The translations under genes and the position numbers were made by a program. Of a stretch of 34,757 nucleotides of DNA, positions 1-34,757 are shown piece after piece. Source of the DNA: a virus. Location of the stretch: IMG/VR virus record IMGVR_UViG_3300042449_000749, positions 1 through 34,757 of that record; one strand, given 5' to 3'. The notes under the pieces were generated by a model, which saw nothing but the letters and a program-made list of their open reading frames with translations, did no database searches and had not been told where the DNA came from. Numbering within the stretch: position 1 is the stretch's first letter; each line of letters starts with the position of its first letter.

Positions 1-1
1 A

Positions 2-37
2 GGCCGATATCGAAACAATGAAAGGTTAGGGCTATGA
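2..37 (+). CDS. 3' end of an upstream gene (partial)
   Basis: Only the last eleven codons are present. They read RYRNNERLGL before a TGA that shares ATGA with the next start codon at 34. I chose this frame because the 4-base overlap is the dominant junction type in this cassette. The other two frames also close before the next gene (stops ending at 21 and 29), so the assignment is tentative. The tail resembles the RNNE-containing C-terminus of the membrane protein ending at 2108, and an 11-base string (11-21) recurs at 2083-2093. Confidence 0.4.
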   Translation, partial: GRYRNNERLGL

Positions 38-213
38 CTAAGTATGACCTATGGGTGGACACCGAAACCGGGACGTATGGTGGCGGGGCGATCACGCTAC
101 TGGAATGGGATGCGCTGCCCCTGGCGGTGCGTAATGACCTTGATGCAGCCGTCGAATCCGGCGATGAGGCCGTCATTGTGCGTATTGCTAACGGTTATGG
201 GTGGTCAGCATGA
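34..213 (+). CDS. Small hypothetical protein, 59 aa
   Basis: The protein starts MTKYDLWVDTETG and ends GYGWSA. It is acidic, with no Cys cluster and no membrane segment, and I do not recognise a family. The start has AAAGG about 8 bases upstream and overlaps the previous stop as ATGA. Its own TGA (211-213) overlaps the next ATG at 210 in the same way. It lies first among the complete genes of a rightward cassette of tiny coupled genes, and that regular tiling is the main evidence that it is real. Function unknown. Confidence 0.6.
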   Translation: MTKYDLWVDTETGTYGGGAITLLEWDALPLAVRNDLDAAVESGDEAVIVRIANGYGWSA

Positions 214-398
214 AAGTCACACGGGTAAGCATCGACGCGGACACCTACTATGCGGTTCGCACGTTCCTATCCGTTGCCGTTGGTGCGTTGGAGCAGAAGC
301 GCGAAATCTATTCTTACAAGCCTGAGGAAATCCTGGCATTGTTTGATTCGATGCTGACTAACGCAGACTTTATCTTCCCAGCCGATAGCAGCGCGTAG
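210..398 (+). CDS. Small hypothetical protein, 62 aa
   Basis: It begins MKVTRVSIDADTYYAVRTFL and ends ADFIFPADSSA. It looks like a compact soluble alpha/beta protein with no recognisable motif. An in-frame GTG nine bases upstream (201) is possible, but the ATG at 210 gives the usual ATGA coupling to the upstream gene. The stop TAG (396-398) shares its last base with the GTG of the following micro-ORF. Function unknown. Expression is presumably coupled to its neighbours. Confidence 0.65.
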   Translation: MKVTRVSIDADTYYAVRTFLSVAVGALEQKREIYSYKPEEILALFDSMLTNADFIFPADSSA

Positions 399-472
399 TG
401 GCAGGGTTCATTGTGGGTCTATCCATATTGTTATTGCCCGTGATCGTAGAGTATTGGAGAATAGGAAAATGA
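398..472 (+). CDS. Micro-ORF: single-span membrane peptide, 24 aa
   Basis: GTG start. The peptide is a hydrophobic stretch (GFIVGLSILLLPVIVEY) followed by a basic end (WRIGK), which fits one short transmembrane helix with a positive C-terminus. The start overlaps the upstream stop by one base (TAGTG) and the TGA at 470-472 overlaps the next ATG at 469 (ATGA). It exactly fills what would otherwise be the only untranslated gap in the cassette. No clear ribosome-binding site is seen, so translation probably depends on coupling. Comparable phage membrane peptides can act as lysis or exclusion factors. That role is speculation here. Confidence 0.6.
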   Translation: MAGFIVGLSILLLPVIVEYWRIGK

Positions 473-657
473 AAGCCAAACTAAGAATGATTGAACACCC
501 ACGCCCAGCGCGGGACGTAATCATTGAGGAACTATCTGAGAGCTACACGCAGCACTGCCGTGAACCCTGGTTCAGGGTGCTGGACTGTAAAACAGGGATC
601 AGGGTGTATGCCTCGGTGCATGAACTAACCCTAAGCGGGGTGAGCAGCCATGCGTGA
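469..657 (+). CDS. Small hypothetical protein, 62 aa
   Basis: The protein reads MKAKLRMIEHPRPARDVIIE... and ends LSGVSSHA. I chose the ATG at 469 over the in-frame TTG at 454 because it overlaps the preceding TGA (ATGA) and has GGAG/AGG bases just upstream. The last 8 bases overlap the WhiB start at 650. There is a single Cys pair in the middle (HCREPWFRVLDC). I recognise no family. Confidence 0.65.
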   Translation: MKAKLRMIEHPRPARDVIIEELSESYTQHCREPWFRVLDCKTGIRVYASVHELTLSGVSSHA

Positions 658-1054
658 CACCTATGTGGCACACCGCGATAGTGACCGTGAATGGTGGGAT
701 AAAGCATCATGCGCCCGTGGCTATTCGGAATGGTGGGATGTGGATATGCACCAGCATGAGGCCACGCTAAGCCTGAACAATGTGAAAGGCGTGGTGATGT
801 GTGTGCAATGCCCCGTTCGTAATGAGTGCCTAGCCGATGCGCTAAAGCATGGCGGTGAACACACCATTCGAGCGGGATACACACCTAAGCAGCAGAATGA
901 GCTAATCAAGAACGGTCATGCCTGGTCACGGGTTATCCGCATCGTGGAAAAGATGCTAACCTTGTCACCGGACGATCAGATAGTGGCTGAAAAGTCACAC
1001 GAAGTGCTACGCGGTAGTGCGAAAAGGGTGAACGGTAAATGGATAGATACCTAA
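650..1054 (+). CDS. whiB: WhiB-family iron-sulfur transcription regulator
   Basis: 134 aa. Four cysteines have the WhiB arrangement: C21, then C51-x2-C54-x5-C60, with WWDKASC before the first and CVQCPVRNECLADAL at the triad. Wbl proteins bind a 4Fe-4S cluster and contact the primary sigma factor to alter promoter choice. The usual GVWGG turn after the cluster is degenerate here (HTIRAGYTP), and a basic helical C-terminus follows. WhiB genes are confined to actinobacteria and their phages, so this is the strongest host clue in the window. Phage WhiB proteins such as that of mycobacteriophage TM4 interfere with host WhiB function. The 3' end overlaps the HTH gene at 1039 by 16 bases. Confidence 0.9.
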   Translation: MRDTYVAHRDSDREWWDKASCARGYSEWWDVDMHQHEATLSLNNVKGVVMCVQCPVRNECLADALKHGGEHTIRAGYTPKQQNELIKNGHAWSRVIRIVEKMLTLSPDDQIVAEKSHEVLRGSAKRVNGKWIDT

Positions 1055-1215
1055 CCAAGCGTGAAACGGTGGATGAGGCGGAGTTTCTGATGAGCCTACG
1101 CGTTTCACAATGGCAGGCAGCTGAACAACTAGGGGTCACGCTAAAGACCCTGGAAACCTATTGGCGCAAGATCAGAGGGGTGAGAGCACCGTGGCTACCG
1201 AGCAACCAGAACTAG
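1039..1215 (+). CDS. Small helix-turn-helix DNA-binding protein, 58 aa
   Basis: This gene is short and overlaps both neighbours. The protein starts MDRYLTKRETVDEAEFLMSL and contains SQWQAAEQLGVTLKTLETYW, which fits a helix-turn-helix: a helix rich in Q/A, the LGVT turn, then a recognition helix. The C-terminus is basic. The ATG lies inside the end of whiB and the stop lies 24 bases inside the following gene. It probably acts with WhiB as a second small regulator of phage or host promoters. The target is unknown. Confidence 0.7.
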   Translation: MDRYLTKRETVDEAEFLMSLRVSQWQAAEQLGVTLKTLETYWRKIRGVRAPWLPSNQN

Positions 1216-1370
1216 AGATGTGTGCCTGGCCGATATTGGGGTCAGGATGGACTGCATCAGGCGATTGGGCTGATGAGGGTGGATCATGCTGGCAGCTGGC
1301 TGAACCGGATAGTGCCTACTGCGCGGATCACCGCTATAAAACCATTCCACCAGGGTATCGAGATGAGTAA
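1191..1370 (+). CDS. Small Cys/His protein, putative zinc-binding, 59 aa
   Basis: GTG start at 1191, with a GAGGGG-type purine run upstream. A TTG at 1161 in the same frame would add ten residues that fall wholly within the HTH gene. The protein has C11, C33, C44 and H47 (MCAWP ... GSCWQLAEPDSAYCADH), a spacing typical of small phage zinc-binding proteins with a YCxxH ending. The stop TAA at 1368-1370 overlaps the transglycosylase start at 1363. Role unknown, possibly nucleic-acid or protein binding. Confidence 0.65.
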   Translation: MATEQPELEMCAWPILGSGWTASGDWADEGGSCWQLAEPDSAYCADHRYKTIPPGYRDE

Positions 1371-1881
1371 TCAGGAACGCCCGCCTGCGGGCTTAGTGTT
1401 ATTCACCGTTGTGGTGGTGGCTATGGCTGTGGCTGCATTGTGGCTTGATGCTAACAGAGCTGAACCGGTGGCTAAGCCTAAAGCTGAGCGGTCTTTCACC
1501 GTACCAACCCACCTAAGGCCGATCACTGGCACACCACCGCCCGTCAAGGCTGCCCCTAAGAAGCCGCAGAAACGTATCTCACGGGCTAAGGTGCGTATTC
1601 TGAATGTGGACTCTAAGGCTAAGCGTTATGCCTTTACGCTGGTGTCTAGCCGTACCCAGATGGCTTGCCTGATCCCATTGTGGGAGAAGGAGTCGGGCTG
1701 GTCACCTACATCGGACAACCCTACGTCCTCAGCCTACGGTATCCCGCAGATTCTGGGGCTTGAGGCTCGTACCGGTGATGATTACCGAGCGCAAGTGCGT
1801 GCTGGCCTGGGATACATCAAGCATCGTTATGGCACACCCTGTCGAGCGTGGGCTTTCTGGCAGAACAATCGGTGGTACTGA
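1363..1881 (+). CDS. Membrane-anchored lytic transglycosylase-like protein, 172 aa
   Basis: I chose the ATG at 1363, which follows GGGTATCGAG; longer in-frame starts fall inside the upstream gene. Residues 9-27 are a hydrophobic signal anchor (GLVLFTVVVVAMAVAALWL). A Pro/Lys-rich linker follows to about residue 95, then an SLT-type domain. Its features are WEKESGW with the probable catalytic Glu at 110, AYGIPQ, and GLGYIKHRYGTPCRAW near the end. C102 and C160 could form a disulfide outside the membrane. The fold matches actinobacterial transglycosylases that cleave the MurNAc-GlcNAc bond of peptidoglycan. It sits outside the late lysis cassette, so a role in wall remodelling, superinfection or early lysis control is open. 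Confidence 0.8.
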   Translation: MSNQERPPAGLVLFTVVVVAMAVAALWLDANRAEPVAKPKAERSFTVPTHLRPITGTPPPVKAAPKKPQKRISRAKVRILNVDSKAKRYAFTLVSSRTQMACLIPLWEKESGWSPTSDNPTSSAYGIPQILGLEARTGDDYRAQVRAGLGYIKHRYGTPCRAWAFWQNNRWY

Positions 1882-2108
1882 TGTACTGGTCTTTCGCCCT
1901 TGCTGCCGGTTCTATGACCGGCTTGTGGATCGCTGGGAAGCGACCCTTGCAAGGCTGGGTGGTACTGCTAGGAATGGAAGTGTTGTGGTGCTGGTATTCG
2001 ATAGCTACCAAACAGTACGGGCTGGGTGTCCTATGCCTGGCATACGGGATTATTTATTGTGCAAACACAATCAGGGAATGGAAGCGAAACAATGAGCAGC
2101 AGGGCTAA
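1881..2108 (+). CDS. Small multi-span membrane protein, 75 aa
   Basis: The ATG at 1881 shares one base with the transglycosylase stop (TGATG). Three hydrophobic segments are visible, at about residues 4-18, 24-42 and 46-62, followed by a charged tail ending REWKRNNEQQG. Size, topology and position directly after a wall hydrolase suggest a holin-like or partner membrane protein, but no family motif is recognised. A canonical holin is already present at 11759-12013, so a different role is possible. Confidence 0.65.
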   Translation: MYWSFALAAGSMTGLWIAGKRPLQGWVVLLGMEVLWCWYSIATKQYGLGVLCLAYGIIYCANTIREWKRNNEQQG

Positions 2109-2274
2109 AGGTTTCAGGTATCAGCTGGTGCTGGTCAGGGATGGCCGTCAATGCGCCACCATGTATGGCAATGACCTTGAGGAGATCACCGGTGTGCAAG
2201 TGAACGCCACTTTCGATGGCTATCATGCTGAACTGACTGAACTTGACGACGAAGGTAACCCTGCACTACCCTAA
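2092..2274 (+). CDS. Small hypothetical protein, 60 aa
   Basis: The ATG at 2092 lies inside the end of the membrane protein gene. Longer in-frame starts from 2026 were rejected because they run deep into that gene. The sequence MSSRAKGFRYQLVLVRDGRQ then an acidic C-terminus (ELDDEGNPALP) looks like a small soluble alternating-strand protein. No family recognised. It is the last gene of the rightward cassette and is followed by two hairpins. Confidence 0.6.
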   Translation: MSSRAKGFRYQLVLVRDGRQCATMYGNDLEEITGVQVNATFDGYHAELTELDDEGNPALP

Positions 2275-2323
2275 AGATGTTGCCGGAACTTACTGTTCGC
2301 GTCATCAGTAAGCCTACGGCACG

Positions 2324-2345
2324 CCACCTAACCCCTAATAGGTGG
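2324..2345. other. Hairpin upstream of the terminator
   Basis: CCACCTA pairs with TAGGTGG across an 8-base loop, seven perfect base pairs, with no T-run after it. It lies between the cassette's last stop and the terminator at 2354, so it may stabilise the mRNA 3' end or assist termination. The 80-base gap holds no ORF I can support. Confidence 0.5.
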
Positions 2346-2353
2346 AACAGAAG

Positions 2354-2390
2354 AACCCACTAGCTACCCTAACCGGCTAGTGGGTTTTTC
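2354..2390. terminator. Rho-independent terminator between convergent operons
   Basis: AACCCACTAGC (2354-2364) pairs perfectly over 11 bp with GCTAGTGGGTT (2376-2386), followed by T's to 2389. It ends the rightward cassette. On the other strand it lies immediately after the stop of the sigma-like gene (2390), so it probably also ends the leftward early operon, though the T-run on that side is weaker. Confidence 0.88.
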
Positions 2391-3073
2391 TATTGGTTGC
2401 GTGAAGTTTCGACCGCAGCCTGAGCATTGGACTTGACCCGACGTGAACCGAGGCCGTCCCAGGGTGTGTCACCACCTGTCAGCTCAACGATACGCTCCAC
2501 GGCACGATCAACGCGTGCTTTCAGGGCATGAACCGTGATCTCAAGTTCCATTGCAGCCAGTTCCTCACTCATCTTGTCCAAGTAAAGGAACTCTAGGGCC
2601 ATACGTTGCTCAGCAGACAGCTTTGGTAGCACCATCTCAATGTCGATAGCCATTGCGGGTAGGTTTCCACCTGTTGATGGTTCCCTTGGTGGTTTACGTC
2701 CACCCTCTGGCTCACCACGCAGGGTTTCACGCCACGATCCGTCATAAACTAGGGGTAGTAGTTCACGCACGATGCCACGGTTGAAGAACCATTCATCGGT
2801 GTGGTGGTAGCCACATACCTGGGCCTTCATCTTCCGGCAGAACCGTTCACCCTGCTTGTGCATACGCTTATTCAAAATCCACACATTAGTTTTGAGAACC
2901 TTCTCATCCTCAGCACTAAGCCACTCAGCGACACGGCGGTGGTTGTGGTAGCCCCACTCAATCAGGTCGGATCGAATGTCGTCAGCCTCAACGTAGCCCG
3001 AATACCTTCGGGCAAGGTTGGTGGCAACAGGGTAGGCGTGTTGGAGAAAGTCTGGGTGCAGGTACTCGGTCAT
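2390..3073 (-). CDS. Sigma-factor-like DNA-binding protein, 227 aa
   Basis: The N-terminal part (residues about 5-55) looks like sigma region 2: a helical YPVATNLARRYSGYVEADDI segment followed by an aromatic, basic stretch. The C-terminal part (about 150-200) looks like region 4, with LSAEQRMALEFLYLDKMSEE and a helix-turn-helix ending ITVHALKARVDRAVERI. A Pro/Gly-rich linker joins the two. Such sigma-like proteins recur at the edges of actinophage replication modules and could direct host RNA polymerase to late phage promoters. The ATG overlaps the DnaQ-like stop as ATGA, and this is the last gene of the early operon. It could instead be a non-sigma HTH protein. Confidence 0.65.
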   Translation of the reverse strand: MTEYLHPDFLQHAYPVATNLARRYSGYVEADDIRSDLIEWGYHNHRRVAEWLSAEDEKVLKTNVWILNKRMHKQGERFCRKMKAQVCGYHHTDEWFFNRGIVRELLPLVYDGSWRETLRGEPEGGRKPPREPSTGGNLPAMAIDIEMVLPKLSAEQRMALEFLYLDKMSEELAAMELEITVHALKARVDRAVERIVELTGGDTPWDGLGSRRVKSNAQAAVETSRNQ

Positions 3074-3825
3074 TTTGCACCACGCATCTCAGTGCCACGC
3101 AACTGGGACTTACCCTTAGACCAGGCACCGCAGTCACGGCACTGGTATCTCTGATACACGGCAGTGGTGGTGTATGCCTGACCACGTTTGGTTAGCCTGC
3201 TGCCACCACAGCGAGGGCAACAGCCCTCAGCACCACCGTAAAGCTCATGCGATGGGTGGTCTTTGATCCACGAACCGAGCCGGTCATAAAGCTTCTCAGT
3301 TAGGCGCACGTCCTGGATGTTGTACTTCTTCATCAACGCCCAAGCCTTCACGTCACCAGCCATGCACTTGACCCATAGTTCGTGGCCTGTGTGTGCAGTC
3401 TTTTGTCCGATACCGAGTTGATCGGAGACGTGTTGCAGTTTGTTTGATGGGAACCGGAACTGGGACTTGACCACCTTGAGCAAGTCCACGTTCCTGAACG
3501 GGCTTGGTGGGTTCATGCCAGCAAGAATAAACTCTCGCTGAAAATGTTTGATATCGAACGTGACACCATTGTATGTAACAACAATGTCGGCCTCATCAAG
3601 TAGCCTGTGTGCCTGCTTCACCATTTTGGCGTGACCATCGTGGTGATCTGAATAAAACTCTACGTTCCTATCGCCATACCACTTAGCGGCGAAGGAGATC
3701 ATGGACGTGGTGTCCATCAGTTGTGATAAGGATACGTTCTGCTGCCACAATCCCCAAACGTGAGCTAAGTTTGGACTGGTCTCTATATCGCAAAGGAGTA
3801 TGCGTGGCTTGTTTGTTTCCGGCAT
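3070..3825 (-). CDS. DnaQ-like 3'-5' exonuclease with C-terminal zinc ribbon, 251 aa
   Basis: RNase H-fold exonuclease. ExoI is the DIET motif with D13 and E15. ExoII lies in VVTYNGVTFDIKHF. The third acid lies in YNIQDVRLTEKLY, where a Tyr precedes the Asp. After the nuclease a four-Cys ribbon is clear: CCPRCGGS, then about 20 residues, then QCRDCGAW. Members of this family trim single-stranded 3' ends in proofreading, repair or recombination. No polymerase is visible in the window, so it may proofread for the host enzyme or process recombination ends. GGAAGG lies 7 bases before the ATG. The 57 bases upstream of it hold no gene. Confidence 0.8.
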   Translation of the reverse strand: MPETNKPRILLCDIETSPNLAHVWGLWQQNVSLSQLMDTTSMISFAAKWYGDRNVEFYSDHHDGHAKMVKQAHRLLDEADIVVTYNGVTFDIKHFQREFILAGMNPPSPFRNVDLLKVVKSQFRFPSNKLQHVSDQLGIGQKTAHTGHELWVKCMAGDVKAWALMKKYNIQDVRLTEKLYDRLGSWIKDHPSHELYGGAEGCCPRCGGSRLTKRGQAYTTTAVYQRYQCRDCGAWSKGKSQLRGTEMRGAK

Positions 3826-3882
3826 TGGTATGCCTTCCGTTAAGTAGCCCCCATGTGCAGGGCGAAGTTCAGGGTAGTCGGG

Positions 3883-4329
3883 TTAAAGGTCGTCAATGAT
3901 TTCAATGTTGGCAACGTAGCCAACCACATCAACAAGGTTGTCGCGCTTCTCAAGGTGAGCATCACGACTAATCTTTTGTAAAACATTCAACCAACACACA
4001 TCGCGTGTATCTAGGTCGAGGTCAATGTCGTACTTGCGGTTCAGGTAGGCAGTCCACATTTCAGCGGTGCAACCGTGGTTGTCCGCTGGGTGGCCGTAGG
4101 TGTCTTGCCTTGCACCGTTCACAATCTCGTCAGCCTCAGTAAGAACAGCCGACTTAACCTTCTTGCTTTCCTTACGGTAATCATCCCACTGGTGGGGGTC
4201 TATGGATTTACGGGCGGAACTTGTACCAAAACCAGTCCAGCTTGCAGATCCGACTTTACTACCCGAAACCCACTGTCGCGGAGAAGGTTCAGCACCTGCT
4301 CCCATTCCGTTCGAGTCACTCACAATCAT
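3883..4329 (-). CDS. DUF6378-like phage protein, 148 aa
   Basis: The C-terminal 95 residues carry the pattern I associate with DUF6378 phage proteins: EADEIVNGARQDTYGHPADN, then RDVCWLNVLQKISRDAHLEK and NLVDVVGYVANIE. The helical Glu/Asp-rich layout recalls MazG-type folds, so a nucleotide-related role is conceivable but unproven. The first 50 residues are Ser/Gly-rich and probably disordered. AAAGGA precedes the ATG by 4 bases. It sits 14 bases after the primase stop in the replication operon. Confidence 0.6.
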   Translation of the reverse strand: MIVSDSNGMGAGAEPSPRQWVSGSKVGSASWTGFGTSSARKSIDPHQWDDYRKESKKVKSAVLTEADEIVNGARQDTYGHPADNHGCTAEMWTAYLNRKYDIDLDLDTRDVCWLNVLQKISRDAHLEKRDNLVDVVGYVANIEIIDDL

Positions 4330-4343
4330 CCGTCCTTTCGTTA

Positions 4344-5021
4344 TTAGAAGGGTGGTTCATCTTCATCAACTGGTGGCTTGAGTAAGTCCAAGACGTACTG
4401 TGGCCCTTGCTTTAGTACTGTGCTGTTCAGATCTTCACCTGCTGGCAGGTAGATAATCCTTGCCCAAGGTAGTGCGTCAATGATTCTGTTGGCTAAACGC
4501 AGCCCAGGGTTCTCGCCGTTCTCCTTCACATCATTATCAGCCATGATGTAGATATTCTCAAATCCTTCAAAGCAACGTGTGAAGTAATCCTTCCACATTT
4601 CCACACCCGCAACACCAACAGCTGCAATACCAACCACCGAATCCATAACAAGGGCATCAAGTTCACCCTCACAAATGGCAATGGAAGTATCCGAGTTGTG
4701 AAACGCACGCACATTGAACAAGTGCGGTCTTTGACCCGCTGGTACTAGGTACTTTGGTTGCCTGTGTTCGTCAAGAAACCGAAACTTGAAACCAACCGGC
4801 CCCGTTGGGGTCAGGTAGGGAATGGACAGCATCCCCTGGTACGGTTCATGCCCAGGTTCAGGCACTTCCACGCTTCCAAGCCGGTAGTTGCTTATGGCTT
4901 GCTCGTCCAGTCCCCTTTCGAGTAGATAAGAATGAGCCTTCTCGGACAACTGCTTCTCGTAAGCTTTGGTAGCCCTCTCCTGTGATTTCTTCGACAAGCC
5001 TGACGGCAGTATTGAAGTCAC
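4344..5021 (-). CDS. DnaG-like primase, catalytic (Toprim) part
   Basis: 225 aa from the GTG at 5021. The order is a helical lead-in (KAYEKQLSEKAHSYLLERGL), a primase core (GMLSIPYLTPTGPVGFKFRF), then Toprim. Toprim is seen as the catalytic Glu in AICEGELDALVMDS and the metal-binding acids in IYIMADNDVKENGENPG. The zinc-finger half is encoded just upstream in another frame, with about 200 bases of shared open frame. I chose GTG 5021 because AGGAG lies 4 bases before it; a GTG/ATG pair at 5057/5054 is the alternative. It makes RNA primers for phage replication together with the helicase at 5590. Whether one polypeptide arises by frameshifting or two are made separately cannot be settled from sequence. 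Confidence 0.82.
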   Translation of the reverse strand: MTSILPSGLSKKSQERATKAYEKQLSEKAHSYLLERGLDEQAISNYRLGSVEVPEPGHEPYQGMLSIPYLTPTGPVGFKFRFLDEHRQPKYLVPAGQRPHLFNVRAFHNSDTSIAICEGELDALVMDSVVGIAAVGVAGVEMWKDYFTRCFEGFENIYIMADNDVKENGENPGLRLANRIIDALPWARIIYLPAGEDLNSTVLKQGPQYVLDLLKPPVDEDEPPF

Positions 5022-5220
5022 AACACTCCTGTTCCCTAACAATAGATATGGCATCACCCTTGATGCCGCAGGTGAAGCAGTAAAACAATCCTTTATCTGG
5101 GTTCACGGTTGCACTTGCGTGCTTATCGCCATGAAACGCGCACTTAATTGACTTGTTGTTTCCATGATCGGGCACTTTATCAAACCCGTAGTGGATTAAA
5201 ACTTTACTTATCGTGCTCAC
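4858..5220 (-). CDS. DnaG-like primase, CHC2 zinc-finger part
   Basis: 120 aa from the GTG at 5220; a GTG at 5229 would add three residues. The zinc site is C27-x2-H30 (KCAFHGDK) and C48-x2-C51 (FYCFTCGIKGDAI), followed by the usual helix FNTAVRLVEEITGE. The domain binds template DNA for primer synthesis. After about residue 85 the protein becomes a basic tail that does not resemble primase, while the neighbouring frame begins to look like primase. This suggests a join near 4970-5000 in the full-length protein, or two subunits. The start lies 17 bases inside the end of the upstream nuclease. Confidence 0.8.
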   Translation of the reverse strand: MSTISKVLIHYGFDKVPDHGNNKSIKCAFHGDKHASATVNPDKGLFYCFTCGIKGDAISIVREQECCDFNTAVRLVEEITGEGYQSLREAVVREGSFLSTRKGTGRASHKQLPAWKRGSA

Positions 5221-5593
5221 GCAAACCACTCATTAGGTGTAGTAATTGGTGCAGCGGGATTACACACATCGCGTCAAGGGTACTGCGTTGCCTCATCTTA
5301 CGAACAACAACACCGAACACCCTGCCCCTGTTCCCTCTAGCCTCAGACCAGTTACCTGCTTCAAGTTCAGCCTGACGCAACCAGTTGGCCCACTCAGGTG
5401 TCTTAACATCCTTAGCCTCAAGCACAAGAACCGTGTGGCCCAGGTCAATGTGAAGATCACCCTCGTCTTTGGCACCCGTCTGGGCGGTACGTTCAACTGC
5501 CCAACCGTTCTGTGCCATACCCACCCAGCCACGGATGTGACCGAGCAGGTCTGTTTCGAACTTGGTTCCCTTGCGCTTGTTCGCTGAACTCAT
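5204..5593 (-). CDS. PD-(D/E)XK nuclease, Holliday-junction-resolvase-like, 129 aa
   Basis: The protein starts MSSANKRKGTKFETDLLGHI, where the Glu is the usual N-terminal catalytic acid. The core follows as ERTAQTGAKDEGDLHIDLG and LVLEAKDVKTPEWANWL, giving the GD...ExK signature. The length fits archaeal-type Hjc or related phage resolvases that cut branched DNA before packaging. I chose the ATG at 5593 over one at 5608 because it overlaps the helicase stop as ATGA. It lies between helicase and primase, in keeping with a role in replication and recombination. Confidence 0.75.
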   Translation of the reverse strand: MSSANKRKGTKFETDLLGHIRGWVGMAQNGWAVERTAQTGAKDEGDLHIDLGHTVLVLEAKDVKTPEWANWLRQAELEAGNWSEARGNRGRVFGVVVRKMRQRSTLDAMCVIPLHQLLHLMSGLREHDK

Positions 5594-6450
5594 ACCACAC
5601 TGTCCCAAAATTGTTGTAGTGCCGGTGATAGTTGCACCGCTGGTGCAGGAAGGGAAGATTGGTAGTCCATTGCGTCCTGAATCTGCATCCGTGGTGCATC
5701 CACGAACAAGGACACATGGCTTCGGGCTTGTGCATCGGCGGGCCCTGAACGGTTCTTAACAGTGGCAACCTTAAGTTCCCTAGCCATCTCATCGTAAGCC
5801 AAGGTGAGGATTACTTCCGGTAACTGCGAAACTTTGCCGAGGATTGCTTTACGGGGTGGGCACTCGCCCGCGTTGGACGTGTTCTCACTGACGTGGTGGA
5901 GCAGGATGATCCCCGCTTCCGTTGAACGGGCGACGTGGTGCAACGCCCTACTGATCTCACGCATACCTGCATACTCATCCAAGTGTTCAGCCACTACGTT
6001 GTAGAGGGAGTCAATAACAATGATCTCTGGTGGGCAACCCCACATCTCGGTGAACGCCATTGTCTCAAGGTCAATGTCGTCCAGGGTGGGTGAAGGGTCG
6101 AAGCACCAACGAATGTTCTGCAATCCTGTTACTTGTTCGGTGTAGTAGTCGGCACCTGAACCACTGATACCAGCCTCAACAATGTCCACCGCATCACCGG
6201 TTAGCATCGCGGCTACACGGTTAACAATGGTTGAAGCATCGGTGTCTGCACTAAAGAACAGGGTAGGGATGTTGTGCTGGGCCACATACCACAACGCAAG
6301 CAGGGTTTTCATGTTGCCTGGTGCTGCTGCGATCATGGTTACTTGTCCACGTCGAAGCCTCACCCCCGCCTGCGTCAAGCTTGGCGTTAGGTCTGGCAGT
6401 GGCCTGCCTGACTCACCACTAAGCATGATGGTTTGGGCTAGGGACTTCAT
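5590..6450 (-). CDS. DnaB-like replicative helicase (RecA-type ATPase), 286 aa
   Basis: Walker A appears as AAAPGNMKT, with FFSADTDASTIVNRVAAML after it (DnaB motif 1a position). Walker B is PEIIVIDSLYN. A sensor-like strand GIILLHHVSE follows, then KVATVKNRSGP, matching the basic motif near the end of DnaB C-domains. The primase-binding N-terminal domain of full DnaB is absent, as in many phage helicases. It probably unwinds the fork with the two-frame primase encoded 370 bases downstream. The ATG at 6450 overlaps the ribbon-helix-helix stop as ATGA; the ORF's first ATG-like start, 15 bases upstream, was rejected. Confidence 0.85.
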   Translation of the reverse strand: MKSLAQTIMLSGESGRPLPDLTPSLTQAGVRLRRGQVTMIAAAPGNMKTLLALWYVAQHNIPTLFFSADTDASTIVNRVAAMLTGDAVDIVEAGISGSGADYYTEQVTGLQNIRWCFDPSPTLDDIDLETMAFTEMWGCPPEIIVIDSLYNVVAEHLDEYAGMREISRALHHVARSTEAGIILLHHVSENTSNAGECPPRKAILGKVSQLPEVILTLAYDEMARELKVATVKNRSGPADAQARSHVSLFVDAPRMQIQDAMDYQSSLPAPAVQLSPALQQFWDSVV

Positions 6451-6617
6451 ACCTTCTGCCACCAACGCTTAGGGATCTGCTCGCCACCTGTTTGCACAAA
6501 GTTCACAAGTGCCTGACGTACCACGTTGGATGCTGTGGTTTCTTTCTTGTCAGCCAGGTCAACAATGGCCTGCCAGATCTCGTCATTGATTCGCACGTTA
6601 CGGATTGGTGTGTTCAT
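6447..6617 (-). CDS. Ribbon-helix-helix (CopG/Arc-like) regulator, 56 aa
   Basis: A short strand (PIRNVRINDEIWQAI) is followed by two helices with a polar turn (ADKKETTASNVVRQALVNFV), the usual RHH layout and size. These proteins dimerise and insert a beta-ribbon into the DNA major groove, often to repress their own operon. The ATG at 6617 overlaps the upstream stop (ATGA), with GGAAGAA just before it. A likely but unproven target is the 10382-10559 control region. The C-terminus ends in aromatic and basic residues (RWWQKV). Confidence 0.7.
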   Translation of the reverse strand: MNTPIRNVRINDEIWQAIVDLADKKETTASNVVRQALVNFVQTGGEQIPKRWWQKV

Positions 6618-6805
6618 TTCTTCCACCACCGCTTCTTCTCGTACACTGCCAACTCAAGGTTCGCTGTCTGGTTCCAAAGAATGTCAATCATATCGTTCAT
6701 AATGTCCAGTTCTTCGGCAATCGCGGCCAGTTGGTAGTCCGTTTCGAACGCGTAGTCTTTGAGGGCTAGGCGCTTGGGCTTCACCAACTCAATCTTTTTC
6801 GCCAT
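6614..6805 (-). CDS. Small hypothetical protein, 63 aa
   Basis: A basic N-terminus (MAKKIELVKPKRLALKD) is followed by an acidic helix (LAAIAEELDIMNDMIDILWN) and a basic aromatic end (YEKKRWWKK). It looks like a short helical or coiled-coil protein. AGAAGGAA lies about 4 bases before the ATG. It overlaps the upstream gene by 17 bases and the RHH gene by 4. No family recognised. Given the neighbouring helicase, an accessory or loader-like role is possible, but nothing in the sequence shows it. Confidence 0.65.
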   Translation of the reverse strand: MAKKIELVKPKRLALKDYAFETDYQLAAIAEELDIMNDMIDILWNQTANLELAVYEKKRWWKK

Positions 6806-7040
6806 GTCGTTCCTTCTCTAATAGTATTTCTCTTAGGGCTTGCGTGTTGCTTTGCATCGCAAGGTTTGGATCACCGTTGACCATGAGGGCTACGGCTGAG
6901 GCGTAAGCATCTGACATTCCCATGAGGTAACATCTCATGCGCACATTCTTTGATGAGTTACCAATAAACTTTGTGGCCAGTGAACTTGACTGGTCGCGGA
7001 AAGCTTCAAGCAACTCAACATAATCAACGGAATCATCCAT
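6789..7040 (-). CDS. Hypothetical protein, 83 aa (start uncertain)
   Basis: From ATG 7040 the protein starts MDDSVDYVELLEAFRDQSSS and continues through SDAYASAVALMVNGDPN to a charged helix ending EKERHGEKD. The frame stays open to 7154, and ATG 7142 has AGGA five bases before it. However, that 34-residue extension is Ser/Thr-rich and lies over the zinc-finger gene at 7033-7185, so I prefer 7040, which overlaps that gene's stop by 8 bases. If 7142 is right the protein has 117 residues. No family recognised. Confidence 0.6.
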   Translation of the reverse strand: MDDSVDYVELLEAFRDQSSSLATKFIGNSSKNVRMRCYLMGMSDAYASAVALMVNGDPNLAMQSNTQALREILLEKERHGEKD

Positions 7041-7185
7041 CTCCCAGTAACCCGCTTGGTCGCTCAATGTATCTACCGTCCTCGTGGGGTTGGTGCTGAC
7101 AGAAGCACGAATCGTACTGATCTTTTGGTCGAAGCACGTCATCGCAATCCTCATGCTTGTTAACAGAACAAGGAGTGCAAATCAT
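7033..7185 (-). CDS. Small zinc-finger-like Cys/His protein, 50 aa
   Basis: This gene overlaps the longer frame of its downstream neighbour and is easily missed. It carries C3-x2-C6, H11-x2-C14, then C27-x-C29-x-H31 (MICTPCSVNKHEDCDD ... DSCFCQHQ), a pattern I know from tiny actinophage proteins of the C-C-H-C...C-C-H type. The ATG overlaps the preceding TAA as TAATG, like many junctions here. There is no separate ribosome-binding site. It probably binds zinc and nucleic acid or protein. The exact role is unknown. Confidence 0.65.
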   Translation of the reverse strand: MICTPCSVNKHEDCDDVLRPKDQYDSCFCQHQPHEDGRYIERPSGLLGDG

Positions 7186-7544
7186 TAGACGAATACCGGC
7201 TTGCACTTGTTCGGGTCGTCCTTGTCAGTGTTGCAGAACCATGCAGTCCACGGGCCATTCTTGCCAACGCCAGTCTTGTGAACTCGCGCACCGTGTGAAC
7301 ACGTTGGTACACCCTGCTGTGCTGGCTGGTCTTGTGGAACAATCTTGGTTCCAGGGAAAGCAGCAGCAATAGCGGCAGGTACTGGTTCTTCGCCGTTGTA
7401 CTGGGCGATCAGGTTCGCCACTGACGGGAACATATTGAACGCTTCGAGTCGGGTGAGGAACGTGGCAGGGTCGTCGCCACGGATGGTGAACAGGTCACCG
7501 TTGATCTTGGTGGTGAAACTGATTGGTGCTTCTGAGTTGGACAT
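7185..7544 (-). CDS. Conserved actinophage-type protein with C-terminal zinc ribbon, 119 aa
   Basis: The N-terminal half is strand-rich (SFTTKINGDLFTIRGDDPATF) and is followed by a helix. The C-terminal half holds CSHGARVHKTGVGKNGPW, then WFCNTDKDD and KCKPVF, giving Cys/His ligands for one metal. In actinophages this architecture commonly sits next to the Cas4-like exonuclease, as here. A role in binding single-stranded DNA alongside the nuclease is plausible, but I cannot show it. The ATG overlaps the Cas4-like stop (TAATG). Confidence 0.65.
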   Translation of the reverse strand: MSNSEAPISFTTKINGDLFTIRGDDPATFLTRLEAFNMFPSVANLIAQYNGEEPVPAAIAAAFPGTKIVPQDQPAQQGVPTCSHGARVHKTGVGKNGPWTAWFCNTDKDDPNKCKPVFV

Positions 7545-8401
7545 TACTTGCCTTCCTTGTTGGTGTAAATTGGGTCAAACTCTTTTGCAAGCGAACCGTT
7601 AACTGCGGCGCAGTAGTTGGCCACACCGCAACCTTTACACATTGATGTGACTCTAGCAGGAAAAAGTTCTGCCTTGATAGCCTTATCAACATTGGTGATC
7701 GTGTCAGTCAGTGAGTCTAGGTCTGTCTGCCTGAACGTGGTGGGTATGGATAGTTCACCCTTGCGGGTCATAAAGAAAGCACCCAGCGATGGTGTTGGCA
7801 GGGACAACTTCTCCATAGCAAACGCGTACAATGCTAGTTGTTGGAACGTGTCCGGTGTTCGAGAACCAGTCTTGTGGTCAATGACCATGAGTTCACCTGA
7901 CGGCAGCTCCATGATGAGGTCGGCGTAACCCTTGATGCGTACACCACCAAAGTCCACGTTCAGTTCAATCTCGCAGGCAAGGTTGCCAGCGAACGTGGGA
8001 ACAAACCAGCCCTCGTTGATGCGGTCATCGAACCACTGGCTAAACAGTATGATCTGACGCAAACCTTCTTCAACCCAGAACGAGTAGTCCTCAGCGTTAG
8101 GGTTGGCCTTGGTCTTTCGACCACCGGTACGCCACTCTTTTCGACTGACGCCACTGCGTTCCTCAAGGTTGTGGATCTCGTCATTAAACGAGTTAGTCCA
8201 CAGTTCTGGGTACAGTTCGTCTGTCTTTCCCAGTCCAACCTCGTCTTTGGTAATTTCTTCGAGGCAAGCATGAACAGCACTACCAGCGGCCAAGTACCAT
8301 GCTGGGGTTTCTGGTACCCGCACAATGCGTGCCAACTGGTATGACTTGGGGCAGGACAAATACGATGTTACTTGCGAGTAAGACCTGTGACCAACACTCA
8401 T
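7544..8401 (-). CDS. Cas4-like (RecB-type) exonuclease with iron-sulfur cysteines, 285 aa
   Basis: PD-(D/E)XK fold. Motif II is the Asp in IKGYADLIMELPSG, motif III is VIDHKTGS, and the RecB QxxxY element is QQLALYAFAME. Four Cys for a 4Fe-4S cluster are visible: C17 in SYLSCPKSY, and three in CKGCGVANYC near the end. This is the domain order of Cas4, AddB and phage RecB-like exonucleases. No CRISPR genes or array are present, so the likely job is resecting DNA ends for recombination or replication. ATGA overlap with the methyltransferase upstream. Confidence 0.85.
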   Translation of the reverse strand: MSVGHRSYSQVTSYLSCPKSYQLARIVRVPETPAWYLAAGSAVHACLEEITKDEVGLGKTDELYPELWTNSFNDEIHNLEERSGVSRKEWRTGGRKTKANPNAEDYSFWVEEGLRQIILFSQWFDDRINEGWFVPTFAGNLACEIELNVDFGGVRIKGYADLIMELPSGELMVIDHKTGSRTPDTFQQLALYAFAMEKLSLPTPSLGAFFMTRKGELSIPTTFRQTDLDSLTDTITNVDKAIKAELFPARVTSMCKGCGVANYCAAVNGSLAKEFDPIYTNKEGK

Positions 8402-9840
8402 TTTGTTTCCTCACTCAAAACTAGACGGTTAAAAATCCATTCAACAACAGGAACGGCGACAGCATTACCCATTTGCTTGTACCTGGACGAGTCGGCTTGA
8501 TCCACAACAACACCTTTTTTGTGGTCTATGCGTTGTGCTGACCAGCCATCGGGGAAACCTTGCAGCCGTTCGCACTCAACTGGTGTGAGGCGACGAACTA
8601 CTGATGTAGCCTTAACCATTGCATCAATTTGTGCAGTTACCTCGGATGACTGCGGGGATTGTGATGGGTTGTTGGAAGCTGATAAAGTTGGGTAAGTCTG
8701 CATCTCCTTCTCCTCTGCTACCGCAACCGCAGGGACAAATAGATTAGTAAGAGTTGAGGATGGATCTCCTGCTTTCCCAACCCCCAGCCCTTGTCTGTTT
8801 ACAGCATCTTTCTTTTCCGGATCACGCAAAGCATTTCTGGTATCTATTGGGTAGACAACTGACGCCACAGCATGACCATTGCCTTCCCTGCGCAATGTTG
8901 GAAAGGCCGTGGTGGATGGTTGGGCATCAATACCTTGTGTGTGCGAGAAGCCGATGGTTTCAATCATTGGCACGTTGTTGCCGCCAGTACCCCATGTGCG
9001 CGTGACTGTCGGGCTGATGTCATCGTACAAACGCACATCACCATCAGATTGCTTGTTGTGGATTAGCACTGTTGCATACGATTCACCGCTATTATCCATA
9101 CCGTTTAAGGTTGGTGCCACATCCTGTTCGGCCCACACTTCCGCAGGTAAATTGCCATCTTGGTCGCGAGCACCCGATCTGACTATCTTTACAAAAGGCT
9201 TAGACTCGTCAACGCTTGGTGCAGGGTTTCCGGTAACGTCTTGCCCCTGCGCGTGGCTCGCCTCAAGATTCCCTCGGCCGCTTTCTGGCTCAAACAATAC
9301 TTGTTCAGCTCTGGTCTCATCGGCTCCAAAATGGCCGACAATGAAGACTCGACGACGACGCTGGGGGACTCCAAAGTTTTGCGCGTCCAAGACTCGCCAC
9401 GAGAAACTGTACCCGAGTTCAGCCAACTCCCCGACGACGATGCCCATGTCCCGTCCCCCTTTGGATGACAGCAAGCCTGGGACGTTTTCAAGGATGAACC
9501 ACTTGGGATTGAACTCCCGCAAGATTCGCACAATTTCAAAGAAGAGCGACGACCTTTCGCCACCTTCAAGTCCGGCTTGCTTTCCTGCAATACTGAGGTC
9601 TTGGCAGGGAAACCCGCCAGTGATAACTGTGCGTCGAGGATCAAGTCCAAGTTCTGTGAGTCGTTCACCTGTTACATCCTTCACATCGTTAATCAAAGTT
9701 GTGTTTGGTAGGCGATGTTGTAGAACACCGCGAGCTTGTGGGTCGATCTCGCACGCCACAACAGGGTCAATGCCTGCGCGTTCAGCTGCAATATCAAACC
9801 CACCGACACCGGCAAACAGCGAAACCAGTTGAAGACTCAT
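8398..9840 (-). CDS. dcm: DNA (cytosine-5) methyltransferase, 480 aa
   Basis: Motif I (SLFAGVGGFDIAAERAG) binds SAM. Motif IV (GGFPCQDLS) contains the catalytic Cys. Motif VI is ILENVPG, motif VIII is PQRRRRVFIVGHF, and the C-terminal motifs are RRLTPVECERLQGFPDGW and QMGNAVAVPVV. Between VIII and IX lies an unusually long target-recognition region of about 240 residues with repeated PTL-like strands. The phage probably methylates its own DNA to evade host restriction; no cognate endonuclease is present, so it is an orphan. Recognition sequence cannot be predicted. ATGA overlaps at both ends. Confidence 0.92.
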   Translation of the reverse strand: MSLQLVSLFAGVGGFDIAAERAGIDPVVACEIDPQARGVLQHRLPNTTLINDVKDVTGERLTELGLDPRRTVITGGFPCQDLSIAGKQAGLEGGERSSLFFEIVRILREFNPKWFILENVPGLLSSKGGRDMGIVVGELAELGYSFSWRVLDAQNFGVPQRRRRVFIVGHFGADETRAEQVLFEPESGRGNLEASHAQGQDVTGNPAPSVDESKPFVKIVRSGARDQDGNLPAEVWAEQDVAPTLNGMDNSGESYATVLIHNKQSDGDVRLYDDISPTVTRTWGTGGNNVPMIETIGFSHTQGIDAQPSTTAFPTLRREGNGHAVASVVYPIDTRNALRDPEKKDAVNRQGLGVGKAGDPSSTLTNLFVPAVAVAEEKEMQTYPTLSASNNPSQSPQSSEVTAQIDAMVKATSVVRRLTPVECERLQGFPDGWSAQRIDHKKGVVVDQADSSRYKQMGNAVAVPVVEWIFNRLVLSEETK

Positions 9841-10022
9841 TCGGCGTTCATCTCGTAGTAGTCCTCAATAAACTTGGCGATGCGTTCAATGGTTTCATAG
9901 GTTGCCATCATCGACGGATTCCGGCGCGTTGCAAAGCACTCCGGTTCAGTGCCCTTACATTCGCAAGTGAAAGCGAACGGTGTGAAACGGGCACGGATCA
10001 TTTCAGCGAGATCGTTGCTCAT
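9837..10022 (-). CDS. Small Cys-containing hypothetical protein, 61 aa
   Basis: The protein starts MSNDLAEMIRARFTPFAFTC, has a Cys cluster CECKGTEPEC, and ends in a helix TIERIAKFIEDYYEMNAE. Three closely spaced Cys could bind metal, but no His partner is clear. It overlaps its neighbours by ATGA on both sides, as second gene of the early leftward operon. No family recognised. Confidence 0.65.
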   Translation of the reverse strand: MSNDLAEMIRARFTPFAFTCECKGTEPECFATRRNPSMMATYETIERIAKFIEDYYEMNAE

Positions 10023-10381
10023 GTGGTCACCTCTGGCAACATGGCATCAGCGATAGCGTTCAGCGCCTGGGATACACCCTTGCCGTAGTTGGCTTTGGTG
10101 GGATTGTTTGACCGTAGTGATTCCCCAGCGATTTGGCTACCGGCTCGCTTAATGTCGTGGCCAACCGTGTACACACAAACGTAGGCTGCGGCCTCGGCAA
10201 GGTCAGCCAACAGGTCTGGGTCAACACCTTCGGCCTTGAGGGCGAAAGGTGAGTCCTCACTCAGCAAGACAGCTTTGAGAAAGACCATTGTTTGTGAAGG
10301 GTTTTCTAGTTCGGTATCTGTATCAACCAGGGGTTGAGACGTGTTTTGCTGATCGTCAGTGGTGGTTTCTTTTGTTGTCAT
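10019..10381 (-). CDS. First gene of the early operon, hypothetical acidic protein, 120 aa
   Basis: From ATG 10381 the protein has a Thr/Asp/Glu-rich N-terminus (MTTKETTTDDQQNTSQPLVD) and a helical body including LLADLAEAAAYVCVYTVGHD. No family recognised. The ATG has no ribosome-binding site. Instead a TANNNT hexamer ends 6 bases before it, fitting a leaderless transcript. An in-frame GTG at 10471 would add 30 residues (Cys-rich, hydrophobic), but these lie over the promoter, so I reject it. As the first gene it would be expressed earliest and could be a host-takeover protein (inference). Confidence 0.65.
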   Translation of the reverse strand: MTTKETTTDDQQNTSQPLVDTDTELENPSQTMVFLKAVLLSEDSPFALKAEGVDPDLLADLAEAAAYVCVYTVGHDIKRAGSQIAGESLRSNNPTKANYGKGVSQALNAIADAMLPEVTT

Positions 10382-10387
10382 ACGGTG

Positions 10388-10416
10388 AAGGTAGTGCAGT
10401 TGTGAAACGAGCGCAA
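10388..10416 (-). promoter_or_regulatory. Candidate leaderless promoter of the leftward early operon
   Basis: On the minus strand TTGCGC (10411-10416) and TACCTT (10388-10393) are separated by 17 bases, and TACCTT is followed by exactly 6 bases and then the ATG at 10381. TANNNT ending 6-7 bases before the start codon is the actinobacterial pattern for leaderless mRNA, and it explains the missing ribosome-binding site. The -35 box matches only its first three consensus bases. Confidence 0.6.
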
Positions 10417-10441
10417 GTCCAGTGACACCAAGGCACCCAAT

Positions 10442-10472
10442 TTGACAGCAAAGGTATGCCTGTGAGTACAAT
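10442..10472 (+). promoter_or_regulatory. Candidate rightward promoter
   Basis: TTGACA (10442-10447) and TACAAT (10467-10472) are near-perfect sigma70-type boxes with a 19-base spacer, two longer than optimal. Start near 10479 would give an mRNA leader of about 80 bases for the 10560 gene. The promoter diverges from the leftward one, with the two -35 boxes about 25 bases apart. Confidence 0.5.
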
Positions 10473-10503
10473 AGAAACAGTTAGTAAAACTGCATAGAAA
10501 TAG

Positions 10504-10521
10504 GGCCGTCCTAAGACGGCC
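10504..10521. promoter_or_regulatory. Leader hairpin in the divergent control region
   Basis: GGCCGTC pairs with GACGGCC around a CTAA loop, seven GC-rich base pairs without a T-run on either side. It lies in the leader of the rightward transcript. The palindrome ATAGTACTAT and short GATA repeats follow at about 10527-10547. It could be an attenuator or an operator. Confidence 0.5.
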
Positions 10522-10559
10522 AATAATAGTACTATATAGATAGATAGTTGGTGCTTAGT

Positions 10560-10682
10560 ATGTCTAAACTGGTGAAATGTTCTGCCTGCGAAAACTATGC
10601 TTCCGCATGGTTCGCAACCTTTGATGGAGAGGAAGTTCCCCTGTGTCAAGACCACCAACCAAGCCTGGAAGCAAGCAAGTAA
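10560..10682 (+). CDS. Zinc-finger peptide, 40 aa
   Basis: The short protein MSKLVKCSACENYASAWFAT... has C7-x2-C10 and C29-x2-H32 (PLCQDH), a compact treble-clef-like zinc site. Start and stop are clear, and the last 40 bases overlap the metallopeptidase gene. The ribosome-binding site is weak. It is the first gene of a two-gene rightward operon running against the two leftward operons on either side. Possibly a small regulator; function not shown. Confidence 0.65.
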   Translation: MSKLVKCSACENYASAWFATFDGEEVPLCQDHQPSLEASK

Positions 10683-11002
10683 CCCGACCGGAAATGGTCT
10701 ATGTCAGTCCCTACACTTGGAACATCAAGTACTCCAAAGCTGAAGTTCTCAAACACCACCCAAGCGGGGATGCTTGTGGCTCCTGCGACCTAGAGTCCAT
10801 GACCATTGCTATCGACCCAGGCAAATCCGAGGATTACGCCAGGGTAACCCTGCTGCACGAGATCTTGCACGCAGCGATCCGCTCGTCTGACCCAAACATT
10901 GAGTCCGATGCTGAGGAGATGGCCGTGGCTTCCATGACCGGCCCACTGCTAGCCATGCTCAGGGACAACCCAGAAGTAGTGGCATACCTGATTGGCAAGT
11001 AG
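10643..11002 (+). CDS. Small HExxH metallopeptidase-like protein, 119 aa
   Basis: GTG start with GAGAGGAAG 8 bases upstream. The zinc-peptidase motif is H72-E73-x2-H76 in VTLLHEILHAAIRSS. A Glu pair in the next helix (ESDAEEMAVAS) could supply the third ligand. Before it lies a strand region with SGDACGSCDLESMTIAID. Small proteases of this kind occur in actinophages and can cleave repressors (ImmA/IrrE-like) or structural proteins; the substrate here is unknown. A bidirectional terminator follows 36 bases after the stop. Confidence 0.72.
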   Translation: MSRPPTKPGSKQVTRPEMVYVSPYTWNIKYSKAEVLKHHPSGDACGSCDLESMTIAIDPGKSEDYARVTLLHEILHAAIRSSDPNIESDAEEMAVASMTGPLLAMLRDNPEVVAYLIGK

Positions 11003-11037
11003 CCCTTAGAAGCTTGAGGATGCCCTGTAACGAGAGA

Positions 11038-11076
11038 AAACCCCCTGCCTAGTAGTGACTACCAGACAGGGGGTTT
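11038..11076. terminator. Bidirectional Rho-independent terminator
   Basis: AAACCCCCTG (11038-11047) pairs with CAGGGGGTTT (11067-11076), 10 bp, with a smaller GTAG/CTAC stem in the loop (11052-11062). Leftward transcripts meet GGGGG then TTTTCTCTC, a good U-tract, so it should end the whole late operon after the endolysin. It also ends the two-gene rightward operon. Confidence 0.9.
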
Positions 11077-11093
11077 CAGTCCTTCTACGGGGC

Positions 11094-11762
11094 TCACAGC
11101 CCCATACGATCCCATTCCTTCTTGCCAACCAAACCAGTACGCCTAATCAAACGACGCAACTGCCAGCGTTTCACAGCCTTCTCAGTAACGGGGCCGAACC
11201 AGCCAGACACAGGAGTAACACCCAGCTTACGCTGAATACGCTTCACATCCGACTTGTCCTCGCTGTTACGGTAACCATTATGAACCTTGGCGGTAGCCCT
11301 GCGACCAAACGCCTGACCAGCAGGCAACGGGAACGTCGAACGCTTAACCGGCTTAGGCTTAGGCTTAGGCTTCACAGTGGCACCAGCCAACCACGGAGTC
11401 GTGTCCCTCTCGGCACTAGCCGACTGCAAGATGGACACATGAAGGTGCGTTTTGTGAGGGTTAGTACCCGTGTAGGCGACAGCCTTCCAGTTACTTTTTT
11501 TGGAATAAATATTTTTGTTGAAAATCACATAGTTCGCTGATGGGTGCTTAGACACAGCAGCAATAACAATCTTCGGGTCAACACCAGGGTAAGTGATATC
11601 GAAAGCGTTCACCGAACCACGCTCATTAGGGTTGTGGTCAGACTTACGGGCATTGTGACTTGTGTCACCAACAGTGCCATCGGAACCCTTGGGGCGGTTA
11701 GGCCAACGCCTATTCACCTCAGAACGCAGTTGCACCAACGATGGTGCCAGATGCCAACTCAT
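11094..11762 (-). CDS. Endolysin: M15-type peptidase plus peptidoglycan-binding domain, 222 aa
   Basis: The N-terminal domain carries probable zinc ligands H43 and D55 (KSDHNP ... VNAFDITYP) and H106/H108 (NPHKTHLHVSI), as in D-Ala-D-Ala carboxypeptidase and L-Ala-D-Glu peptidase families. A KPKPKPKPVKR linker at about 131-141 leads to a PG_binding_1 domain (DVKRIQRKLGVTPVSGWFG, residues about 165-220). It would cut peptide stems of the cell wall at lysis. It is the last gene of the late operon, starts in the holin's ATGA, and the terminator follows. Confidence 0.85.
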   Translation of the reverse strand: MSWHLAPSLVQLRSEVNRRWPNRPKGSDGTVGDTSHNARKSDHNPNERGSVNAFDITYPGVDPKIVIAAVSKHPSANYVIFNKNIYSKKSNWKAVAYTGTNPHKTHLHVSILQSASAERDTTPWLAGATVKPKPKPKPVKRSTFPLPAGQAFGRRATAKVHNGYRNSEDKSDVKRIQRKLGVTPVSGWFGPVTEKAVKRWQLRRLIRRTGLVGKKEWDRMGL

Positions 11763-12013
11763 ACGGTCTCATCGCCAACAGCATCCAAGTCCACGTCTGG
11801 GTCAAACTCAAACGTAACCTCGGGGGCACCATTACCGAACGCAGTGTTCTTTGGGTCAAGGTAGGCCACAGCAGTACGCACAGTGGTCAGGGCAGCAGCG
11901 ATCAAAGCCGACTGCAACCAACCGAAGTCTTGGCTAGCCAAAGCCGACAACGGGATCAAAGCAATAAACGAAGTGACAAATGTGGTCACAGCGGAACGGA
12001 GTAACTGGTTCAT
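11759..12013 (-). CDS. Holin, two-span, 84 aa
   Basis: Two hydrophobic helices, at about residues 8-27 (AVTTFVTSFIALIPLSALA) and 34-51 (LQSALIAAALTTVRTAVAYL), are followed by a very acidic tail (FDPDVDLDAVGDE). Size, topology and position directly before the endolysin fit r1t-type phage holins that open the membrane for the lysin. The ATG at 12013 is chosen over a TTG three bases earlier because it gives an ATGA overlap. Confidence 0.82.
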   Translation of the reverse strand: MNQLLRSAVTTFVTSFIALIPLSALASQDFGWLQSALIAAALTTVRTAVAYLDPKNTAFGNGAPEVTFEFDPDVDLDAVGDETV

Positions 12014-12579
12014 CAAACACCCTTATCTTTAGCGATTTGGTCAATCTTGGTTTTCAAAGCAAGTTGTCGGGATTCGATACGCTCAACCTGCTCCATGACG
12101 TTTTCAAACTTAGCACACAGGTCAGTCAGAACCTGTGCGTGCTTCCTATCATTCTCAATGTGCAGAATGTCTGCCTCAACCCCAGCCTTCCAAGCCTTAT
12201 AAATCTTCCCAGCCCCCAAACCAATGGTCAGTAAACCAACCAGTAAAGAAATGGTGAACGCTGTTCCGTTCGCCAAACTCTCCGTGCTAGCCAAAGCCAC
12301 GATCAAGGGCGAGCCAGTCAAAACTGAACCAGCCATAGCCATAGTCAACGTAGCCTCACCCCTATCATCAGATACACCCTTGACAGCCCTGAGCCTGTCG
12401 TAAGTCAGCCCCGTTAACCAACCATTCGGCACAAGCCCGGCAACCGTTTGAAACCCGCGAAGCCTCTGCTCCATTGGCTCATCAAACAAGTCACTATCAG
12501 GCAAAGCCAACAACCTACGAACACCACGAACCATCTCCGACGACTCACCCTGCACAGCAAGAATATCCAAGGCACTCAT
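12013..12579 (-). CDS. Lysis-cassette protein: PG-binding-like, membrane and coiled-coil segments, 188 aa
   Basis: Residues 15-65 resemble a peptidoglycan-binding (PG_binding_1) fold: RGVRRLLALPDSDLFD, LRGFQTVAGLVPNGWLTGLT. A moderately hydrophobic stretch (77-97) and a strong membrane helix follow (107-127, TAFTISLLVGLLTIGLGAG). Residues 133-185 form a charged, probably coiled-coil region (LCAKFENVMEQVERIESRQL). It lies between the nozzle-like gene and the holin with ATGA overlaps on both sides. It may be a second holin or spanin-like factor, or a virion protein touching the wall. I know no named family with this order. Confidence 0.65.
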   Translation of the reverse strand: MSALDILAVQGESSEMVRGVRRLLALPDSDLFDEPMEQRLRGFQTVAGLVPNGWLTGLTYDRLRAVKGVSDDRGEATLTMAMAGSVLTGSPLIVALASTESLANGTAFTISLLVGLLTIGLGAGKIYKAWKAGVEADILHIENDRKHAQVLTDLCAKFENVMEQVERIESRQLALKTKIDQIAKDKGV

Positions 12580-14471
12580 GCTGTTTGAACCGTCAGCTCA
12601 ATGATGCCACCAAAGTTGTCAAACCCTGACTGACCATTAGGTGTGTCCTGAGTAAAAGAAACATCCTCAACCGTCACAGACAACCGCTCACCGGTACGCA
12701 AATCCTGGAACACCAACACCTGACCAGTGGTTGCATGATCCTGCAAATCAATCAAACGGTCGTAGGCGTAACCGTCGTAGCCGCGTGCAGTGCCAGCGTT
12801 ATCGGTTTCGTGGTCAAAACAAATCAGTGGAATCTTTATCAACAACCTGCGAACAGAACCAGGGACAGCCTTCAACTGCCAACCAGTAACCGTTGGGGTT
12901 TGGGATGCGGTACCACGGTTGAGCGCAATCTTAAGACCCAAGGATTCCTGCAAAGGGTTACTTGGACTGGAGATCGCAACGTCCTGGTTAATGTCCACGT
13001 TCGCACCAAAGGTGAACAAGGAAACAGGTGACTGGTTGTACAGAACCGAAGAAACACTGACCGAGCCAACCGAAGCGTCACCACGCAAACGGAACGAACG
13101 AAAGTTCTTTGGTTCAAGGGTGTTGTATCGAACCTGACCCGTGGTCAAATAGCCACTGGTCACATAATCCGTGGCCGACTCAATGTACAAATTGGTTTGG
13201 GTAAAAGCAATCAGGTCACCGTAGTTGGTGACAGAGTTAACCCTGCCGGTGGTACCAGAGTTCAGGTCGGTTGCCCAAGCGTACCGGCCCTCACCATCAA
13301 TTGAGCCAAGGTCAATGCGGATCAGACCAGAGTTACCGTCAAGCTCGTTACCAACACCAACATAAACGAAACGGTCACGACCAGCCATACCGCTGATCGT
13401 GGTTGTGCTGGTGCTAGTGAACGACAGTGGGCCATAAGCCAGGTCACCGTTACCATCAACCTGACCAACACGGACACCACGGTTAGTGCCAATGATGACG
13501 TAAGAACCAAGGTAGGCAAACATTCCAGTAACCAGTTCCCCGTAGGGAAGTTCGGCGGCTGTGATGGCAGATGTCAGGGTTGGCAGGGTTCCGTCTGTTG
13601 GGTCAAGAGTAAACTTGTAGATTGCTGACTTGCTACCCGAATAACCCGCAGCAAGGATGGCATTAGGGGTTTCCACCACGGAAGTCCAAGTCCAAGTGTC
13701 CAGTGGGTGTGAGTAATGTTTGCTTGCGGAGCTTAAGTTAATCGAGCCGGTTATACCACCCTTTTCATACAGGTGGTGTCCATCAGCAATAATGAACCGT
13801 TGCTTAACCCACCAAGCGTTCATGGTTGTTGTTACCGCGTTAGTGGCAAGGGTAACCTTTGAACCAGTAAAAGGTGCGGCCAAGTACTGCATGCCAGAAG
13901 TGGTACAAACAACAACACCATCACCAGTAGAAGTTGCGTTACCGTTCGGGGTGCCAGTCCAACTGGTGACAGTACCGGCAGCAAAACCGTCATAATAAAC
14001 AGTGCCGTTAGCCGACTCCGCAGTAACAATGTACTTGTTTGAACCATCGTTAACAGCAACAGCAGTCGAAATGTTACTCGTCAAAGTTCTAGTACTAACA
14101 GCAGACTTCAACAACGTCAACTTACCGCGAGTCCACGGATCAACACCAAGAGAAGAAGCAAACCGCTTCATCTGGAACTCGTCGTTTGATGGCTCCATGA
14201 ACGTGATGCCAGCACCACCAGTGAAGTCCTGCTGTGAACGCAACCAGTAACCATCCAAGGACTGCTCACCAGGGTTAGTGCTCGTGTCGTACTGTTGCTT
14301 ACGGATCTCAGCAAGGCCACGGCGGTACGGGGTTTTCCCGCTAATAGCGTTTAGGAAAGCGTGCTCACCCAGCGCAAAGTCGTACCCAAAGTTGTTTGCC
14401 GTGTAAGCAACCGTGCTTGCATCAACACCAAGGCTAAATACTGGTTCGTCTGTTACATCAAAGGTCGCCAT
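12576..14471 (-). CDS. Tail protein, probable nozzle or beta-propeller structural protein, 631 aa
   Basis: Almost entirely beta-strand with repeated aromatic/Gly turns: KYIVTAESANGTVYYDGFAAG, RFIIADGHHLYEKGG, FAYLGSYVIIGTNRGVRVG, DRFVYVGVGNELDG, YGDLIAFTQTNLYIESATD. These look like propeller blades. The C-terminal about 130 residues form a separate domain (TVTGWQLKAVPGSVRRL ... FDNFGGIIELTV). T7-like nozzles and several minor tail proteins share such a layout. In a genome without tape measure or tail-tube genes, a short-tail nozzle is my best guess. TAATG with the upstream fibre gene. Confidence 0.6.
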   Translation of the reverse strand: MATFDVTDEPVFSLGVDASTVAYTANNFGYDFALGEHAFLNAISGKTPYRRGLAEIRKQQYDTSTNPGEQSLDGYWLRSQQDFTGGAGITFMEPSNDEFQMKRFASSLGVDPWTRGKLTLLKSAVSTRTLTSNISTAVAVNDGSNKYIVTAESANGTVYYDGFAAGTVTSWTGTPNGNATSTGDGVVVCTTSGMQYLAAPFTGSKVTLATNAVTTTMNAWWVKQRFIIADGHHLYEKGGITGSINLSSASKHYSHPLDTWTWTSVVETPNAILAAGYSGSKSAIYKFTLDPTDGTLPTLTSAITAAELPYGELVTGMFAYLGSYVIIGTNRGVRVGQVDGNGDLAYGPLSFTSTSTTTISGMAGRDRFVYVGVGNELDGNSGLIRIDLGSIDGEGRYAWATDLNSGTTGRVNSVTNYGDLIAFTQTNLYIESATDYVTSGYLTTGQVRYNTLEPKNFRSFRLRGDASVGSVSVSSVLYNQSPVSLFTFGANVDINQDVAISSPSNPLQESLGLKIALNRGTASQTPTVTGWQLKAVPGSVRRLLIKIPLICFDHETDNAGTARGYDGYAYDRLIDLQDHATTGQVLVFQDLRTGERLSVTVEDVSFTQDTPNGQSGFDNFGGIIELTVQTA

Positions 14472-15439
14472 TAGGCGGCCTCGTAGGTACCACTAAAAAG
14501 TACGCTATCTCCGTTTGCACCAGTAAAAGTAGAAGAAGATAAAGCAACATTAGTGGTTGGTGCATTTTTTATATAAACCGTAACAGTTGATGCACTACCG
14601 TTATCGCCAATCAATACAGACCCATTGGTGATAGTTCCACCCGAAGTAAGTGAATGACCATAAAAAATATCTCTATTGGTTATGTGTGTGATAGGAAGTG
14701 TAAAGGAGAGCGCCGATGTTGTAAGGGTGGTTGTTGTTCCAAACAAAACTCTAAGTTGGAATGAAACATTTTTTCCAATTTGGGAATAACGTGCAGTAAC
14801 CGTTCCGTTCCCTATTGTAAGACTGGTAAATGTTGGTGTCCAGGTCGTCCATGCTCCGCCGGTAATGGTATTGCTGCTTAGGCTAATGGTTTTGTTGGTA
14901 AGCGTTTGTGTTGCGGTTGTACCAACCACATCACCACCAGAAGTAAGCGTTGGTGTGGTAAGAACCGGGCTAGTAAGGGTCTTGTTCGTCAGCGTTTGGG
15001 TTGCGGTTGTACCAACCACATTACCACCACTGCTAAGGGCTGGGCTGGTAAGGGTCTTGTTTGTTAACGTCTGGGTGTCAGTAGTGCCAACCACGGAACC
15101 AGCAACACCATGCACAGCCGTAGAAGCAGCGTAGTGCGCTGAACCATCCTCAAAATCCTGGGCATAAATACCGTGACGGATCGTTTCACCAGCATCGTGC
15201 GCCTGAGCCGATGTTCCACCAACACCACGGGCAATGGTCAACGTGGTACCAGCAACACCACTAACGGTAACAATTTCTTCCTTGTTCGTGTCCTCACCGA
15301 TGATCGCAGTAAAAGGATACGATGTGGGCCAACCAGTAACAGAACTGATAGCAATGGTTGTTGCTGAGTTTGAGAGTGAAGCAGACAGTGTTGCTGCAAC
15401 AGCAGTGGAAGAATAGTACCGGCGAGTGGGGGTCGGCAT
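14471..15439 (-). CDS. Tail fibre with three TNKTLTSP-type repeats, 322 aa
   Basis: The N-terminus (residues 15-100) is a small beta domain with GEDTNKEEIVTVSG and IARGVGGTSAQAHDAGE. Three copies of VVGTTxTQTLTNKTLTSP-like repeats follow (about residues 115-190), familiar from trimeric phage fibres. The last about 125 residues form a beta-sandwich-like tip (QIGKNVSFQLRVLFG ... LFSGTYEAA). DNA for the tip (14520-14820) is only about 38 % G+C by my count, clearly below its surroundings, which points to acquisition of a new receptor-binding domain. GAGGTGAT precedes the ATG. Confidence 0.75.
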   Translation of the reverse strand: MPTPTRRYYSSTAVAATLSASLSNSATTIAISSVTGWPTSYPFTAIIGEDTNKEEIVTVSGVAGTTLTIARGVGGTSAQAHDAGETIRHGIYAQDFEDGSAHYAASTAVHGVAGSVVGTTDTQTLTNKTLTSPALSSGGNVVGTTATQTLTNKTLTSPVLTTPTLTSGGDVVGTTATQTLTNKTISLSSNTITGGAWTTWTPTFTSLTIGNGTVTARYSQIGKNVSFQLRVLFGTTTTLTTSALSFTLPITHITNRDIFYGHSLTSGGTITNGSVLIGDNGSASTVTVYIKNAPTTNVALSSSTFTGANGDSVLFSGTYEAA

Positions 15440-15443
15440 CAGA

Positions 15444-16367
15444 TCACCTCAAGTAGTGGATGGTTGGCTGGGTGGTGCGTAACAATGAGTCGCGTTCCTC
15501 TTGCAAACGCTGTTGGTGGAAGGCATACAACTGCTTACCAAAGTTATTGGCCGCACCACGCCAGTTGGTGCCATACTGGTCGCCAAGCACATTCGCTGAA
15601 ACACCAGTCTGGTTAGTTCGACTACCCTCAATGGCCCAGGCAAGACGGGCAGCGGCACCATAGGTGATAACGTCCTTCGCTGATGAAGGAATATTAGTGG
15701 TACTGAACAGTGCAGTAGTTGAAGCGTTGTCGGCGAAAGCAACAGTGTTCTTCGTGTACGTCACGTTTATGTCAGAACCCGAACGGATCGGGTCATACAA
15801 GTCAATGGACTTACCGGAAGGAAACACAGTGGCGTTAGCCTTATCCGTAAACTTCCAACGGCGAACCGTGATCCAACTATCCGTACTCGTTTCACTATCG
15901 TAAGTAACAGCCAACACATCCAGAAGGTCAGGGAACGTGGCGGTTGACAGCTCGTAAGTGACAGTTCCAGATTCGTAACTGATCGTACCGTTGGATACAC
16001 CAAACAAGTCACCACCAACAGCCTCAATGGTTTCGTTGATGGCACGTCGAACACGGTTGCGTGGGAGCAAAGGGTTCATCGTTACCTTGGTCTTGTCCGA
16101 ATGTGCAGCGGCAACAGTGTTGCGGTAGCCACGACCGAACGGTGCAATGGTTACCGTTTTGGAAACAGCATCAACGGAGTCCACCCAGAACAGTTCGTCA
16201 TCAATCTCAATGACACCACGACGCAAACCCTCAATGGAGCCAAGTGTCAGTGACAAAGCACTGGACGAGATAGCGCCATCGAGGTAGGTAACCTGCTCAT
16301 CCTGACCGGTGTGGCCATGAAGCAAACCCTCAACGTCCTCAATGAGATCACCAAGCGTGGTAGCCAT
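15444..16367 (-). CDS. Probable head-to-tail adaptor, 307 aa
   Basis: A helical start (MATTLGDLIEDVEGLLHG), an inserted beta domain (SLTLGSIEGLRRGVIEIDDE ... VTIAPFGRGYRN), then helices (RVRRAINETIEAVGGDLFGV). The C-terminal helical part (ITYGAAARLAWAIEGS, FGKQLYAFHQQRLQEERDSL) resembles tail-tubular-A or gp4-like adaptors that sit under the portal. Position before the nozzle-like gene supports this. GGGAG lies 5-6 bases before the ATG. The assignment rests on fold pattern and synteny, not a diagnostic motif. Confidence 0.55.
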   Translation of the reverse strand: MATTLGDLIEDVEGLLHGHTGQDEQVTYLDGAISSSALSLTLGSIEGLRRGVIEIDDELFWVDSVDAVSKTVTIAPFGRGYRNTVAAAHSDKTKVTMNPLLPRNRVRRAINETIEAVGGDLFGVSNGTISYESGTVTYELSTATFPDLLDVLAVTYDSETSTDSWITVRRWKFTDKANATVFPSGKSIDLYDPIRSGSDINVTYTKNTVAFADNASTTALFSTTNIPSSAKDVITYGAAARLAWAIEGSRTNQTGVSANVLGDQYGTNWRGAANNFGKQLYAFHQQRLQEERDSLLRTTQPTIHYLR

Positions 16368-16628
16368 TTATACTCCCTGAAATGCGACACCGGAAGCGTC
16401 ACTGATACGGTGGGCTTGTTCGATTTGGTGCGTTTGGGTACCAGCAGGCTGAATACCCTCGGCACGAGCAGACCTGTACAAATCAAGTTCCTTATCAGCT
16501 TTACGCTGAGCAGTGTAATCTTGACCGTTAGCAGAGTTGGCGTAGGCGACACGAATGTTGGCGTCCTGGGCGCACTCAACCCACGAAGTGTGATCCTTGG
16601 TTTTGCAACCTGAACGGCAATTACTCAC
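16368..16628 (-). CDS. Small conserved-looking virion-region protein, 86 aa
   Basis: The N-terminus has three Cys and one His in MSNCRSGCKTKDHTSWVEC, which could hold a metal ion. A helical, Gln/Arg-rich stretch follows (DYTAQRKADKELDLYRSARA) and then QIEQAHRISDASGVAFQ. I recall similar CRSGC..DH..W..C starts in actinophage virion modules, but no function is established. It overlaps the upstream fibre-like gene by ATGA and ends two bases before the adaptor ATG. Confidence 0.65.
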   Translation of the reverse strand: MSNCRSGCKTKDHTSWVECAQDANIRVAYANSANGQDYTAQRKADKELDLYRSARAEGIQPAGTQTHQIEQAHRISDASGVAFQGV

Positions 16629-18184
16629 GATGTTCTCGTTTCTACTGTATAACCTGCTGATTCTAATTCGGCTTTTTCTGTACCATTGATACGGTTCTCA
16701 CGACCACCCTTGAACACATACTCGCACTGGTCAAGCCAATCCTCTTGCCTGTTTTGAACAACCTTCCAAACACCATCACGCTTAACAAGGGTTCTGCCCT
16801 GGAAGTAGCCAACAAGTTGGTAGTACGGGTCAAGGCTTAGCGGTGAAATCTCCCGTGTTGGTGGCTTGAAAACGTAGAACGTGTGCGTCATGCCAGCTTG
16901 TGATGTGGCTGTGGCAGTGGCCGTGGCTTCCAGGTACCTTGTCTTAGTCATTGCAGCTGAACCCGCAGCAACAATTGTGCTTGGGTCGCACCCAACTAGC
17001 GCGGCACCACCAGGGTACGTTCCTGCATTTCTATAAACATTACCGAAACGGTAGGGGTTGGTTACCTTCTCGACACCACCCGTACCAGTGGCGGTACCGG
17101 TGGCTGTACCACCAGCAGTAACCAGATCAATACTCGCTGGGTACAGGCTTACATTTCTGTAAACTTCGCCGGAACGGTAAAGGTTAGTTACCTTCTCAAT
17201 ATTACCTGTACCACTCGCGGTACCAGTGCCGGTTCCACCGAAGGTTACTATGCCGGTGGTTGAACCATTGGCCGTACCGGTACCAGTACCAGTACCCGAA
17301 CCACCGATGACTTGCGTTCTCGACATAGCAGCCGTACCAGAAGCGGTAACACTGCCACTCGCAGACATAGCCTGCGTGCTCGACATAGCAGCAGTACCAC
17401 TGGCAGTGACCGAGGCACTACCAGTTACAGACTGACCACGCGAAGCGGCACCAGTACCAGTTGCGGTACCTGTACCAGTGCCAGCACCCACCCTGGCATT
17501 AGACATTGCCGCGGTGCCAGTCGCGGTAGCGCTACCAGCGGCAGCAGCAGTTACAACAACGGCACGAGTCGGGTAGGAGGTGTCATCAAACTTGATGTTG
17601 TCAATCCAGCCAAAATCACCAGAGCCGGTCGCGGTGTATTGATAGTTGGAGTAAGTCGGTGTCCAAGTGATTGTCGCGGCAGGGGTCGTGCCGTTTATGT
17701 CTGAGTCTTTGAACAGTTTGGCTTCGGTGATCCCTGTTGCCACACGCTTGACTTGTATCCTGAACCAAGACCCAGAAGGAACCACTGCTGCACTTGTGGT
17801 TCGGTAGGTTTCGCCTAACGCCGTGTCAAACGTGACAATTGAGAAGGTGTTATTTGTATTGAACTGCACATAGGAATACTCAACGGTAGAGTCGTTGTAA
17901 GTTACGCCACAGATCGTTAGGTTAGAGTTTGTGCGGTAGAAGTAGTAATCCTCATAATTTACGCCCGTGACTTCAGCATCTGCTGACGTTCGTAAACGCG
18001 CCAGGTAATTGCCGCCAGCACCAGTGTAGCAACCAGCACCCTCATACGGTGTTGGACTTGAAGTGGTTCTGAAACAAGTCGACCCAGTGACGTTCTTTAG
18101 TTTGTACGAACTGCCAGATTCAGCCGTCCAAAAGGAACTGGTGGTGACACTCGTATCGTTGAGCAACCACTGTGCAGAAGCCAT
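16625..18184 (-). CDS. Mosaic fibre-like protein: lectin-like N-domain, Gly/Thr/Ala repeats, C-terminal module, 519 aa
   Basis: Residues 1-210 look like a concanavalin/LamG-type beta-sandwich (SGSYKL-type strands, YEDYYFYRTNSNLTICGV, ITEAKLFKDSDINGTTPA, WIDNIKFDDT). Residues about 215-320 are low-complexity Gly/Thr/Ala/Ser with repeats of SGTAAMS and GTGTGT. A duplicated unit follows: VEKVTNPYRFGNVYRNAGTY and a diverged copy IEKVTNLYRSGEVYRNVSLY. The last about 80 residues are a distinct globular module (REISPLSLDPYYQLVGYFQG ... NRQEDWLDQCEYVFKGGREN). Such a plan suits a surface appendage binding host glycans. AGGAG sits 8 bases before the ATG. Confidence 0.65.
   Translation of the reverse strand: MASAQWLLNDTSVTTSSFWTAESGSSYKLKNVTGSTCFRTTSSPTPYEGAGCYTGAGGNYLARLRTSADAEVTGVNYEDYYFYRTNSNLTICGVTYNDSTVEYSYVQFNTNNTFSIVTFDTALGETYRTTSAAVVPSGSWFRIQVKRVATGITEAKLFKDSDINGTTPAATITWTPTYSNYQYTATGSGDFGWIDNIKFDDTSYPTRAVVVTAAAAGSATATGTAAMSNARVGAGTGTGTATGTGAASRGQSVTGSASVTASGTAAMSSTQAMSASGSVTASGTAAMSRTQVIGGSGTGTGTGTANGSTTGIVTFGGTGTGTASGTGNIEKVTNLYRSGEVYRNVSLYPASIDLVTAGGTATGTATGTGGVEKVTNPYRFGNVYRNAGTYPGGAALVGCDPSTIVAAGSAAMTKTRYLEATATATATSQAGMTHTFYVFKPPTREISPLSLDPYYQLVGYFQGRTLVKRDGVWKVVQNRQEDWLDQCEYVFKGGRENRINGTEKAELESAGYTVETRTS
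16890..17560. repeat. Low-complexity coding repeats and an internal duplication
   Basis: Short units related to GGTACC/CAGTACC and SGTAAMS-coding blocks recur many times. A block carrying TTACCTTCTC (about 17020-17100) is duplicated with divergence at about 17145-17215. This region could recombine and change length between isolates. Confidence 0.7.
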
Positions 18185-18194
18185 CAGATAACTC

Positions 18195-18479
18195 CTAAGC
18201 GGTTAAAGTGTCAGCGATCTCGGTCAATACCTCTGGCGCGGTCAACGTGGTGTCCGCATACGTCACTGCCGCCTCGTTCAGGATCGTGGCGTAATCCAGT
18301 CCCCACGCTGAACGAGTACGTTCCTTGATCGTTGCCAAGTCCACAGGGACAAACGCGGGCGGTGGCTCAATGTGCGCAACAGCCAACTCCAACGCAGCCA
18401 ACCGGATTGTGCGCAAATCCGTCACGTCAGCGTCAGCCAAAGTTTGTTGCAACAACGCAAGCACCTGGGCCTCATCCAT
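18195..18479 (-). CDS. Hypothetical virion-region protein, 94 aa
   Basis: Largely helical and acidic: MDEAQVLALLQQTLADADVT, LAALELAVAHIEPPPAFVPV, then TRSAWGLDYATILNEAAVTY. No motif recognised. It starts 2 bases after the previous stop, between the structural protein at 18482 and the lectin-like fibre, so a chaperone or small structural role in appendage assembly is possible. Function unknown. Confidence 0.65.
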   Translation of the reverse strand: MDEAQVLALLQQTLADADVTDLRTIRLAALELAVAHIEPPPAFVPVDLATIKERTRSAWGLDYATILNEAAVTYADTTLTAPEVLTEIADTLTA

Positions 18480-18481
18480 GA

Positions 18482-18871
18482 CTAGGCCGCGATTGGTGTG
18501 AAGGCAAGCGTGAGTGAGGTTAGCGACAAAGTGTCACCATTAATCACAGACTTGCTTGCAGTCAACGCAACAGACCACAGAAAGTTACCGGCAGTCGAAG
18601 CGTCATGCAGGCTAATGTGGCTAATCGTCTCAGTACCAGTCATAGCATAAGTGCCACCCATAGAAGTAAGAGCCATTGAACCAGCAGAAGCAGCACTAAA
18701 AGTGGCGGCATAACGAGTGGTAACAGCAGAAGCATTAGCAGTACCAGCAGACCCAGGGTCACCAGTGTGCAGCTGAACATACAGTGAACCAGCCGTGAAC
18801 GTGGTGCCCGTACGGCCAATCGTGTTAAGCAACTTGTTAGCCGTGTTAGCGGCGGAGAGACCAACGGTCAT
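18482..18871 (-). CDS. Small beta-rich structural protein (LHTGDPG type), 129 aa
   Basis: It contains SLYVQLHTGDPGSAGTANAS followed by TTRYAATFS, and ends SLTSLTLAFTPIAA. The YVxLHTxDPG...R pattern recurs in small phage tail or capsid-surface proteins with a jelly-roll look (from memory of such families). The ATG overlaps the 31-residue ORF upstream (ATGA). It probably decorates the tail or head. Precise place unknown. Confidence 0.7.
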   Translation of the reverse strand: MTVGLSAANTANKLLNTIGRTGTTFTAGSLYVQLHTGDPGSAGTANASAVTTRYAATFSAASAGSMALTSMGGTYAMTGTETISHISLHDASTAGNFLWSVALTASKSVINGDTLSLTSLTLAFTPIAA

Positions 18872-18963
18872 TTCGTTTCCTCATTCTCGGTAGTAGATGC
18901 AGCAGGTGTGATTTCCATTGTTGCCGTGGCAACCAGTTGAGCGATAACATTTTGTTCAGACAT
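18868..18963 (-). CDS. Small peptide, 31 aa
   Basis: The peptide MSEQNVIAQLVATATMEITP... ends ASTTENEETK. AAAGGAA lies 6 bases before the ATG, and the TGA overlaps the next ATG (ATGA), so it fits the operon tiling exactly. It is acidic at the end and uncharged at the start. Its first 30 bases including the ribosome-binding site are near-duplicates of a site at 20112-20140 before the upstream fibre gene. Function unknown; it may act mainly to couple translation. Confidence 0.55.
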   Translation of the reverse strand: MSEQNVIAQLVATATMEITPAASTTENEETK

Positions 18964-18975
18964 TTTGATTCCTTT
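18946..18975 (-). repeat. Duplicated gene-start element, copy 1
   Basis: Covers the ribosome-binding site, ATG and first codons of the 31-residue ORF. It matches copy 2 (20112-20140) at about 26 of 30 positions with one gap. Confidence 0.6.
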
Positions 18976-18994
18976 CATCGGCCATCACATACCC

Positions 18995-20080
18995 CTAAGC
19001 AGCGGTACCTGGAAGGGTAGCGGGCCAAGCGTCGGTCGTTGGGTAGTTGGTGTCAATGTAAACAGCATTGCCGTCAGCGATCCGGCTACGAACGTAAAGA
19101 GTTGTTGGTTCCATATTCACGACGTTCGTTTGGTCACGCCCAATGCCACGAGGTGCGGCTATAATCGTCTGGGCAGCACTTGGGCGGAAACCCGTTGGGA
19201 TAAGTGATGAGCCCACAGTGTCAGAGGTGGCCGAAGTGGCGTCCAAATACATCCCCAAATAAACTTCTTGGTTGACACGCCTCATACGGAAATAGCTTAC
19301 GTAATAGGCCCAACCGTTAGACAGCGAAGTAGCATTCAGGTTGCGCCAACCCGTGTCACCGTACTCAACTTTCCACCCCGTGTTGCCACTACCAGTGGCT
19401 TTGATCCAACGGATCGCACCATTAGTCGCTGCGGTGTCGGTGTACATGCTTCCGACAGGGGCGGTGACAACACCTTCGGGGAAACCTGTGCCGGTGATGA
19501 TGCTGACGTTACCTGCGGAACGGTCAAGGCGTAGGTGTGCGACGCCAGCGGTTGTTTCACCAATCCGATTCTCGCCAGTGCTTCGGATAATACTGAGCGA
19601 TGAGGTGGTTCCCAACTGTGCGCCCGAATCGTCATAGCGGATAATAGTAAAATCGCTTCCCGCGTTACTTCCCGACTCTGCGGTTTGATTCTTAGCAACA
19701 ATCCACCGAAGCGAACCACGCCGCTGAAATTGCATACCTACTGTGCGTTCAGCGCCCGTGTCGGAAGCGTTTGCAATAAAGTAACGGTTTGCTGACGAAC
19801 CATTCGCGTAGACGTTGTCCGTGAATGTTTTGATACCGGCAATGGTCTCAGTGCCAGCCTTATGAACAACGTCGCTGTCCACCGCAAGCGTATCAAGGCG
19901 GGCATCAACCGTTGCAGACCCACCCTGAGGGTTTGTTCCCAACGTGGCCTGAACAGCCTCAATAGCCTCAGCCTCTTTAGTATGAACAACATCATGTTCG
20001 AACCCAGCGGCATTTTCCAACGTCGATGCCGTTGGTTTCGCCAAAGAATCCAAACCGGTAGGGTATGAACTAGCCACCAT
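18995..20080 (-). CDS. Tail fibre or spike, 361 aa
   Basis: The N-terminal region HDVVHTKEAEAIEAVQATLG then NPQGGSATVDARLD is a pattern common at the virion-attachment end of actinophage fibres. A KTFTDNV-type shaft element follows. The middle carries EGVVTAPVGSMYTDTAATNG and GWRNLNA, as in many fibre tips. The end is a beta-rich receptor-binding domain (VYLGMYLDATSATSDTVG ... DTNYPTTDAWPATLP). AAGGAG lies just before the ATG. It is the first gene after the major capsid gene, unusually early for a fibre. Confidence 0.75.
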   Translation of the reverse strand: MVASSYPTGLDSLAKPTASTLENAAGFEHDVVHTKEAEAIEAVQATLGTNPQGGSATVDARLDTLAVDSDVVHKAGTETIAGIKTFTDNVYANGSSANRYFIANASDTGAERTVGMQFQRRGSLRWIVAKNQTAESGSNAGSDFTIIRYDDSGAQLGTTSSLSIIRSTGENRIGETTAGVAHLRLDRSAGNVSIITGTGFPEGVVTAPVGSMYTDTAATNGAIRWIKATGSGNTGWKVEYGDTGWRNLNATSLSNGWAYYVSYFRMRRVNQEVYLGMYLDATSATSDTVGSSLIPTGFRPSAAQTIIAAPRGIGRDQTNVVNMEPTTLYVRSRIADGNAVYIDTNYPTTDAWPATLPGTAA

Positions 20081-20129
20081 TTCTCCTTAAGGTTGATACT
20101 TGAATTACAAAAACATTCTGTTCAAACAT
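20070..20129 (-). pseudogene. Possible decayed copy of the 31-residue ORF
   Basis: A 19-codon frame, MFEQNVFVIQVSTLRRNGG, starts with the same MxEQNV as the 18868-18963 ORF and has a matching AAGGAAT ribosome-binding site, but then diverges and ends inside the fibre gene. It may be a remnant of a duplication or a short coupling peptide for the fibre. The rest of the 131-base gap (to 20211) holds a weak CCCCA/TGGGG hairpin near 20160-20181 and no gene I can support. Confidence 0.4.
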
Positions 20130-20140
20130 TTTATTCCTTA
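20112..20140 (-). repeat. Duplicated gene-start element, copy 2
   Basis: Second copy of the element at 18946-18975, upstream of the fibre gene starting at 20080. Confidence 0.6.
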
Positions 20141-20211
20141 CTTAGTAGAAGTGCAATGCCCCCCACCCACAATATGATGGGGAACAAAGCACAACCACTA
20201 AACAGCGATTA

Positions 20212-21171
20212 TTACGCAGTGATAGTTGAAGTGGTTTCGATGCGGAACAGGCTTTCCTCGCGGTAGCGAGCCCAACCGATCAAAGCCTTCCAACCCACAG
20301 GGCGGAAACGCATCAGCTTGTCAGTGACGGGGCCAACAACAACCTGTGGCTCGTAACCAACAGCCTCAGCAAGAGCCTGCTGACCCATCATAAGCGTACG
20401 GTGAACCTTCTTCGAAGAAGCACCATCAGCACCGATGTAGGTACGAGGCGACTCAATGAAGAACGCACCTTCGTAAACACCAAGCACGCCACCCCAGATG
20501 TCAGATGCACCTGAGTACTCGTGTGGTGAACGCCATCCAGCAGCACCGCTCTCGGCACGAAGGTCGTGCGAAACGTCGGGGTGGATGTAGCAACCGTACA
20601 GGCCATTAGCCAACGGCAGGGCGTTGTTGCCACGGAGCTTAGCAACCGTGTAGCGGACGTGTGCTGACGAGAAGTCGTCACCAGTGGTCAACAAGTTCAG
20701 TGCTTGCGTGCTGACAGCATCAGCGTCAGAACGAATCACGTTAGTACCGCCGATGAGCACGGTGCGAACCAACTGGTCAAGAGTGTCAACCTGGTTGTAC
20801 GCAATGATGTTTGCGATAGCAGGGTCAACATCTGACAAGGATTCGAACACAAGCTTGTCGGTGGTGAGGACGGAGTTACCGTACTCGTTGAGGGTAACGT
20901 CAACATAGGTGGTGTTGGCAAGTGCAACCGCGTCAGGATCTTCGTTCTCAGTCAACGCGGTGGTAGCAGCAGCAAGGTCAACATACCGTTGGAAACGAAC
21001 AGAGGCACCAGCATGGGATACATCAACCGGACGCTTAGTAGCGGCCTGACGGAACAACGGCTGACTACGCAGAGCGAACTCAACGTACTTGTCATAAGCG
21101 GTTGTTACGAGGTTGGTGATACCGTCCTGGGTCGTGCTAATATCGACTGTACCGGTATAGGTATTAGCCAT
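20212..21171 (-). CDS. Major capsid protein, N4-gp56-like, 319 aa
   Basis: The pattern of an HK97-fold N4-gp56-type capsid is visible. The N-arm is followed by an early helix (TTAYDKYVEFALRSQPLF), SVRFQRYVDLAAATTALTEN with the conserved Glu/Pro region (ENEDPDAVALANTTYVDVTL), and EYGNSVLTTDKL. A central helix-strand core follows (LRGNNALPLANGLYGCYIHP) and the end is GWARYREESLFRIETTSTIT. It forms the icosahedral shell with the scaffold encoded just upstream. AAAGG lies about 10 bases before the ATG. A 40-base gap separates it from the scaffold gene. Confidence 0.85.
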   Translation of the reverse strand: MANTYTGTVDISTTQDGITNLVTTAYDKYVEFALRSQPLFRQAATKRPVDVSHAGASVRFQRYVDLAAATTALTENEDPDAVALANTTYVDVTLNEYGNSVLTTDKLVFESLSDVDPAIANIIAYNQVDTLDQLVRTVLIGGTNVIRSDADAVSTQALNLLTTGDDFSSAHVRYTVAKLRGNNALPLANGLYGCYIHPDVSHDLRAESGAAGWRSPHEYSGASDIWGGVLGVYEGAFFIESPRTYIGADGASSKKVHRTLMMGQQALAEAVGYEPQVVVGPVTDKLMRFRPVGWKALIGWARYREESLFRIETTSTITA

Positions 21172-21213
21172 AATTCACAACCTTTCAAACAGACATTGGA
21201 TGGGTTAAAGCCA

Positions 21214-21729
21214 TCAGCGTCCAGTCAACAAACGATTCAATTCTTCGGGGGTAGCAGCGTTCTGGATCGCGGCCAGAGCAGCACCCTGAGAAGTCATAGG
21301 AGCAGATCCTTGACTGGTCTGACTGATGGTCGTAAAAGCATCAGCCTGCTGTTGCGAAACACCCACAGGTGGAGTGACCGTACCCGTTAGATCGAAAGGG
21401 TTTGAACCGGTGGGAGCCGGTGCTTCCTCATTAGATCCGCCAAGGTTAAGGTTAAAGACACTCGCGTTTTCAACGAGCCAATCATTAACCGACGATTCAT
21501 CAGCCACATCAGATGGAATGAACTTAGCAATAGCAGGATTGATACCGTTACTATTCAGGACTTCCTTCAACGTACGCTCACGAGAGGACTTTTGAAGCGA
21601 AGCAAGTTGTTCTTCCAACTGCTTACGTTCCTTCTGTTCCTTCTTGAGTGCATCACGCAAAGCCTTCGGGCCGTCGCCGTCATCGCCATACGTTTCATCG
21701 TCGAACTCGTTCCATTGGTTGTTGCTCAT
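21214..21729 (-). CDS. Capsid scaffolding protein, 171 aa
   Basis: Acidic N-terminus (NEFDDETYGDDGDGPKALRD), a strong coiled coil at about residues 22-55 (LKKEQKERKQLEEQLASLQK), a short folded part (NGINPAIAKFIPSDVADESS), then a Gln/Ser/Thr-rich linker and a small helical end (AAIQNAATPEELNRLLTGR). This is the classic layout of scaffolds that guide procapsid assembly, and it is directly upstream of the capsid gene. GGGAGA lies 8 bases before the ATG. Confidence 0.85.
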   Translation of the reverse strand: MSNNQWNEFDDETYGDDGDGPKALRDALKKEQKERKQLEEQLASLQKSSRERTLKEVLNSNGINPAIAKFIPSDVADESSVNDWLVENASVFNLNLGGSNEEAPAPTGSNPFDLTGTVTPPVGVSQQQADAFTTISQTSQGSAPMTSQGAALAAIQNAATPEELNRLLTGR

Positions 21730-21951
21730 CGCAACGTCTCCCTTACTTGTTATGGTTTACGCAACCCTCAACCACCGCAGGGGAAGGGTGATTGGCTGTT
21801 ACTACCGGTCTCTCATACTCTCCGCAGGGCCGGTAGGTCTGCGAGAGGCTTATGGGGCTGTCGGCTTGCGCCACGTTCAGCCAGGTGTTACTGTGTACTC
21901 AAGAAGCAGGTAGCACTTGGTGGGGAAGCCCGGTGTTACCTGCTTTAATTC
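21730..21951 (-). promoter_or_regulatory. Structured non-coding leader before scaffold and capsid genes
   Basis: This 222-base stretch is the longest gene-free interval in the window. Three stems are visible. AAGCAGGTA/TACCTGCTT (21904-21912 with 21937-21945) can extend by CAC/GTG. CTCTCCGCAG/CTGCGAGAG pairs 21818-21827 with 21839-21847. CTACCGG/CCGGTAG pairs 21802-21808 with 21830-21836. The last two share bases and exclude each other. The first is followed on the leftward transcript by CTTCTT, a weak U-tract. Attenuation, RNA processing or a promoter for the highly expressed capsid genes are possibilities. No tRNA-like T-loop is seen. Confidence 0.5.
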
Positions 21952-22935
21952 TTAAAGGGACTTATTGTCCTGGGCCAGGGAACCAGCACGGATACCAGAG
22001 GAACCACTGAACGCGGCACGTTCCTTACTGGCAAGCTTCTTCTTAGTGGTCTCAGCCTTAGCCGCACCAGCCAAACCAAAGGTTTCCTGGGTTGCTTCCT
22101 GAATACCATACTGGTCGCCGTAGATACTTGACAACCTTTCACCACGAACACCAAGTTGTTGTGCCTCAGCGAATCCTTGCGCTGCCTGCGTGTAAGTAAT
22201 GTCTGGTGTTGCAGTAGCGATCTGTTCGGCCAGACTCGTTTGAACACCCTGGTCTTTAGCGGCACCACCAACAGTTGCGGTGGCGACACGCTTCTGGATA
22301 ATTGGTTCAGCAACCTTGGGGTCAAGGAAACCAGCAATCAGATCTCCCGAACTAATGCCGTACATTCTAACGTACTCGTCACGCACCGATGCGGGCGATG
22401 AGTACACGACTTGTGCTGCACTGGCCACTCGGTCAGTTAATTCTTTTGCCGAGATTGCGTTACCAATAATACCAGCAAGGTAATCTTTGGTTTGCATTTC
22501 CTTAGGGATACCATAGTAGCCCATTGATTCACGCATAGAATCTTCAACGGAAATGTATTGGGCTGGGCTATAAGTATTAAAACCCTTGTCCCTCAAGCCC
22601 TTGTTACCAGCAAATCTTTTCTGGTAAGCCTCGGTATCGCGCAACTTCAAATCAAGTGCATCACCGGAGTACCCCTTGACCAGAAGATCAAAAAGTTCTT
22701 TAGCAAGTGTTCCACTTGGATCATCAATGCCGTAAGAACGGAACTGGGACTGCATATCCTCGTAGTAGTTTTGATCTTTAGCCGTTAGAGTAAGTGCTGG
22801 TGGCTTCTTGCCCTGGTTAGCGTTACTTCTGGCATAAGCCAAGAATGTCTCACTGATACCAGCTTTACTGCCCGTACCTGGATTGGTGTAATTAAAGTAG
22901 TCAAGCCACGCCTGAACTTCTGCTGATTCAGCCAC
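21952..22935 (-). CDS. Putative internal virion protein C, 327 aa
   Basis: GTG start overlapping the previous stop by 8 bases. Mostly helical: LDYFNYTNPGTGSKAGISET, ELFDLLVKGYSGDALDLKLR, RDEYVRMYGISSGDLIAGFL then ALP/Ala-rich helices (IQKRVATATVGGAAKDQG, AAQGFAEAQQLGVRGERL). A basic, Ala-rich end (AETTKKKLASKERAAFSG) closes it. The region ending SSGDLIAGFLDPKVAEPI recalls phage proteins encoded with giant ejection proteins. It forms a block with the two genes upstream and the 1834-residue protein, probably packaged in the head. No catalytic motif seen. Confidence 0.55.
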   Translation of the reverse strand: MAESAEVQAWLDYFNYTNPGTGSKAGISETFLAYARSNANQGKKPPALTLTAKDQNYYEDMQSQFRSYGIDDPSGTLAKELFDLLVKGYSGDALDLKLRDTEAYQKRFAGNKGLRDKGFNTYSPAQYISVEDSMRESMGYYGIPKEMQTKDYLAGIIGNAISAKELTDRVASAAQVVYSSPASVRDEYVRMYGISSGDLIAGFLDPKVAEPIIQKRVATATVGGAAKDQGVQTSLAEQIATATPDITYTQAAQGFAEAQQLGVRGERLSSIYGDQYGIQEATQETFGLAGAAKAETTKKKLASKERAAFSGSSGIRAGSLAQDNKSL

Positions 22936-24127
22936 CGAAACCCCAAGACTTTAAGATCCCCGCAGTTGCGCTAGAGAAAGTTTCACGAGCATTATTTGTT
23001 TTCAACCAACGCTCATCCTTGCGGATATCATTTTCAAACTGCCACAACGACTTAGCCTGAGCTTTGCCGTTCTCAGGGTTTCGACCAGAAAGTGCTTCAC
23101 GGATCTGGCTGTCAAACAAGTCAATACCACCAGGGTCAACCTCAAGCAAAGCACTCATACGTTGAATGTATGGTGAAGCAATGTCGGCCACGTTCTGGCC
23201 GGACTTGATCTGCTCGGCATAAACAGGGAAAGCAGAAGCGGCCTGCATACGAATGGTGTTCTCGTAGTCCTGGATCGTGCTCTTACCAGCAATGATTGAC
23301 CGTGAAGCGTTGTTGAACCAGTCGCCGTTGTACTGCATACCGTTGGCACGAGCCAACTCTTTCAAGTCTTGTGCGTTCTTCCCAGCCTGACCACCAAGAA
23401 CACCATCCTTGACAAAGATGTAGCGCGATAGGAGAGTGTTAAGTTGCTGTGGATTGTAGCCTTGCCGGTAGTAAGCATTAACAACTTTAGTTAAAGTTGC
23501 TTCGCTAAGCGTTGCACCAAGGGCCGAAGCCGTGGTGGAAACTTCGGCTTTAGCAGCGTTCCATTCTGTTTGATACGTTTTAGGATCAGTTAAACGTAGT
23601 GCTTCTGTGGTTCTCCACTTTTCACTATTGTTCTTGTAGTACTTGGTGCTTCTAAACCGTGCAATAAATTGTTCTTTAGAATAATCCCCAGCGATAGCTT
23701 TGTCGAACAACGCACTGATCTCTTTGTTTGATCGTAGAACAGCGGAAGCAAAACCATACAACTCCGCAAGTTCAGTAGGATCAAGCTTGTCCTTTGGGGG
23801 GACACGATCCATACCAGCACCAGTGGCAGAAACGCGTGAACCACCACCACCCATTGAACCACCAGTTGAACCACCAGTTGAAACTGGAGTCCCATACTCA
23901 GTCATGTTCAACCAGTCAATACCAGCCTGCGTGTTAGTTAAGTCAGGGGTAAGGACAGGTGCAACAGCAGCCTTCTTCTTTTTGGCAGCATCAGCAGCTT
24001 TACGCTTGCGTACATTAGCCGCAATGAGTTGGTCAATATCAGCATCGTTAGCCACCGCTTTCACGGGTGCAGGTCGTGGGCCTGAAAGGCTTCCTGGTTG
24101 CGTTTGCTTCGGGGGAGTGAGTGCCAT
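22928..24127 (-). CDS. Putative internal virion protein B, 399 aa
   Basis: The first about 110 residues are basic and Pro/Ala/Gly-rich (NVRKRKAADAAKKKKAAVAP, then a GGSTGGSMGGGGS run) and probably disordered. The rest is helical: DPTELAELYGFASAVLRSNK, ISALFDKAIAGDYSKEQFIA, NAYYRQGYNPQQLNTLLSRY, DYENTIRMQAASAFPVYAEQ. A basic disordered start plus a helical body would suit a DNA-associated core or ejection protein. TAATG joins it to the upstream gene. No family recognised with confidence. Confidence 0.55.
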   Translation of the reverse strand: MALTPPKQTQPGSLSGPRPAPVKAVANDADIDQLIAANVRKRKAADAAKKKKAAVAPVLTPDLTNTQAGIDWLNMTEYGTPVSTGGSTGGSMGGGGSRVSATGAGMDRVPPKDKLDPTELAELYGFASAVLRSNKEISALFDKAIAGDYSKEQFIARFRSTKYYKNNSEKWRTTEALRLTDPKTYQTEWNAAKAEVSTTASALGATLSEATLTKVVNAYYRQGYNPQQLNTLLSRYIFVKDGVLGGQAGKNAQDLKELARANGMQYNGDWFNNASRSIIAGKSTIQDYENTIRMQAASAFPVYAEQIKSGQNVADIASPYIQRMSALLEVDPGGIDLFDSQIREALSGRNPENGKAQAKSLWQFENDIRKDERWLKTNNARETFSSATAGILKSWGFGG

Positions 24128-24990
24128 TATGTATTCACCGGACTCTGAATAGCTTGGAACATTGCGTCCATGTAGGTTGTTGCTGCCTGATACTCAGCAT
24201 AGTCGTCTGCTGAACGGGCAAAATCAAGGGCGTACTGATCGCGTTGCATACCACCAGTTTGAACAGTGCTCGTATTATCAGAACTGTAAACACCAGTAAC
24301 ATTTGTAGTGGTTCCGGACGCATCGGTAGCTTCTGTTCCCTGCCTTGCATTAGTCCTCGTACCGGTCGTACGAGAAACAACAGCGTTAGATTGTTCCATC
24401 TGGTTCAATGCTTCACGGAAATTAGCAATCTCATCATTGGTTGGTGCCCTACCGACGGCTTTAGCCATCTGCGCCTCAAGATAATAACGGGCCGTTTGTG
24501 CAGAAGAAAGATCCACCTTAACATTTGTGTCGTTAACATTTTCTACAGTTGTCGTCTTAAAACGGTTCGCTTCACTAGCGCCACCATTCGATGCACCAAG
24601 TTCATCAATGGCATCCCAAGGAGTAATCTTGCGACCACCCTTAACATAGGAGTCACTAGCCCAGTTAACAGCAGTCTGCCAAGCCCGCCGAAGTTTTTGA
24701 TTATCAGATACATCTAGTCCAACATCAGAAAACCTTTTACGGTATTCTTCCAACAGTTGTGGGTTTGATAGAACACTTGAAAGGAAGTAGCCGTCGGCTT
24801 CATCCGAAGTAAAAGTTTTATCCACGCCTGGGCCGATTGGCACACCAAGAGCAATACCAACCTTTTGGGAAGTGGAGTATTCTTCTATTGGTGTGGTTCC
24901 CCAATAAACCAAAGGCGATGCTGATGACGGGTTTGCTACTCCACCGCTTATACCATTATAATTTTTGATGTCTGGCTCATCGTCAGGCAT
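24127..24990 (-). CDS. Putative internal virion protein A, 287 aa
   Basis: Acidic start (MPDDEPDIKNYNGISGG), helical centre (LLEEYRKRFSDVGLDVSDNQ, LRRAWQTAVNWASDSYVKGG, ARYYLEAQMAKAVGRAPTND), then a Thr/Ser-rich linker (TTTNVTGVYSSDNTSTVQTG) and a short helical end (YAEYQAATTYMDAMFQAIQS). It shares TAATG with the giant gene upstream and with the next gene downstream, so the four are co-translated. Somewhat AT-rich compared with flanking genes. Function not recognised; structural by context. Confidence 0.55.
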   Translation of the reverse strand: MPDDEPDIKNYNGISGGVANPSSASPLVYWGTTPIEEYSTSQKVGIALGVPIGPGVDKTFTSDEADGYFLSSVLSNPQLLEEYRKRFSDVGLDVSDNQKLRRAWQTAVNWASDSYVKGGRKITPWDAIDELGASNGGASEANRFKTTTVENVNDTNVKVDLSSAQTARYYLEAQMAKAVGRAPTNDEIANFREALNQMEQSNAVVSRTTGTRTNARQGTEATDASGTTTNVTGVYSSDNTSTVQTGGMQRDQYALDFARSADDYAEYQAATTYMDAMFQAIQSPVNT

Positions 24991-27900
24991 TACGCAGCAC
25001 CTACCTGTTGTTGTTGGGTTAGTTGTTCGATTCTACCAAACTCACCATCAAAGTAACGGGTAAAAAGTTCGGAAGCACGAGGCGACTGGCGGTTAAGCCA
25101 AGCCACATAATCAGTGTAGAAAGCAGCAAGATCGCTATTAGATGCAGAAGTCAAAGTAGCTGAACCACCCCCGGCCTGTCGTGAAGCAAGTTCCTGCTTC
25201 AACTCCTCACGAGTTGTCAAGTAAGAACCAATGGCCTTCCAAGCAGCATCGTTCTTCTTGTCACCAGAAAACTTAGGATCTTCCAAAGCACGACTGAAAG
25301 CCTGAGCATTAGCATTGAACTGGTTCTCATCACGCTGACTATAAGAAACAAACCAAGCAGGATTATTTCGTTGAGCCCAAGCCAACCAATCACGGCGATA
25401 AGACTGCAAACCCTCAGCACCATTAGCACTGAAAGACTTCAAACCCTTAGAAGCAAGCAAAGCTTTAGTCTTATTATCCATAGCAATGAAATCATCCCAG
25501 CCCTTAGCAATGTAAGGTTGGTCTGCTGCTTCCTTCGGAGACCTCTGCGAACGGTAATCAACATCAATACCTGGGGTAACCTGCCGATTTGTCTGCCAAG
25601 CACCAGTGTACTGGTCGAAAGAAGTGTCATCAGGGTTATTCAGCAAAGCCCCAAGCACACCAGGATCAACACCAGGGATCGCAAGCACCGAAGAAATGGT
25701 GGAGCCGTAACGCTCAGCGTTTTTACGAGCAGACCTAGTTGATGTTACACCAGTAGTGTTTTCCGAAGTGGAGAAACCAAAAGCAAAATACTCTGGAAAG
25801 TCTTTACGGTAACGCTCAGCTGCCGTTACACCCTCAATCGTACCCTGCTGTTGGTACTGTCGCCACTTGTCAACGTACTGTTGGTACTCCGGCTTGATAC
25901 CGAACTGCGGTGAAGCGGGAAGAATAAGGTTAGCAAACGTACGCATAACATAGAAACGATCAGTCTCGTTCTTTACACGTTCAAGAAGATCTTTCGGTGG
26001 TTCGATACCTTGTTGTTGCAGTTCAAACCTACGCTGTTGGTACAACATGGTAAAGTCACGCGAGTAATCTGATGCGTTTTCTTTCATGTACAGTGACAAA
26101 GCCCTACGCATCCACGCCGGAGTAATCAGATCTGCTGAACCACGGGTTGTTGATACACCAGTAGTTAAAGTAACTTCACCAAGTAGGCGTGTTGCCGCGT
26201 TATCGTCAATCTTAATGGCCTCAGATATGGGTATCTGAACAAGTGGGCCAACACCAGGGGTGAAAATCGTTTCACCCTGGAAAACCACGTTCAAAGATTT
26301 AAGGTTGAAGCGCATTGTTTCGTGACCCTTAAGACCAGGGATCTTATCTGCAACACCAGTGGGTACCTGGAGTTGTAATGACCACTCCTTTGACGGCAAA
26401 CGACCATCAAACTCAACAGGAACACCATTCTCGTCAACAACCCAACCAGCACGGATAGGGGCTGTGATTACTTGGTAGGCACGGGCCGCAACAGAAGGGT
26501 CATTCAACATGATTCGACCCCATGTACGGGTAGTGTTTTCCCAAGCCGCAAAGAACGGTGAAACAAACCGAAGATACTCGGCACCACGAGTGTAACGATC
26601 AATGGTGTACAAGGTTCGCTTCACTTCACGCAACGAATACTCACGGGCCGAACGGCTCAAAGCTTGCAGTTCAGCGTTACTCATATCTTTCCCACCCTGA
26701 GCAACAGCATCATCAATGGCTTGACGCATATACTGGTTGTAACGCACGTTCACAAATGGGTGACGGAGCAAAGTGTCCTCAGGCAAGGAACCGATGTACT
26801 TGAAGATTCGGTCGCGTTGACGAGCGAGAGCCTTCTTAGTTCCTGGTTCCTTAATGGTGTCCATGATTTCTTTACCATGAATGGGTTGCCAGCGTTTCCA
26901 TTCCCCACCCTTAGTTGCAACAGTGTACGGGTTGCCATCGGCACCACGAACAGTAGCAACATTCCAGTCAACCTGACCCTCAGGGAAAGCACCACCGTAC
27001 GCTCCACCACCCTGAGTTGAAGCCTCAGCATCAGCCCTATTCAGTGGAACATCAACATCACGGTAAGCAGTACCTGGGCCATCAAGAGGCTTAACGCTAG
27101 TCTTTGCTATTGGCCTAACAGGTTGACCGATACCCTCGGATGGGGGATTGTTCTTAAAGTAAGCGTTTGCTTTTTTCTCATCAGCAAAAGACTTCTCAAC
27201 ACGTTGACCATTTCTGAAAGTAATAACCTTGAACGTGCCATCATAAATTTTTCTTACACCAGACTCGGCCTTCGTCGCCATCAACTCAGCTTGTGTTGCA
27301 TAAACCTTACGCTCAGCACTCTTTAGAGGCTTACCCGTAATTGCGGCAGCACGATTCTGTCTTGCAAGAATCTCATCGTACTCTGCCTCAAGCTTACGGA
27401 TCTTCTCGCCATACTTAGCGGCCCTTGGGGCGCCAACGTCTTGAAGTTGCTTGAGTATAACATTTTGCTTCTCAATGCTTGCACTGTTCTTTTGCAGAAT
27501 CTGAATTACTTTTTGTTCACGATTAAAGTAGTCACGACGCTTAGCCCGACTAAGTGAACTGAAACCTTCACCGTTACGGATCTCGCGGATACTACGCAAT
27601 TCATCGGTGTACTTAGTTTTGTTTGCTTCAAGTTTTTTTACGTCAGCAAAAACATAGCCCTTGCGTTCCGAAGTTGTTACACGCTCATAATAGTCTTTTA
27701 GTTGACCGTCAATCTTTGCAAGGCGGGCGTCAACGGCTGGATTGTCAAGAAACTTCTGGGCACCTTGAAGGGTCTTTGCATCAACCTGAACAAAACCAGT
27801 CTTAGACATAGCCTTGCTAATGTCATCTGGTGTTAGGTCGCGTAAGGCAGCGTTTAGACGCAACTCGGCATCTGGAAGGTAACGCTCAACAACATCGGCA

Positions 27901-30494
27901 ACATTTCGAACAGTCATGCTCATGTTGCTATTAAGCTTTAATCCAAGTTCCCCACGAACATACGCAGCCTGTGGGTCAACCGGATCATTCAACCACTTAG
28001 CGATATCTTTCTCACTATCACCGCGAATGACACGCTGATACAGGTAAGAGTTACGGAACTGAGTGTTAACAACATCAGCTAAAGCAGTAACGTAGTTTCC
28101 GTCAGACGGGTTGACGCGGGTTGGAACCTTCGCCCTAACCTGACCAGATGAAAGACCAGTTACCATTTGACCAGGGCCACCGAGGGTGGCCTGTGTCGTT
28201 CTTTCAGAAGAACTAAGTTCACGCAAGTAACGACCACCAGTACCAACAAAGGTGTCGTCGTAGTCCACGCCTTTGTAAGACTTTACACCAGCACCGATCC
28301 GGTACTTGCCCTCTTTAAGATAATCTTCAATAACTAATTGGCGGTTTCTGTGAACCATATCAAGCTCACTGGTCACCTCATCCAACGTGCCAATAGATGA
28401 TAGGTCAACCTTTTCCCCACGAGCAACAGCCGAAGCGTCAATACCACGGATCTGGAGACGGGCAGCGATGTGCCCCTGCAACTCATCAATCAAGTCTTGC
28501 GTTTCCTGGTCAATGTCTTTACCAAACTGCTTGGCAATGAAACCATTCTTACGGTTCTTGGCAAAGTTGCGGACACCAGGGATAAGTTGATCCGCAGCCA
28601 TCATCGCATTAGTCACGGAAGCGAACCGGAACCAACCTTCACTGACGTTTCGAACAGGGTAACCTAAACGGAACAGAACAGCCGGTCGCCACACGGAGTT
28701 AAAAGCTTCGTAAGCGTAGGTCGCTTTTTCGCCAGCACTCCTAGCCCCAAGTTGGGGGCCAGAAAGTCCCTCAGCGGCGTTGCGCATCGCGCTATCCACT
28801 TCTTTCCAGTTAAGCATAACGTAAGTGTCTGGCGTTTGAGTTTCAAGGAAAGGGGCAATGTTGATATCGCCACCCTCATCAACCCATGTTGCTTTGCCAT
28901 CTTTGAGCACTTGCTGAACGGAACCGTTTTTGTTGCTAACAATAAAGTCTTTGACCATATCAATAGTGGCTTGATCTGTGATGCCATACTTTTTGGCGAT
29001 TAACTCAACACCCTCTTTTTCGATCTTCTCAAGTATGGCGTTCTGTGCGCCTGTGTTAGGTGCGTTAAGGAAATAATTAACGCGGGCCAAGCTTTCTTCA
29101 CCAGTAAACAAATCACGAAGGGGGCCACTGCGTAGGTTTGCCTGCAACTCAACAGCACCATCAGATGCGTTAGCCCCTTGTAAATTAAAAATACCAGTGG
29201 CACTACCCTGGTTGTATGCGGAACCGACGGCTTGTTGTAGGCGGGGAGCCCTGCTCCATACGTTAACCTTGCGAGCGCCTTCGCCAACATAAAAGGTTTG
29301 TGGAACAATAGTTTCATCAACACCGAACGCCGCGCGGGTTTTTGCCTCAGCCCTTTCAAAAGCACTACGCTGTCTGGCCATAGCTGCATCTTGACCAAAC
29401 CTAGTTAAACCTTGAGCTGTTCCAATACTCAAGTCCTGACCCTTAGTGGCCCTTACCGCAACATTGGTTCGAGCGGTAGCAATAGCGTTTGCAAGAAACT
29501 CGTCACGATAAAGAAGTCCATCGTATTCTTTTTGAATAGCATCATCCCAGTTAGGCGACATTGGGTATCCGCTAACTTTTGCAAAACCAAACATACTTCT
29601 ATTGGCTTCAATTTCTCTAGCCAGAACAGTTTTAGTTTTAGCAAGTTCATCAATGGCCTGTTTGTTTCCGCGCGAAGCCATCCAGATTAGTGCAGTTTCC
29701 GATTCACTGGTTGACTGAGAAAAAGCACTAGCAAGTTGTGGGTTAGTTCCTTTAAGAAAATTATTGATAGTGGTTACGTCGCCAGTTTTAGTTAACCACT
29801 TGATAGTTTCCCAAGCAGTACCAGTTTTTTCCGCAATCTGCTCAGTCTCTTTGGCAATGCTCTGATTACTACGGGCGTACTTAACTTCCTTTGTAACCTG
29901 ACCTAAACGGTTCAGGGGGTCAAGATACCAGTTGAACGCAAGGTCTGAACCACCAGAAACAACATTGGCGGCCCAGTTGTTTTCAAAGTCTTTTAGACGT
30001 TGACGTTGCTTAATCGCGGCATTAACCTGCTCGCGTGCAGAAGAATCATTCTTATCGCCAATGTAGTTATTGAAACCGGCAACAATTTCCTGACCCGGGG
30101 AAACATACTCAGAAGCGTTCCACAAGTTACCAAGTTCACCTAAACTACTACCGGTTAAACGCTCGCGGCCAGGGTCAATGGCCATCATCGCTGTTGTCAG
30201 TGGGCGAGATACACCGTAACGGTAAGGAAGCGCAACAGATTCAAGTGCCCGTCCCTGCGCGGCTTCATACTTAGTTGCAACAGAAGAAACAAATGGGTCA
30301 CTTGATTTAGCAACAGCCTCAGATGCCGAGGCACGGATAGGTTCAATTCCCTTAAAAATGTCAATGGCCGAACCAATACCAACACTGCCCTGCATTAAGG
30401 GTTGGGTGAATCGAGTTAAGTCGGATGTTTGGAAACCGTCGCCACCAGTAACCTTATTGTAAAGGCTGTCCTTAAAATCCTGCCACAAACTCAC
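24990..30494 (-). CDS. Giant virion protein (probable ejection or internal protein), 1834 aa
   Basis: GTG start in a GTGA overlap. Long helical stretches dominate. Recognisable blocks are FNWYLDPLNRLGQVTKEVKY (about residue 190), RPAVLFRLGYPVRNVSEGWF (about 600), a charged coiled-coil zone (about 930-1080), and RGAEYLRFVSPFFAAWENTT (about 1300), which resembles the PFFxA region of large polyvalent-protein associated domains. The tail is Gln-rich (RIEQLTQQQQVGAA). No lysozyme, protease or ADP-ribosyltransferase motif is evident. At this size it equals a tape measure or the T7 gp16-type core protein. Lack of tail-tube genes favours an ejected internal protein. Its place between portal and scaffold is unusual. 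Confidence 0.65.
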   Translation of the reverse strand: MSLWQDFKDSLYNKVTGGDGFQTSDLTRFTQPLMQGSVGIGSAIDIFKGIEPIRASASEAVAKSSDPFVSSVATKYEAAQGRALESVALPYRYGVSRPLTTAMMAIDPGRERLTGSSLGELGNLWNASEYVSPGQEIVAGFNNYIGDKNDSSAREQVNAAIKQRQRLKDFENNWAANVVSGGSDLAFNWYLDPLNRLGQVTKEVKYARSNQSIAKETEQIAEKTGTAWETIKWLTKTGDVTTINNFLKGTNPQLASAFSQSTSESETALIWMASRGNKQAIDELAKTKTVLAREIEANRSMFGFAKVSGYPMSPNWDDAIQKEYDGLLYRDEFLANAIATARTNVAVRATKGQDLSIGTAQGLTRFGQDAAMARQRSAFERAEAKTRAAFGVDETIVPQTFYVGEGARKVNVWSRAPRLQQAVGSAYNQGSATGIFNLQGANASDGAVELQANLRSGPLRDLFTGEESLARVNYFLNAPNTGAQNAILEKIEKEGVELIAKKYGITDQATIDMVKDFIVSNKNGSVQQVLKDGKATWVDEGGDINIAPFLETQTPDTYVMLNWKEVDSAMRNAAEGLSGPQLGARSAGEKATYAYEAFNSVWRPAVLFRLGYPVRNVSEGWFRFASVTNAMMAADQLIPGVRNFAKNRKNGFIAKQFGKDIDQETQDLIDELQGHIAARLQIRGIDASAVARGEKVDLSSIGTLDEVTSELDMVHRNRQLVIEDYLKEGKYRIGAGVKSYKGVDYDDTFVGTGGRYLRELSSSERTTQATLGGPGQMVTGLSSGQVRAKVPTRVNPSDGNYVTALADVVNTQFRNSYLYQRVIRGDSEKDIAKWLNDPVDPQAAYVRGELGLKLNSNMSMTVRNVADVVERYLPDAELRLNAALRDLTPDDISKAMSKTGFVQVDAKTLQGAQKFLDNPAVDARLAKIDGQLKDYYERVTTSERKGYVFADVKKLEANKTKYTDELRSIREIRNGEGFSSLSRAKRRDYFNREQKVIQILQKNSASIEKQNVILKQLQDVGAPRAAKYGEKIRKLEAEYDEILARQNRAAAITGKPLKSAERKVYATQAELMATKAESGVRKIYDGTFKVITFRNGQRVEKSFADEKKANAYFKNNPPSEGIGQPVRPIAKTSVKPLDGPGTAYRDVDVPLNRADAEASTQGGGAYGGAFPEGQVDWNVATVRGADGNPYTVATKGGEWKRWQPIHGKEIMDTIKEPGTKKALARQRDRIFKYIGSLPEDTLLRHPFVNVRYNQYMRQAIDDAVAQGGKDMSNAELQALSRSAREYSLREVKRTLYTIDRYTRGAEYLRFVSPFFAAWENTTRTWGRIMLNDPSVAARAYQVITAPIRAGWVVDENGVPVEFDGRLPSKEWSLQLQVPTGVADKIPGLKGHETMRFNLKSLNVVFQGETIFTPGVGPLVQIPISEAIKIDDNAATRLLGEVTLTTGVSTTRGSADLITPAWMRRALSLYMKENASDYSRDFTMLYQQRRFELQQQGIEPPKDLLERVKNETDRFYVMRTFANLILPASPQFGIKPEYQQYVDKWRQYQQQGTIEGVTAAERYRKDFPEYFAFGFSTSENTTGVTSTRSARKNAERYGSTISSVLAIPGVDPGVLGALLNNPDDTSFDQYTGAWQTNRQVTPGIDVDYRSQRSPKEAADQPYIAKGWDDFIAMDNKTKALLASKGLKSFSANGAEGLQSYRRDWLAWAQRNNPAWFVSYSQRDENQFNANAQAFSRALEDPKFSGDKKNDAAWKAIGSYLTTREELKQELASRQAGGGSATLTSASNSDLAAFYTDYVAWLNRQSPRASELFTRYFDGEFGRIEQLTQQQQVGAA

Positions 30495-30652
30495 TTAGGC
30501 TGACCCCCAACCAGGAGCATAGCAAAATCGCGGTGGTCTTGATCCGGCATGGGTGCGCCAGCAAGATCCCACGCCGTACCAGCTTCACCAATACCAACAG
30601 CGTCCAAGTACATACCCAGACGATCCCAGAAACTCATGGAGTTATTGTCCAT
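30491..30652 (-). CDS. Small hypothetical protein, 53 aa
   Basis: The protein MDNNSMSFWDRLGMYLDAVG... continues with WDLAGAPMPDQDHRDF and ends VGGQPK. The ATG at 30652 has GGGGT about 8 bases upstream; an ATG at 30637 is an alternative, while longer starts fall deep within the upstream gene. It overlaps the upstream stop by 11 bases and the giant gene by GTGA. No family recognised. Possibly a small head protein. Confidence 0.6.
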   Translation of the reverse strand: MDNNSMSFWDRLGMYLDAVGIGEAGTAWDLAGAPMPDQDHRDFAMLLVGGQPK

Positions 30653-31130
30653 TTGAGATACCCCGCAAATACTGTGCAAGCATTTTGATCTGCTGACCAG
30701 AATCAGGTGTTTCAGCCTGACGCATGATGGCCGGAAGGTACTTCAAAAGTCGTTGTGCATCCTCGTTTGACGAAGGCAAACCTAAAGCCTCAGTACCTGG
30801 GCCTGGGCCCAGTGCTGCTCCAGCAGTGACGGGTTCATCGGGGCGCTCAGTTGGGTCTGTGAGGGGCGTAACGCCCTGACCTGGGGTCATAGGCGCAGAA
30901 GGGGGGGTCATGCCGTTAGAAGGCATCGTAGGGCTTCCTGTGGGCATAGAGCCTTGAGCCATCTGAGCACCACCCTGAATATCACGCATCTCTTGACGCT
31001 CGCCATAATAGGCGGCAGGAACTTCACGAACAGGTTGACCAGGGCCACCATCAGTACGTTGCGACAGCGACCCCGGCCCTGAAACAGGAGCAGGATTGCT
31101 AGGCTTTCTGTAACCACCTTGCTCTGCCAT
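30642..31130 (-). CDS. Pro/Gly/Met-rich virion-region protein, 162 aa
   Basis: Residues 1-115 are disordered and rich in Pro, Gly, Met and Ser (SNPAPVSGPGSLSQRTDGGP, MPTGSPTMPSNGMTPPSAP). The last 40 residues form helices (DAQRLLKYLPAIMRQAETPD, IKMLAQYLRGI). The composition closely resembles the portal's C-terminal tail, suggesting related or interacting proteins. GAGGTG precedes the ATG. Role unknown; an accessory head or scaffold-like part is possible. Confidence 0.6.
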   Translation of the reverse strand: MAEQGGYRKPSNPAPVSGPGSLSQRTDGGPGQPVREVPAAYYGERQEMRDIQGGAQMAQGSMPTGSPTMPSNGMTPPSAPMTPGQGVTPLTDPTERPDEPVTAGAALGPGPGTEALGLPSSNEDAQRLLKYLPAIMRQAETPDSGQQIKMLAQYLRGISNGQ

Positions 31131-31158
31131 GTTTCACCTCAATCAAAATAGAACTAAT

Positions 31159-31260
31159 TTAGTAAACCTTGCCCTTGCGAACCGGCTTAGCCTTAACAGG
31201 CTTACCAGCCTTGAACGGCTTGGGCTTGCGGACGGGCTTCACAGGCCCCATCCCTGGCAC
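31159..31260 (-). CDS. Very basic Pro/Lys-rich peptide, 33 aa
   Basis: GTG start sharing one base with the previous stop (TAGTG). Of 33 residues 13 are Lys or Arg, arranged as PVRKPKPFKAGKPVKAKP repeats, with no acidic residue. It looks like a short histone-tail-like DNA-binding peptide and could neutralise packaged DNA or interact with the portal tail. The Lys/Pro pattern recalls the endolysin linker (KPKPKPKP). Too short for firm family assignment. Confidence 0.6.
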   Translation of the reverse strand: MPGMGPVKPVRKPKPFKAGKPVKAKPVRKGKVY

Positions 31261-31439
31261 TACTTAACCTTACGCTTGTCGTTGTTACCAACACCAGGAA
31301 CCTGAACCCCAGCCTGAGTTACGCTTGGGCCAGACGCACTACGATCCGTGTCAGTAGCCATACCTGCCTTGATTGGCTCTGCCGTATTAACCGGAGCAGC
31401 AGTGCCCTGAGAGCCGAAACTCGGCATCTTCTTAGCCAT
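31260..31439 (-). CDS. Small hypothetical protein, 59 aa
   Basis: The protein MAKKMPSFGSQGTAAPVNTA... has a basic end (NNDKRKVK) and appears largely disordered. TAGGAAA lies about 6 bases before the ATG, 17 bases after the portal stop. Its TAG overlaps the next GTG by one base. With the 33-residue basic peptide it fills the interval between portal and the P/G-rich gene. No family recognised. Confidence 0.6.
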   Translation of the reverse strand: MAKKMPSFGSQGTAAPVNTAEPIKAGMATDTDRSASGPSVTQAGVQVPGVGNNDKRKVK

Positions 31440-31456
31440 ATTGTTTTCCTATCTTG

Positions 31457-33328
31457 TTACGCCGGTTGGCGGCGGACAACGCTAGCCGAAAGGTTCGGTG
31501 CGCCGGAAGCAGACAACCCAGCAAGGAGAGTCTGCATATCTGGACGACCACCAGGAGCCATACCCGCTTGACCAGGTGCAACACCCTGCGGGAGTCCAGT
31601 TTCTTGCATACCAGGTGGCATACCAGAAGGTGTCCCCTCAGGGGCAGGCATACCGGGAGAGCCAAGTTCGTTAGGCATCTGCTGACCGGCTACACCTGCT
31701 TCCGTCTGAGGGGAAGGCGGTGGTGGTGGCGGAGCAAAAGCATCCGCAATCGCAGTCTCAATCGGAGTGCCGTTCTTACGGGCTTCAATGATTGAGGCAA
31801 GCTTAGTAACAACATCAGTGGGGTCTTGCCCCTGGGCAGCCATAGCAGGAATGGACTGCACATAAGCAGCAACACCCTGGAACCCTGCTTCACGCAAACG
31901 CTCCACGTCAATGAGTTCTTCCTCAGTCTTAACATTCATTGAGTTAGGCAAGTTGCGTCGAACAAACGACTTGGAAACAAGGTCAGCACCCAAAGCCTGC
32001 AACGACCAAACCAATGCGCGGTTAGGATCAAGACCAGCCATCAAACCGTAAGTTACCTCAACACCAGTCTCAGTTCCAATGTCGCGCTGAGGAACATACT
32101 TGATGGTGTAAGGATTACCATTCTGCTGTCCCTTGATTTCCTTGCTATCAAGGGGGAACAACATGGTGTCAAGTTCGAAACACATTTGTATAACTTCAAC
32201 AAACGTGTCAGCAAGAACGTCCTGTGCGGTTTTGATTTGGGTGTCAAAGCCACCCATGAGTGCTTGTACGCCGCGACCTGTGATGATGCTTGCGTCAATG
32301 TTTCCTTGGCGGCCTTCGGGGTAGCGTGCCCCGTTTCGCATTTCTTGGTCTAGGGATTGTGCTTGGGCGAACGCGGATTGTGGCATTTCGATTGGCGCAC
32401 GTCGCACGTTTTGTGGTTCACGGGTGCGGATGATTGCGTCCCCACCGATGGGGAAGTGTTGGATATCCGATGGTACGAACAGTGGGGCTTCAACAGCTTT
32501 GTGGGCTGCTTCAAGTGAGAGTAGCGCAAACTTCGCACGAGCCATCTGTACCCAAAGCACATCATCAAATTGTCCACGTTGTTGACCGTCGAAGGAAGGT
32601 TTGCGGGCCACCACAACAGGACAACGCCCTAGTGGGTTGTTTGTTTGTGCGAGGATCAGGTTTGCTCGTTCGGGGACGAACATGATTTCTTGCTTGTCAT
32701 CCACCCAACGAACCACTTCAAGCATTGTGTCACCGGGGGTGTACTGGCCCTGGTTCTTGTTTTTTAGCTTGTCGGCGTACTCAGGGAACATTGCACAAAG
32801 TTCAGATGTGGGTTTTAGGAAGCGTCGTGCGAAAGCGGTGCAGTTCCCCCAACGGTCGAACTCTGGGTACGAACCCATTGGATCTTCAACCGTGATGTGT
32901 GGTCGGCGGTCTTTGAAGTTTGGCTCAACACGGAAAGGTAGGAAACCGTAAGTGACGTATTGGTCTGCACCAGCATACATTTCGCGGCCAAGCTTCGAGG
33001 CGGATATGTAGTGGTTGGCAATGATGGTGCGCTTGTCGGCTTTGGTTCGTTTATTGTCGTCGGTCATGTTGTTTTGTGAACATGAGAACGTGGGCAGTGG
33101 TGCGATTACTTCTGAAAGGTCACGGGCAACGGTGTCAATGAAGTTGGCAACAATTGGCTTGGGCCATTCCGATGGGAACAAACCTGGAAAGGCTTCTTCG
33201 TAGTTGCCCCCACGAACCGAGGCAACCTTATTCATTCGGCCATCGCGTTCAGCGTAACGAGACTTGAGCACGTCAAAGCGTCGGCGGATATCGCTCTCCG
33301 CGTATTGTGCCATTGTCGCATCAGCCAT
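31457..33328 (-). CDS. Portal protein, 623 aa
   Basis: The core (residues about 20-480) shows a portal pattern: an N-terminal helical region (IRRRFDVLKSRYAERDGRMN), GFLPFRVEPNFKDRRPHITV and VEDPMGSYPEFDRWGN wing strands, and NLILAQTNNPLGRCPVVVA. A long stem/crown helical part follows with GRGVQALMGGFDTQIKTAQD. The last about 110 residues are Pro/Gly/Met-rich (AFAPPPPPPSPQTEAG) and probably disordered. It forms the ring through which DNA is packaged and ejected. The terminase stop overlaps its ATG (TAATG), the standard packaging order. Confidence 0.82.
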   Translation of the reverse strand: MADATMAQYAESDIRRRFDVLKSRYAERDGRMNKVASVRGGNYEEAFPGLFPSEWPKPIVANFIDTVARDLSEVIAPLPTFSCSQNNMTDDNKRTKADKRTIIANHYISASKLGREMYAGADQYVTYGFLPFRVEPNFKDRRPHITVEDPMGSYPEFDRWGNCTAFARRFLKPTSELCAMFPEYADKLKNKNQGQYTPGDTMLEVVRWVDDKQEIMFVPERANLILAQTNNPLGRCPVVVARKPSFDGQQRGQFDDVLWVQMARAKFALLSLEAAHKAVEAPLFVPSDIQHFPIGGDAIIRTREPQNVRRAPIEMPQSAFAQAQSLDQEMRNGARYPEGRQGNIDASIITGRGVQALMGGFDTQIKTAQDVLADTFVEVIQMCFELDTMLFPLDSKEIKGQQNGNPYTIKYVPQRDIGTETGVEVTYGLMAGLDPNRALVWSLQALGADLVSKSFVRRNLPNSMNVKTEEELIDVERLREAGFQGVAAYVQSIPAMAAQGQDPTDVVTKLASIIEARKNGTPIETAIADAFAPPPPPPSPQTEAGVAGQQMPNELGSPGMPAPEGTPSGMPPGMQETGLPQGVAPGQAGMAPGGRPDMQTLLAGLSASGAPNLSASVVRRQPA

Positions 33329-34757
33329 TAGATCACCATTTCATTTCGGGTTGCCGCCCACTCGTTCAAGTCAATAACCGCTCGTTGACTCATGCTCCGT
33401 GGAGACGAGTAAGGGTTCTTTGTGAACCAGTTCATATCACTGGTTGTTTGCCCAATGATTGCCCTGGCTGAAAGTTCGCAGAACCACAACGCCATCACAA
33501 GGTCAGTCTTGTTACGGGTCTTGGGTTGCCACGAAACCAGTTGCTCAACTAGGGCCTTCAAACCCTCAGTGCCTTCAACGAGGGGAAGTTCGATAAGGTT
33601 GTCACCCATTGATCGGGCGACACGGTTCTTATCACTAGCAGTTTCGATAGTGCCGAACAGGGTTGACATACTTGCCACACCAAAACCCTCATCCCACTTG
33701 TTGATGCGGGACGTGTAGTGGGGTTTGATAACGCAACCACGGGCGTTCAAATACTTGTTCAAGTTTTCGTCGTGAACCAGATACAACTGGAAAGCGTTGG
33801 ATTCAATGACCCATTCCTGCGGACGGTACCTATCCGTCCAAGAAGTAACAAGGTCATAAATCTTGGATGGGGTGGCACCACTCATGCGGGCCGCGTCAAG
33901 GATGTAACGCTTACCCGACTGACGATCCACTGCCATAGCAATAGCGGCAGTGTCTTTGTCAGCTGCGGGGTCTAGCCCGCAAATAATGTAGAAACCTTCA
34001 GGGTTGGCGGGGTGCCCAGCGGCCTGCCCGTTCAGTGGCCCCACTTTACGCATACCGTTTACGCTTCCGCGAACAGCAGCAGGGTGGAAGATTGCGTCCT
34101 CAGAAACATCTTGTTGCTGGTAAACCATAGACCAGATGCGGGGGCCAACAGCGCCACGCACGTTGTCAAGGTGGGGGCCATCCCAGCGACGGAACAAACC
34201 ATCCTCGTCAGGCTCTTCACCCTCAGACCCCTCGAAAGGAACCTCGGCCTTAGGCCACAAGGTCAACCAGTCCTCAGAGTTACCGCCACCATAATCCAAC
34301 ACAGCGGGTTGTGAGAAACGCGTCCAAGGTGACGTACCAGAAACGTAGTGGTCACCGTTCATAAGTTGTTGATACAGGTCAATGGGCGCAACGCGCGTAC
34401 CAATAACCAGCAGTTTGCCCGTGGGGGCCAGTCGGGAGCTAACTTCAATACGAAGCCAGTCCATGTGCTTTTCCCACTCAGCCGCGTTAGCCAACACCAC
34501 TGCGTCATCAATAATAATTAGGTCAGCACGGGCACCATAGATCTGCCCACCAATACCAATGGCCTGAACCGTTGGATCTTTCTCCTGACCATCCCGCTCC
34601 TCACCACCCAAATAGATTTGGTTGGCAGTCCACGAGTCAGCAGTTTTCTTAAAACCACCCTCAGGGCTAAAGTTGGCTTGCAACTTCGCGTACGCTGGGT
34701 GTGTTAGTCGCTGCTTGATACCGTACAAGAACTGTTGCGCCATCTTCTGTGTCTTAG
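33328..34757 (-). CDS. terL: Terminase large subunit (5' part missing at window edge)
   Basis: The frame is open to the window edge, beyond the first visible ATG at 34743, so the gene is partial; Walker A would lie outside. Walker B is ARADLIIIDDAVVL. A motor-domain motif LLVIGTRVAP follows. The nuclease domain begins with FYIICGLDPAADKDTAAIAM (first Asp), continues with QEWVIESNAFQ (Glu) and ends with KTDLVMALWFCE (second Asp). It pumps DNA into the head through the portal and cuts unit genomes. The small subunit is not in the window and may lie just beyond its right edge. Confidence 0.9.
   Translation of the reverse strand, partial: KTQKMAQQFLYGIKQRLTHPAYAKLQANFSPEGGFKKTADSWTANQIYLGGEERDGQEKDPTVQAIGIGGQIYGARADLIIIDDAVVLANAAEWEKHMDWLRIEVSSRLAPTGKLLVIGTRVAPIDLYQQLMNGDHYVSGTSPWTRFSQPAVLDYGGGNSEDWLTLWPKAEVPFEGSEGEEPDEDGLFRRWDGPHLDNVRGAVGPRIWSMVYQQQDVSEDAIFHPAAVRGSVNGMRKVGPLNGQAAGHPANPEGFYIICGLDPAADKDTAAIAMAVDRQSGKRYILDAARMSGATPSKIYDLVTSWTDRYRPQEWVIESNAFQLYLVHDENLNKYLNARGCVIKPHYTSRINKWDEGFGVASMSTLFGTIETASDKNRVARSMGDNLIELPLVEGTEGLKALVEQLVSWQPKTRNKTDLVMALWFCELSARAIIGQTTSDMNWFTKNPYSSPRSMSQRAVIDLNEWAATRNEMVI

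Follow-up and report, generated by a model that had tools for sequence, protein, structure and literature searches.

Gene order at the locus

The 34,757 nucleotides of DNA analysed here, hereafter the window, form a viral contig that is incomplete, the terL gene being truncated at its edge. Four coupled genes lie on the minus strand between a portal gene and the genes for scaffold and capsid. From the portal side, they encode a giant protein of 1834 residues (24990 to 30494, GTG start; phrog_10618, 4.8e-72), companion 1 of 287 residues (24127 to 24990; phrog_13037, 1.5e-12), companion 2 of 399 residues (22928 to 24127) and companion 3 of 327 residues (21952 to 22935, GTG start). The flanking genes, on the same strand, encode the portal protein (31457 to 33328; phrog_104, 3.9e-20), a probable scaffold of 171 residues (21214 to 21729) and the major capsid protein (20212 to 21171; PF13252, 1.1e-17; phrog_1357, 5.2e-71). 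The scaffold assignment is based on position, on the unnamed family phrog_7813 and on a weak, below cut-off match to PF14265 (E 0.0018).

A preliminary description of the locus had reported these four reading frames as joined by start/stop overlaps, and both points were borne out. At 24990 and at 24127 the sequence TAATG makes neighbouring genes overlap by one base, and the genes for companions 2 and 3 overlap by eight bases (22928 to 22935). The block was also said to lie between portal and scaffold. It does, but so does the gene for a Pro/Gly-rich protein of 162 residues (30642 to 31130, minus strand; phrog_8200, 1.2e-21), 147 bases from the giant gene. On the other side, 222 bases separate the gene for companion 3 from that for the scaffold. 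Promoters and terminators between 18000 and 34757 were in no excess over shuffled sequences, and the window contains no tRNA genes.

Homologues of the giant, the companions and the flanking proteins were found in fixed order in relatives that include Streptomyces podophages and cultured Planktophila phages, with orthologues of the giant at the same place, and the window fits the cassette family of Beephvirinae-type actinobacterial podophages. In each of the 117 relative loci that include a portal as well as a capsid gene, the block lies between the two, in the order portal, 162-residue protein, giant, companion 1 (optional), companion 2 (one or two copies), companion 3, scaffold, major capsid protein. 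The recurrence of this gene order across the 117 loci shows that the block is more than a chance arrangement. It had been described as inserted between normally adjacent genes. Portal, scaffold and capsid genes are indeed adjacent in T7 and P22, as well as in Bacillus phage Page, whose capsid is related, but the position of the block is standard in its own family, which rules out a one-off insertion into a portal-capsid operon. The notion of an insertion thus gives way to that of a conserved position with exchangeable content. A search with queries A4 and A2 found no copies of the block in bacterial genomes.

Domains and composition of the block proteins

The giant of the window contains no cysteine and has a pI of about 9. 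Its conserved C-terminal region (residues 1227 to 1834; 24990 to 26816, minus strand), covered by an alignment of 57 sequences (A11), was predicted to be mostly helical (pLDDT 73). A polyvalent (LPD-type) domain had been suspected near residue 1300. The PFF..W.RI segment at residues 1310 to 1381 (26352 to 26567, minus strand) was related to LPD38 only by a profile comparison with hhalign, which was not significant (P 0.0086, probability 4.7%), and no Pfam LPD match was obtained on this giant or on 52 others. Neither the domain nor an identity with LPD38 or large polyvalent proteins is therefore supported. The polymerase motif DxDGD was present in 0 of 187 family giants, and a two-barrel virion RNA polymerase (YonO/crAss class) was rejected on this ground.

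Two relatives carry an additional domain in the giant. In the giant of L019, an ADP-ribosyltransferase domain (5.4e-17, with YR, STS and EQE motifs) follows the conserved N-terminal module, and the giant of another relative contains a SAP domain. These domains, together with the strong variability of the cassette, would suit a mainly anti-host island, in which the giant carries effector domains acting in the cytoplasm, the companions are helpers in packaging and wall penetration and any role as a DNA conduit is minor. An extra domain was, however, clearly recognised in only 2 of 53 scanned giants, the core being conserved without one, and the cassette occurs in every locus with portal and capsid, as expected of an essential part. 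We consider such an island improbable.

The companions had been called helical. Companion 2, the only one modelled, agrees with this, as residues 110 to 399 are predicted to form an all-helical domain, with a pLDDT of about 97 over most of its length. In the companion-2 family this domain is often fused to N-terminal peptidoglycan hydrolases. Among 90 companion-2 proteins we found NLPC_P60 (17), SLT (12), SLT_3 (6), C92 (4) and Phage_lysozyme2 (1) domains; in Immanuel3, gp11 matched NLPC_P60 (3.6e-30) and gp12 matched SLT (2.5e-5). The copy in the window has a low-complexity N-terminus where relatives have the hydrolase, and no recognisable enzyme. Companions 1 and 3 of the window are cysteine-free, and companion 3 is distantly related to companion 2.

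Sequence searches of the PDB with A6 and A8 gave no match; a match of A7 to a stretch of Wzc (E 0.0015) was taken as a coincidental coiled coil. Foldseek/VIA searches of the PDB with the predicted models, including the C-terminal region of the giant, gave no significant match, and a hit to the cyanophage A4 pre-ejectosome (Z 4.4) did not stand above unrelated entries. The significant matches in the Foldseek viral library were to a Streptomyces relative, uncultured phages and other entries, none of which yields a function.

The giants of the family contain only 7 cysteines in 137,785 residues. Per 1000 residues, cysteine occurs at 0.05 in the giant, 0.05 in companion 1, 0.00 in companion 3 and 0.00 in the C-terminal domain of companion 2, as against 6.1 in the portal protein, 8.8 in terL, 2.1 in the major capsid protein and 5.2 in g631. 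No other residue is depleted to this degree (log2 -5.7, the next residue being at -0.5). The depletion centres on the cassette and on its partner upstream, the 162-residue protein, which is nearly cysteine-free across the family. The same near absence characterises the ejection proteins of T7 (gp15 and gp16, no cysteine in 2065 residues), P22 (gp7, gp20 and gp16, none in 1309) and N4 (gp50, gp51 and gp52, none in 4294). As it is also common to the tape measure protein gpH of lambda (none in 853 residues), it marks proteins that pass through the tail, not ejection proteins alone. We found no published work on the absence of cysteine from ejection proteins in the literature searched.

Long, helical and cysteine-free like gpH, the giant might serve as the tape measure of a virion with a long tail. 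Wall hydrolases are found on tape measure and tail proteins, and homologues of companion 2 bear the annotation minor tail protein. At 1.5 Å each, however, 1834 residues correspond to about 275 nm, whereas Abafar, one of the related Streptomyces phages and a carrier of the giant, is a podovirus with a tail of 16 nm by TEM (PMC11536984). Several large proteins are encoded together in the block, and the documented short tail is that of this one relative. The giant gene moreover sits between portal and scaffold and, as the preliminary description had held, no tail tube or tape measure match was found among the downstream window genes. A tape measure identity is unlikely, and we give it next to no weight.

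Exchange of the cassette as a unit

LanE43AprE7 and AprF5, which infect the same host strain, are 96-98% identical except at the cassette. An 8-kb genomic island has been reported in these Planktophila phages, its hypothetical proteins being described as having no counterpart in the other phage (PMC10202952). The stretch of LanE43AprE7 that is not shared by AprF5 (L004, 8372 to 16922) is the cassette, and its genes match the profiles of the giant and companions 2 and 3. In contrast to the published account, the profiles reveal diverged versions of the same cassette in both phages; its replacement between them therefore explains the island. Compared with two relatives, the window breaks at the cassette in the same way. 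Relative to L012, the exchanged stretch covers 22391 to 30468, with a nucleotide identity of 88.8% before it, mostly about 0.4-0.65 inside and 89.4% after it. The upstream breakpoint lies within or borders the gene for the 162-residue protein, which is probably an accessory part of the cassette, and the C-terminal part of companion 3 stays with the capsid side.

Capsid and portal are unchanged when the cassette is exchanged. Were its products static, serving the head core or assembly and remaining in the head without ever being ejected, the proximity of their genes to those for portal and scaffold would be accounted for. Against this stand the exchange without change of capsid or portal, the hydrolase fusions, which need contact with peptidoglycan, and the lesser cysteine depletion of scaffold and capsid; we regard static proteins as very improbable.

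A putative ejection system and its relation to known ones

We conclude that the block is very probably the ejection-protein cassette of a short-tailed actinobacterial phage. An ejection apparatus had been proposed in the preliminary description, and the idea is given good, though indirect, support by the hydrolase fusions, the cysteine depletion as in T7, P22 and N4, the replacement as a unit as in P22, the podoviral relative and the ADP-ribosyltransferase in one relative's giant. The proteins would be packed close to the portal inside the head, where the 162-residue protein and the C-terminal part of companion 3, the two ends retained with the conserved flanks, might serve for docking. Once the phage adsorbs, the packed proteins would leave through the short tail, loosely folded. 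Companion-2 proteins bearing a hydrolase would open the thick cell wall, where present. Next would come the giant, which would form a bridge to the cytoplasm or pass into it, act as a guide for the DNA and in some cases carry in an effector domain. The block proteins contain few membrane-type hydrophobic segments, so that insertion into a membrane is not predicted. The parts of the cassette may have to match one another more than the capsid, so that it would move as one allelic unit. The window phage may have lost a fused hydrolase or belong to a lineage that never had one; the host wall would then have to be opened by another virion protein or an unrecognised domain.

A broader reading, to which we give about an even chance, is that actinobacterial podophages breach thick walls with an ejection system that had so far gone unrecognised and whose sequences are not related to the T7, P22 and N4 systems. 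Its self-matched cassette would be exchanged whole among phages that share a host and occur together, possibly as a way round superinfection exclusion or host defence; the giant could gain effector domains such as ADP-ribosyltransferases, and an almost complete lack of cysteine may generally mark proteins that exit through the tail. The podophages listed in a review of ejection proteins infect Gram-negative bacteria, and phi29-like phages of Gram-positive hosts lack ejection proteins (PMC8954989). Streptomyces and freshwater actinobacterial podophages, with such a conserved cassette and its hydrolases, would provide tractable models for the crossing of thick walls by short-tailed phages, and the cysteine signature would offer an inexpensive way of finding ejection cassettes that homology does not reveal.

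Comparison by hhalign with the T7, P22 and N4 ejection proteins (gp14 to gp16; gp7, gp20 and gp16; gp50 to gp52), a weak test on single sequences, gave P values of 0.06-0.83, equal to the negative controls. The P22 proteins are likewise highly diverse and exchangeable as a set: Sf6 gp16 and gp20 function only together, and complete foreign sets work (PMC10883804). Unlike the block, they serve Gram-negative hosts, lack wall hydrolase fusions and are encoded after the tail genes. T7 also combines one very large protein with smaller partners and has a wall hydrolase on an ejection protein, but on the largest, gp16, rather than on a companion, and its genes too follow the tail genes. N4 delivers a giant with two smaller partners, much as is proposed for the block; gp50, however, is an RNA polymerase, and no polymerase domain was detected in the block. 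LPD38 giants such as gp20 of phage Page share the absence of cysteine, a related capsid and a podovirus-type portal, but gp20 has no significant homology to the block giant and its gene follows the tail genes.

The closest counterparts are in Streptomyces podophages of the Beephvirinae, where Immanuel3 gp9-gp13 and Manuel gp10-gp14 are homologous and lie in the same order from portal to scaffold and capsid. Their records label these proteins hypothetical, peptidase, glycosylase or minor tail protein, never ejection protein, and we found no virion proteomics of Beephvirinae in the literature searched. The present glycosylase and minor tail labels may mislead; the ejection-cassette reading would supply a function for phrog_10618, 13037, 6654, 8424 and 8200. 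Immanuel3 and Manuel differ from the window in having a pair of companion-2 genes, of which one bears NlpC/P60 and the other SLT, instead of a single enzyme-less copy, and a tRNA array between cassette and scaffold.

Position of the block and its relatives

The minus strand of this linear IMG/VR viral contig (34,757 bases) encodes, in the direction of transcription, terL (truncated by the contig edge), the portal (623 aa; 31457-33328), a 162-aa protein (30642-31130), a giant protein (1834 aa; 24990-30494), companions of 287 aa (24127-24990), 399 aa (22928-24127) and 327 aa (21952-22935), a probable scaffold (171 aa; 21214-21729) and the capsid protein (319 aa; 20212-21171), followed by late genes, fibre-like ones among them, and an endolysin-like gene. 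The four genes from the giant to the 327-aa protein overlap by 1, 1 and 8 bases. The presence of a WhiB-type gene on the plus strand (650-1054; PF02467, 9.5e-8) fits an actinobacterial host, as has been argued for related phages (PMC10202952). The window also carries a C-5 cytosine DNA methyltransferase gene (8398-9840, minus strand; PF00145, 2.4e-66).

The giant, 399-aa and capsid proteins matched those of Streptomyces podophages of the Beephvirinae, and the best match of the capsid was in Planktophila phages recorded as ct2KA10. The capsid protein of Planktophila phage E7 (locus L004, 17567-18766) is longer than that of the window (399 versus 319 aa), with about 80 extra residues near 250-335. 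A giant of the window type is present in Abafar, whose virion is podoviral with a 16-nm tail (PMC11536984). A search of bacterial genomes found no relatives.

The preliminary description had the block inserted between portal and scaffold. The departure from the usual order is real, as portal, scaffold and capsid genes are adjacent in T7, P22 and Bacillus phage Page, the last having a capsid related to that of the window. In profile searches of the fetched loci, however, the order portal, 162, giant, (287), one or two 399 homologues, 327, scaffold, capsid was found in all 117 loci having portal and capsid genes, a number larger than that of phages because some loci come from overlapping parts of a single contig. 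In a few, the giant was broken up into several ORFs or a small gene escaped detection. The arrangement is therefore a trait of the lineage rather than an insertion peculiar to this genome.

Cysteine depletion and the predicted function

The block contains no cysteine in 2847 aa (22 expected), whereas the other window proteins have 54 in 6914 aa (P about 2e-10). Among redundancy-reduced relatives, we counted 7 cysteines in 137,785 aa of the giant family, 1 in 18,836 aa of the 287 family, none in 31,732 aa of the 327 family and 1 in 8,416 aa of the 162-aa family. The C-terminal 285 residues of the 399-aa family (companion 2) had none in 104 sequences; its cysteines are restricted to the N-terminal part, the site of NlpC/P60 enzymes. 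Comparison proteins had 6.1 (portal), 8.8 (terL), 2.1 (capsid) and 5.2 (g631) cysteines per 1000 aa, and no other residue was depleted to such a degree.

Known ejection proteins are alike in this respect. Cysteine is absent from T7 gp15 and gp16 (2065 aa; gp14 has one), P22 gp7, gp20 and gp16 (1309 aa) and N4 gp50, gp51 and gp52 (4294 aa), and most other proteins of these phages have many. The lambda tape measure protein gpH also has none in 853 aa, and some capsid or scaffold proteins lack it too, so the absence fits proteins that exit through the tail but does not by itself distinguish ejection from tape measure proteins. We infer that it is tied to unfolded passage; a literature search for a statement that ejection proteins nearly lack cysteine found none.

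Taken as a whole, the block (21952-30494) is most likely an ejection-protein cassette of actinobacterial podophages. Ejection is a known class of function, and the family has apparently not been recognised as such in the records and literature searched. Comparison with single sequences of the T7, P22 and N4 ejection proteins, a weak test, detected no homology, and a search for matching solved folds gave a similarly weak negative. Few hydrophobic segments of membrane-helix length were seen. The polyvalent (LPD) domain proposed near residue 1300 of the giant found no backing: Pfam gave no match, and comparison with the LPD38 profile aligned a PFF segment only (P 0.0086, probability 4.7%).

Enzyme domains within the cassette

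The 399-aa protein has two homologues in Immanuel3, gp11 and gp12, which start with NLPC_P60 (3.6e-30) and SLT (2.5e-5) domains respectively. Among 90 diverse companion-2 proteins, matches were to NLPC_P60 (17), SLT (12), SLT_3 (6), Peptidase_C92 (4) and Phage_lysozyme2 (1), the same protein sometimes matching more than one family. The window protein retains the helical domain (residues 110-399, predicted structure pLDDT mostly about 97), but its N-terminus is of low complexity. The 327-aa family is distantly related to this domain (hhalign P 4e-7, probability 93%). The product of NC_048686 12251-14865 and its homologues are predicted ejection-type proteins annotated as peptidase, glycosylase or minor tail protein; the enzyme is confined to their N-terminal part. 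A 219-aa protein (1222-1881, plus strand) may have a signal anchor, and its C-terminus looks transglycosylase-like by eye, with no relevant Pfam match; the protein could supply the wall enzyme absent from the 399-aa protein.

Some giants carry further domains. That of locus L019 (3650-8866) contains an ADP-ribosyltransferase exoenzyme domain (PF03496, 5.4e-17, residues 229-385) with intact-looking YR, STS and EQE motifs, inserted at a point corresponding to residues about 221-224 of the window giant. Its PHROG matches include an Alt-like family; T4 Alt is injected from the head. The unusually long giant of locus L079 (4673-10702; 2009 aa) has a SAP domain at residues 320-349.

Exchange of the cassette

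Planktophila phages E7 and F5 were isolated on the same host strain and were reported to differ in an 8-kb island coding for three and four hypothetical proteins, none with a homologue in the other phage (PMC10202952). On either side of E7 8372-16922 the two share long stretches of about 96-98% identity, but inside it the nucleotide match is lost, from near the start of the 162-aa gene up to the final nine bases of the 327 homologue. Profiles identified a giant, companion 2 and the 327 type in E7, and a giant and companion 2 in F5, whose neighbouring 482-aa protein matched the E7 327 type at 26%. The published island (L004 8372-16922; L252 for F5) is thus the predicted ejection cassette, swapped whole between two phages that share a host strain.

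Between the window and locus L012, identity was 96% for portal, 94% for scaffold and 96% for capsid, but only 44% for the giant, 52% for the 399-aa and 55% for the 327-aa protein; with L091 the giant fell to 20%. Nucleotide similarity of the window to L012 dropped near 30468 and was regained near 22391. Of 69 locus pairs whose portal and capsid both exceeded 85% identity (pairs that are not independent, a few being stretches of the same contig), 39 had giants below 60%, and some of these were undetectable by BLASTP. Breakpoints recurred within the 162-aa gene or immediately after it, and in the 3′ portion of the 327 gene.

This swapping resembles the diversity and set exchange of P22 E-proteins, which are highly diverse; Sf6 gp16 and gp20 work in P22 only together, foreign sets are functional when complete, and the set from HK620 evades SieA exclusion (PMC10883804). 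The actinobacterial cassette may be exchanged because this allows escape from exclusion or defence.
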